From contig NW_024881842.1 of NCBI RefSeq assembly GCF_019059575.1, positions 372,001-436,000 of the forward strand: a DNA stretch of 64,000 bases, read 5' to 3'. The DNA comes from Amphibalanus amphitrite (Eukaryota > Arthropoda > Thecostraca > Balanomorpha > Balanidae). Numbering within the stretch: position 1 is the stretch's first letter; each line of letters opens with the position of its first letter. Under the pieces are notes generated by a model. The model was not told the DNA's origin. It made no database searches and saw nothing but the letters and a program-made list of their open reading frames with translations. A program made the position numbers and the translations under genes. Positions 1-64,000 of the stretch are shown here, piece by piece.

Positions 1-862
1 CTACTTATGTGTCGTACATATGTACAAGGTGTGATGCATGATTTTACGGGCGTTTCTCGTTATAATGCTGTACAACATGTAACCACTTTGCTGGCTGCTG
101 CTTATACCGGTGGGCGTGGTATAATAAGCTTACAGTTGTCGTTTGAATGTGCAGGACCTGCCTTCAAGGCTATATGTACTTACATAGTGATCCGCCAGGA
201 CCGCGTGGTGAATGTGTGTCCATTTCAGCTATATACACTATAGCTATTATTATATACCATGCATGGCTAGTATCTACTGGTCTGAACTAATTGAAAAGCT
301 AATCCAAGTGCGGCGCCCTTGCTTTCAGCCACCCGTATGCCTCATTAGCTATTAAACTGCGCTTTGTTTGTATGAGCATTGTCAGCGATGAGAATCGTGA
401 GGGCCGTCTCGGCTGCCGTTTTAGACCGAGATTGACTGGCTCAGCCTGTTGAGTGATCAGGAAGCGGTTTTCCGAACTCGTACGCAATGTTGTCGAATGT
501 TTCCGTCTTTCAATATAACTGGTTAAAGCTTTTCTCAGCTAGCCGCTACCGACTAGGCCCAGTGGTCGTTCCTGTCGTGCATGATTATTCAATTAACTGT
601 TTCCGTGTGTCCAATCTTGAGCCAAAGAACGTCTCTTTGTTTAACTGACCTTTTTAAATGTGTCCCTCGGCTAAAAATAACTGATCCCGTATGTTCCATA
701 TCCAGTTGACTGACTCGTATGTTATCCCATCTAACGACTGATCCCTGACTGATCCTATGTGCTCCCCAGTGCCCCAGCCCAACCAACTGACCTCGTACGA
801 GTAGAGTAAGGTGTCTCCTTGTCAAGCCGACTGACTGACCCATATTTCTCCCCTTCCGCCAG
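1..862. other. No gene recognised at the left edge
   Basis: No convincing coding exon, RNA gene or transposon end was found. The 5' part of the gene that begins at 863 could lie here or beyond the window. Its first visible exon needs an upstream exon ending in one base of a split codon, and I could not identify that exon. Confidence 0.4.
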
Positions 863-4298
<3,436 letters not shown>

Positions 4299-4411
4299 TT
4301 GTGTTGCCCGAGAGTCGTCTGGGCTTCGCTGTGTACGATGGTGATATTTTGAAGTGTTCTATTTTTGTCTTTTTATTGAAGCGTCGATCGCAATGTGCAG
4401 TTGCAGTATGT

Positions 4412-4417
4412 AATAAA
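4412..4417 (+). terminator. Polyadenylation signal AATAAA
   Basis: A canonical AATAAA lies 114 bases past the stop codon of the upstream membrane-protein gene, on the same strand. This is a reasonable 3' end signal for that gene. Confidence 0.6.
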
Positions 4418-4654
4418 GAGTGCATGACTTGCCCCATGCTCATGCGAGTTGTGAAGCCTGCGAGCGTATCTTCGTGGCTTCATGAGCTAATGTGAATTAA
4501 TTAGACATTTGTGGTGAGTTAAAACCGAGACGTGCTACGCTAGCATAAGTTACCATTTCTTGTGTTAAGTAGGTATATATTTATATTGTTTTAGATGAAG
4601 AGTTTTGCAAATGGCCGAAGCAAACCTGCATTCGACGCAGAATATATTCCTGCC

Positions 4655-4776
4655 CGGGGCCGGGATGATTCAATAAATGTCACCGAGGTTTTTTAGCGAA
4701 AACTCCGAGGGCCGTTAGGCCCGAGGTGCTTTTCGCTAAAAAAGCGAGGTGCAACATTTATTGAATTCCCGGCCTT
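4655..4776. repeat. Foldback element
   Basis: The arms GGCCGGGATGATTCAATAAA and ATTTATTGAATTCCCGGCC pair with one small interruption. Inside them, TTTTTTAGCGAAAA pairs with TTTTCGCTAAAAAA around a CGAGG-rich loop. This is a MITE-like or foldback structure. No clear target duplication was found. Confidence 0.6.
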
Positions 4777-4840
4777 AGGGCTGGAAGGTGTTTCCCATAC
4801 CTGCCAAAAAGCTCACAACTATAATTGATAGTGACGTCAG

Positions 4841-4890
4841 CAGCCGTGTGGTTCAACGCGTTTAACCACACCCCTTGAACCACACGGCTG
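4841..4890. repeat. Short perfect hairpin
   Basis: CAGCCGTGTGGTTCAA and TTGAACCACACGGCTG form a perfect 16-base stem around an 18-base loop. It sits inside a larger weak inverted repeat whose arms contain CCCATACCTGC (about 4790) and GCAGGTATGGG (about 4983). Confidence 0.6.
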
Positions 4891-6572
4891 GCAATATTAA
4901 AGCACTGCACTAAACTTTGAAAAGTGTGGTACAGTGCACGTGCCATTAAAATGCCTGGATGTCTCGATTTAATCATGCAATGTAGCAGGTATGGGAAAAA
5001 GTGCTTCCGCACGTTCGGGAGACGCCATCCGTTCATCAGTTAGTACCCCCGTACGGTGTACTCGTATGCATCTTTTTTTCGCATGGTGTTTATAAACGCA
5101 TCAGAAAGCCGTAGAAAACCATGGCCCACAGTGCTATGATTTAATTCATTGCTGGCAAGCACTAGTGGTGTCTTTGTACAAGGCCGTACCTATAGGTATA
5201 AATATTCATAGTGTGCGCGTGTGTATGTGTCTTGAATTTATTATGGTATACATCCGTTCTTTACAATCACATCCTTTGCGGCTTCGCCACGAATACGTTT
5301 ATTAGCCTAACAAAGCTGAAAATGTCAGCATGCGAACTTGGTACCTATGTGTGGGTAATCGGCCGTCCGTGTGTAGCGAGGATTGTGTACAGACAATGTA
5401 CATCTAGGTATACATACACAACAGACGCTGTTCGCACTTAGTGCCGCTTAATTGTTGTAATAAAAGGTGGTCAGCAACGAAAGTAAACGGTGTAAAGCTG
5501 AACGTTTTTACGAGTACTCCGGGGTGGCTTTATCATTTTTTTTTTGTGGAGGAGTGAATCAAAATAAATAAAAGGAAAAGCGGAACATGCGTAGTTCGTA
5601 GGTATGCCTAGTCACTGACAAAAGGTTTCGGCAGTTTCTCGGCTCGTTACTTTTCACAAGCAAACCATTCATGTTAACGAGGAAGTTGATAAATTACACA
5701 GAGTAGTAAAACAGACACGGTATTACGGCCAAGATCAAGACACCGCTCCTCTTTCCCATCCTCGGGAGTCAAATCATTCTCGCTCTCGGCTCAAACCCCC
5801 TATAGGTTCAGGACTGGACAGTCACCCTCATCCGACGTGGGTAGCTCCTCTGGAGCAGGCCAGAAGTCCGGTGAGGTGACCGTTGGCGGGGCTAGGTGGT
5901 CTGTCCACTGGACGCCGAACGGGCTCAGCCCCGGCGGTGCAACGGGGTGTCCTCTTAGATAAATGCCTTCCCCTCTGCCCTCACCCTGATTCCTAGCATC
6001 TTTCCGGCTCGGTTAACTTAAAGGTCTCGCTAGACAAAAAGTTAGAACAAAAGCTAGAACGAAAAGAGTGTTGGAAAATTAGGGGATAGTACTAAGCGGT
6101 CACCCTGGTGCACCACCGCAACTGAGTCCATCGGCGTTCCGATGGACAGGTCATCCATGGTCCGCTAACGGCCTGGATGATGAGCGAACTTCTGAGACGG
6201 CGGTTGTCGATAACTGACCAGCGCGGGGCAGAGGCTTTGAAGTGGAAATGCGCTTCTTGAGGAAAAGTTAGAAGCTATGTAAACCGATCAGCGGGATCGG
6301 AAGGAACTACAGAACTAGAATCCCACTAAACTCTCTCACGATGCCTTTCGTGTTGAATCTCACAATCCTTTACGCTGATAGTGTTTTTTTTTATCTACTA
6401 ATGCTTCCAGATTGATTCCAACTTATTCATTTCTAGCGCACATTTGCCATTTGCGAATTTATCGATTTCCTGTTGTAAACTTATATCCGCGTCAAAGAGC
6501 TAGATGTGATCGGCAGTGTTTCCGTGTTATTTTCAAGTGGTTGGGCTGGTTTTCTAATCTGAAACTGTCAAA

Positions 6573-9500
6573 ATGCATTTCCCAACAAGCTGCATTACTG
6601 TTTTGCTCACTTTGTTAATCCTACCAACTTCCTCATGGAACCCTTATGAGATTCTTGGGGTGGAACAAAATGCTGATTCTTCAACTATAAAAAAGGCATA
6701 CAAGCAAAGAGCCAAAGAGTGGTAAGTAATTTACTGGCTTATGATATGTGATGTTGGCTGTTATATCTGCTTTTGTTGCTCTAACCCACTCGTGTTGGTG
6801 TGCTATGTATTTCATGTTTTCACAATTACAATGAGTACGAACCAAATGAATTTTCAGATTTGCTTTAATATGCCTTCGTGGGTTTCGTCTATTATAATTA
6901 GCAGAGCTGGGCAAGTGCGCTCCTCTAGTGCGTTCCTGCGTTCTTCCGTACGTACGCACCGCCCTTTTTAGGAACGCAAGAACGCAGGAACGCAAAGTTT
7001 TTCAAAGGAACGCAAGTAAGAGGAACGCACCACCCGAAATTTTGAAGCGTTCCTGCGTTCTTGCGGAACCACCCGAAAAATTATATTGCTGCCAATGACC
7101 TCTGTGTCAAATGTTTGAATCTCGAGTACGTGTGTTTGCCGGTAGAGGCGCCACTTGTCGGTCGAATCGAGGAAGGCTTGCTTAGATTTAGTGGTGATGT
7201 TTACTATTCGATTTGGTTTCAGGCATTAAATGTGTAAAAAAATTTAGTGGTGATGTTTACTATTCGATTCAGTTTCAGGCATTAAATGTGTAAAGTAAAT
7301 ATGATAACTTTTACTAAGATGCATCTTTTAACTTAACTATTGTTTTCTAAGCAGGTCGTATTTTTGTTGAAAACCCTATTGATATTGGTAAAACGTATTT
7401 CAGATATTCGATTCGGAAAAGAGATGTCGAGTTGCTTTTCGGCCCCACGTCGCCATTCTGGGTATTCTGTGATCGATTCGCCCCGTGTTTGGTTGGGCCC
7501 GCGCCGCGTGGTTCGGCGGTATTTTTGAGGGAGGAACGCAGGAACGCAGGAACGCTAACGCACCGAACGAAAAAAATTGAGGAACGCTATTCCAGGAACG
7601 CACTAACCGCGGCCGGAGGAACGCAGGAACGCTAACGCACTACCAAAAATCGAGGAACGCGCCCAGCTCTGATAATTAGGTAGTAATTTGCAGCATAAGA
7701 TTGTGGCCATGGTTGTAGAAATGGATAACCTTATTGGCAATGTCAAATGTCAAATATGAGCACTAACTATCCTGACACTGGCGAGATGAAAATGCATTAC
7801 ACAACTGCTAAACTCCTCATTTGACCTGCTGTTGTTAGCACTTTTATCATTTTGGCACCTTCAATTTTTACAGGCATCCAGATAAGAACTCCGCTCCAGA
7901 TGCTGAGGAAAAATTTGTTGAAATCAAGACAGCCTATGAGGTGAGTACTGAGTAGGTATCCATCTTCCATTCAGTTAGGTATTACCCAAATGTTTTTTTT
8001 TTGTTATTTTTTGTCATGTAATTATTATAATTTCATATGAGTCAGATGCAAGTGTTTAAAACCTTTAAGCTGCTTTGAGTATTTGTAATGGTCTGTCTCA
8101 CTTTAAACTATCTCCTGCGTCTCAACTTTAGGTTCTGTCAGATCCAGAGCGCCGCAGGAACTATGACAACACAGGCCGCACAGAGGAGACCCCTAACTTC
8201 CGACAGCCACCCCGCGGCCATCCGTTCTCACCAGATGACCTGCTGCATCACTTTGCCTTCCGCCGGCACGGCACCATGCTCTTCCACAAGCAGTCCATCA
8301 CACTCAGGTGAGCGAGGATGTGAAGTGGGGAAGTCGTGCAGCTTATCATAGTGAGCAATTGTGAAGCCTCTGCAGTTGTGTTTCATCCATTTGGGTTAGG
8401 TCAGGTCAGGTCAGATCAACCAGTAGGCATCCTGCTGACAATCCACACCTATTAGGTGTTAACCACCACTGACAGTTTCGTAACATGTTATGTGAGCACC
8501 AAAATTACCCTAGAATGTTCATATGGGTGGTGGGTGCTGAATTTGGAATCAGCTCCAAAAACTACCCCATAAACATGTAAAACTAAAAAAGTGAAAGAAT
8601 GTCATTGAAGGTCAATGGCCTTGACCTGGCCCTTACATGACCTCGACATCCACAATAGAGCATGAGACAGACATCATTACACATGTTGGATCATTTATGA
8701 CCACAAAAAGACCGGGAACACGCGGATAATGTGCGCTGACATACGCCGGACCGTGACATTCGGCGTGACATGGTCTCGTGAAACAGGTCACAGGTCAAAA
8801 GTCATTTGATTCAGGGTCATGAAATTTTCAGGGTGGTTGTAAAATTGATCAACTCGAGGGTACTTTCAGTTTCGTCGCGATTGTCCACTTTTTGCCCGAG
8901 ATTTTTGCGAAAAAAACGGAAGGGGGTCCGTTCCCCCTGTAAGTGCGAGGTTTAATGTCAATTCATCTGGTAATTGGTATGTAATAATTTACGCTCTTTG
9001 AAGTCAAACTCAACTTTATTATATAAGTGCAGACTATCTTTGGATGAATGTACCTATTCATGTTGATGATGACTACCACACGTCGCCCCCAGGCAATACG
9101 AGAACAAGGTGCTGCCGTCGAGTCGGACGTCACCCACGCTGCTGCTGGCCTTCTCGGAGTGGTGCTTCAGCTGCGTCCAAATGGAGCCCGTCTGGGCCAC
9201 GCTCTCCGAGGAGCTGGGCAACGTCGGCATCGGCGTCAGCACGGTTAGTGACCGGTCGGAGAGAACGCTCCTCCGCAGAATCGCGTGCAACTTTAAAGAC
9301 ATTCCCCATCGAGAGAGGATGGTTCCATGACTAGTATAAACGAGATTGATGCATTAGCCGTTCGTAAATGTTCTTTTTTTGTCTCAGCCTTTCTGCCTTT
9401 TTATTGCAGTTTTTTATTTAGACGAGACTGTGTAACCGACAAATAACTAAGGCCCATGCCGTATTCCCGACGCTCAAAGACCTGTCGCTGCTGACTTTCC

Positions 9501-12500
9501 TCTGACCCTTGACCTTTAACCTTCGATTGTTGACCTTTGACCTTGAATCGTTGACCTTTGACCTGACGTGCAGGTGCACGCCGAACATGAGCGGGAGCTG
9601 GCAGGGCGGCTGTCGGTGGACTCACTGCCCCGAGTGTTCCTCGTGCTGGACGGACGGGTGGTGCGCTACCCCCGGGACGAGTTCAGCTTCGCTCTGGTCA
9701 TAGGTGAGACGCAGATGGTGCTCGTGGTGGTTGGGGTTAAAGAGAGCCGTGGGGGACTGAGGATAAAACGTTGATAAAGGACACATTGTTACTATCATTT
9801 GGCTTCATAAACGTCTTTATTCGACAAAGCTAATAGCGTTTTACGGGTATTTATCGATCAATTCAATCATTATTCTATACAGATCCATTTTTATTTTACA
9901 TAGGTAGCAGGCTTCGTGGTTCTCGATTTTTTTTTTTTAGCGACTTGTGGAGCCCAGTTCAATAGTGGGAAGTCGCCACTGCCACCCATTTTATAGGGAT
10001 GCTTTTTTGTTGTTGTTGTTGTTTACCATCGCCGCCTGCCTTCCGTCCCTCAGACTTTATCCGTTCGAAGATGTCTCCGGGGCTGTTCACTTCTCTGACG
10101 CCCAGTAACGCCGACACGTTCCTGGCCGGCTGGACGGATAACCGGGTGCGGCTGGTTCTGTTCAGCCAGAGACCCGAGCCACGGCTGCGCTACATCACAC
10201 TGGCCTACAAGTTCCGCGCTTCGGCCGCCGCGGCGTGAGTGCACGGTGGATGAATGGATGGATGGATGAACGAACGAACGAACGAACGAACGAACGAACG
10301 AACGAACGAACGAACGAACGAACGAACGAACGAACGAACGAACGAACGAACGAACGAACGAATGAATGGATGGATGGATGTATGACTGAATGAATGAATG
10401 AATGAATGAATGATGAATGAATGGATAATTGAATGAATGAATGAATGAATGAACGAATGAATGAATGAGTGAGTGAGAGTGAGTGAATAAATGAATGAAT
10501 GAATGTATTGGATAAGTAAATGGTGCGTGCGTGTGATGGAGCTAGGCTACAATTAAATGCAGATTTATCGTGAAATGTCTTTAGCTAGTTCCAGCCAGGC
10601 ACTGAATAGAACGTAGGTAATAAATAAACACATGCCTGAATATCCGTCGTAACGTATGATGAACAATTAACACGTAAGCATCAGTAGCACTTTCTTTCTC
10701 ATTGCACTCCCGCCCTCCCTCTATGCCCCATCTCAGACCCTCGCTTCTCCGCTCAGATACGTGCCAACACTGTCAGCCGACTCGGCACCTCTGCTGGCCA
10801 CCTACGGAGTACCGGCGCGCGCCGAGACGCTGCTGGTGCTGAAGGAGGCGCCGAACGCGCCGGCCGCCACCCTCAGCATGGACCAGCTGCCCTTCAACAC
10901 CATGGTGGATGTGGTGGAGAAGAACCGGTTCCTGGTGCTGCCGAGGCTGTCTTCGCAGGTGAGTGCTGGGGGACGCTTGAGAAGGTATAGGGGGAAAGGT
11001 GGAATAGTTGGGGAATGAAGGGCTTGGCAGCGAGCGTCCGATTAGGACTGATGACCTAGTTCCTATAGGGAATGTCCTTTATCGTATTATGCGATGTGAA
11101 AATGATGTGGTTGCACTGTCTCAAGAAGTACCAGTTACCTGCTCACGACCTCACACAGCCACCGTATAGTCGACTACAGAATGATGTTCCACTCCTCAGA
11201 AGCTATCAGTTGACCGGAGCGCTAAGTTGTACCGTTTATCACGCAATTAAGCGTGTCGATTGTGAGCATTGGGACTAAGCTATAATTTGTGAACTCAGCC
11301 CATGTGATGCGGCACAGCCTACCACTCCAGGCAAATGATTGCCTGTGAAAAGTGGAACATCATTCTGTAGTCAACTATACTTCACCGTGTGATCAATCAT
11401 CGCCCCCGTCCCTCTTTCTCTCTGCCCTTGTGCTTCTTTCGGTGCTGTACACATGCGTCCCAAACAAACCTTCGAGCATTATGGCTGACCTCTGCCTCCC
11501 CTCTATCGTCCTCAGTCTGTGCTGGACACGTTCTATCTCACCGAGGCCTCTCACGCTACGACTGACCACTCCCCCTATCGTCCCCAGTCCGTGCTGGACA
11601 CGCTCTGTCCCACCGAGGCCTCCCGCGCACGGCGCCACCTATGCGCCGTGCTGGTGGCACGCTCCGGGGACCCCCAGACGGCACGCCAGGCGGCGCTGCG
11701 GGAACACGTGTGGACCGCCCGGCTGACCAGCCCACGGCTCCGCTACGCCTATATCTACATGGACAAACAGGCCAAGTTTCTGGATAATCTGCTCAAAGGT
11801 GAGTGGTGCTGCGGTGGTTGGGAAGGGTGTGGCTTTGAGATGTTCTACTGGGTGGCCAGAGGCCCGGAAAGGATGGTGTTGAGCGATGTTGCGCGCTTGT
11901 TCTTTTTTTTTTAGAATGAGATAGTTGGTAATCGCTCACTGCCTTTAGGTCAGTATTGTGATTGTCGTTCCTCGTATGAATGAATGCAATGTGCATTCAT
12001 TCATTGAGTGCTTTTGCAGTGTGCTGGGAGGTACCTGTCCGGCAATTGTAAGATAATTTGTTTGCTGGAATCACCGTCACGCCCAGTTTTGTAATCTCTG
12101 CTGACCTGTAACCTCTGTTAAAGGGACTCTCCCACCTTAACATTAGATTTGAGTTGAGATAGCCAAAATGGGGTCCCTGGCTCACAATTACCGGTTTCGG
12201 CACTCACAACATCGAGAAATGCCTTAAATCGGAAATATTGAATTTCAAAATTGCAGCATTTTGATTCAGAGGGGCTAATGCTTAGGAATACCCCTCTGAA
12301 TGTGTGACGTCAGCGCAAATATCTAACGATTTTTAAATGTTTGACTAAAACGTTTTGTAGCACGCGGTGATATATGCTATTTGCGCGCAACATCTGCCGC
12401 AAACGCCGCACTTCTAAAATAAAGTCGCTAGAAACAGTGGAGATCCTAAAAAAGTAAACAAAAGTAAAAGTCTAATATCTTGAAAACCGGTGAATATTTT

Positions 12501-15500
12501 TCGGTGAAATTTGGTAGATATATGTTTTCGCTCAATTTGAACCGAGCGACATCACTTTCATGCCAATTCATAAACTTTTTTGAAGGTGGGAGGGTCCCTT
12601 TAACCTGTGCTGTGACCTCTTCTGACCTGTAGCCCCTAATGATCTGTGACCTCTGTTGACCTGTGCCGGGTGTCCTGTGACCCCAGAGTCGTCTCCGGAG
12701 GACCCGGTGGGCCACGTACTGATTCTCTGGCGTCAGGACAGCAAACGGGTCCAGTACGACTGGACCGAGGACCAATGGGAGACCAAGCCGGACCGCGTGA
12801 ACCAATCGGTCCGCCGGCTGGAGGACCGGCTGCGGCTGCTGCTGACCAGCACCGAACTGCTGCCGCATCAGACCACCGTGCAGGTAGGTTCAACGGGGGA
12901 TATACACACAGAACAGAGCTGCTACCACATCAGGCTACCGTGCAAGTGGGTTCAACGGGGAACACAAAGAATACAGCTGTTGCCGCATCAGGCCACGGTA
13001 CTGATGAGTCCAACATACTGTAATAAGTACCGCAGTCCGATTCTGCCGCATCAGACTGCGGTAGTGATCAATCTGCCGTCCTGCTTCTTGGTTTTATAAA
13101 ATGAGTTAAACACTCGTTTGGCTACCAGCTTGTGGTATTTCGCTGGCTTCTCGGTTCCCAGAATCCAACAGCCAGGTCTGCTGTTCTCTTTCTCCCTCAT
13201 CTGGCGTGATTTCACACAAGCTCTACGCATGGCTTATCTTTACTGGAGCTGCGTACCCATTACGCACCATTTTTCAGAGTGGAGAACCTGGATGATATTA
13301 CCACAGGCGCACATTTAGTGCCATAATGGTTAAGTGGACTACCGGTAACGCGAGAAGTTTGGAATTCCCTACGGATATTAGAGTGGTCATTGGTCACATT
13401 ATTGTTTGTTATTGGAAACTCACGACGTGGTCTTCCGTCAATAAATGTTCCTTGTGGTAGTTTGCTGGGGTTGCAGTTTCGCTTTCCGGCTGTCTGGGTT
13501 GCTATTTTACATGGGACGAACTAGCATAAGACTAGTCTGAGACTACAGTTAACAGTTAACACCGATATAATTGTTCACTACTGTTTCTCAGTGCAAACTT
13601 CTTCTGCTGCTTCATACCTCAGTAATCAGTATAGGCTCGCATGATATAAAAGTAGGCAATCGATACGCTCGTTATAGCTACACAATTAAGTAATTAAAGT
13701 TCCTTAATGTTTGCGAAGACTCAGCAGTATGCCGCCGGATTCCATCGATGAAGCTTTTATTTGCCTTGCCATTCAGTGCATTTGATTGGCCTTTTATCGG
13801 ACAATATTTCCGGCAGCGGCATACCCCAGCCGACGGATATCTGCCAGTGTTAGCTCGTCACCCACTGGCATAATACGTAAGCGTCCTTTGCTTAATATAT
13901 GCGTGTGCTCCTCCGTCGCATCGCGACACTGACTCAGCAACTGTCAGGTGAAATAGGCGGTGTCGCATGACAGCAATGCCATTTCTTTGAGAAGTACGAG
14001 AACTGCGACAAGCCCTACGGAGAAACGCAGTCTTATCCAAACTTCATAGGTAGTTGTATCTCCAGATACCGCGTTCCCGGCTATAATTTTGTTCATCTTT
14101 AATGTCGAGCTTGTAAAGCGTTAATGGTCTATCCCGCGTCCCCGACCGATAGCTTCGAGCAGCGATATCACATACCTCTGACAAACAGCATTTTCTTTTG
14201 GTCAGCCATATAGATTGCATGACCATTTTTGAGTTATGCAATATTGAATATACGTACATAACACATGTATTGACACATTGAGAACAGAATGCGAACTGGT
14301 CGGTCACAAACCACAGGCCTGGGACCTCACCAGCCATACGCTTTTCGACGCTGACTAGAGACAAAGCGCCGTCTTCCAAGACGAAGCGCTCTCCGCTATG
14401 GTCGCAGACCATACCCTGAGGACGGCCATGGTGAGCTTTCATGACGTTCGAGACTCAACGGTGCCGGCTACAAGTAGATGGCAAGTGTCGAGCGCATTAT
14501 GGGCTGGTTAAATTGACAGAGTCCGCTGAAATTCACTGAGCTGCCAAACTCTGAAGTTTGACCGATTTCTGAGCGGCACTAAACCTGTTTTCGATGAGAT
14601 CGTCTCACCGCGATCGTGTACACATAGATAACGCTCTTTTTGTAAGGGCAGAGTGGGCTCGGCATTGATATTGAATGCGTGAGCTCCGCCGCTGAACGCT
14701 AACTGCTCTGCTGGCTGTTGGTTGATCCTGATGACTGCTGACGGGACTTGCTGACTGGTGACATGATGTGGGGCTCAGCGGGCCAGCATCCTTGCCTGCT
14801 GTGCCAGGCCGGCCCAGACCTCGCGAGCCGTCGGCAGGATGAGGCGCGGCGGCAGCAGGAACCCGTAGAAGCCCTTGTCGCGCGCCTCGATGGCCACGCT
14901 GTGCCGAACCCCGGCGCGGTACGCCCAGTCGGTGCTGGTACCGCTGTCCAGGTACAGCACGCGCGACGAGATGCCGTACCGGTACGGCACGCCGTTGACG
15001 GCACGCATGGCGCGCGTGGCGGCGCGTCCCACGCGGCGCTGACGTCCGATGTCCTTGCTGGCGAACCAGCTGTAGCCGTAGGGCAGCAGCCACAGCTGGC
15101 CGTACGAGTGGACCGAGTTGAAGGCGGCGATACGGCGCCGGTCGCGGAGCACGGCGTCACGCACTGCGCGACTCTCGAGCTCTGAGAACGGCCGGTAGCC
15201 GGGGAACGTCAGGCCGCACTCGAGAAACGTCACGCCGAACGTGCCCCAGCGCGCCGCGAAGTTTCGGTTGAGGTCGACGCCTGTGCAGTAGTTGACTGGA
15301 CGTCTGTTCTTACGCCAGAGACGGTCGTGCGTGTGTGAGTACTCGTAGCCATCCGGGTTCATCACAGGTACCAGGTGCCAGTCGTACTTGACGAGCCAGC
15401 GCTGGTCGCCGGCCAAGAGACGACCGATGGTGTACAGACAGATGGCCGGCGAGATCCACTCTCGCGCGTGCACGCCGCAGTCAATCCACATTACGGGCTT

Positions 15501-18500
15501 CGTGGCCGGCGCGCTGACGTCCTCCCTCAGCCGTACTAGGTACAGAGGTCGTCCCTCGTGGGTCCGACCGATCACGTGCAGGGTGACGTGGTCGGGGAAC
15601 CGTGTCGGCAGCCGCCGCAGCAGCGCCTCGATGTCGGAGAAACGGTGGTAGGCGCCCAGGTTGAACCCGTCGATATCCGAGTCATCGTCCTCTTCATCGT
15701 AGATGCTGTTGGTTTCTAATTCAGCGCCGTCTCTGTCGCTTCCGCTGTCCAGACGGCCTCTTCGATTGTCGGCGTTGGTGCCGAAACCCGGGAAGGCGTT
15801 CAGTTTTCGCATGGCACGGCTACTGGAGTTTCCCGAGCCATCTCTTAGGAGGTCTTTTGCGCGGCCTCCGGCGCGGTGAGCCTCATTCTCCGACTGCTGC
15901 GAGTCGATGATGCTCTGGACGTCGCCGATTCGGAGTCGGAACGGCACATCGCTGGTGTTGAGGACGCTCTCCAGTCGCGGAACGTCGTCGGGCCCAACCT
16001 GGACCTGCAGCCAGCCGGACGAGCCCCCTTTGTCGTCCCACAGCTCGAAGCCACCTTCGGTGACCAGCTGCCGGATCTGCGAGGCCTGGCTCCGGTTGGC
16101 CACGGCCACATCGTACACGCGGTGCCTGAGGGCGTAGAGACAGGACTGGTGAGGGAGAGACAGAGTGGGGTATAGCCGCCTTATAATCGCTCAGAAGCAC
16201 GCTTTTCTGTCCGTGTTTTAAGATAAGATATGCTGTTTATTATGTTGGCTTAATACGATTTTAGTGGTATTTTACAACTAGCCATTTAGTGGTATTTAAG
16301 ATAGTTGGTTAGCACTTGTCCTTTTTTAACTGCAGTTAGTTTTGGACAGGTGCAACTCTCCTATCACTGCTGGGTAATTGATACATAGAGGATTCTTCAT
16401 GGCTCCGAGTGAAAGATAAGGATATCTTTTCCAAGCGGGTTACTGAAAAACCGAGCGACGAAGGAGCGAGGTTTTTCTGTAGCACGCGAGGAAAAGATAT
16501 CCGATCTTCCACGAGTGAGCCATGAGGAATCCTATATCTTTCTATGTTGAGGTTTATTCTTAATTAATAAAATATTATATTTAAATGCATTCATCTATGT
16601 AAAAATAGATTCAGAGTAGTTTATTCTTATTTCACAAGTTTCATCCATAAACAACCATTAAAAATGTCGTTCGGTTATTGACCCATCATCACATGAACTC
16701 TTGATTTTTCGCTATGAACCCTCGAGACCTTATCTTTGCATCTCAGAGGGATGCAGATATAACAAAGTCTTATCTTTGCATCTCAGAGGAGTGCGAGATA
16801 GAAATATCCCTGCACTGTAGACCCAATGGCAAATAAACCTCAACTAGAAAGATATACATATCCTGTTCTCCGATGCGTATATCGCGCCATGGTATCCCTC
16901 TCGGCACGCGCCCACTTAGTACACACAACAATCGTATTAACCCACGCAGCCACCGGCTGTCACACCTGCGCGCGGTGTCAATGCCCGACTGAGCCGCTCT
17001 CGAGTGTCCAGAAAATCATCAGCCATGCCACTTCACCGGCTGTTAGTGCGTCATTGCTATTAACCCGAGCGGTAGCGAACGCTCTTTACTGCATTCATTA
17101 TTTCTGGGGTATCCCGTGTCCGTCTTCGCATGGCTTCTCACTTTGCGAGCTGCGACAACGTGTGAGGCAAGATGAATAACTAAGCGTCTTTGCTAGAAAC
17201 TAAGTAGTAAAGCCTGGTGGGGTAGCCTATTGTGAGGTGGTATAATTGCGGGCTTAAGAAGGTGTTGGTACGTCGAGGAAGGCTTCATAGCAACAGAATA
17301 TTCATATGAAAATTTATCAGAGTAGCGCGCACCAAGCATGCAGGAATACCGACTCAGCTTGTAGCATAAAAGTCATCGGTGAAACCAATATCTCTTCCTT
17401 TAATGAACAATTAAAGTTGAAGTCAACGCTGCGTGCAAGTGACCTCCGTCGTTGACCCAGCGACCATAACGGCCGGTTACGACACAGTCCACACCCTGCC
17501 GATAGCGATGGACCGCGCGCCCTGCCCTTCCCGCCCGGCGCTGCTGCGGGCGACTCTCTCTGGACAGTGTCCGGGGATCACCGGACCATGAGGCGCGGCT
17601 CGTGACTGTCCGCTGTGTCGCCTCATACGCCTACCATCTGTGTTTGTCTGTGTGCATGTCTGTGAGTGTGACACTGGGATGGGACGTAGCTCGGGGTGGT
17701 GGTATGACATCCGGCCGAGGCTGTCCATTGTGCATTTGTCAGTTAGTCTCGGTTAGCGCATTTATGGGTTCATACAAGCCCTGCTTAGCTTGAATTTATG
17801 CTCAGAGGGCGGTTCAACTTGTGCCCGTGCAATGTGCAAGCGTGTAGAGTTGATTTTTTTTTTTGTAAGTTCGTAAGTTCTAAACGGCTTTATGTAGATG
17901 TTGCTATGACCCATAGTTCCATTCTTTCATACGCTCTTTATTTTTTCCCGGACGGATTTCCCTTAACATTAATTATGCGCCTGAACTTTTTGACGCGGTG
18001 ACAGGCGCTCCTGATTTGCATTACTGTTCCCGCTGCTGCGCGGCTCCAAGGGCTTCTTTTAAGGACACGCGCTGTTATTAGCAGTCAGTGCTGATAATCA
18101 ATGGGATAGATTTAGCTCTCATCTGGGCGGCCCTGTGCGGCACGGGCGGTCATCTGGCTCCGTGTCCTTATAGCTGACCGTCACGCTAGGCATCTTTGGC
18201 GACATGCCATTTTCGTCATACCATTGTCACGTTTGATACGGGTCGGGTCACATTGGCACGTGTTGTGTCCGCCACGGTGGGTGGACATGGTTTAGAGATC
18301 GACTCAATTTGAGACTGTTTTGAATGATGAGATGGATATGATCGTTGACGGAAAGGCGGTTTCACGGCTGTTTTATCGGATTTGGTTGTGAGGAACTGTC
18401 GGTGTCGCTTGCCAGTTTTATCCGGCTGATAAGTCAGAATTGTTTAGTGAGGCATTTGACATCAGCGATTCGTCCATGTTTTAAGCTCGGGTAGACTTTT

Positions 18501-21500
18501 GACACAGACAAGGTCACCAACCCTCATGTTATATAAATTTAATCTAAACATCCGTCGTCGAGGCGCGTTTCGGACGGGGCTCAGGACCGAATCCTGTCAT
18601 AGTTACGCGCACATCAAACTCGGTCTCAGCCGAGTGTTCTGCTCCAGAAAAAGGATGCTCGGAAGCGGTCACGCCGATCGGCCTGGCATTCCGCCCGCGG
18701 CGAGTGCACAAAACCTGCCTGCCTGCAGTGATCTCCAGTGAAAGCGACCCTCCCTGCCGGCGCGTGCCATGCCTGCGTTGGTCGCTTCTTCAGCCATGTG
18801 CCGATACTCTCGCTGCAGCGAGCGTAGACCGGTCCGAGAGTCATCAACGGACTCAATGGCCAGCCGGCAATTAATGCACTGATGCCACTCGCATAGGCAA
18901 TCACTATTTATAAGAGCGTCCAGCTAACGTGATGAATGCAATGCATCTCTAACATATTCGGAATCGACCTGCGCGACGAGAGTCAGAATACTTCAAGACT
19001 CTTTGCGAGGGTTAACTTTTACTCTTTGTTTCCGTTCTCCCTGTTTCCGGTTGGCGACTCGTTTCAGTAAGTCACGGCGGCGAATTCGCGATGATCGCTG
19101 ATAGTGTTCACTCTATAAGATCGCGCAACGCCCAGTGACGGTCCTGGTATTGTCTCTTGTCCGCGGCGCGTGTCATTGTGACGACGGTGATATTCAAAGA
19201 GTGAGAGTACCTCCTTTCCTCCCGGCCTCTGCTCGGCCCGTATGTGTCGACTGAACAAACCGGTAGTCTTCCGGTGAGATGAGAGAATCTCCGGTTCCAG
19301 AGTCACCATTGAACCGGTGATCGACCAATATGGAACCGGGTGTCTCCGATTCTGCCGGGGCCGAGTCGGCAGTTGCAGGCTGGTGGCCGAGCCGCATAAC
19401 GTGGAGTTGTGAGCTAGGCTATTACTGAGGACCCAAATCGGTAGGAAGCCTATAGAATGCAGCGACTAACCGGGAGCGAACGTTTTGTAAGAACAGGAGC
19501 CAAAAAAAGTATTGCCGAATGTGTGCAGCCGACTACAAGGTACCAAGTCGATAACAGAGCCTGGAAATGAGCTAAGAGGTGGTAGCATTTATGGCGTTCT
19601 GAGAATTGACAAAGGCCAACTCAAGTACTCGCTGGGTTGTGAAACGTTTCGCAGATGGTGTGGACGAGCCTTTTCGATAGGTACCAAAACGCCGTGTCAT
19701 GGGCGAGCTTTGTCGTCATCGCTGCGCCTTGTCCTACACAGGGCTCGAAAATGATGAAACGTTTCATTAATGACCTTACAGTGGCTGGAGTCACTTTCGA
19801 CTTTGTGAAAGAGGGTGCATTTCATAAATGATGCAAAGTACCAAAAAATTACTAATTAATGGTGAATTACATGCGTCCTTGCTAGGCATAAACCTCTATC
19901 GTGTTTGTTGTGAGTGTGGGAATCTATTTAAAATAGTCATGAAATTGACCTAACCGACTTCTCACTTCTTCAAAAGGCTCTTGTTTGGTAGGTGCCAGTG
20001 AGATCAGACACTGCAGCCAATCTCAAGGTCGCCAAATCCCGTTAGAGAACAATTTTATAGATAAACGGCATGATTAATTTTTTCTGTTGATGTTTTTGGG
20101 GAACTGAAGAGCTGCAATTTGGTCGATCCTGACCTTAAGAAAATGTTTGATGTGGAGCCTGAATATATTTAAATTCAATGAAACTTGTGAAAAGTTATCA
20201 CAGTGAAACTTATCCAGTACTCAACATGTTGGAGCTCATTGATGATTGGATATGCAAATTTTATTCGCCATTTCACAAACTTCACTTGCAATTGTTAAGT
20301 TATTTTTAATTGCATGCTAATTCTATTCCACTTCCTGGCCTGAATGTTAAGTTCACAAAATTTGCATAGGTACACATGAGAAAGAGAATGCACATTATCA
20401 TATTAACATGCACCATATTATCTAAGACACGCCCAACAACTGATTTCATTAGTTCAAAAGACGCGAAAACTTAAAATTTAAAAGACTCAAACCTTCATGT
20501 GCATTGTGCACGTACGGCCGCCACTCACCCGTCGTAGGTCTTCCTCTGTTCGGCGGTGCTGGCCGCTGCCACCAGCCACAGTACAAGGAGCTGGAGCCGC
20601 GCGCACCGCTGTGACCGCATGGTGCTGCCGTCACCGCGGCCGTCAACGCTCTGCGCCTGCCGTCGGGCCGCGCCGCCCTCTCCTAGCACGGCGCGCGGAG
20701 GGGTGAGCGGCGCGCGCGTGCGGGGTGCGAGTCGCGGGAGATGGGGGGGGGGAGGGCGGGAGGTGCACGAAGGGTCGGTGAGGTGACATGGAAGCCTTAT
20801 CATAGGCGGCGGAACGGGGAGGGCACCAGGACACCGTGCCCCCCTTTGATTTTGGCATTTTAACATTAGCCCTATGGGCGTTGCATGGAAAGAATGGGAC
20901 CAAAAGTCGGCAGTGCCCCCCCCCCTTAATTGAAGGTGTTCCGCCGCTCCTGAGCCTTATCATGACCGTTTTTGGCATCTAAATTATTTGGTGCTCCTCT
21001 TCCGTGCTGATAAATGAATCCGAGAAAAAGAGCAAATGCAGACTTGGCAGATGGCACAGCATAACATGCGGTGAAGCGCTCGCTGGGTATATCGGCTGCG
21101 AGGATAGCTCATGAATGGGAGTCAGTTGGCTGTTGATACGCAATCGACGCCGTTTCAAACACCGCTGGTCTGCAGGTGACGTGTTAACGTGTAGAAGGTA
21201 GTAGTCTGGGGGCTTTCTAACTGCATTGTATGCAGCTATGTAATATGCACGGTATTTTCAGGGTAGTAACTATGTAGTGCGATCCACAGATGATCCGGGC
21301 TCGGGATACCTGCTTAATGGACATTAGACAGGGTTTGTTTTATCGTGGACAGCCAATGATTATCATTTGGTAGAGTTATTTTCTTTTTATTTTGTTTCGC
21401 TCTATTTATTGTTCTCTTCGTGATGCTGCTATTCCAAACAATTCGCGTTTAACACCATCACGAGAAAATCATTTTCTTCTTTTTCAATAATACTAAGGTT

Positions 21501-24500
21501 TATTGGTTCAGCAGTATTTCCTATTTTGGCTGAGGCATGACCCCACTAACCATCTGTTGGCCACCCCCTCGGAACGCGTTTGACGTCACTGGGGTGGAAG
21601 GCGGTGACGAGAAGAACGATGCATTTATATTTATTTTATTTACTTGCTGGGTGAAGGTAATGGAGAGCAAGAACACTATTATCCTGGGCAAGAATAAACC
21701 AAGACGTTCATGAGTGACCTAGCATTCGGTTCGTAAGCTCTCTGCTCTGATGCAACGTGTTTGCTTCAATTGCATTCAAGGTTGTGGTCTGTGGGTAATT
21801 GCCTGGTCTGTTATCGGTTTGGAGGGTGTCATAACTGGGTCCGTGATGATGAAAAACTTCCTCTAACTTTTGATTTCAACCAGAGTCCTAGTGACGGTCA
21901 CGACGCGTCCGAATGTATCAGCGAGTGCGGTGAATGATGGCTCAAGAAGAGCTGATTCGTTCCAGTTTGTTATGTCTCGTACGCTGCCATTTCAGCATAT
22001 TTAGAGGGAGCGTAAACGTTAGCTGCTATTCGTTGGCAAAGGTCTTTCTTAAATGTTATCTACGCTACGAATGTCATGTATAGCTTGTTGATAAGATTGT
22101 CATCAGTGCTGTCATGAAAAAGTTACAATTGGTTACAAAAAGTAGTAATGTGCATGTTCTTGGTTTATTTTAAATGTAGTACAAATGTTGTTGATTTAAA
22201 TTCAAATTTAATGATGATACCTAATGATTACAACTGGTCTTAACCATGTCCACAAGTGACAAATTCAATTGTATTGCACTGTAAGGTGTACAATTATGTA
22301 GGATAAGGGTTTCATTGGCTACATGTTGTCGTGAGATCCATACATATCATAGGTCCTCCACAAATTTTTGCCCGCTGGATCCACAGAGATCATAGATCCG
22401 ACCCCTAAATTTTGTCGAGAGATCCATTCGGATCATAGATCCAACCCCTGAATTTTGTCGGGAGATCCACTCGGATCATAGATCCAACCCCTCTATTTTG
22501 TCGAGTGATCCACTGAGATCATAGATCCAGCTCTCGGATCCATGCACAATGCACATGTCTGGTCATGTTCATGTAATGAGAATGAAACACGGCAAAAGTT
22601 TTATTGTGTACGATTTTTCGTGTCCTTATCCAAAGCTCGCCTGGGCCATTTCAAAGGCTACGTTCATGTTATCCAAATGTTATCTATTGTTTTAAAAGAT
22701 CGTGTGATCAAATTTGGTCTCCTTCAGTCAGCTCAGCTGCTAATTTCCGGCTTGTACTCCAGGCACAGGCAAGTAAATACGCATTACACGCGTATTTTGT
22801 ATTGCGCATCGGCCGTAACTTCGTTTGTAATGTACGTACATACAATGTACATTGTACATTTCCGTTACTTTGATCAGTGCTCATCTCTCTTGGATTAAAG
22901 ATGTTATGACTTTGGTACTCGAAGGTACGGTTCAGAAACTTCTATACGATTCATACCAGTAGGAGTTATGATGTTTCGATGGGTAATACTCGCCGTTTGC
23001 CAGGGAAACTAAGTAGTCTCTGATTTAGTTTTTCTTCAACTTCTCTGAAAACCTGTTTTGAAGCGAAACCCCATCTAGTCAACCCAGATCTGTTCTTATT
23101 TACAGCTACTCCACTACCGGTATCGCTATCTGGCATTTCAATCAAACGTGTGGTTTTTTAAATGGCTGAGTGAGTGGATTTGCCGTCTTCGGCGGCCGGT
23201 GCTGTCGGGAGTTGTGACCGCACGGACAGGTTCGCCGTTTTTGCACTCTTCAGTAGCTTCGTCGCTCCGTGATCAGCATAGGTATGTACTATGTACTCCT
23301 TCAATGGGAACTCCCTTGATAACTTCTTGTAACGTAAGTGCTGCACTTCTCCGTACTGGGAACACCTGAAGGCACTGTGCTCAGTTGTGTGATTACTAAC
23401 CAGTTGCAGTAAGACGGGGATACTTACCCCGGCATTGGTTGGTTGATTGGCAGTTGGCACCGTGCTAGCTCATCAAGGTCACGAGCTGTGGCAATAGTTT
23501 TGCCTATTTAAATATGATGAAATTATGTTATACATCGGCTGGACCAGACTGCACGTGACTCCAGCGTTTCATTTGGAAATAACTGACATCTCTGGGTGAG
23601 CTGGCATTTCTGGTGCGACATCGATTTATTTGATCTTTGTTCTCCAGATCCGCTTAAACCCACATTGGTTATGACAACGGACAATAGACATCACCCCTAA
23701 TATGAAACTAGCATCAACAGAGTGCAATGCAGTGGTGGCCTGCACAATGATCCCGTTCGGTCAGCTGTGGTCTGACCAGTCTCGGAATGACCCCAGTCTG
23801 CGACGGCCCGGGTGACTTGTGATGGGCGGGGTCAGGGTGCGGTGCTTACCAGTGACCACTGACCACCGACCAGTGACCTCTGACCACAGACCAGTAACCT
23901 CTGACCAGGGCTGCGGAGTCGGAGTCGGAGTCGGTCGGAGTCGACAGTTGTGACCGGAGTCGGAGTCGGAGTCGGAGTCGATTTTAGAAACCCGAGCCGG
24001 AGTCGGAGTCGGAGTCACCGACAATCTGTCGACTCCGCAGCCCTGCTAGGTCTGCGGAGTCGGAGTCGGGAGTTGGAGTCGGTCGGAGTCGACAATTCTG
24101 CCCGGAGTCGGAGTCGGAGTCGGAGCTGGTTTTTGAAAGCCAGAGTCGGAGTCGGAGTCGGAGTCGCCGAAAATCCATCGACTCCGCAGCCCTGCCTCTG
24201 ACATCTGACCACTAACCGCGAGAAGCAGCGGGAAGGGACGTGTGTCCGGCGTCACTTTCTGTTTCAAAGGAGCGTCTGTGTTGTGGGTGCGGCGGCCGCG
24301 CGGCGCGAAACGAAGGTCATCTGGTTTGGGACCGTCAGGGACCGCTTGACTGTGAGAGTCTCTCACTGTTATCAGGGGCTGTAGCTCAAGTGGTAGAGCG
24401 CTCGCTTAGCATGTGAGAGGTACGGGGATCGATACCCCGCAGCTCCAGCGTTTTGACCTCGTCTGACCCATCAGTGGGGCCAGTACTTTTGAATGAGGTG

Positions 24501-27500
24501 ATGAAATGATTTAACCCTCGCATGTGTAGGGGGGGGGGGTCGGATGGACCCCCCATGGTTTTTCGCGAATAACTCGCGTAAAAAGCGGCCGATCGCGATG
24601 AAACTTTCAGTACTCTCGCATTGATCAATTTTACACCTACCCTGAAAATTTCATGACTCTGACCCAAATGACCTTTGACCTGTGACCTCTTTTCGGAGAC
24701 CATGTTTGGCCGGAATCGCGATTCCGCGTATGTCGGCTCGCATTAGCCGCGCGTTTGCAAGCTTTTCTCAAAACTTTTTTACTACCTCCTGGTGGGTTCA
24801 TTTTCATCAAACCCGTAAGATAAGAGTATATTGAAAGGGTAACTCGCTGCAACCATTATGTGCATAGTAACGGTACGTGGTTAATATGAACTTATTCGCC
24901 AGCGAAGAGTATTATTACCATGTAAATATCAATATTACTCTCGCGATCCAGAACATCATGAAAACTCTTTCCTTCTGGGTATCGTGACTCGTGTACAGAT
25001 AGTCGTTTCATGCGTGGATCTTGTTTACCCTCGTGAAGATGATTGTGTATTGTGTATTGAAATATACCGTCCACAGGTGCACCCCATTTACAGACGGAGT
25101 CACAAGCATAAATATACGCCACATTTTCACACACCTACCTATGTCTAACTAACACATGTATAAATAAGGTTACAGACTCGATACGAATGCCTTCACCTGA
25201 CTTCTAAACGCCGCCCGGGATCCGAACAGGTCAGCAGTGGGCCGTTTCTCACATAGACTGTTCACAGCTCGTGGCAAGCGACAGAACAAACCGTTTCTGA
25301 TTGTGTCAACCCTTGCTGCAGGCACGTACAGCACAGGCTTGGAACGAGTTCGCGATGGTACAGCGAGTGAAAACATCGCAAGAATGTCACCGGAGTCGAT
25401 CCTGCCGGTGAACACGTTCTGCACGAAGTTCAAGTCATTCAGAACAAGCCGCTGGTCAATTCGCAAGACACCAAAATGACGAAGCAGATCAGTATAGTCA
25501 AGAGAAGCACATGGACTGTTTGAATGCCTGCCCAACCACATCAGGAACTTGTGTTGGATACGCTCCAATCTCGCAATATGAGTTTTTGCTGCTCCGCCCC
25601 ATATCACGCAACCGAATTCCATGATTGCACGAATGTGGGCATTGAAACCTGTCATTATAGGTCCTGGCGGTAGCCTACGGCCGGCGGGAGCTCGATAACT
25701 CTGAAGCGACCTCAAGTACATGACCAAGGCGCGGTTTACCTTTCTTACAAGTTCATCAATGTGGGGGCCGAATGTCAACTTTGAGTCAAGCAGAACACCA
25801 AGATCACGCATCTGGCTCACACGTTCCAGTGCAGTACCGCCAATGTGGTAGGTTGTATCTAAAGGCTTTCCACGAAGTGTGAACGTGATACTTTTGCATT
25901 TAGATGGGTTCAGAGCTAACTTCCACGTACCTGACCAAAGACACAATTTATCTACGTCTGCTTGAAGAGCCAAAGAGTCACTAGCAGTTCGAATGCGACG
26001 GTACAATTTCAGATCATCTGCATACATCAGGCACCCAGAAGATATGTCGAGAGGGGCGTCGTTGCAAAATAAGACGAACAGGATTGGCCCACATATGCTG
26101 CCCTCCGGCACTCCTGACTTCACACGCACCCAGTCAGAACACTTGCCGTTCAACACTACACTCTGCTCTCTCCTACTCAGGTAAGAACGGAACCAATTGA
26201 GAGCGGCACCAGACAAATGGTATGACTTCTGTAGCTTATGTAAAAGCAGAGAGTGGTCAACACTAGTAAAAGCCGACGAATAGTCCGTATAAACTACGTC
26301 AGTCTGAGCCCCCTCGGCTATCGAACGCCACAGCTGATCGACAAGACAGGTAAGATTGGTCTCGCATGAACGTCCTGCTAAAAAACCGTGCTGTGCTGAG
26401 GATAAAACGGGCGACACGTGTTGAATCACTTGGTCACATATGATGCGCTCACATATTTTGGATATTTGATGGAAATGGAATATTTGGATAAATGGAATAT
26501 GGAAAAATTATATTTGAAATGGAACCAATCAGCCAATCAGAAACGAGATCGGCCGTTTGCGGTTTGAAGGCCGCGCGCATCTGTCAGTTTTCGGCCGTTG
26601 GTCTCCGAGAGAGGATGTGTGCAGTGTCGGTGCCGCGCGGCGTGGCCGTTGGACGTTGGTGATTGTGCTTGTGTGCTGTTCATCACCTATAGAGCCTCTG
26701 TGGACATTTTGTTGTAAGTACCGATGTGCTAGAGCATTGCGTGCCGTTGAGTGGTGCTAATTTGACCTGGTTAACAGGACCCCGTGCACGGCCACGTGGC
26801 CTAGTGTTGTGAGTACGTACATTAATTTTGTTGTGATGCTACAAGTTTATGCATTTTGTTGGTGACTTTGAAAAAGACTTGTACTGTAGAGTTCCAGTCT
26901 CATTATCTCACGTAGACGGGCGACCACCCAGGAACGCCGTCGCTCACTTCAAATATTGTGCGCTGTGCCTTATCCAATATGAGGGCGCTGAATGTCTTGT
27001 AGGTATCCATATTCAAATTGCATTCAAGTTGTATCGTGGTGTTTATTTATCGCTTATGCATTGCTGAACGCTTTGTATAAATTCGTATGAATAAGTGAAG
27101 AGTCTCACAATGTTCATGGCTGGTGTGCCCCTCGTATTGTTTGTACGGAAGCCAAATATACATTGTTTCTCTTGAAGAATGTTTTTTTTTTTTAGTTGGT
27201 GAGCTCCGGTTAACAGAAGCTTCGTGAAGCTTCTAAAGGAAGCGTCTGTGAGTCTGTTACCATCCTCTGGGGGGTTTACACTAAAGGAAAGAGTAAACAT
27301 TACCATGTGACAAAGGGTAGGCCAGAAGAATATACTCTCTGTAGGAGGGTAAAGCACAGAGAAGATGATGCGTTACTCCAAAGAAAAGGGTTCCGTTAAA
27401 GATTTACCCTTTCAAAGAGTGTAACCCAAAAAATGTTACACTCTAGACAAGAGTAAATCAAAAGAGTTTACCATTCAGAAGATGGTAAAAAACGTCTGTG

Positions 27501-30500
27501 TGTCATGTTACCCCTCCCTGGCGAATTTACTCTTCATGAAAGAGTAAAATTTACCATCTGGAAGGTGGTAAAAAACGTCTGTGTGTCAAGCTACCATGCT
27601 ATGGCGGGTTTACCCTTCAGGAAATGGTAAAAAAGTTTTCAGTGGTACCCAAATGACCTTTGACCTGTGACCTCTTTTCGGAGACCATGTTTGGCCGGAA
27701 TCGCGATTCCGCGTATGTCGGCTCGCATTAGCCGCGCGTTTGCAAGCTTTTCGTGGTTCCAAACGTTCAAACGTGTGATTTGATGTTGCTCCCATGCATT
27801 AGGGTGGATATCAAGGTCACCTGAAGGTCAGGTCAGGTCATTGACTTTGACCTCGGTCAGTGACCTCGGTTCACTTTTTCGAGTTTTACATGTTTCTAGG
27901 CTAGTTTTTGGAGCTGAATTCGAATTTAGCAACCATTTGAACATTTACGAAGTAGTTTTGGTGACTTCGTAACATGTTACGAAGCTGTCAGAGGCGGTTG
28001 ACACGTACTACGAATACCCGTCACGACGCCTACTGGTTGACCTGATCTGACCTGATCCGACCTGATCTAAATGCTTAAAGACATCGTCTGTGATCAAAAC
28101 CAACACGATATTCGGTGATCAGCACCCCGAAAAACCACTTAGCAGCCACACTTTACGACTTTCTAGCAGGTCCTGATTTTCCCGACTTTGGGTCATTGAC
28201 CTGACCTGGAAGGTCAACCAGTGACCTAAGACCTTAAAATTGGGTATCATCGGCTTCCTCTCGTCACGCGCAACACGCTCGTTTTTTTCTGCGAAGCTCT
28301 AGCTCGATCAGGGGCCAAACGGCAGGGGGGGGGGGGGGGTCCAACCGACCCCCCCCCCCCCTACACATTAGAAGCTGGCAAACGCCGCACACATGCGAGG
28401 GTTAAGTGGTTATATAATATTTGCCCTCTATTCTCCAGCCTGATATAACGATCTACCCGAAGCGTTCTTATAAGCGCCGAGTGCTCTATAGTTGCCCGAC
28501 CGCCTTTGACGCACCCCGTGCCTATCCACTTTACTTGATTTTGCGGAAGAAGGCCCGGTCAGACAGCGATTGGTGGCTCAGATGAAGCCGCAGTGGCTTA
28601 GAAAACCTACGGAGGCTCAAACAGACCCCTCGGTGGGTGGCTCAGTCAAACTCGGCGGCTCAAACGGACACAAGGTGGCTTACACAAACGCTCGCTAGAT
28701 CAGACATACAGCACCTGCTGGCTCAGCTACCTTATAGACCAAACAGCAGACAGTACCGGTAAACCTGCTGGTCCAGACAGGCAGTATGCGCTGGCGCGGC
28801 TGGTACTAACAGACAGCACACGATGGTTTGGGTAACATCGCTGGCTCAGACACCAACTGGACTAGGTAGCTAGCTGGCAACGATACCGCTGAATCTGACA
28901 GTATTTCTACGTGCTGGCTTAGTGGGCTGCACGCGTTGATTTAGACCAAAGACTGCTGGCTCCTGTCCACATGATCCTTTGTCCCTGTGGTCAGCACTCA
29001 TCTTCCCAATCTCTCCAAGCATCAGACCCTTCTTATAACCGACTCTCCTAACTGAAGACTTGCCTGTAAGGTATGCAACAACTTGCATGAGATCTCATTA
29101 TCCTGTATAGCCTCTTGAAAATCTATACCCGTCTGTTGTTCTCAACAAGCTAATAAATAGCAGTCGCGAGTCGCTCCAAAAATATCCTCATGCCGCTTCC
29201 TGGCAGCCGTGGGCGTCGCGTTTGTTCCACCGCGGCTGTGACGCAGGTTTGGCCACCACCTGCGGTCCTTCCTGGAGCCGAGAGCCTGTAGAGAGGCCGG
29301 TGGGCGGACTGCGACTCCAATAGTCGACCTCTCGATGGGCCGACTCCGGATCAGGGCGAATCGAGTGGTGCTCTCGGAGTCCTCCAAGCCGCTCGGCGGA
29401 CTCCGGTGGTGCTCTCGAGACGGCAGAACGGTGATATACTAGCGGCAGACGGCGGAGGGTCAGATGGAACCCGTCACCCGACCGGGGCTCACTGTTAGCC
29501 ATGAACGCCCGCGACGAAGGACGGGGCTGGATGGCATATTGTGAACCTGTGAGTGTCGGTTATGCGAAGAACGGTTGACGTCAGGGACTTGAGAGGTCAC
29601 TGACACGCGCGTTTTTACTTTGACGCGCGTAAGCTATATGTACTCATGTTCTCGCACCTCTTACTTTGCCCTTTCTGCCAGGGAATAAGTACATACTTAG
29701 TCTTTGCGGCTGGTCCCATCTAACTCGAATGCTCTTCATAAATGGACTGTTTCGTGGTCCTTGAATTACGTGACATTTGCTACATTGTATAGGCATTAAC
29801 ATAACCAGGCCATATTGCAATATTTACAAGCTACAAGATATAAAACTAAGGTGCATTCATGTGCTGACCGTAACTCGACGTTAATTCTGGACGGTCCATT
29901 CGTATTTACGTTTGACAACGTCCTTGTCACCGAGATAGAACGCTTTGCATGGGAAGATTCACTTCGCCAATCGTTCATCGAAAGTAAAAGTAACTATGCA
30001 CTGTACACCACAGTTTCTAGCAAAGGAATGAAGCTTGGAGCCAGTCGGGACTCTCAGTTCTGCATCTCATCTGCGATAGTGTGTGCGTTGCGTAACTGGT
30101 ATGCGCACATGCCTGATGTGTCCTGAAGCATTCGTAGGGCCGAGTCGACTGCAGTAGCCCCAGGGCAACTGAAGCGTTTATGGTCGCGTTCCAGTGACCT
30201 GCGGCTTTGAAAGGGAACACGGGAGATATAAAACTGAAGGGTGAGTCGCTTCGGCGTCGATTAGTAAGGATGATTGGTGATGTTGCGTAACTTGTCATGT
30301 TTTGTACGATTTGTTACCCGTGATTACAGCTACTTTGTGACTTTGTAAAAACGTGACCCTTTGTGCTATGTTCCCTTAGGCAAGTGCGTGAGTGATGGTT
30401 TCGACGCATCTCATTTTCAGAACATAAGTGGATGTCGTTACATTTCTTGCTAGCCACTTCAATGTACTGTATTGCACGGCGCACCTATGCGCTCTAGCCG

Positions 30501-33500
30501 GCGCTCACTTGATTAAGAAATATCAGTGATGGTTATTGGTTTGAACTGCTAACTTCTAATTGAAATATACATTCGGTGCGAGATGGAGACGTAGGTAACA
30601 GTCGAAATTATTAAGTCCTCTTGTCTCCCCAAACACGAGCACGACTTGGCCATTGGACACAACAGCAGTTTAAATCGATAGTTATGGGACGTAACAGCTG
30701 CCGGCGTTGCTCAACGCGCATTCTTTTCATGCGTGCTCGTACAACCAGTGTAAGAAATTAAGAAGTTACGGTTGCTGGTCTTACCAAGGGCTCTATGATT
30801 CGTCTTTCACGGGGTTATTTTGTATATTATTGCATAGCCAGGCGGACTGCTAAGTTGCCTTCATTTCTTGCCTTGTTAACTGGTTGTTGATGAGTCTCGC
30901 AATTCAGATCATATCCTTTCTTATCCATATCCCTGTTGACCTTGCCACTCTCTTATTGACCTTGCAGTACTTTTATATCTGTGTCGTATTAATCTTTCTG
31001 TGGCCCTTACGGCCTTACTAAAGGCACCACTGACCCTCCCGTGGCCCCTTTCTAACCTATCCTTGAACCCCGCTGACCCTTCTGTAACCCCTTGCTGACC
31101 GGTTGACCTTTATGTGACCTCTACAGGGTGTAACGAAATTATCCGGACATCTTTCTTCGCGCTGTAATTAAGAAGCAAGACATTCTGATATTTTCCCTTT
31201 TGAATTATTATATAGCCACCTTTCACATGGGCGCAGGTACACATTTTTGGAGCATTCCAGCCACTGGATTTTCCAGCACAGTGGGTTTCATATAGAGTAG
31301 CGCCTTACTAACCTGTGCCCGCAGTTGGGCGGCGCTGGTGGCGGGTGTCCCCTCATTCATCTCCTGATGGACAATAGTCCATAATATATCGATGGAATTG
31401 TATGGGAACTATTTCCAAGCCATAGCCCTTTAGCCCTGAAGAACAAAAAGGTCCTCTCGGCATCACTTCTCATTCTGCTAGGGACTTGAAGATGGTGCGC
31501 CGCCCCGTATGAAGACTGCGCGGCTTGAATCAGGCATCGGTACACGTTCAGAAACCGAGCCATCCTGTGCCGTCTGGTTGAGTGGCTCCAACCAATCGCT
31601 AGCCAGGATGTTGCGCCGGTAATACTCGTCACTGATAGTGGTTTTCTGTGTCGTCATGAACAGCTTGAATATTACACAGCAGCTGAACATGCTCCAGGTC
31701 TGGATTTTGGCCGGATGTTTGACGCCGGCGACGGCCGGCACATTCGAGCTGCTGGCAGCCCACACATGGCCGATTTGACGGTTCAACGGGTATCGCAGCT
31801 CGAACAGCTTCCCATCCGACCAGGTCACCTCATTCGTGTCTTCCTTCGACCAGTGGACACGCCCTGGCCTGAAGCCAAATATGGTGGACTGGTTGTTTTC
31901 CCGTCAATTTCATTGTCTTTTCCAGTTTGAAGGGCAGTAAAACCAAGCTAAAGGGCGGGTAACGGTGAATCATGATGTGGGACCTCTTATTATCTGCCTT
32001 GGTAAGAATTCGAGTCAGTATGCGGATTAATTGGTGCCGTTTCCTTGTCGCTATCTTGACAACTCTCCTCACCACTTGGCAAAGGGCGCCTTTTGCGATC
32101 GAGGCCGGGCTGAGTCTGCCACCAAGTCCCAGCTTATTACGCCTCAGGCAGATGTCCTATATGGCTGCTGCTGATGTCCAGCTGCTGACAGACCAGCGTC
32201 TGGCTCATGCCACCATGCCACCAACACGTAGCCTTACTACGAAACGAGAGACTGTACTCCTTTCTCTCCACTGCCTTAAACGAAAACTATCAAATGAACC
32301 CGTCGGCGACTCGATTCTTACTCAGAGCAAGAGTCATTTCGCAAGGTCAGGTCACTGCTGAGTTGAGAGCAGATACCAGAGGTATGCATTCATCCAATTT
32401 TCCAACTTCTGACATTAAAAGAGAAACTGTGCGAGCAGATATGGCAAAAAAATAGTTGTCTGGATAATTTCGTTACACCCTGTACTTACCTTACCATGCC
32501 CCCTGACTGTTTTCAGGAGCTGGTGGACGAGCACGCGCACCCGCTGCTGCGCCGGATCGCCAGCCGGCTGTACCACCTGTGGGAGTACGTGCTGGACCGG
32601 CTCAGCCGCGACGAGGTGGTACCGGCCGTCTCCGTCGTGGCCACCATCGTCTTTCTCATCGCTGGGGGATACCTCATGGCCTACCTGGTGTGAGTGGAAT
32701 GGGAGGGCGGGGGGGTGGGGTGGGTGGGGGTTCTCGTCACCGTTTTCAGGCTGGGCAATATTGACTCGGAAGGGGAAGGAAGTATTTCTCGTGGATTCTT
32801 GCAAAAAGTACAATCGTAGAGTAAATGGTAATGTACTGTTGTATTAGCACTAAACAAGTTTATTGGAAAACAAAACAACACGTTTTGGCATTAGTTATGC
32901 AGCTTACGGAATTCGCCACCAGATCCAAAACCTAGATATGTATTGTATACCCTCTGTGTATCTTAATGACTGCTTCGTTGACACCTGGTCAGAGAAAACC
33001 TCCATGACTACCAGTTGTGTTCGTTTGTGTTTCTACATGTTTCGTATGTTGTTTCGTACTTGTTTGAGCGGGGTGTCCAATGCCCATTTCTACTATCACC
33101 CCACACTAACACAATCCCCTCTCGCCCACCCCATCTCAACCCCCCGTGCTCGGCTTCTCTCCCTCTGCAGTAAGATGGAGGAGGAGTCCATCCAGAGCCG
33201 GTACCGAGCCGAGGGGCGCACCCCGCCCACCCGGTCTGGCACGGGCACCGCTCAGCTGCGGGTCCATGAGATGCGCGTGGAGACGTACAACGGCCTGGTG
33301 CGCCTGCTGAAGCCCGGCTGCCGCACCATCGTACTGCTGGTGGATGCCGACAGCAAGGCCAACCTGCTGGCGCGCTTCCACCGCATCGTCTGGCCCTACA
33401 GGAAGTGAGTTTGGGTGAGGGCGTCGCTGGGGGTTGGATGGAGGGAGAGCGAGTGTGCTGAAAGACAGGCAGAGGGACGAGGGTGGAAGGGGGTATTGCG

Positions 33501-35271
33501 ATGGACGGGTCGCGGAGCTAAATGAATTGCACGAAGGAGGAAGGGGTAAATTTGTTTTTGTTTTGTTTTTGTATCAACAACATGCCTATCTGCCTAGTTC
33601 TGCCATATCCTCATGGACACATTTAGGCCATTGTGGAGACGTCTATATAAATATGTTCGAAGTCACAATGACGGATCTATTCGAGCTGTTCGCTGCATTT
33701 CGTGCGTGCGTGTGTTGAACTACGTCCGATGTCCTTTACTGCAGGAACAAGTCGCTGATGTTCGCGTTCGTGGTACTGGAGCGCGGACTGGAGTGGTACC
33801 GGCGTCTGCTGATGCCCAGCCTACCGGACAACCAACAGCTCAACATCAACCCGAAAAACTGCATCGGCACCGTGCTCAGCATCAACGGCTACCGCAAGTA
33901 CTTCTGTGAGTACTGACGCTGACATGGAGAGTTCTCGATACATAAGCGGACAGGATCAGACCCACTTAGAATAGCTCTCTGCATAAGTCGGTCTGCCGAT
34001 CGCTACATAATCGGGCTTATGAGTTGTTGAAGGTAGAACAACTGGGGAAAAGGCGATGGGAAATATTTATGGGAGCTTATTGATCTTAGGATCGTCACAC
34101 CACGGTAGATTTATTTGAACTCAAGTTTTATCAGTGCTATCATTTCAATTAAATATTTTGCCCCCTGTGCTGAAGTTTGCTAAAACATTACGAGTTTGGC
34201 AAAATGTAGATGACTTTGGTATAGACCTACCTCTATTACCTTTCACTTAAATTTTTTATGGAAACTTCCTTGCCTGTTAAAGTTTTAATGAGAAACGCAG
34301 CTAACCTTTCTCATCAGCCATGGTAAAGTTTTGCTGCTCACATTACGCTCTGATGAGACCTCAGTGAAGCCCGCCGTGCCGTGCCGGGAGTACACCCTTT
34401 TATCCAAGTATCTACCGTGACCTGTCACACTGTATCCCCACTCCACTCCCAGCTGACAGACTGTACTGAATCCCCCCCCCCCTCCCCGGGACGTGTCTGC
34501 AGGCATGTATCACGCCAAGCACGCTGAGGTGGGCGGAAAGGCGGGCGCTCGCCGGCGCCGCACGGCCAAAGGGGGCGCCACCGGCGGCGGGGAGTTTCTC
34601 GGCTTTGATGAGGACGACAGCAGCAGCTCGGACGTGGAGACGGGAGAAAAGAGAGAGCATAGGGTGAGGAGAGAGGATGGGGTATCATTGAGGCGTATTG
34701 AGGCGACAATTTCATAGTTGACTGATATGTTTAGATTGCAGGGTAGGTGGAACTTGAGAGTAAAGCAGTGCGACGTCCCTTGGGAATTGAAGTGCCCTGT
34801 TGAATCATGTGTCGTCTTCAAATCTCATAAACACCCATTGACTTGTCATCCTTAAATTTGTCTTGTGCCTTTTTGCACCCGCTTACGCCCTTTGATAAAT
34901 AGACACATTGAACCAAATCTGTCCACAATATTTCCAGACAATTTAATCAGCAATCAGTTATGATGATGATTTGGAGTGACAGGGCGCACCAGCTGCTATC
35001 AGCAATCAGTTAAAATGGAGGCAATCAGTTAAAATGGAGGATGTTCCATCAGCGTCTGGGAGGTACACGGGAAGCGGAGAGAGGCTTCATCCTCCCTGTG
35101 ATTAACCTATGGATGCCCGTCTACCGACAGACTGCCCGGGCGGCTCTCAGTGACGAGGTACTGTTCGAGGAGCACCTGCTGGACGGCCTGGGCGGCTGGC
35201 TGGATCGACTCTTCGAGGGGCAGACGGTCCGCTACCACGTCAAGTACTGGCCAGACTTCACCGGCAAGTAG
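6573..35271 (+). CDS. DNAJC16: DnaJ homolog subfamily C member 16 (ER DnaJ-thioredoxin membrane protein)
   Basis: Fourteen exons: 6573-6721, 7874-7940, 8132-8307, 9093-9243, 9574-9703, 10054-10234, 10757-10958, 11588-11798, 12687-12883, 32517-32689, 33171-33404, 33745-33905, 34503-34663, 35131-35271. All junctions are GT-AG, all phases agree, and the total is 2334 bases (777 residues), close to the vertebrate protein. Order: signal peptide (1-21), J domain (23-87) with HPD at 51-53, thioredoxin-like domain with WCFSC (CxxC at 155-158), a long lumenal region, one membrane span near 524-546 (AVSVVATIVFLIAGGYLMAYL), then a C-terminal part with a basic/Gly stretch and an acidic Ser run. The family comprises ER membrane co-chaperones linked to Hsp70 through the J domain. 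The acceptor of the last exon is weak, but its phase and length fit. Intron 9 is 19.6 kb and hosts another gene. Confidence 0.95.
6902..7671. mobile_element. hAT-like element with GGAACGCA repeats
   Basis: The inverted ends CAGAGCTGGGC and GCCCAGCTCTG are flanked by a perfect 8-base duplication, ATAATTAG (6894-6901 and 7672-7679). The subterminal parts are arrays of GGAACGCA-type repeats on both sides. No transposase is visible. It sits in DNAJC16 intron 1. Confidence 0.9.
8397..8955 (-). mobile_element. Degenerate TTAA-type element (piggyBac-like family)
   Basis: The text is a diverged, inverted relative of the elements at 24511-28405 and 61269-62162. It shares AGGTCAGGTCAGGTCA runs, a CGTAACATGTTA motif and a G/C run, and it ends in TGCGAGGTTTAA, which resembles the TTAACCCTCGC end of the family. 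It lies in DNAJC16 intron 3. Confidence 0.55.
10258..10505. repeat. (GAAC)n / (GAAT)n / (GGAT)n microsatellite
   Basis: Compound tetranucleotide tract in DNAJC16 intron 6: pure GAAC repeats at about 10268-10362, passing into GAAT and GAGT units. Confidence 0.95.
11499..11642 (+). repeat. Tandem 72-base duplication giving two in-frame DNAJC16 exon 8 acceptors
   Basis: CTATCGTCCTCAG|TCTGTGC (exon start 11516) and CTATCGTCCCCAG|TCCGTGC (exon start 11588) are two copies of one acceptor. They are exactly 72 bases apart, and no stop lies between them in the coding frame. Using the first would add 24 residues (SVLDTFYLTEASHATT...). The second was chosen for the main model because it avoids the repeat. 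Confidence 0.8.
12118..12603. mobile_element. TTAA-flanked MITE, AGGGACCCTCCCACC family (copy 1)
   Basis: TTAA lies at both ends. The termini are AGGGACTCTCCCACCTT on the left and AAGGTGGGAGGGTCCCT on the right. It is about 486 bases long and closely related, in inverted orientation, to 63068-63542. The TTAA target fits piggyBac-type transposition. It lies in DNAJC16 intron 8. No coding capacity is seen. Confidence 0.85.
12855..13080 (+). repeat. Decaying tandem copies of the DNAJC16 exon 9 end and donor
   Basis: The exon 9 end plus donor (CTGCCGCATCAGACCACCGT, CAGGTAGGTTCAACGGGG) is followed by about three diverged copies at roughly 12918-12960, 12975-13010 and 13040-13065. Each retains GCCGCATCAG- or CCACATCAG-like text and some keep the CAACGGGG tail. 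These are extra, weakened donor-like sites. Confidence 0.7.
13081..14774. other. Intronic, nothing recognised
   Basis: This is the part of DNAJC16 intron 9 before the 3' end of the antisense carboxypeptidase. Short reading frames here show no recognisable protein. No transposon ends were identified. Confidence 0.5.
14775..20620 (-). CDS. Secreted M14 zinc carboxypeptidase (A/B type) with propeptide
   Basis: Two exons on the minus strand: 20620-20529 (signal peptide) and 16125-14775. They join at a split Gly codon (GG|G) to give 480 residues; the donor is GTGAGT and the acceptor CTCAG. Residues 1-23 are a signal peptide (LQLLVLWLVAAASTA). The junction reads TYDGHRVYDVAV, the typical start of the activation propeptide. 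An unusually long acidic linker (DEEDDDSDID) precedes the catalytic domain. Zinc ligands are His250 and Glu253 (HAREW) and His370 (SVHSYG). Arg in WRKNR and in DLNRNF, Tyr422 and catalytic Glu444 (VAIEARD) are present. Enzymes of this kind remove C-terminal residues, usually in digestion. The S1' specificity position (SGTSTDW) reads Thr, where A-type has Ile and B-type has Asp. The gene lies wholly inside DNAJC16 intron 9, antisense. Confidence 0.93.
16376..16860. repeat. Foldback complex in the carboxypeptidase intron
   Basis: Two interleaved inverted repeats. GGATATCTTTTCC (about 16420) pairs with GGAAAAGATATCC (about 16490) around a CGAGCGACGAAGGAGCGAGG loop. TATCTTTCTATGTTGAGGTT (about 16536) pairs with AACCTCAACTAGAAAGATA (about 16836). 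It is probably a MITE or a nested pair. No target duplication could be assigned. Confidence 0.55.
17180..20528. other. Carboxypeptidase intron, nothing recognised
   Basis: The intron between the two carboxypeptidase exons holds the foldback complex near 16.4-16.9 kb. The rest shows no gene, RNA or transposon end that I can support. Confidence 0.45.
20801..20952. mobile_element. Short hAT-like MITE
   Basis: The ends CATAGGCGGCGGAAC and GTTCCGCCGCTCCTG are inverted copies with small differences. They are flanked by a perfect 8-base duplication, AGCCTTAT (20793-20800 and 20953-20960). It lies about 180 bases upstream of the carboxypeptidase ATG, so it may lie in that gene's promoter or 5' UTR. 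Confidence 0.75.
20961..22332. other. DNAJC16 intron 9, nothing recognised
   Basis: AT-rich sequence upstream of the antisense carboxypeptidase. I see no coding exon, RNA gene or repeat structure. Confidence 0.45.
22333..22540. repeat. 43-base tandem repeat, about 4.8 copies
   Basis: Units read GAGATCCACTCGGATCATAG followed by ATCCAACCCCTxAATTTTGT and CG. Each unit holds two GATCC sites and one GGATCATAGATCC-like near-palindrome. The first and last units are the most diverged, as expected at the edges of an array. Confidence 0.8.
22541..23905. other. DNAJC16 intron 9, minor repeats only
   Basis: No gene was found. Just before the hAT-like element, at 23851-23905, short degenerate tandem units of the form CCAGTGACCTCTGACCA are present. 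The element inserted into these. Confidence 0.45.
23906..24194. mobile_element. Dimeric hAT-like GGAGTC element (copy 1)
   Basis: It starts CAGGGCTGCGGAGTCGG and ends CGACTCCGCAGCCCTG, with a perfect 8-base duplication, CCTCTGAC, on both sides (23898-23905, 24195-24202). Inside, a first unit ends CCCTG at 24045, is followed by CTAGG, and a second head-to-tail unit begins TCTGCGGAGTCGG. GGAGTC runs make up most of both units. Confidence 0.85.
24375..24447 (+). tRNA. tRNA-Ala (anticodon AGC)
   Basis: A 73-base cloverleaf. The acceptor stem GGGGCTG pairs with CAGCTCC, with the G3-U70 pair that marks alanine tRNAs, and the discriminator is A. The anticodon stem and loop are CTCGC-TTAGCAT-GTGAG, with AGC at the anticodon. 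The A box (TAGCTCAAGTGG) and B box (GGATCGATACC) are intact, and a TTTT Pol III stop follows at 24451-24454. All stems pair, so it is probably functional. It lies in DNAJC16 intron 9, between a hAT-like element and a TTAA element. Confidence 0.92.
25170..26490 (-). pseudogene. 5'-truncated non-LTR retrotransposon reverse transcriptase
   Basis: An open frame of about 440 codons runs on the minus strand from near 26490 (QISKICERIICDQ) to a stop at 25170. Visible motifs are AQHGFLAGRSCETNL, VYTDYSSAFTSVDHSLLL, GVPEGSICGPILF and the catalytic box LMYADDLKLYR, followed by the connection region CLWSGTWKLALNPSKC and a thumb and C-terminal part as in Jockey/CR1-type ORF2. The endonuclease and the start of ORF2 are missing, so it is a fragment. 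The long open frame suggests a recent insertion. Confidence 0.88.
27225..27640. repeat. Degenerate repeats of GTAAAAAACGTCTGTGTGTC
   Basis: Three or four units combine an ACGTCTGTGTGTC-like core, a TTACCMT(C/G)C block and a GGGTTTAC(C/T)CTT block at about 27240, 27490, 27570 and 27615. They form the right end of the 2.9 kb insertion. Confidence 0.6.
28406..31121. other. DNAJC16 intron 9, weak repeats only
   Basis: At about 28566-28930 there are very degenerate GGTGGCTCA-type repeats. A 103-codon frame at 29815-30126 (+) has no recognisable features and no splice or promoter context, so I do not call it. Nothing else was found. Confidence 0.4.
31122..32484. mobile_element. Tc1/mariner-type element
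   Basis: TA dinucleotides flank inverted ends CAGGGTGTAACGAAATTATC (left) and GATAATTTCGTTACACCCTG (right). At 1.36 kb it has the usual length for a mariner with a single transposase gene. A decayed transposase lies on the minus strand inside it. The right end is 32 bases upstream of DNAJC16 exon 10. Confidence 0.9.
31478..31828 (-). pseudogene. Decayed mariner transposase (C-terminal catalytic part)
   Basis: The minus-strand frame reads MTWSDGKLFELRYP, VWAASSSNVPAVAGVKHPA, a middle part with ISDEYYRRNIL, and FIRGGAPSSS. This follows the order of mariner catalytic blocks (WSDE, then QDGAPAH). The second block has lost the catalytic Asp (RGGAP), and upstream frames are broken. It is inactive. 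Confidence 0.8.
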
Positions 35272-38190
35272 GCAGGCTACGGCTACAGATCCGTGCGACT
35301 GGCTCGCACGGCTGACTGCGGATCTTGGCTGTACGGATCCTATTTGTTCGACACTTATCCGTATGGCTCCAGAATGTATGAAAAGGCTCACACGGTTCGG
35401 TAAGTCTGTATGGCTCCGGAGTGTACGGATCTTGCTTGTATGGATCTGGTCCGTACGATTGTTCTCCGTGTAATTATAATCCGTATGACATCGGATAGCT
35501 TCGGCGACAGTGGGAATCGGATGCCGCTTCATACGCTGGTTTGGTGTAGTTAGGAGGAAGGTGGGAGCTAGTTTCATAATCGGCCCTGCCACTCAGTCAG
35601 GGAATAACAGCTGAGAACGGAACAACTTAGTCATTTAGGCATTGTGACGTTAAGTCGCCAGAGACTGATTTGTTGCGAGCCGATCAGCCGCCAAGAATCG
35701 TGTGACTCGCAGGGTCACGCTCACGCTCTCCGCCCTAGCCTTCCCTCTCTCCGACCTGTCTGCCGTAGCGCTGCTGGGGCATTTTGCGGCTCCTCCTCAG
35801 TCGCTCAGTCGATGACCGAAGCCAGGTGGCGGGGCGGCGGATACGAGTGGAGACACTTACTGAACCACAATACTTTGGTCTCCCCGCGCGTTCGTGATAA
35901 GGTTGCCGGCCCCGTTTGGTCGACGTATGTTGGTGGTGGAGGTATACCAAAGGTGTTGTGTGTTCGGTGCCGGTGTTCGGGTCCTTGTGTGCCGAGGTCC
36001 ATGTCACAGTATCGGACCGATGGGGATCTCTGGTCGGTGTGAATTTGTCTGGAGAAGCGAGCATTCGCCGCTGGAGGGTCTAGGCGGTAAGCTCATTAGT
36101 CCAGTACGTATTTGTAAGTGACACTGATTAACGTTGAGTAATTTAGTGATGGACTGTTGAGCGGCATTTATCCACCAACGCGGCACGGCTCTCAAGGCGA
36201 CATCTATTGTTCAGACAGTGAAACCGAGTTTGTATGTCGGGTAAGACTGTTGCATCTCTGGCTAGATGTTATACAGCAAGTTGTATTTACTATTTACAAG
36301 TCAGGTACGCATGAGATTGACGTTGCATATAGCTTGATTGGGCCATTTGCAGATAAATTTTAGACATTAAAGCTTCCTCACTCTTTAAGCTTCGTATATG
36401 TTACATTTCCTACTCTAAGCTTCTTGTATAATCGTCGATTCCAATTTCCATGCGTCAGTCTCATAACATGACCTTAATATAATAACAGTTATAGCGACCA
36501 GGATATCCAATCATGTTAAAACATTTCATTCCAAGCTAAGGACCCATTTCCTCCGCTCCCCTGTTGAGTAAGAGGCAGGAGCATCTCGCTCCTGACGCTT
36601 ACTCAACAGGCATTTGAACCCGTTAATTGCAGCGAGCCGCGAATGTGTTGCTTTCTTGTTAAGCAATAAGACATTTCCCGATTCTGACGTTAAGCGGCAA
36701 GCCCGTTGTATCGCCAGTGATATGATGGCCGATAATGAGTTTGTCATTAGTTAATGCTACGTTTAGTTATTCTTGATAGCCAGCAAAAGCTTGTATACCA
36801 AATGCCTCACTGTCTATTTCTAAGCCGGTGTACTCAATGATAATGGTGTACTCTCAATAAGCCGGTATTTGACCGCACCGTGCAATGGTCTTTGAGCCAA
36901 GACATAATCACCACCGCAATCTGTTATTGATGTTATCCCACCTTAAATGGCGATGTGAATATGAGATCGATGCTCCGATGCACAATTATGCTTCGGTGCG
37001 TGACGTTTCCGTAACTGGTCAATGACATTGTATGGTCTGATGTTGCCATATTGTACGAGTATGTCATGACACCACGGATGTGTGCACGCTTGTCCGGTCG
37101 ATTTTTACGATGACCAAGCTGCTCGTCTTGTCAGCTACGCCGACGTCTTGCCGAGTCTGATTCCCGAATCGTCTCACGTCGCCTCCGTAGTCTCCGTCTG
37201 CATGCGCCAGATTTGTAACACGGCTGGCCCGGCGCGGAGCTGTGGCCTCCCGCTCCCCCACGCGCGCGTGCATGGGTTTATGTACCACCTCCACTCTCTA
37301 GTCAGTACACGACAGTGGTCCTGGCTGCTCACATTATACTAGTCAAAGCGGGCCGATTCTGGTCGCGTCGCCAAACTATACAGGCACCAATGTTATATTA
37401 TGTGGTGTCCGAGTTAGCGTGTCTGGGTTGTGTGTTTCGCGTTATCGGTTTGGTTTTGATTCATATCCATCTGGTCAAATATACTACCGAATGTATGGGT
37501 TTGTGTTTAGGATGTCGCGATTGGATGACTGATCTGAGACCAAATGAGAAAGCGAACGGCCGCTAGGTGGCATATTTTGTCGGTTGACCATGCACAAGTT
37601 ACCTACCAACTCTGAATATTTGGGGCTAAACAAAATGCAATGTGTGATCAATCATTAACAAAAAGGCAGCGTAGATACTAAACAATGATATATTTGCAGT
37701 GAATGTTGCATTAGGCGAACTCATTTCGCAAGCTATCTAATATGTATGACATGCACACGAATATTTCATAACAAAAGGTGATCTCTTATCATCAGTCGAC
37801 ATTACACTTGCAAAACATTATGTAATTCATCGCTGACGACACATCAAACCACGTTTCTTCAAAAAATACATTGTCACTCCACCAGCCCGACAAAACGTCA
37901 AAGGTTTCGGGATCCAATCTCCAGAACATGACACGAGCTAGTCTCATCGTCACAGATCTCGACTTGGGAAAGGGGACATCGTCGTACAAAGATTTATGAC
38001 AAGATGGCTAAAAACAGGGCCCTGCTTTTCATTATCCAGCATGCTAATTACGTGCAATGTTATCCCACTCACACTATCACAACTGAGCCATCACACTATC
38101 AAAACTAATCAATTCGACACTATAACGCATGACACGATAATTCCCTGGCTTCATTGCTTCATGAGACTACACTGCTTTGTCTAATCGCCC
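35272..38190. other. Intergenic between DNAJC16 and fukutin (convergent)
   Basis: It follows the DNAJC16 stop. At 35290-35470 there are degenerate GTACGGATC/GTATGGCTC repeats. One hairpin near 36560 is listed separately. No gene was found in the remaining sequence. Confidence 0.45.
36560..36610. repeat. 51-base hairpin
   Basis: CCTGTTGAGTAAG pairs perfectly with CTTACTCAACAGG. A second stem, CAGGAGC with GCTCCTG, closes a small loop (ATCTC), separated by a short internal loop. It is compact and GC-balanced and of unknown role. Confidence 0.55.
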
Positions 38191-38405
38191 TACAGTCTGT
38201 CTTAAAAGTACCGCGCAAAGTGACGGTGGATCCATCAAGCCTGACCGATGAAGGACTGCCAAATTTGAGTCACCGAAGCAATGGACATCCTCGTCCATTC
38301 CCCAGCTCCATTGGTTCGGTGACTTTCAAATTTTAGCAGGCCCTTCCTCGGTCAGGCTTGATGGATCCACCGTCACTTTGCGCGGTACTTTTAAGACAGA
38401 CTGTA
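38191..38405. mobile_element. TA-flanked palindromic MITE (mariner-like)
   Basis: The arms of about 86 bases begin CAGTCTGTCTTAAAAGTACC and are nearly perfect inverted copies. The loop is about 40 bases, and TA lies on each side (38191-38192, 38404-38405). The ends resemble Tc1/mariner ends. It lies about 140 bases beyond the fukutin stop codon, so it may be in that transcript's 3' UTR. Confidence 0.8.
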
Positions 38406-38545
38406 CAGAGCATCACAGCCCAGCATCAATCCCACTTCTTTATACAGAGTCGATACGACTCATCACAGGTCCCCTCAAACCGAAACTGGAAAACCACCAA
38501 CTGTCTTATCAGCTGCACAGATCACGATTCCAACAACGGCACGGT

Positions 38546-41500
38546 TCACGGCTCCAACAACTGCACAGCTTCATCCATCTGTTCTGGCGTCCAGTAGCCG
38601 TTTTCGCGCACATTGGGCGGGCTGCTTTTCCAATCCCAGACGGGTTGTGGCACGCGCCACTCTGGCCCGTAGTTAGAGATCAGGTAGCGCTCGGTGTCGC
38701 ACGGGACGCGAACTCGCAGCTCTCGAAACTCGGTCCAACACAGCTCGAACGCGGCAAAGTCGTACCTGGGGACGGCGAGGGCGGTTAGAGGTGCGGCGAC
38801 AACATGGCTAGAATAACGGGCTGCTGGTTTCAAGGCGTTTCGTAATTGTTTGTAAGCAGGAAAATCGATATAAACAAAAGCTAGTTTGCTGACATACTCT
38901 AAAACAATCTAGAGATTTTAGACACTTTAGGTATGAGCAACACATAATAGGAGACGGGTTCAAAGGGAACAAACTGTAAAACGCTTTATTTAAATTACAA
39001 TTATCTTAGTAAACATCGAACGATGTTCCGGATCGTCATTTTACATTAAATCAGTTTGTTTACATTGTTTCCCTGACATGAATTTAAATCCTTCTACGAA
39101 AGCTTACATTGTTTCTTTTTATGTTGTCACCAGATTTTGGGGAGAAGACGCCAAACAACAGACAATGTGAAAGCGGATAATGTGAATAAAACATGAGCAG
39201 AGTTTTAGAGCAAAGGCAGGCTTAATGATAATGAGCCGGAATAATTAACGCATTAACAGTTAACACTGTACGGTTCACGACAAATCATCTTATCATTTAA
39301 CCTTGGCAGGGGTCTCACGAACTCTAAGAATAGCTCTAACGGCTGCACCGGAAGATGAAATCAGACCTATGAATAGAAAGACATGAGACGAAACTGGGCG
39401 TATATAACTACATAACGCCACCTGAATTCCCTGCAAGTTCGGACCTCAAAGCTTATCTTTATTTTCCGACAACTCGTGATTGTACTAAGCCCCATCAACC
39501 CAAACTCACTGGCAATTCGGACCTAGTCCAGTCACGAAGACTCAAATTTACTTCATGTCAATTCAGTCCACTAACCCACCTGAACTTTTTGCCAGTTCGA
39601 GCCTGCGTTCCACCGTTCCACAGGATGTCCCCCTCCTCATAGAAGAAGAAGATATCCAGCTTGATGTTATCCGGCGACCGGAAACTCAGCTCCAGACTGT
39701 CTTCAGGCAGTCCGAACCGGTGTACCAGGCGCAGACGCCGCTCGGCCATCGCCTCGACAATCTGTGCGAGGCTCGGCAGTCTGGCATCCCCGGCCCAGTC
39801 GCTGACAGAGTCGATCCGTACGCCGATGTCCACGTCCCCCATGTAAGGCACAAAGTCGCACTGCCGGTAGTAGCCTGGTGGACAGAAGGGGAGGGGGAAG
39901 GGGTCAGTGACGTGGGCCGGTGTGTGTAGACAGCAGGCGATACCGGTTGAAATGAAAGGCAACGGCGTTGTCGATGAAAGAGCTGAGAATTGAAAATGCA
40001 CGCCACCAGTGCAAGTTAGCGTGATTTACAATGAACACAGCTTGTGTCCTGCGTAGTGGTATTATAGTTGTTTTATAATATTCCCCAAACAAAAAGGATC
40101 TGTGAGTAGGTAGCATCCGAATCCATTTCCCCTATCCGAGATTAATTTGCCTATGCTTGTTCAGATGGTAAAGCGGATAATAGGGTGCATGAGTGTTTAT
40201 GCAGAAAGTGATATCCTATCAAGGAGTAGAGCCAATGCAGTTCTTGATCGACTGTTATAGCTTACACGGGCGCATATGAATATGGCATCCAGGCGCGCTA
40301 CTGACTTAGAATGGAAATGACGCTTATCACAGGCCATATCAATAATGTAAGCCTTGGCATCCTGAACTGACAACAACCAGTACCTAACGACTAACGACCA
40401 CCCCGAAAGAAACTAGTCACAGCCCGCAATCGTTTTATTATCAACCAGAGCAACATGCATGCAGCAAACGCTGGAAATCCCAACATTGCGAACAATGTCG
40501 GCTCTTGGTCGGCTCCACCCTGACTTTGCAATAATCATCGTCCCTGTCTTACTAAATGATTACAATGCACAAGCCTTACAATGCCGCTTCGCCTACACAA
40601 AGGCCCAAGAACGGTGTAGGCTCGGTGCTGCATTTGATATGAAGTCCGTCTGCATTGTTTTGGAAAAGTTTTGGTAGGGGTGATGAAACCTAGAGTACAC
40701 ATTGCTGCACAATGACGTTTTTAAGGAAAATGGTTCGCCTGATCTGGGGAACAGCCGCATTACCTCATTCATAAATTTGGATGACTGGAGGAAATACCTG
40801 GCAGTCGCATGCTATCGAACGATTCGAACGATATTTTCCATTCATTTTCCCACTACCGGTCGCGGGCAGATGTCTGTCACGATTGGTGCCATTGAGTCAC
40901 CGCCAATGTCTAGTTTAGACATAGTCATTGTCGAGCTGACTCACCTAGACAGGTTCCAGTGTCTGGTGATGTCAGTGCCAGGGCTGCGGAGTCGGAGTCG
41001 GAGTCGGAGTTGGAGTCGGTCGGAGTCGACAGTTGTGACCGGAGTCGGAGTCGGAGTCGGATTCGATTTTAGAAACCCGAGCCGGAGTCGAAGTCGGAGT
41101 CATCGAAAATCTGTCGACTCCGCAGCCCTGCTAGGTCTGCGGAGTCGGAGTCGGGAGTTGGAGTCGGTCGGAGTCGACAATTCTGCCCGGAGTCGGAGTC
41201 GGAGTCGGAGCTGGTTTTTGAAAGCCGGAGTCGGAGTCGGAGTCGGAGTCGCCGAAAATCCATCGACTCCGCAGCCCTGGATGTCACCCATACACGATGA
41301 GCTGACTCAATTGTAGTACCTATAGCCACTAGACAGGTCCCACTGCTGAAACGACTCACCTAAAAAGTGTTACTACTGAGCTGACAAATGCTACTGAGCT
41401 AGACAAATGCTGCCCCAAGTTGACTTTACTGCTCTATACAAATCCCACTCCTAAACTAACTCACCTAGACAAGTCCCACTGCTGAGCCAGAAGGGCGCCT

Positions 41501-44500
41501 CGAGCTCGTCCAGAGCGGCTGCAGCAGCGGCCAGCAGACGCCAGGCACGGTGTCGGAACCGCTCGGCGTCTGCGGACGCGTCTCGTCCCTCAGTTACGTG
41601 GAACTGGTGTGCCCTCTCCCGGTCACAAGGGATGAACCGGGAGGAGAGCAAGTGACGAACGAAGGCGGGTCGGTCGGCTGGCTCTGACAGTACAGAAGAC
41701 TTGCTTCTATCAGCCAGACGGAACCTGCAGAGAGACAGAGAGGGCAAGAGTGATGTAGAAATATGAGGGAGTGAAATATGACCATCTGCGACCAGGGTGC
41801 AACGGGAACACAGTTGACGCCATTTGTTCACGCCACTTGCTCAAGATTACGGTTTTTAAAGTGTGTAATCTGAACAACACGGACTTAGTGAATCATGCAG
41901 ATTTAAAGACACAGTCGTGACATTGAAATTATTTCTGTGCTCAGTCCGAAGATCTTGTACAAAAACAGGTTTCGGTTCGTTTGCTGCGTTTCAATGTGGA
42001 CGAATCGAATGTCACATTTATGTCGATATAATAAGATATAAATCATCCAACGTTTCAGCTCCACATATTTTGATGGTTCATTTCATTGGGAATATTCTAA
42101 AGCGAGGTGTACCGTTAATTCTATGTGACTCCCGCCTGCCAAACTGACGAATCAAAAACTGGTTGGAGGACGCGGCCACACACAGCTGCAGCGACAGCGG
42201 CCAGCAAAGCCGACAAACGGGGAAGAATGCACTACGAACCGCTACGCCACACATCAAGGGTTTGATTGAGAACAAAGGATCATAGCACAAATGACGCAGA
42301 CATTTTCTGGGAATGATCACTTCTTCCGTGGCCGTGACATTCTTGGAAAGCGCTTTACCCAATCGTTCTCATTGTGATGGTCATAAAAAAGGGAGCTTTC
42401 GTTTCCACGAATTGAATACTTCATATCTCTTTGACAGTCACGACTTCGGCAACGAGCTTTAAATAGTTCACTGCTAGCTACGCCGTCCGTATCTGACCTT
42501 GGCGCGCAAAAGCAGTTTCACTGTACCAGGGTATACAAAAACGCATGTTTAAAGCGTTTAGCATCTATTGGCATTTGTGAAATATGTTTTTATTTTTAGG
42601 CCATGCAATCAAGCAGTAACACTTTTTATCAAAGCTCATGAATTCCATTTTGTTTGCAACGAGACTTTCCTGGTGGTGACTGTACAGGCGTGGGAACCGA
42701 CTAGACAACCATAAAACGGGATCACCGTAAATAATATTGGAACCCAATGGGAGGCAGCCTCATCCTGCACAGTGCACACTGCACACATTGCCTGACATTC
42801 CTTAAAAAACGTAGGTATATAGGTATATTCCTCAGCTGTCTGATCAATCATACCCATGCGCTTCAAATAAACATCTGATATTTTTCGGTTACCTAATAGG
42901 GGACATCCACACCACTACGAACAAAAAGATATTCTTCCCAGTTGCTTGCTGTATGTACCTAAATAGCACGGCTTCTGCCCAAATGAAGACCCATAAACCC
43001 ACGACTTCAGAAGACGGGTCAATCATCTAGTCGCTACATTTTTTCGGTCTGGTGAGGCAGAATTTCGTTATGTTTCAGGCATTTGGAAGGCCGGAGATGT
43101 ATCGCAGCAGCGAAAAGCTAGCGTCCATTTTTCCGAAAACTGGTAGGTATGTAGCTGAATAAAGTAAAACCATTTACACTATGCCGGTAAAACGTTTACC
43201 GCAGAGATGGCTGATGTGAGTGAAATATGATATCGCATTCACATCCAAATTTATTGCACGTCGATGTCGAGTCATACGGAACCAAAAGCGGACACAGCTT
43301 TTGAGAAAGAATGATCTCTCAATGGTGCTAATGAGGACAGCTATTGACAGGAAAACGTTGCACTTAACAATTGAATTTCACACAATGGCAAACTCAAAAA
43401 TCAACAGATGGGGACTAATAACTGCTTAAATTCATATTCGTGACACGAGCATCTTTGGAGCAAGTGGCCTTTATTATTCGATTTAACAATTCAACAAATG
43501 ATCAGTGCGACGGATGACAAAGATCCACCACATCGTATAAAGGCCGGCATTGCAGAAAAACGATGCAAAAGGTCAAAACGAAATTTACAAAAGTTGTCAT
43601 TCCAGGCCCCTGTTCATTGTCATAATACAGACGGACATGAATGTGTTGACATTTCAGATTCCAATGAACCTGGCCTGCGGTGGTGGCGCTGGCATTCAGT
43701 AGGCAAGAACACACGAAAGACATTGGCGTTGTGGCATGTTGACATTGAGTAGGACCCAGGAACCTTGTCTTCGGGCGTCACAGCCTTGTCAAATTAAAAA
43801 CACTTATTTCTCGCAAATGAAGTGCTTGCGGTGGTGGCAGGCAATGTCGTGCCAGACGATGCCTTCTCCCGGGTAGAATTCGTTGAGCACCGCCAGGCAG
43901 TTCTCACGACCCTCGCGGTTGTCGGGCTGGGGCCGGCCGGCGCCTCCGGTGGGTCCCCAGTTTTCGTAGCAGCCCTGGCCCCGGTTGCAGACGGGGGTGC
44001 GGGCCCCGTCGTTCCACACGAACTGTCCTCCCTCGCTGAGGCGCTGTCCGGACGTCCAGTAGAACTCGACCTTGCGTCCGCCCCTGGGCAGTCGGCGGTT
44101 GATCTCCTGCTCCTTCTGCGGCGAGGTGAGCGAGACGAGCCTCAGTCCGAGCTGGCGACACTCGCCGGCCGCCTGGTCCCACGTGTACTGGCCGCCGCTG
44201 TGACGCGGGTTCTCCCAGGACAGGTACAGACCGTCACTCTTGGTGGCTCGCTCTCTTCCAAGGGGAGTAGAGAGCGTCTTAGAAACCTTGCCAAACGACA
44301 CAGATGGTACGAAGCCGCCAGTAGTTATTCCGAACTTCGCCGCGGGGGAACTGAAGTCTTTGCCGGAGCTGAAGTCACTGAAGCCACTGCTAGAACTGAA
44401 GTCACTGAAGTCACTGCCGGAACTAAAGTCTTTGCCGGAACTGAAGCCACTGAAGTCACTGCCCGAACTAAAGTCTTTGCCGGAGCTGAAGTCGCTGAAG

Positions 44501-47500
44501 CCACTGCTGGAACTGAAGTCACTGAAGTCTTTGCCGGAGCTGAAGTCACTGAAGTCACTGCCAGAACTAAAGTCTTTGCCGGAACTGAAGTCTTTGCCGG
44601 AGCTGAAGTCACTGAAGTCATTGAAGTCACTGCCAGAACTGAAGTCACTGCCGCCGTGGAGAGCCTTGAAATCAGTGGTGGTGAGCTTCGGAGCTTCATA
44701 CACATCCGAGAGCTTGGGAGCACCGTAGCCGCTCTTGACTTTGGGCGCATCGTACCCCTTCGTAACCTCGGGGACGCCATAGTCCTTGGAGAGTTTTGGG
44801 ACACCATACTTGTCATTCGGCGCCTTATACAGCAGCGTCTCGACTTTGGGTGCGCCGTAGCCAGTGATGGGTTTCGGCGTGCCGTATCCTGACCGGGACT
44901 GCCGGCCGCCGTACCCGCCGGCATTCCGGTACGTCGGGACGTAGTCCTTCTTCAGTTTGGGTGCGCCGTAGCCGGCAGCCTCATGGAAGCTGCGGAGAGG
45001 TCCACCGGCCGCCGCCAGGCCGAGGAGGGCCAGACAGAGAGCTGCGGATGCCGGGGCCATGACTGTGCTGTGACCGACGTCGAAACACTGGTGCCGACCG
45101 ACCGCGGAGCAGTGATTAAATACGCAAACTAGGCTGCGTGAACTGTTCAGCATTACCAAATCACTGTTTGGCGCTGTTCGAATGATACAGATTGCGAAGA
45201 TTGCACAGAAGCACGCAGTGTTGCATTGTTGAAGTGGATTGCTGTGCTGTTCCATTGTATACAGCCAACACGGGGTGACCATCTGATCATGGGGCGTCGC
45301 GTTGCTCCACCTGTCCTCTGCGGGCACACAGTACCAACCACAAAAATAACTGTGCAACAGGCCGTGGACAACAACGTCCAACACGACTGTCAGTCCCCGT
45401 TGACCTTCGCTGCGAGCGATATTCTGTCGACCGGACGATTCAGTCGGCAGTATCGCACCTTGGAGATGCACATCGTCGTGTTACTTATTGTAGCGTGCAA
45501 GGATTTAAACAGCTGTTACGTTTTGCACCGTCGAATGACAGAGATATTAGGGAATTAGAGGAAACGAAACGCTAGACCAGGGCATCCAAAGTCGTCGGCC
45601 TTATAAGTGTAATCAAACTGTGTGATCAGAGTGTAACTGGAATTCTTGACCATATCTGATATGCTAAATAAGTCATGGTATAACTCACAAAATGTTACCC
45701 TTCTTCAGTACAATAGTTAACTGTAAAAATAGCACATCTTGCTCCACCAATGGTGTGACGTTAACGTTGTAAGTGAGCTTCAACTCGAATTATCCAATAC
45801 ATATGACATGTTGATGTCTAACAAAGCAATTATAATCCTTGAAACGGTTCACCGTTACTTGTTAAATGGCTCAGCATTTCTTCAAACCACAAGCCAAAGT
45901 GCTTAAACATGACAGCCAAGACAAAGCCAGCTTTCATATTTTAGGAGGCGATGTATCTTGAATAACACTGAGATCTCAAGGTAAGCAGCATGTCTGCACT
46001 CTTTTGGGACAGAGGTGGTGAAGGGGTAGCAAACCTTTTTCTTCAAGTCTTCTATGATTCACGTCTAGCACCAGTACAGTACATATTGACTGGATGTAGC
46101 AAGCTGTTGAGCTGAACCGATTCTTTTTTATATTTTTTTTCAAGTATGTATTATCGAACGATCGTGACATATCATCACAGTCACTTCATCGCGACACGAG
46201 CGGCGATCACAGCGTCATCGTTGGCTTCATCGAAGAAAGACCGCACCCGTAAGTGACCGAGGGCGGCACCGTTGTAGAGCAGCCGTTCTGCGAAGCCGGT
46301 GAAACCACAAAGCCAGCCGAGGTAATCACGCAGGCCCACAGAAGCAACAACAGCCAATACTTAAAAACCAAACTTACAACCTAAGGAAGGAGGGTACACA
46401 CTACCTGAGCCAAAAAAATGAGCTGATTCTTTGAGGGTAAAAAGGACCTAAGTACCTATGCATTTATGCAACCGTATGACTTTCAGGCACGATGAATATA
46501 CATTAGAAATGTGGAAGTCTGCATTTTTCTATGTACACCCAGAAATCGTTAAGATCATTCGGACTCCTTTCATCAGCGACAGCGGTCCGGTGAATCGATT
46601 TCACTTACGACACGTGCATCGTGAGGCTTAGATGATCTAGAATTAGGTGCAGAACGAAATGATATGGTAAACAGACAAGCATGTAAAGATATGGTAGTCA
46701 TGCATTCATTGATATCTACTTAATCTTGCGCTGCAAGCGAATTCATTTCAATTTGAGTACGATGGAAAGAATGGAAAAGATAGAGAAAGAGAAGAGAGAC
46801 ATGGAGAGAGAAAGAGAGGGAGAAAGAGAAAGAGATGAGAGAGATGGAGAAGACGAGGGCATAAAGAGAGAAGGAGAAATAAATAAATAAAAGATGAGAT
46901 GTCACAAGCAATTTAACCCGCCATACCCGTTCTCCTCTGGGCCGTGCGCTCGCAAAAAAAAAAAACGAGATGAGTCGTCTTCTGGTCACAATCGTTCGGA
47001 GACCCGAGCCAATCTCGACTGGAGTCTTCGCCATGCTGTCCATTTTCATTCCTTATTTCACGTGTAATAAGGTGTTTCTCGCAGGCAAGCTTTCTGTGAG
47101 GCTTCAAACTACCACCACCCGATCAACGCACCTGCCTATTTCTACCGGACTGACTGGGTCGAAATGGCAAACGCACACGGGGTCATTTTGATTGCTGAAT
47201 ACAAGATACTTAAGTCCAGCAGTTCCGGTAAAATCCTATAAACCGACCGTAAAGTCATAAGAAATACCTAATGCGCCAGCCCTATTAAATATTTCCGTGA
47301 AACCTGGAACGCCTGTGAAAAAAAAATTAAAGATATTACGAAGTTAAAATTCGTGCACAAACAGGCCATGCAAAGCGTCTGAGGGCGGCTAGTAGAGTGG
47401 GGGAGGATGCTCTAATGAGATGTGACATGAGGGAATTTGTAGTAGGTATAGCTAAAAATACCGGCAAGACGTCGTTTGGTTTAAAGCTGCACGGCAGCGA

Positions 47501-50500
47501 GAAGAACAATAGGAAAGTCCTCGGCTTATTCAAAAAGACGTAACAAATCAACCAGCCCGTCGCGTAAGGTGTTAAAAGTTGCTTTTTTTGGCGCCGAACA
47601 ACCCAACAAGGTCTCCAATAATTTCACCATATATTCTTACATGCTGGAGAGTTATCAGGCGATAACACATTGTAACTTACACCGAAAAGAAATATTCAGG
47701 CATGAAATCATCATAAACAATCGAGAGAAATTGCAAAGCAGACTTGAAGAAAGTTTGCGAAAAGCATTGACAAGGGCTCCGGAGCAGCCAGGCCGAGAAA
47801 ATCACCAGCCTGAACACTATGGAGATCACATGGAGCAGATTACTCGCAGACAAAGTGCTTGCGGTGGTGGCAGCCAATGTCGTGCCAGACGATGCCCTCT
47901 CCCGGGTAGAATTCGTTGAGGATCGCCAAGCAGTTCTCACGACCCTCGCGGTTGTCGGGCTGGGGCCGGCCGGCGCCTCCGGTGGGTCCCCAGTTTTGGT
48001 AGCAGCCCTGTCCCCGGTTGCAGACGGGGGTGCGGGCCCCGTCGTTCCACACGAACTGTCCTCCCTCGCTGAGGCGCTGTCCGGACGTCCAGTAGAACTC
48101 GACCTTGCGTCCGCCCCTGGGCAGCCGGCGGTTAATCTCCTGCTCCTTCTGCGGCGAGGTGAGCGAGACGAGCCTCAGTCCGAGCTGGCGACACTCGCCG
48201 GCCGCCTGGTCCCACGTGTACTGGCCGCCGCTGTGACGCGGGTTCTCCCAGGACACGTACAGACGACCGCCCTGGGCGGGCTGCACCTGCTGGACGGGCT
48301 GAACCGCAGGCTGGACCGCGACGGGCCTGGCGGGCTGAACCTGAACAGGCTTCTGCACCGGGACAGGTCTCGCGGGCTGAATCGGCACGGGCCTCGCGGG
48401 CTGGACATGGATAGGCTTGGCGGGCTGGACAGGTCTCGCGGGCTGGACATGGATAGGCTTGGCGGGCTGGACAGGCTGGACGGGTCTCGCCGGCTGAACA
48501 TGGATAGGCTTGGCGGGCTGGACAGGCTGGACAGGTCTCGCCGGCTGGACATGGACAGGCTTAGCAGGCTGGATAGGCTGGATGGGCTGGATGGGTTTGA
48601 GCGGACGTGACGACTGCAGGCCAGCAGATTGAGCAATGCCTCCCACAGGTCGCTGAACTGGCTTCTGGGGCCGACCGATGGGTCTGCCGGCACCGGGGTT
48701 CACCACCGGCCGAGGTCGGGGCTGAGGAACAACGGGCCGCGAGCCTCCGCTGCCGTACTTTTTGTACTGCGGGGTGCCGTATCTTCCGCTGAGCGTCGGC
48801 ACGCCGTAGCTGCTGCTCAGCTTCGGAACCTGGTAGCTGGAAGAGGGCGGCGAGCCGTTCTGCGGACCGGAGGCCGTCGCCAGCCCCAGCAGGGCGAGAC
48901 AGATCACAGAGGACCACGGAGCCATGGCTGCTCTGAGACCGAAGCGGACAGACTGGTGTCGGTCGAGCGGGGCACGGACTTTAAATACGGCCGCCATGCC
49001 CACCCGACTGCTCGAGATCTCACACCTCGTCTCACTAATGCGCGTCACGACAAGACCTAGCACGACTGATAAGAGCATCAGAGAAAATCATGGATTAATT
49101 CCAACGGGCGGCCCGTCGCTGGCAAGCCTTAGCAATGCTGGAGAGATCTAGAGCTCCGGGGACGCAGATCTAGTCAAATGAGATTTGGTGTCAGCCTTAT
49201 TTGCGGTTATGTAATAACATCTCGGACTGCGTACAAATAACTGACGCTAAGACTTGCACGCTATCAGTGTTTGATAACGTAACCATCATCAACGAGCCCG
49301 TTAGCTAGGAAACCAATGACCCACGAAAGCATCCCTGGAACACCTCTTAAAGGTAGACTGCCACCTTTTTTCCACAAAACGGTTTTCACTAGAGCTGAGC
49401 CACCTATGTCCCAGACTGAAGTCGGTTTTCCGAAATTCGAACCCGTTTGCGAGAAATCGGAGACCAAAGTTCAGTTTGATGCCATTTTTTTAGTCCAAGA
49501 AAACCGACATCTCTACTGTTTATCGATAACTTTGAAACATGAATTTTCTTATCTTTTGGTAAATATATGCCAAAACTTTGATTGTTTCGAGATCAGAGAA
49601 GAATTTTGGAGTGTCAAAATAAAAGTTAAACTTATTTATTCAGTAGTTCATTTTTTCCAAAAAAGTGTGGGAAATGGGGTTTAACATGGGCCAGACCCAT
49701 TCCAAATGAGCCATGATTTTTTTAATGTTTTACGAACTTAAATGCAAAGTAAATTAAACATGGCCAATTTCTCATGAAATCATATATTAGTAAATCATAA
49801 AATGCCTTACTTTTTCAAATAAAATGTAATAATCTTATGACCTTGAAGTCTAGTGATGTGTAAACATTGTCGCTAGAAATTAACCGATTGATAATTGTAT
49901 GAAAATCGACAATTTTTTTCGCGATTCACGTGATGATACTTTGTCAGGTGAATTCTAAAATTTTGTTTTGTCCAAGGAATAAATCATAGGCCGATCTGAG
50001 AAAACTTTTTGAAGGTGGCAGTCTTCCTTTAAAAGTACCGGAGTGCAGACGCAAGCCCCTTTTAACAAGTGAGTACTAATCACGAATCATGAAACCGAAA
50101 TAGTCGTAATCAAAACAATGACATGGGACTATGCTGAGCCGTTTCTGCCGTGGCTAGCCACTAACCAGTGGACATGTCTTGCATCCCAAATCACCACAAA
50201 TCCCTAAAGGTCACTCTCCTCCTCGACATGCCAAAATTCACCGAATTAGGAACTGTAGACCAGCGGTTCAGCTTGTCTGACCTCCAGTGCCCCCCTGGGC
50301 GTCGGTCACCGCCCGTCGGTGACCGCTAGCCGTGGGAGCAGAATGTGACACGACCAGTGACCGGCACCACAACAACGCTCTCAGTGCCACGGCTCAGCAA
50401 ATGTCATATGAACAGGGTGTTTTAGTGTGCGGTGACGTCAGTGAAGCTATTAGTTATTACCGTGGCAGTATGGTTGGCCAAATGGCCAGCCTAAGAGGCT

Positions 50501-53500
50501 CGACCAGACTGGACTGCGGACGGTCCACCAAAAGTTACTATAAAGGACATGATTTACATACCTATACTTGAATACTAAAAAATTAGCACATTGCTATTTC
50601 AAATTACTGGGCAAATCACATTTTCGACAGCTTAATAAATAGAGTACACTATTATACCAGTAAAACGCCTTTTGGGCGAAGAACGAGCGAGCGAGATAGT
50701 GAGCCCTGCACGTGCGGAAGGGCGAGAGGGTGCTTCCAACGGGCTTGAACAAAGCACCCTTCTAACCGGTCGCTAGCGGTATGCCAAATTTGAACGCAAT
50801 CGGCCCAGCCGTTCCGGAGATCTGGAAGCGACATTCTACACGTGCGCACGTGCAAACGGGTCCAAAATGACTTTTGCACGGCACCCTACTAACTGGTCCC
50901 CAACCGTGTACCAAATTTGAGCGCAATCGGCCCAGCCGTTCTCGAGATCTGGAAACGCCCCCTGCACGTGCGCACGTGCAGTAGCACCCTAACCGCAACA
51001 CATGGGAATGCATTGCCTGGTGGGTGCCTACCTGTATGCCAAGTTTCAGCGAAATCGCCCCAGTAATTACAGAGTTACTGAAATGGGAACAAATTTGGCA
51101 CCTCTTATTGTTGTATTTTGCACGTGCACTGGGGGTGACCCACATACATCGAGAGTATCCTATTTTGGGTAGAAGGGATGCAGCTACCCTACAAAAACTA
51201 CCGCAAGACAATCGCCCAAGCGGCTGCTGAGATATGAGCCTCTCAAAATCACTACTTTTGCAAAACAGCTTGAACACCCTTGACTTTTCACGTGGCACGT
51301 GCCACGACAGTCACTGAGATGTATCAAAAGTAGTCAATTACGGGGTAGAAGGGATGGGGCTACCAAAAAAAAAAGACCGCAGGCCAATCGGTCCAGCGGT
51401 TGCTGAGATATAAGCCTCTCAAAAGCGTTACAGGCCGGGCCGGGCCGGGCCGCTCATACTGAGATTTTTCCGTTATATTGAAAAGACTCACTTCGTTCGC
51501 TGCGCTCGCTCGCTCGTAAACATCTTTACTTCAGAACCTATAGATAATTGACTTCATTCTCTTTTCTGACCTTTCTTTTTGGAGCACTGCCATTTCAAAG
51601 AGCCTCGTGATTCGTGGGACTTCACTAAAAAGGTCAACAAATTCCTCTCGACGACGCCTCGTAAATTGCTACGGCTTAGTTGATCCTAGGTCAACATTGA
51701 AGTCTATGGCAATTCAAACGTTAATATCGGGAAATCGGCTGATTTTGAGAAAATCGGAAAAACTTTACGCGATGAAAATAGCTCTTATGTGATAAATACA
51801 TAGGTAACTGAATGAAGGTTTAACCTTCGCCCCAGTGGGGGGGGGGGGCATATGTTACCACCCTGTCGCGTTTTTTGCGTGTGAATAAAAAACCGCGGCG
51901 CGTAGCGCCGCGCCGCTTGAAGTAGCTTTCTGTACATCAATTTTAGACAAAGTGTGAAATTTTTGACCCCAGGTCATGTCAGGTCAGATCACCAGATCAA
52001 GTTAACTGACCAAGCCTAAAAAAGTTTGCAATCATGTCCAGCCTGCAAGTGCAGTGTTTGTCAGAGAGGTTTTAAACTTGGTGGATTGCATGATGTTATG
52101 GGCGCCTACAATTTGTATATTCTCGGATTTTTTTTTTATATCCGTGACCTAAGGTCAGGTCAGTGGCGTGACCTTACCATTATAAGTCAATGGAGAAAAA
52201 TGAAAATGCCTCTAGATCCGTGTGTACGCATAGGAACAGTCTAACTATTTCAGAATCACAATGATTTGGAACACCCGTGACGACCAAAGTGTCGTTTTTG
52301 CTGGTAGCCTCTAGAAAGGTCATCCTAGGTCATTTGAGGCTACAAACAGATTTTTGCCAATAACTCTCGATTGGAAAGAGATAGGACGCTGGGGATGGTC
52401 TCACTGTGTTTGTGAGACGCATCGAATGATATGCAACATGACCTTTTCCGGACAGGTCATGACCATGAACTGAGGTCAAATTTTCAAGTTGACCTTTCAA
52501 GGTCAAATTATAGTTCATTCGACGCGTCTCGGCGAGTGGAACACGATTCTGGCAATAGAAATGTTGTGGCTTTTTTTTTAATCAAAAGTTATTGTCGGAA
52601 AACACTTTTCGTAAAAACAGCTATTTTTGGAGTTTTTGCCCTCTGGAGGCTAAACCGTTGACCTAATGTCAATTTTGATAATGACCATATCAGAAGAAGA
52701 GTTCAAAAACTATCGATTGTTTTTCCATGCGTTTTTCTAGTTATCATATTTCCTGAGATAAATGCATGTTTTCTGAGAAATATAATGACATTTGGCAAAT
52801 TTTGACCTTTGATGACCTCCAGTGACCCCAATACTGCTCCAAGATGAAAAATGACCGAAATACTTTCAAACGAACGCGTTGAGAGCTATCGACTGCTTTT
52901 TACCGCGTCTTTCAAGCCCTCTTAGTTTTTGTGTTAGAGGTGGGTGGTAACATATGCCCCCCCCCCCCCGCCCCACTAGGGCGAAGAGTTGGCTGAGACC
53001 GCCACTGGGGCGCGGGTTAACTGGTCCGTTTTTCTATTAAAGGTAGTGTGCCACCTTTGAAAGATTTCCCATTTTATTTTTCCTAGGATAAGAAGCTTCT
53101 GTTTTTACCTAATATCGCAAAAAAATCAAAAATGGGCCTGGAATAGTGCCTTTTTCGCCTAAAAGTTTATCGGTTTTTCAATATGTATAACAACTGTAGT
53201 GGGCTGACCTGCAAACAGGCGTCGGCAACAATCGCGAATGCGGCGCACATGTGACAATGAGCAAAGGTCATTATAGAGTTACGACGTACGGGAATGAGTT
53301 ATCAGCTGTCTAATCGTAGACAACACAATGTCGAGCCTTAAACTGTAAGCCTGTATTGGTATTGTTTCTTTTATTTGGCTGTCGAACATTATTTATGGTT
53401 TGAAATATGATTTTATGTAAAATAATTGATATGAAACAGCCGTCTCTTAAGTTATGACCCCATTTCACCACACGCAAGTGGCAGAAATGACAATGATCAG

Positions 53501-56500
53501 CTGACGCGTTTTTCTTGGCCGAAGTCAGAGCGCGCGGCCCGACGCACCACCACCGCACCACAAAGTATGAGCAGAAGCCGCGCCCAAAGCCAGGGCCCCG
53601 GTAACGTGAGGTAGCCGAGTCGGGGCAGCGTGCGCTGACCCAAGCCGGGGCCGCAGCTTTGGGCGCGGTCTACCGCATCCCCGCGGGCAGCCCCGGGCTA
53701 TCACATGACACCGGGAGGACGCGCGGCCCCGGGTTGGGTCAGCGCACGCTGCCCCGACTCGGCTACCTCACGTTACCGGGGCCCTGGCTTTGGACGCGGT
53801 CTACCGCACCACCTAACAGGCGTGTTCGAAACCGCAGGAGATGATGATGAACGGGTTTATCGAAACTTGATTGGATGAGCATATCGGTAATAGCGATTTC
53901 AGTGTGTGCATTTATTGTTCATAGTGGTGTGAAATGTGGTTGGGGTACGACCGACAACCCGTCGGGGCGAATTTCGCACTGGGGTACTCAAAATTTGAAG
54001 AATTTAAGACGTTTCCATGAGTTTTGAAGGTATGGATAAGTTCTAAAAATCCGGTTCTCCTTATCTGGGCCATTAACTCCATACGGTCCAGGAAAGCTGG
54101 CACACTACCTTTAACCTTGAGCACGATTATGCAGGGGTGTCGTTTTCCGAAAATGATTGGTAGGGCTCAAAAACGGTGGACGGCAATTTATGACGTGGTA
54201 ACGAAGGTAGAATACCCCCAAATTTGCCTTTCTCATCGGATTTCGGCCACTTATTTTTCCGCTTCAGTACCTAATTGAAATTGCAATCAAAAAAATTAAA
54301 CATAAAACTTTTTTTGGATATCTAAGTACATACCTACCAACAAACCCAATGCACAAAACGTGCATTTATGGAGGTATTGGTGTCAGAGGACACGCTCGTT
54401 TTTTTCCGTGAAGCTCTAGCTCGATCAAGGAACGAACGGTTCATAACTGCCCTTTTCGTCGAGTGATATATGACAAAATATTGCTCACGGAACATTGGTT
54501 GGGCCCATATAAACATTGGTAGGGCTCGGGCCCTACCAGGCCTATACAAAACGACGCCCCTGCGATTATGTGAATTATGCACACATTTGACCTGTTGCCC
54601 ACAGCCTAATGCTGATTTTGAAAGAGGTCTGAAAACTGGCAAGGCTAAGTCTGCAGCGCTTCGGCGGGCACGATAAGCTGGGTGTGTTCTGTAATAAAAT
54701 AAGAGAAAGGGTCAATGACATGATCATGTCACGTCACTCGTCACGTCTCTGGCATGACCTCGCCTGGACTAGCCCCGAGTGACCTTAACAATTACACATA
54801 AATGGCTCTCATGTTTTGGAACGCAGGGTCAAATTAAAGAAAGAAACTGCCACACCGGGCTCCAGTGGCGAACGCGGAATTCGAATATCTGTTGGAACCG
54901 CTCGTCGATCAGCATCAGACACCGCTTATTCTAGCTACCGATGACTCTGTGACCAGCGAACCGGCCCGGACAGGCTAGGGATCCTTCCTGCGCTCTGATG
55001 AGAATACCCGTTGCTCATCCGGTGCCTGCGGACTCGTCCTCTCAAGCATGCGTGCCGAACTGGAGGCTGTGACTCCCGGTTTGACCGAGTCTGCTCCTAC
55101 GTGACGCGGACCTGTTAGTCATCGCTACCGACTCACAATCGCTACTGAGTACACTGGGCCCTGTTTCACCGGTGATAGCAGCACGCTGCTATCAAATTGC
55201 GCGAGCTGACGTAATGTGATGACGTCATACTGCTGACGTAAGGGGCAATTCTGGCGCACGATTGCCGCAATATTGTTTTACGTCATCAGCTATATGTTCG
55301 AAGTTAATGTCCAAATTTTTCCTAAAACCAACTTCTTTTAAATACATCATATTGAAAAAATATATATCAAAAATATATATACTATCATGACTGTGTAAAC
55401 TCTTACTTTTAGGCTCATACGTCACTTAATGCCGCCGCCAAGGTCGCGGCAATCGTGCGCCGGAACTACCCATTACGACAACAGTATGGCGTCACGACAT
55501 GACGTCAGCTCGCGAAACGTGATAGCAGCTTGCTGCTATCACCGGTGAAACAGGGCCCTGGAAGCCGGCTGGTCTCCCCCTGAGTGGTGGGACACGGCTG
55601 GGGTCGAGACGGTCTGGGTTTACTGTCCCGGCCACGCCGGCATCGACCTGAACGAAACGGCGGATCGACTGGCAGCGCGCGCAAGCGGAAGGACAATGCG
55701 AATCGCCTCTCTCAGCTTCTGACGTCAGACACCTGCTAATGCTAATGCAAAGGTACAGAGAGGTCAATCAACTCGAGAGCCACGGAAGCACGGAGGTCGA
55801 AAGGAAGCACGGAAGAGGACTGGAGCGAGGATGGGCGCGGCGTTCTCGCCGCTCCGGAGCGACTGGAAGGCTGGCGAGTCAGCTGGCGTGTGGGACCATC
55901 TCCAGGAGGATCCTGGCGGACACCAGCGGGACGGGAGGCGCTGAGACGACATGGGCGCGGTGCTTCGGGCCCCGTTCGTCAACCTGGCTGCCGCCGCCGA
56001 AGTAAGTAAAACATACTTGTTGAGTTTGCATATGTTTTCGCGCAATTAATCTATTTTGTAACTAGCGGTCGTAACTGTTCGCCGTGTGCGTGTCGCCGCC
56101 CGGCCACGGTAGCGCCGGCGCGCCGGCGGGCCGTGCGGCACAGTATGTTTTGCGGGCGCGGCGCTCGGGCGCGCGGTGATTGGCGGTCGCTCACATGTCA
56201 CGTAACCCGCAGTGACCTCCGGTCTGTCCGGGAGGAGCGGGCCACTCGTGTCTCAGCATTCGTCTGGGCCGGGTCGGTCGCAATGTGCGTTAGCCTCCAG
56301 AGTGGCCTTGCCGGGCTCTCCGGGCCGTAGCACTTGTGGCCGCCGAGTGCAGGAAACGGACTTGTTGGTCCTTTCTTGAGAGGTTTACTCGGCCTAAATT
56401 GACACCTAACCTTTTTTGGCACCCAAATCCAGACGGAAGCATTGCATGATGCGGATAACAGACGTGTATCTCATTGACGCCGTCTATGCTGCATCATCAA

Positions 56501-59500
56501 TGCTCCCTATTCCCAAGTCACTTAAAACCGTGCATTTCGCCAGGGTGCACGTTTCACGGCGAAATTAGAGGGGCAGTCCGTGAGCCCCTCCGTGAGCGCA
56601 TGAGGGTAAACAATGAGCTGTATATGATTTGTGCCATATCACAATTGTACCCGATCGTTTGGTAATACGGTGACTGCCTCTCCAGGTTGCATTGCCTGTT
56701 GGTGTCGAAGCTGGTGCACCACAATACAGCACTGAGGTCAAATCCATGTATGATCTTTTATTATACCGGCGCAACGAACGGACGGATTCTTAACAATACT
56801 CAGCTGGTATGTTCCATTCACATATAATCCGTGAAGTCACCAGACGGTACCTTACTTAACCCTCGCCGGCCGAGGGGGGGGGGGTGCCGCCCCCCCCCCC
56901 CATAGGTTTTTTTCGCGATAGCTCCGAACACGCTGGCAATAGAGAGCTGAAACTTGGCATACCTGACCTTTGATCCAAGCCGCATCTTTTGACACCAACC
57001 GCATTTTTGGGTCCGGTCAGGTCACTGACCTATGACGTCATAAGTGAACCTCTGCACGGTCTTCAGATGTCGCAACTTCGCAACGCCCTCACTGCCAGAG
57101 GAGATGTCACAGGGAAATGAAACTTGCAGGATCTAGCATCCATTATGAGTCTCACAACTTGTATATCTCGGATTTTTACTAAAGGTCATATGAGGTCAGG
57201 TCATTTTTGTGACCTCACCATTATAAGTCAATGGGGAAAAATGAAAACTGCTATTCTGGCGCCGGGAACGATCTCCAACTATCTCAAGCACACAGAATCG
57301 TGATTTGATGCACTCCTTGCAAGGTTAGATGCGTCACTTTTGCAATGTTGACCTTCCGTGACGTCATTTATGACGTCATCAAGGTCTTATTAGTTTTTCG
57401 TCAATAACTCCCGATCAAATTGAGCTAGCGAGTCGAGAAAGCCACCAATAGACTCAGGAAGACCTGCCGAATCGAATGATATGCGACATGACCTCTTTCG
57501 ACCAGCTTCGTGACCTGGGGGTGCTGACCTGACCTTGACCTAAGGTCAACACCCCAAGTTGACCTGACCCAAACAAAAAGTATATCATTCGACGCGCCTG
57601 AGCGAGGCAAACACGATGCTGCCAAAATCGCGGCACTGCGACCGTTTTTTTGCGAAGTTATTCACCAAAAACTGAACCGTACCCTGGGGCACTTGACCTG
57701 ACCTCAGAGGTCACCGGTTGACCTAGGACCTTAAAATCGGGTACCAGTCTCTGCGTCTCGTAACGGCGCACACGCTCGTTTTTTCCGCGACGCGCTAGCT
57801 CCACCAGGGGCAAAACGGCGAGGGGGGGTCGTACCCGCTCCCCTCCCCCCTCGGCCGGCGCGTATGTAGAAAACCAATAGGTCCGGCGAGGGTTAAGTCT
57901 GTAACCTTATCTTGATCAAGAGGAGGCGGACATGCATTCCAATATATCAATGAACTCACATGAACCTCACATGAACATCACAATGAACGTCACATATTCA
58001 ATGAACTATGACGATGATAAATGAGTGGTATTAAATCCCAAATACCTATGGTCAAGGGATAGGGATCGCATAAAGCCAGAGATTCTTATACTATTGAATG
58101 TCCATGGGAAGCAAAACTATGTCTAGTAAACAAACAACAGCGCTGTGACAATACAACAGCACTGCTGTTTAAACACATTTTGAAAGCTAAGCTGCCAGCT
58201 TTACTGACACTGGGCGACAGAAACTGAACTAGGAATCAAATAGCCAAACTCGGCCAAGATGAAACAAACACCACTGCAGAGTAGCGCGTCAATCTCTTCA
58301 GCAAAAGCTGGGACTGCACCAGCGTCTGGGAATAGTGACCAGAAAATGCGTCCCTGATCACCCTTTAAAAATAGCGTGGAAGCATTGCTAGGAGTCGGGC
58401 GGCTGCACAAATGCAGTCACTCAAATCATCTGACCTTCACGAACCGCAAAGATGCACCAGAGCCGCCGCGCGCTGCTGCAGCGCTGCGCCGGTATCTCTC
58501 CGCTGCACGGAGCAGGGCGACCACCTCGCCATATGTCATTAACAATGTTCGATCTGTCACGGCTTACCGGAACAATGGGCCGCACCCGGGGCCGGGTATT
58601 TAATGACGGCACCGCGGTCGGTCCGCACAGTGTCCCGTCGTCGGCCGCTGCACAGCCATGGCTCCGCCGTCCACCGTACTCTGCCTGGCCCTGCTCGGTC
58701 TGGCGGCCGCCGCCGGCCCGTACGGCAGCTCCCACTCGTCGTCACAGTACGGAGCCCGGAGACCGGGCAGCACCTACGGAACTCCCAGCTACAAGAGCTA
58801 CACACCTCCGACGCCGAGCAAGGGATACGGAGCTCCGAAACCGAGCGCGAGCTACGGCGCGCCGAAGTACGACGACGCATACCAGGCGCCCAAGTACGAC
58901 GGTGGATACGATACGCCGAAGTACGACAACGGATACCAGGCGCCCAAGTACGACGGTGGATACGATACGCCGAAGTACGACAACGGCTACCAGACGCCGA
59001 AGTACGACAACGGATACCAGACGCCGAAATACGACAGCGGGTACGGCGCTCGTCCTGTCGCGGCGGTTCGGGTCCAGCCGGGAGCGGGACAGCGCGGAGG
59101 ATTTGGACCATCGTTCGGCGGCCAGAGGCCCAAACCTGTGCAGCGATTCCAGCAGCCATCTCAGCCATTCCCGCCCCAGGGCGGTCGCGGCGGTCTGTAC
59201 GTGTCCTGGGAGAACCCACGTCACAGCGGCGGCCAGTATACGTGGGACCAGGCGGCCGGCGAGTGCCGCCAGCTCGGACTGAGGCTCGTCTCGCTCACCT
59301 CGCCGCAGAAGGAGCAGGAGATCAACCGCCGGCTGCCCAGGGGCGGACGCAAGGTCGAGTTCTACTGGACGTCCGGACAGCGCCTCAGCGAGGGAGGACA
59401 GTTCGTGTGGAACGACGGGGCCCGCACCCCCGTCTGCAACCGGGGACAGGGCTGCTATGAAAACTGGGGACCCACCGGAGGCGCCGGATTCCCCCAGCCG

Positions 59501-62500
59501 GACAATCGCGAGGGTCGTGAGAACTGCCTGGCGGTGCTCAACGAATTCTACCCGGGAGAAGGCATTGTGTGGCACGACATTGGCTGCCACCACCGCAAGC
59601 ACTTCGTATGCGAGTAATGTACGACTGTCTGACGTAAAACTAAAACACGAAAAACTGGTGCGACTGTGCTGATGATTGTGACATACAAGTTATAACGTAT
59701 CTGTTCAATCCTCGATAAGGTCGAGATCAACATTCACGTTTTTATTAGAAGATATAGAAGTATATGTGGAAGTACCAAGGAAAATAATTCATGCATTATT
59801 TGCTACTATTTCGTAAGGAAAAAAATACAATGCCCGCACTCTGGCAGAGAAAACAATCAAATACCTAATGGACGATGCTGTGAGTGGACCAATGATCTGA
59901 CAAATAGGTAGCATAGTTAACAATAGAACCGAGGGTGACGAGGAGCCGAGGCAATCCACTACTGTTTGGTCAGCTTTTGGTCTGAAGACATGCCGGTGGA
60001 CCGAACGATGTTGCTTTTTAGTGTAGCTAAAGCGTAAGGTGCACCCATAATGTCGCGTAACCAAATATGCATATCGTGCACCCAGGACAAAGCCCACCAC
60101 AGAACTACACCTCGAAACTCATCGATCACATGTGTAATGTGTTTAGCCTTATAAGGCACTTACCTGGGCATCCATCCCTGGTATTTGCCGACGAAAAATC
60201 CATCATTGGATTCGGTAAATGGCAGAATGTTATGAGGTAGCTGATCAAACCACCAGGACCCATCTGCTTGCAGAAACCAGTTGGCAAAATGCAGCACTCC
60301 TTCAGGTTGCAGAGTTATGAAAAAATGAGCTATTGTTTCAGCTGCTACAGACTTATTTGACGTCGAATACTTCACGTCCTTTGAAATCGATTTGACAATA
60401 GATTTCTGGAAACAGAAAAGATGTGAATGACATGAGTTTCTGAACACACTTAAACTGATAAGTAACTACCTAGTTATAATTATCAAATCCCTAATAAGCA
60501 GCTAGGGGCACTGCAACCCCACCAGTATAAGCCAATGGGAGAAAATTGAGCTGCGATTTTTTGGAAGTGGACCATACTAAACGCTCTCAAACGAGTAGCC
60601 AGTAAACATAGCACAATAAATCGGAAAATTGCACACGTGACCCCTATATGTACCCCTGAGGTCATCTAAGGTCATGAAAGGTTCTCAATGGGTTTTAACA
60701 TTTACTTTTGATAGACATGCTAGACAGATGAAAAATCCAGAATGTGTCCAGATCAACAAGGTGAATCTACCGGTATGTAGGTAATGTGATCTTTTCTGGC
60801 CAGTCATGACCTTGGTCATGGATCCAATTTGTTGGTGGATCTTTTCAGGCCAAATTATAGCCCATTCGACGGGTCTCGACAAGAGGAACGCTATATAAAA
60901 AGTGTAGACATGCTTTGAATCAAGTTACTGAATGAAAGGTTCCCGCAAAAAAGGTCAATTTTGACAGTTGTTGCCTTCTATAGGCTAAACCGTTGATGTT
61001 AAGTGAACTTCGAGAACTTTCTCGGTAAGAGCGTTAGGAGAGCTCTATCAAATGCGCTTCCCCGCGGCAATCTAACCTTTTTGTTCCCGAGTTATGCACC
61101 GATTGGTCAAAAGTTGTAGTATATACTAGGCGGAATTTGACATTTGATGACTTCTCTGCCGTATAAAGGCAAAACCCATTATGTTTGGGTGACCTCTGAC
61201 CTGAGGCAATGGCCTCTGACCCGACATAATGGTTTTTGCCTTTGCACGGCAGTTCTGGTGACGTAACCTTAACCCTCGCCGGCACAGGGGGGGGGGGTGA
61301 TGCACCCCCCAAGGTTTTTCGTGAATAGCTCGCGTAAAAAGCGGCCGATCGCGACGAAACTTTCAGTACCCTCGCATTGATCAATTTTACACGTACCCTG
61401 AAAATTTCATGACCCTGACCCAAATGACCTTTGACCTGTGACCTACTTTCCGAGACCATGTTTGGCCGGAATCGCGATTTGGTCATGTCGGCTCGCATAA
61501 GCCGCGCGTTTGCAAGCTTTTCGTGGTTTCAAACGTTCAAACATGTGATTTGATGTTGCTCCCATGCAATATGCATTAGGGTGAATGTCAAGGTCACCTA
61601 AAGGTCAGGTCAGGTCATTGGCCTTTGGTGACCTCGGCTCACTTTTTCGAGTTTTACATGTTTCTAGGCTAGTTTTTGGAGCTGATTTCGAATTTAGCAA
61701 CCATTTGAACATTTCCGAAGTAGTTTTGATGCCTTCCTAACATGTTACGAAGCTGTCGGAGGCGGTTGACACGTATTTCGAATAGGCACCCGTCACGACC
61801 CCTACCGGTTGACCTGACCTGACCCGACCCGACCTGGTCTAAATGCTTAAAGACATCATCTCTGATCAAAACTAACACGATATTCCTGATCAGCACCCCG
61901 GAAAACCCCATAGCAGTCACACTTTACGGCTTTCTAACAGGCCCCGACTTTCCCGATTTTCGGGTCATTGACCTGACCTGGAAAGTCACCCGATGACCTA
62001 GGACCTTAAAATTGGATATCATCGGCTTCCTCTCGTGACGGGCAGCACGCTCGTTTTTTCCGCGAAGCTCTAGCTCGATCAGGGACCAAACACGAGGGGG
62101 GTCGTACCCCCCCCCCTTGTGCCGTCGAAGGACGCAAAATGGCCTGTGCCGGCGAGGGTTAAGCCCGATCTAAAAAAGACCGGAGTAATTGTGTCATGCT
62201 TTTTGAAGCACTTTCGAACACCACCTGGCACCTATCGCGTGTGACTAGGTGGCCCAGGAGTCGAGTTGGAGTGGGGTGTTCGTGTTCGCTCCCCCTCTCC
62301 CCCAGTGAAAATCCAGGGAAGCCAGCATGCCATGGTTTAAATGGCAACAATCAGCAAACATAAACACTTACCAAGACCAGTGAATCAGGGATCTCCTTCC
62401 AGAGAATGCAGACAGTCTTGCATACACAGCTCCCAGCCGACTGTTCATTGGCACAAGAGCAATCACTGGATTTAAAAGCAGTTGTATTATTCAGCTCACA

Positions 62501-62683
62501 TGGCACAAGTGCAAATATGCCAAAGTCTGCTTTTAGTTGACCTCCCAGAATGTCAACAAAATTAGAAGCATCTTTTCTATTAGCAGTCCTGGTAGGATTG
62601 AAATTCCAATAGGCATAATAAACTACTACTGAAAGTAAACCACAAAGAGTTGCAAGAAGGAGCTGAGCTTGCATACCAAACAT
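38546..62683 (-). CDS. FKTN: Fukutin (ribitol-phosphate transferase of alpha-dystroglycan glycosylation)
   Basis: Five minus-strand exons: 62683-62372, 60405-60164, 41724-41465, 39874-39580, 38765-38546. All are GT-AG with agreeing phases, giving 1329 bases (442 residues; vertebrate fukutin is about 460). The N-terminus has a signal anchor at about 7-24 (AQLLLATLCGLLSVVVYYAY), as expected for a type II Golgi protein. The N-terminal half is divergent, but GKYQGW, SSRFIPC and then APFWLSSGTCLGYYRQC are in the family order. DVD at 285-287 is the metal-binding DxD of the nucleotidyltransferase-like domain. LDIFFFYEEGDILWNGG, TGKKF, LCWTEF and WDWKSSPPNVRENGYW are diagnostic of fukutin. Known role: adds ribitol-5-phosphate to dystroglycan. 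Intron 2 (18.4 kb) carries three lectin genes, and intron 1 carries TTAA elements. Confidence 0.93.
40979..41279. mobile_element. Dimeric hAT-like GGAGTC element (copy 2)
   Basis: It has the same structure as 23906-24194, with ends CAGGGCTGCGGAGTCGG and CGACTCCGCAGCCCTG and the same internal junction CCCTG-CTAGG-TCTGCGG. A target duplication is not clean here: GATGTCAC follows the element and GATGTCAG ends three bases before it. It lies in fukutin intron 3. Confidence 0.8.
41725..43803. other. Fukutin intron 2, 3' part, nothing recognised
   Basis: The sequence between fukutin exon 3 and the first lectin gene is AT-rich. I found no gene or transposon end here. Confidence 0.45.
43804..45060 (-). 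CDS. Secreted C-type lectin-like protein with GYGAPK and FSSGKD repeats
   Basis: A single exon of 418 residues. The start was chosen at 45060 because it gives a clean signal peptide (MAPASAALCLALLGLAAAGG) aligned with its two paralogues; the frame itself stays open further upstream. Residues 29-126 are GYGAPK/YGVPK-type repeats like those of arthropod cuticle proteins. Residues 137-238 are FSSGKD/FSSGSD/FSDFSSG repeats rich in Phe, Ser, Gly and Asp. Residues 277-418 form the C-type lectin domain, with QPD at 378-380, WHD (in place of WND) near the end, cysteines at GEC, ENC, IAC and FIC, and an extra CNRGQGC loop. QPD is usually linked to galactose-type binding. It lies antisense-free inside fukutin intron 2, on the same strand as fukutin. 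Secretion and a structural or adhesive role are inferred. Confidence 0.92.
   Translation of the reverse strand: MAPASAALCLALLGLAAAGGPLRSFHEAAGYGAPKLKKDYVPTYRNAGGYGGRQSRSGYGTPKPITGYGAPKVETLLYKAPNDKYGVPKLSKDYGVPEVTKGYDAPKVKSGYGAPKLSDVYEAPKLTTTDFKALHGGSDFSSGSDFNDFSDFSSGKDFSSGKDFSSGSDFSDFSSGKDFSDFSSSSGFSDFSSGKDFSSGSDFSGFSSGKDFSSGSDFSDFSSSSGFSDFSSGKDFSSPAAKFGITTGGFVPSVSFGKVSKTLSTPLGRERATKSDGLYLSWENPRHSGGQYTWDQAAGECRQLGLRLVSLTSPQKEQEINRRLPRGGRKVEFYWTSGQRLSEGGQFVWNDGARTPVCNRGQGCYENWGPTGGAGRPQPDNREGRENCLAVLNEFYPGEGIVWHDIACHHRKHFICEK
45116..45123 (-). promoter_or_regulatory. TATA-like box of the first lectin gene
   Basis: GTATTTAA on the minus strand, 56 bases before the ATG. The leader that follows has the same CGCGGTCGGTC text and a CACCAGTG initiator-like motif, and is recognisably similar in all three lectin genes. 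Confidence 0.7.
45124..47839. other. Between lectin genes 1 and 2, mostly unassigned
   Basis: It holds a GA-rich low-complexity tract at about 46740-46900 and one possible exon at 46181-46359 on the minus strand (see separate entry). No other gene or transposon end was recognised. Confidence 0.45.
46181..46359 (-). other. Possible orphan terminal exon
   Basis: A 59-codon open segment on the minus strand runs from an AG acceptor-like site (TTTGGTTTTTAAG) to a TGA. It reads, in part, GLRDYLGWLCGFTGFAERLL and HLRVRSFFDEANDDAVIAAR. Codon use is gene-like, but no upstream exon or family match was found. It could be chance. Confidence 0.25.
47840..48925 (-). CDS. Secreted C-type lectin-like protein with Pro-rich repeats
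   Basis: A single exon of 361 residues. The signal peptide is MAPWSSVICLALLGLATASG; an upstream in-frame ATG exists, but it lies upstream of the TATA-like box. Residues 30-55 keep a short YGVP/YGTP module. Residues 109-217 are long proline-rich repeats of PARPVQPVQPAKPIHVQ type with evenly spaced His, Lys and Arg. Residues 222-361 are the lectin domain, nearly identical to its neighbours, with QPD at 322-324 and the CNRGQGC loop. The repeat probably forms an extended polyproline-like rod (inference). It is in fukutin intron 2, on the same strand as fukutin and about 2.8 kb upstream of the first lectin gene. Confidence 0.92.
   Translation of the reverse strand: MAPWSSVICLALLGLATASGPQNGSPPSSSYQVPKLSSSYGVPTLSGRYGTPQYKKYGSGGSRPVVPQPRPRPVVNPGAGRPIGRPQKPVQRPVGGIAQSAGLQSSRPLKPIQPIQPIQPAKPVHVQPARPVQPVQPAKPIHVQPARPVQPVQPAKPIHVQPARPVQPAKPIHVQPARPVPIQPARPVPVQKPVQVQPARPVAVQPAVQPVQQVQPAQGGRLYVSWENPRHSGGQYTWDQAAGECRQLGLRLVSLTSPQKEQEINRRLPRGGRKVEFYWTSGQRLSEGGQFVWNDGARTPVCNRGQGCYQNWGPTGGAGRPQPDNREGRENCLAILNEFYPGEGIVWHDIGCHHRKHFVCE
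48981..48988 (-). promoter_or_regulatory. TATA-like box of the second lectin gene
   Basis: GTATTTAA on the minus strand, 56 bases before the ATG, followed by a CACCAGTC initiator-like motif. It matches the other two lectin promoters in spacing. Confidence 0.7.
49347..50032. mobile_element. TTAA-flanked MITE, AGG(T/A)AGACTGCCACC family
   Basis: TTAA lies at both edges, with ends AGGTAGACTGCCACCTT and AAGGTGGCAGTCTTCCT. It is 686 bases long with an AT-rich interior. The ends resemble the AGGGACCCTCCCACCTT and AGGTAGTGTGCCACCTT elements elsewhere in the window, so these are probably sister families. No transposase is present. Confidence 0.82.
50650..51520. repeat. Repeat block with CACGTG-rich degenerate units
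   Basis: About four diverged units contain CAAATTTGAxCGCAATCGGC followed by CCAGCCGTT and GAGATCTGG, separated by CGTGCGCACGTGC palindromes. Text near the two edges is inverted (GAACGAGCGAGCGAG on the left, CTCGCTCGCTCG on the right). It may be one repetitive mobile element; its boundaries are uncertain. Confidence 0.55.
51820..53020. mobile_element. TTAA-flanked piggyBac-like element, GCCCCAGTGG ends
   Basis: TTAA at 51820 and 53017. The left end is CCTTCGCCCCAGTGG, and the right end reads CCACTGGGGCGCGGG. Beside each end is a G- or C-run, then CATATGTTACCACC on the left and GGTGGTAACATATG on the right. The interior shares AGGTCA-rich text and a CATTATAAGTCAATGG motif with 56856-57896. No transposase was found. 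Confidence 0.85.
53037..54114. mobile_element. TTAA-flanked element, AGGTAGTGTGCCACC family
   Basis: TTAA at both ends, with termini AGGTAGTGTGCCACCTT and AGCTGGCACACTACCT. It is 1078 bases long and lies only 16 bases from the previous TTAA element. A long GC-rich hairpin sits in the middle (53578-53799). No coding capacity is seen. Confidence 0.82.
53578..53799. repeat. Long GC-rich hairpin with 77-base arms
   Basis: Arms 53578-53654 and 53723-53799 are inverted copies with only two mismatches in 77 bases, around a 68-base loop. The loop and the right flank share GCGGTCTACCGCA. It is probably a MITE or foldback element nested in the TTAA element; no target duplication could be assigned. Confidence 0.75.
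54132..54562. mobile_element. hAT-like element, CAGGGGTGTCG ends
   Basis: The ends CAGGGGTGTCGTTTT and AAAACGACGCCCCTG are flanked by a perfect 8-base duplication, CGATTATG (54124-54131 and 54563-54570). It is 431 bases long with GGTAGGGCTC repeats inside. No transposase is present. Confidence 0.9.
54915..56010 (+). pseudogene. Non-LTR retroelement RNase H domain and tail, interrupted
   Basis: Plus-strand text reads ILATDDSVTSEP, SSMRAELEAVT, LLVIATDSQSLLSTL and, after a gap, VWVYCPGHAGIDLNETADRL. These are the RNase H blocks in order, with all four acidic positions visible. The frame shifts between blocks and a stop is present, so it is dead. A 403-base palindromic MITE (55156-55558) sits between the third and fourth blocks. 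Arg-rich text after it is probably the end of the element. Confidence 0.8.
55156..55558. mobile_element. Palindromic MITE (copy 1, uninterrupted)
   Basis: GGGCCCTGTTTCACCGGTGA at one end and its inverse at the other, with roughly 120-base arms at about 80 percent identity. 403 bases long. It keeps an intact TTAA at 55426-55429, exactly where the copy at 62939 carries a foreign insertion. Confidence 0.85.
56011..56855. other. GC-rich then AT-rich sequence, nothing recognised
   Basis: 56080-56340 is very GC- and CpG-rich, resembling a CpG island, but no exon could be tied to it. The rest shows no recognisable feature. Confidence 0.4.
56856..57896. mobile_element. TTAA-flanked piggyBac-like element, CCCTCGCCGGCC ends
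   Basis: TTAA on each side. The left end is CCCTCGCCGGCCGAGG plus a G-run; the right end is CCGGCGAGGG. A further inverted copy, CCCCCCTCGGCCGGCG, lies 30-50 bases inside the right end. The interior is rich in AGGTCA motifs. It is related to 24511-28405, 51820-53020 and 61269-62162. Confidence 0.88.
57897..58595. other. Upstream of lectin 3, nothing recognised
   Basis: Intronic sequence of fukutin and the probable upstream region of the plus-strand lectin gene. No feature beyond the core promoter at 58596 was identified. Confidence 0.45.
58596..58603 (+). promoter_or_regulatory. TATA-like box of the third lectin gene
   Basis: GTATTTAA, 55 bases before the ATG. The leader carries CGCGGTCGGTC and GCACAGTG (initiator-like, about 30 bases downstream), as in lectin gene 1. 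Confidence 0.72.
58658..59617 (+). CDS. Secreted C-type lectin-like protein with Tyr/Lys-rich repeats
   Basis: A single exon of 319 residues. The signal peptide is MAPPSTVLCLALLGLAAAAG. Residues 39-72 are YGTP/GYGAPK modules, and residues 68-129 are repeats of the type APKYDGGYDTPKYDNGYQ, rich in Tyr, Lys, Asp and Gly. A Gly/Pro/Gln linker leads to the lectin domain at 179-319, with QPD at 280-282, WHD and the CNRGQGC loop. Tyr/Lys repeats of this kind are seen in cross-linked extracellular and adhesive proteins, so such a role is plausible but unproven. It is on the strand opposite to fukutin and to the other two lectin genes. Confidence 0.93.
   Translation: MAPPSTVLCLALLGLAAAAGPYGSSHSSSQYGARRPGSTYGTPSYKSYTPPTPSKGYGAPKPSASYGAPKYDDAYQAPKYDGGYDTPKYDNGYQAPKYDGGYDTPKYDNGYQTPKYDNGYQTPKYDSGYGARPVAAVRVQPGAGQRGGFGPSFGGQRPKPVQRFQQPSQPFPPQGGRGGLYVSWENPRHSGGQYTWDQAAGECRQLGLRLVSLTSPQKEQEINRRLPRGGRKVEFYWTSGQRLSEGGQFVWNDGARTPVCNRGQGCYENWGPTGGAGFPQPDNREGRENCLAVLNEFYPGEGIVWHDIGCHHRKHFVCE
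60520..61030. mobile_element. Degenerate relative of the TTAA elements
   Basis: Shared phrases with 51820-53020, such as CCAGTATAAGCCAATGGGAG, TCATGACCTTGGTCATG and CATTCGACGGGTCTCG, show a decayed copy in fukutin intron 1. Ends could not be placed. Confidence 0.5.
61269..62162. mobile_element. TTAA-flanked piggyBac-like element, CCCTCGCCGGCACAGG ends
   Basis: 894 bases with TTAA on each side and ends CCCTCGCCGGCACAGG and CCTGTGCCGGCGAGGG. A third, inverted copy (CCCCCTTGTGCCG) lies about 35 bases inside the right end. It is the cleanest member of the family split at 24511-28405. It lies in fukutin intron 1. Confidence 0.9.
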
Positions 62684-62938
62684 ATCGTCTTGATATCTTC
62701 TCTTTTCTTCACACTTTTGACTTTATCTTTACATCTCAGGAAAGCTTGTGCTAACCTGGAAAATGGTGATTGATGTCAAAGCAGTTGCTATACAATAGGA
62801 ATTAGGAGCAGACATGGATTATTTGATGTCCACAAGTACCTAATGCATGACCATTGCTGATGGACTAGGTACTTTTTTATTTCTGAAATGGTAGGCCAAG
62901 GAGACAAACATGAATGAGCATCTATGTGCATTGAACCA

Positions 62939-63812
62939 GGGCCCTGTTTCACCGGTGATAGCAGCAAGCTGCTATCACGTTTCGCGAGCTGACGTCATGT
63001 CGTGACGCCATACTGTTGTCGTAATGGGTAGTTCCGGCGCACGATTGCCGCGACCTTGGCGGCGGCATTAAAGGGACCCTCCCACCTTCAAAAAAGTTAA
63101 TGAATTTGCATGAAAGTGATGTCGCTCGGTTCAGAAAGAGCAAAAACGAATATCTACCAAATTTCATCGAAAAATATTCACCGGTTTTCAAGATATTAGA
63201 CTTTTACTTTTGTTTACTTTTTGGGATCTCCGCTATTCCTAGCGACTTTATTTGAAAGTGCGGCATTTGTTGCGCGCAAAGCAGCATATACCACCGCGTG
63301 CTACAAAACGTTTTAGTCAAACATTTAACGGACGTTCGAAAGCCTGATGACGTCATCAGATTCCCGTAATGGTTAAGAGATAGGGACCAAGCTGGTCCCA
63401 CCCTGCAAGTAAAGGGAAGAAATTTCTTGAACACCATAAAGCTGCGGGGGTTGCGACCAGGATAAATGGTGGTTTCTGAGCCTGGCCGCAAACTTGGCTA
63501 TCTCAACTCAAAACTAATGTTAAGGTGGGAGGGTCCCTTTAAGTGACGTATGAGCCTAAAAGTAAGAGTTTACGCAGTCATGATAGTATATATATTTTTG
63601 ATATATATTTTTTCAATATGATGTATTTAAAAGAAGTTGGGTTTAGGAAAAATTTTGACATTAACTTCGAACATTTAACTGATGCCGTAAAACAATATTG
63701 CGGCAATCGTGCGCCAGAATTGCCCCTTACGTCAGCAGTATGACGTCATCACATTACGTCAGCTCGCGCAATTTGATAGTAGCTTGCTGCTATCACCGGT
63801 GAAACAGGGCCC
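62939..63812. mobile_element. Palindromic MITE (copy 2, interrupted)
   Basis: Same GGGCCCTGTTTCACC ends as 55156-55558 but inverted as a whole. It is 874 bases long; removing the TTAA-flanked insertion leaves exactly 403 bases, the length of the uninterrupted copy. It lies upstream of the fukutin start. Confidence 0.88.
63068..63542. mobile_element. TTAA-flanked MITE, AGGGACCCTCCCACC family (copy 2)
   Basis: TTAA at both ends, with termini AGGGACCCTCCCACCTT and AAGGTGGGAGGGTCCCT. It is inserted at the TTAA of the palindromic MITE. Sequence through the first 60 bases matches the right end of 12118-12603 closely. Confidence 0.9.
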
Positions 63813-63947
63813 TAGTGCAGTAGAAGTATAGTTCATTTGAACTTTTTTAAGTCCGCCAACAAACTGATATATTTGCCCTAATAAGAGCTCAATTTGCCAT
63901 GAGCGCCTGTAGTTACTGTGGGCTCTAAACTGATGTCACTGATTCCA

Positions 63948-64000
63948 GGGCTCTGTTTCACCGGTGATAGCAGCACGCTGCTATCAAATTGCGCGAGCTG
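63948..64000. mobile_element. Palindromic MITE (copy 3, cut by window edge)
   Basis: It begins GGGCTCTGTTTCACCGGTGA and continues as the left arm of 55156-55558 up to the window end. Only one arm is visible. Confidence 0.75.

Follow-up and report, generated by a model that had tools for sequence, protein, structure and literature searches.

Three genes encoding putative secreted proteins with a C-type lectin domain were found in the window, the 64,000-nucleotide stretch of contig NW_024881842.1 from the barnacle Amphibalanus amphitrite that was analyzed. The genes and their putative promoter elements are listed here.

43804..45060, minus strand: gene 1, 418 aa, with signal peptide, YGxPK units, FSSGxDF array and lectin domain (open frame and Pfam PF00059)
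47840..48925, minus strand: gene 2, 361 aa, with signal peptide, short YxVP/YGTP units, QPAKPIHVQPARPVQ array and lectin domain (open frame and Pfam PF00059)
58658..59617, plus strand: gene 3, 319 aa, with signal peptide, YGAP/YDTPK units and lectin domain (open frame and Pfam PF00059)
45116..45122, minus strand: TATTTAA box of gene 1, 62 nt 5' of the start codon (motif scan; putative promoter element)
48981..48987, minus strand: TATTTAA box of gene 2, 62 nt 5' of the start codon (motif scan; putative promoter element)
58597..58603, plus strand: TATTTAA box of gene 3, 61 nt 5' of the start codon (motif scan; putative promoter element)

Each gene is intronless and encodes a signal peptide, then a low-complexity body of its own and, at the C-terminus, a C-type lectin domain. 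The original prediction of three intronless genes with a signal peptide, short modules and a near-invariant lectin domain was therefore supported, as the frames lie at the positions above and, compared to the gene 3 lectin domain, those of gene 1 and gene 2 show 97% and 98% identity. The TATTTAA box was found by motif scan in all seven cluster copies across both haplotypes. Gene 1 probably starts at the inner ATG (45060), because this places the box 62 nt upstream, matching genes 2 (62 nt) and 3 (61 nt). The three genes also appear to have inherited from a common ancestor part of the core promoter, the signal peptide and a few Y-x-[AVT]-P units.

The lectin domains were placed as follows.

43810..44229, minus strand: lectin domain of gene 1, 140 aa, with QPD and WHD motifs placed by alignment to PDB chains
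47843..48262, minus strand: lectin domain of gene 2, whose protein type is fused to a gene 1 body on the other haplotype
59195..59614, plus strand: lectin domain of gene 3, placed by Pfam and alignment

Lectin_C (PF00059) was the sole Pfam match in each protein at E up to 1, with E values of 6e-10 to 1.4e-9 and scores of 39.1–40.2 bits against a gathering cut-off of 22.6. At seven further loci in the genome, which belong to this lectin family, the lectin domain is preceded by a leader and a body of another compositional bias, giving ten loci whose bodies are mostly of different composition. When the domains of the three window genes and the seven relatives were aligned (n = 10), all matched PF00059, the lectin cysteines were kept, and QPDN, the Glu two residues before the third-last Cys and WHD were present in 10/10. 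The corresponding columns of MMR CRD4 are EPN, E and WND; compared to the canonical motifs, QPD is invariant and the Glu is kept, but WND is replaced by WHD in all ten members. This replacement may create a non-canonical Ca2+ site, with binding that is weak or of another kind, and the invariance of QPDN suggests a sugar site under selection. AlphaFold modelling of the lectin domain from the three near-identical window sequences gave a pLDDT of 47 and no gain in structural support. A phase-1 intron lies inside the lectin domain in all 13 modelled relatives and is absent from the seven cluster copies of both haplotypes. Judged by these gene structures, the window cluster has lost the intron. The loss fits a retrogene origin, and simple intron loss would fit equally well, as only one intron is concerned.

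Upstream of the lectin domains lie the three bodies.

44230..44997, minus strand: gene 1 body, 256 aa, Ser/Gly/Phe/Lys/Asp (S21 G14 F10 K10 D10), with a tandem array at 44347-44653
48263..48862, minus strand: gene 2 body, 200 aa, Pro/Gln/Val/Ala/Arg (P24 Q15 V14 A8 G8 R8), with a tandem array at 48299-48595
58721..59194, plus strand: gene 3 body, 158 aa, Gly/Pro/Tyr (G17 P15 Y13), with an array of 27-nt (9-aa) units at 58860-59044

The linkers had been described as completely different, namely Phe/Ser/Gly/Asp, Pro/His/Lys and Tyr/Lys/Asp. Their compositions do differ, but gene 2 is better described as Pro/Gln/Val than as Pro/His/Lys. The long arrays differ, but the term "unrelated" is too strong for the N-terminal part, where promoter, signal peptide and Y-x-[AVT]-P units look partly common. 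Genes 1, 2 and 3 contain 9, 3 and 9 Yx[AVT]P units compared to means of 0.11, 0.28 and 0.44 in 1000 shuffles per gene; the shuffled maximum was 3 in each, so the count in gene 2 is reachable by shuffling. Strict YG[AVT]P units number 6, 2 and 3. None of the three bodies contains cysteine, and Tyr makes up 13% in gene 3 compared to 2.5% in gene 2. On the other haplotype, the gene 2 body is 20 aa longer, in frame, and the gene 3 body is 9 aa shorter. The bodies look constrained between alleles, and thus not junk, because allelic dN/dS is 0.05–0.24; length changes also keep the frame. The same ratios ruled out the bodies as frame noise.

The lectin domains of the cluster are 95–99% identical over 420 nt, with dS of 0.08–0.18 among the three paralogues and dN of 0–0.02, whereas the signal peptides show dS of 0.59–0.98. 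The bodies and 3' flanks have diverged, and no 3' homology remains between the three genes. By this measure, the lectin domain is homogenized among the paralogues. A PHI-like permutation test gave no significant sign of recombination inside the domain (P 0.53, with 56 incompatible pairs among 171 site pairs) and, therefore, gene conversion is argued from the dS contrast and the flanks.

The other haplotype (contig C770) carries four genes compared to three in the window. The extra gene, at C770:56136, joins the promoter and body of gene 1 to the lectin domain and 3' flank of gene 2, and appears to be a recombinant of the kind that unequal crossing-over at the lectin domain would produce. The predicted arrangement of one head with interchangeable bodies is supported by this recombinant, by the homogenized head and differing bodies, and by the same plan at the seven further loci. 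Alternatively, the recombinant and the fourth gene could be an assembly error in which two haplotypes were joined at the near-identical lectin domain. The 95–99% identity would favor such a join, as would the strongly diverged haplotypes in an assembly that may derive from more than one individual. However, the two gene-1-type copies on this contig differ by 3.7% over 400 nt upstream and by a body dS of 0.136, so they are not one copy assembled twice, and the flanks on both sides match the prediction of one unequal crossing-over. We consider this error doubtful. A join with a third haplotype could still account for the recombinant.

The difference in copy number between haplotypes could also fit ordinary soluble immune lectins, in which the body would be a passive stalk or a mucin-like spacer for avidity. 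Copy-number differences between haplotypes are frequent in immune genes. The C-type lectin domain itself is in keeping with this explanation, since arthropod C-type lectins are often immune proteins and are so classed in the available text of PMC8371367, and the galactose-type QPD motif was taken as possible bacterial recognition in that of PMC4519255. A spacer would be free to change composition, yet the bodies show the low allelic dN/dS given above. In addition, the head is homogenized, not diversified, which is the reverse of a recognition arms race, and the bodies at the ten loci are mostly of different composition. An immune role is improbable in our judgment.

The explanation that we favor, with modest confidence, is that the genes encode secreted matrix or adhesive proteins, each with a disordered polymer as its body and a sugar-binding domain as its anchor. 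This function, the tissue of expression and the role in the extracellular matrix are inferred. The signal peptide would direct export from an epithelial cell. The cysteine-free body (Tyr/Gly/Pro, Phe/Ser/Gly or Pro/Gln/Val) would stay disordered and self-associate, and the tyrosines of the Tyr-bearing genes could form cross-links like those of resilin. Probably with the help of Ca2+, the lectin domain would tie the polymer to matrix glycans such as chitin-associated, shell or cement glycoproteins. Differing bodies would thus provide differing material properties with a constant anchor. Neighboring genes share the lectin domain as a single stretch without interruption, and for this reason it could serve as the place of recombination between them, leading to homogenization and to the joining of bodies and heads by crossing-over.

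Sea-urchin spicule matrix proteins (SM50, SM30, SM37, SM29 and PM27) are secreted and have one C-type lectin-like domain (in 8/9 proteins of PMC6771980), a disordered low-complexity repeat domain and a history of gene duplication (PMC6771980; PMC4336488). Compared by description, they share with the window genes a signal peptide, a C-type lectin-like domain (CTLD) and low-complexity repeats in a gene family. However, the CTLD is N-terminal and the repeats are C-terminal in types A and B (PMC6771980), and this order is reversed in all three window genes. In SM50, the lectin domain is conserved and the repeats diverge in number and sequence, with concerted evolution described (PMC6771980; PMC4336488). 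There, in echinoderms, concerted evolution concerns the repeats, whereas in the barnacle cluster the lectin domain is homogenized. Another possible explanation, which we regard as rather unlikely, is that the window proteins belong to the mineral matrix of the barnacle shell; the lectin domain would bind calcium carbonate or matrix proteins, not sugar, and the disordered body would be a hydrogel steering crystal growth. SM50, SM30 and PM27 are built of the same parts, two CTLD proteins with QPD were reported from the A. amphitrite shell (PMC4519255), and the Ca2+ site is altered to WHD with the lectin cysteines kept. Nevertheless, the window bodies are neutral to basic (pI 7.9, 12.0 and 9.5 for genes 1, 2 and 3), and the invariant QPDN suggests a sugar site under selection.

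For the matrix or adhesive function, a further comparison is Drosophila pro-resilin (CG15920), which has a SYGAP repeat core and a chitin-binding domain (PMC7794388). It is an extracellular matrix polymer and resembles the window proteins in pairing repeats with a domain of known or predicted carbohydrate binding, but that domain is of the chitin-binding (RR) type in pro-resilin and a lectin domain in the window genes (Pfam, E up to 1). The GGRPSDSYGAPGGGN-type repeat of pro-resilin is absent from the window proteins, where only the Y-G-A-P core recurs.

Several barnacle lectins have been described. AaGrCP1 (KAF0304842.1) of A. amphitrite is a CTLD-bearing bulk adhesive protein; it is 59% identical to XP_037090570.1 of Pollicipes pollicipes, and both belong to the barnacle adhesive proteome and have a predicted CTLD (PMC8371367). 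From these descriptions, the two are possibly members of the window lectin family. C-type lectin transcripts rise before the moult in A. amphitrite sub-mantle tissue (PMC4619306). The BRA lectins of Megabalanus rosa are, by description, also barnacle C-type lectins and are tied to CaCO3 growth (cited in PMC4619306 and PMC4519255); the available text of these two papers mentions no repeat body for them. In the literature on barnacle lectins (cement, repeat, shell), YGAP proteins and crustacean low-complexity lectins or resilin, no title described this barnacle family, although this is weak since subscription literature was mostly beyond reach. A Megabalanus rosa query for cement protein CP20, with no positive control, had no match in the genome and is uninformative by itself. 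In contrast, the two published primers for AaCP43 each match two contigs exactly, in agreement with A. amphitrite as the source. For the CTLD proteins already seen by proteomics in barnacle adhesive and shell, the window family provides candidates.

A more tentative idea is that barnacles possess a body-swapping kit, in which the intron-free sugar-binding plug would act as a recombination cassette, kept uniform by conversion and moved between polymer bodies. Shuffling would be ongoing, as in the three- versus four-gene haplotypes and the newly fused protein, and a family of at least ten loci would supply cuticle, shell and cement with materials that have a common docking end. This family offers a testable case for the open question of how sessile animals come by new materials: anchor and polymer evolve under opposite rules (homogenized head, private bodies) in an economically weighty fouling organism. 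The genes are also ready-made lectin-polymer fusions for underwater adhesives.

The original prediction knew of no described family with this combination, which did not hold, since the mollusc protein apfp-1 has a signal peptide, Tyr-bearing repeats and a C-terminal CTLD in the same order (PMC4912638). Its Tyr/Lys/Pro tandem repeats (PVYK six times, VPKYKS/P) are accompanied by a Gly-rich region with Tyr, and its adhesion was measured, with a DOPA-Fe body and a mannose-binding head (PMC4912638). The domain order is as in the window genes, most clearly in gene 3 (Tyr 13%). In contrast, apfp-1 is described as one protein with one body, and its DOPA was demonstrated. The plan of lectin plus low-complexity body is, thus, already known elsewhere, and the barnacle family is a variant of it. 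Its similarity to proteins of the sea-urchin spicule and the bivalve byssus suggests that a lectin with a low-complexity polymer is a recurrent solution. Judged by eye only, the body that comes closest to the apfp-1 repeats in its letters is PVYKPV at C104/C839.

Three open frames make up the cluster of lectin genes in the window, as listed here.

43804-45060, minus strand: gene 1, intronless open frame
47840-48925, minus strand: gene 2, intronless open frame
58658-59617, plus strand: gene 3, intronless open frame

Each gene encodes a hydrophobic leader (MAP...CLALLGLA), followed by a private low-complexity body and a C-terminal C-type lectin domain (PF00059). Measured against gene 3, the lectin domain shows 97% (gene 1) and 98% (gene 2) identity. 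The original prediction of three intronless genes sharing a leader and a lectin domain is confirmed. The bodies all lack cysteine and are 256 aa rich in Ser/Gly/Phe/Lys/Asp (gene 1), 200 aa rich in Pro/Gln/Val/Ala/Arg (gene 2) and 158 aa rich in Gly/Pro/Tyr (gene 3). A TATTTAA box lies 61-63 nt 5' of the start codon in all seven cluster copies from both haplotypes. When 400 nt of upstream sequence was compared by BLAST, gene 1 aligned with genes 2 or 3 only in the last 60-80 nt, starting at about this box, and genes 2 and 3 gave no alignment. Antisense open frames were seen opposite gene 1 (43798-44892, plus strand, 364 aa) and gene 2 (47771-48610, plus strand, 279 aa) and are most likely a by-product of repeats and high GC.

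The lectin domains differ little at synonymous sites, with dS of 0.043-0.078 for the three allele pairs, 0.083-0.180 for the three paralogue pairs of the window haplotype and 0.043-0.180 over all 21 cluster pairs. The signal peptides of the same three paralogues have dS of 0.59-0.98. All three pairs reached nominal significance for this contrast (Fisher P 8e-6, 2e-4 and 0.027), from rounded counts and with just ~20 synonymous sites in the signal peptide. The 600 nt 3' of the lectin domain gave no BLAST match among the three paralogues (E 0.01), and nine chosen pairs involving an intron-bearing relative showed lectin-domain dS of 0.54-1.60. The simplest reading of the low lectin-domain dS is gene conversion or repeated crossing-over. 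Another possible explanation is that one lectin domain spread recently onto older genes, which would leave a similar trace. A recombination test inside the cluster lectin domain was not significant (P 0.53).

The other haplotype carries four cluster genes. BLAST pieces of 83-97% identity run along C770:40001-80000 in the same order as in window 33-63 kb, and we read this contig stretch as the other allele of the region. Window 41445-48264 forms a single gapped BLAST piece to C770:49654-56560, spanning gene 1 into the gene 2 lectin domain, and window 43806-46170 matches again at C770:56135-58510. Since this stretch aligns twice, there is an extra gene (g1b, at C770:56136) whose 5' flank matches gene 1 (94-96% over 400 nt) and whose 3' flank matches gene 2 (94-95% by BLAST; 97% on 583 aligned columns). 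Its body is that of gene 1 and its lectin domain, at the protein level, that of gene 2. Such a gene is what gene 1 and gene 2 would be expected to produce by crossing over unequally at their lectin domains, with the break at the start of the domain or slightly inside it. An assembly join of haplotypes is a possible alternative; in the form of one copy assembled twice, it is ruled out by the dS of 0.136 between the bodies of g1b and the outer gene-1 copy. In that outer copy (C770:52035-53687, minus strand), TAG replaces the Trp of WHD and would remove the last two lectin-domain cysteines; it is probably a broken gene, a pseudogene after duplication. Genes 2 and 3 lie ~8.8 kb apart here (window 49355-58193) vs ~2.5 kb on the other haplotype; the interval in the window includes a 1.1-kb stretch (window 53036-54120), probably a mobile element, with a 96.8% copy at C770:42069-43162.

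Comparison of alleles suggests that the bodies are kept by selection. Body dN/dS was 0.18, 0.05 and 0.13 for genes 1, 2 and 3 and 0.24 in both comparisons with g1b, values that are rough given repeats that are hard to align. Allelic length differences are in frame. For gene 3 the difference is 9 aa, equal to one period of its array. The gene 2 alleles differ by a single block of 20 aa, apparently a 17-aa unit with three further residues.

The assembly (807.6 Mb, 2644 contigs) was searched with the cluster lectin domain, giving 33 matches counting exon pieces; second-exon queries from two relatives gave 28 matches each. The lectin domain was modelled at seven loci outside the cluster, or 13 contig copies with alleles counted. 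In all 13, the best-scoring splice pair defines a phase-1 intron, which by hand count interrupts the codon five positions ahead of the invariant WTS Trp. All seven loci have a leader and then a biased stretch upstream on the same strand.

Upstream stretches of the relatives (contigs; slash pairs are alleles, A and B separate loci)
C718A/C34A: SGAQNFH repeats and one SSSYGAPR
C718B/C34B: 65% Gly, plus Arg and Tyr
C30: 41% Gln
C1123/C127: Gly-rich
C262/C585: Gly-rich
C104/C839: PVYKPVVKPVV, sharing one open frame with the lectin domain's first half
C284/C120: Thr/Pro, then Gly/Ser; start codon not visible

At the six relatives other than C104/C839, position and strand rather than a transcript link the body to the lectin exon, and further leader-like frames lie upstream at some loci (C30, C262, C284). 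Among the other members, HYGAPKYPY may belong to a first exon of C157, the leader at C1 is followed by no clear body, and no biased body was found in 10 kb each at C52 and C92; the remaining members are C20, C1700, C1156 and C30:1423 kb. A tree was built from 24 lectin domains, 19 of them distinct, and several of its branches are long or weakly supported. In it, the cluster joins C718A/C34A (support 91/96) and is nested in the intron-bearing family. From this nesting we infer that the cluster lost the intron. The SGAQNFH-body and Gly/Tyr-body relatives lie tail to tail, ~3-4 kb apart, in a second small cluster (C718:69.4-73.9 kb and C34:337-341 kb).

QPD is the galactose type of motif, and QPD, Glu and Asp belong to the usual Ca2+ site 2. 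All 10 aligned lectin domains carry QPDN, a glutamate and WHD without exception, and the same columns of mannose receptor CRD4 hold EPN, E and WND. This comparison indicates that the site 2 residues are kept, save one Asn changed to His. The proteins would be secreted, their bodies would form a polymer network, presumably disordered and cross-linked, and the lectin domain would tie this polymer to outer-matrix glycans or mineral.

The original prediction knew of no described family with this combination. However, the same plan is found in sea-urchin spicule matrix proteins, with the part order reversed (PMC6771980, PMC4336488), and in apfp-1 of Atrina, with the same order and with adhesion measured (PMC4912638). 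The architecture is thus not new as a kind. What appears new is the multi-locus family, the homogenised lectin domain in one cluster and the body/head recombinant that one haplotype of the two carries. Pro-resilin has a repeat containing Y-G-A-P, as the cluster units do, likewise coupled to a carbohydrate-binding domain (PMC7794388). In A. amphitrite, published work reports one CTLD bulk protein in the adhesive (PMC8371367), two CTLD proteins with QPD in the shell (PMC4519255) and C-type lectin transcripts that go up before moult (PMC4619306).

ESYGAPQVE and DYSAPAQQ repeats make up a long open frame at C907:102615-103001 and C1961:18813-19199, with no lectin domain seen within 3.2 kb; it is perhaps a resilin-like structural protein with the YGAP unit in common. 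Two other features of the window are as follows.

14775-16187, minus strand: open frame for a zinc carboxypeptidase and its propeptide (PF00246 E 8e-79, PF02244 E 6e-9)
25170-26504, minus strand: reverse transcriptase open frame of a retroelement, 444 aa (PF00078 E 3e-22)

We read the assembly as that of Amphibalanus amphitrite or a very close relative. A query with the cement protein CP20 gave no match in it, a blank that carries no weight for lack of a positive control. However, both primers published for amplifying AaCP43, a cement protein of A. amphitrite, match the assembly exactly at two places each; with <=1 mismatch allowed, no other match was listed, and the reversed-pattern control gave zero. 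They span 1347 bp on C709 and 1326 bp on C1091, and the product is given as 1344 bp in the publication (PMC5099703).
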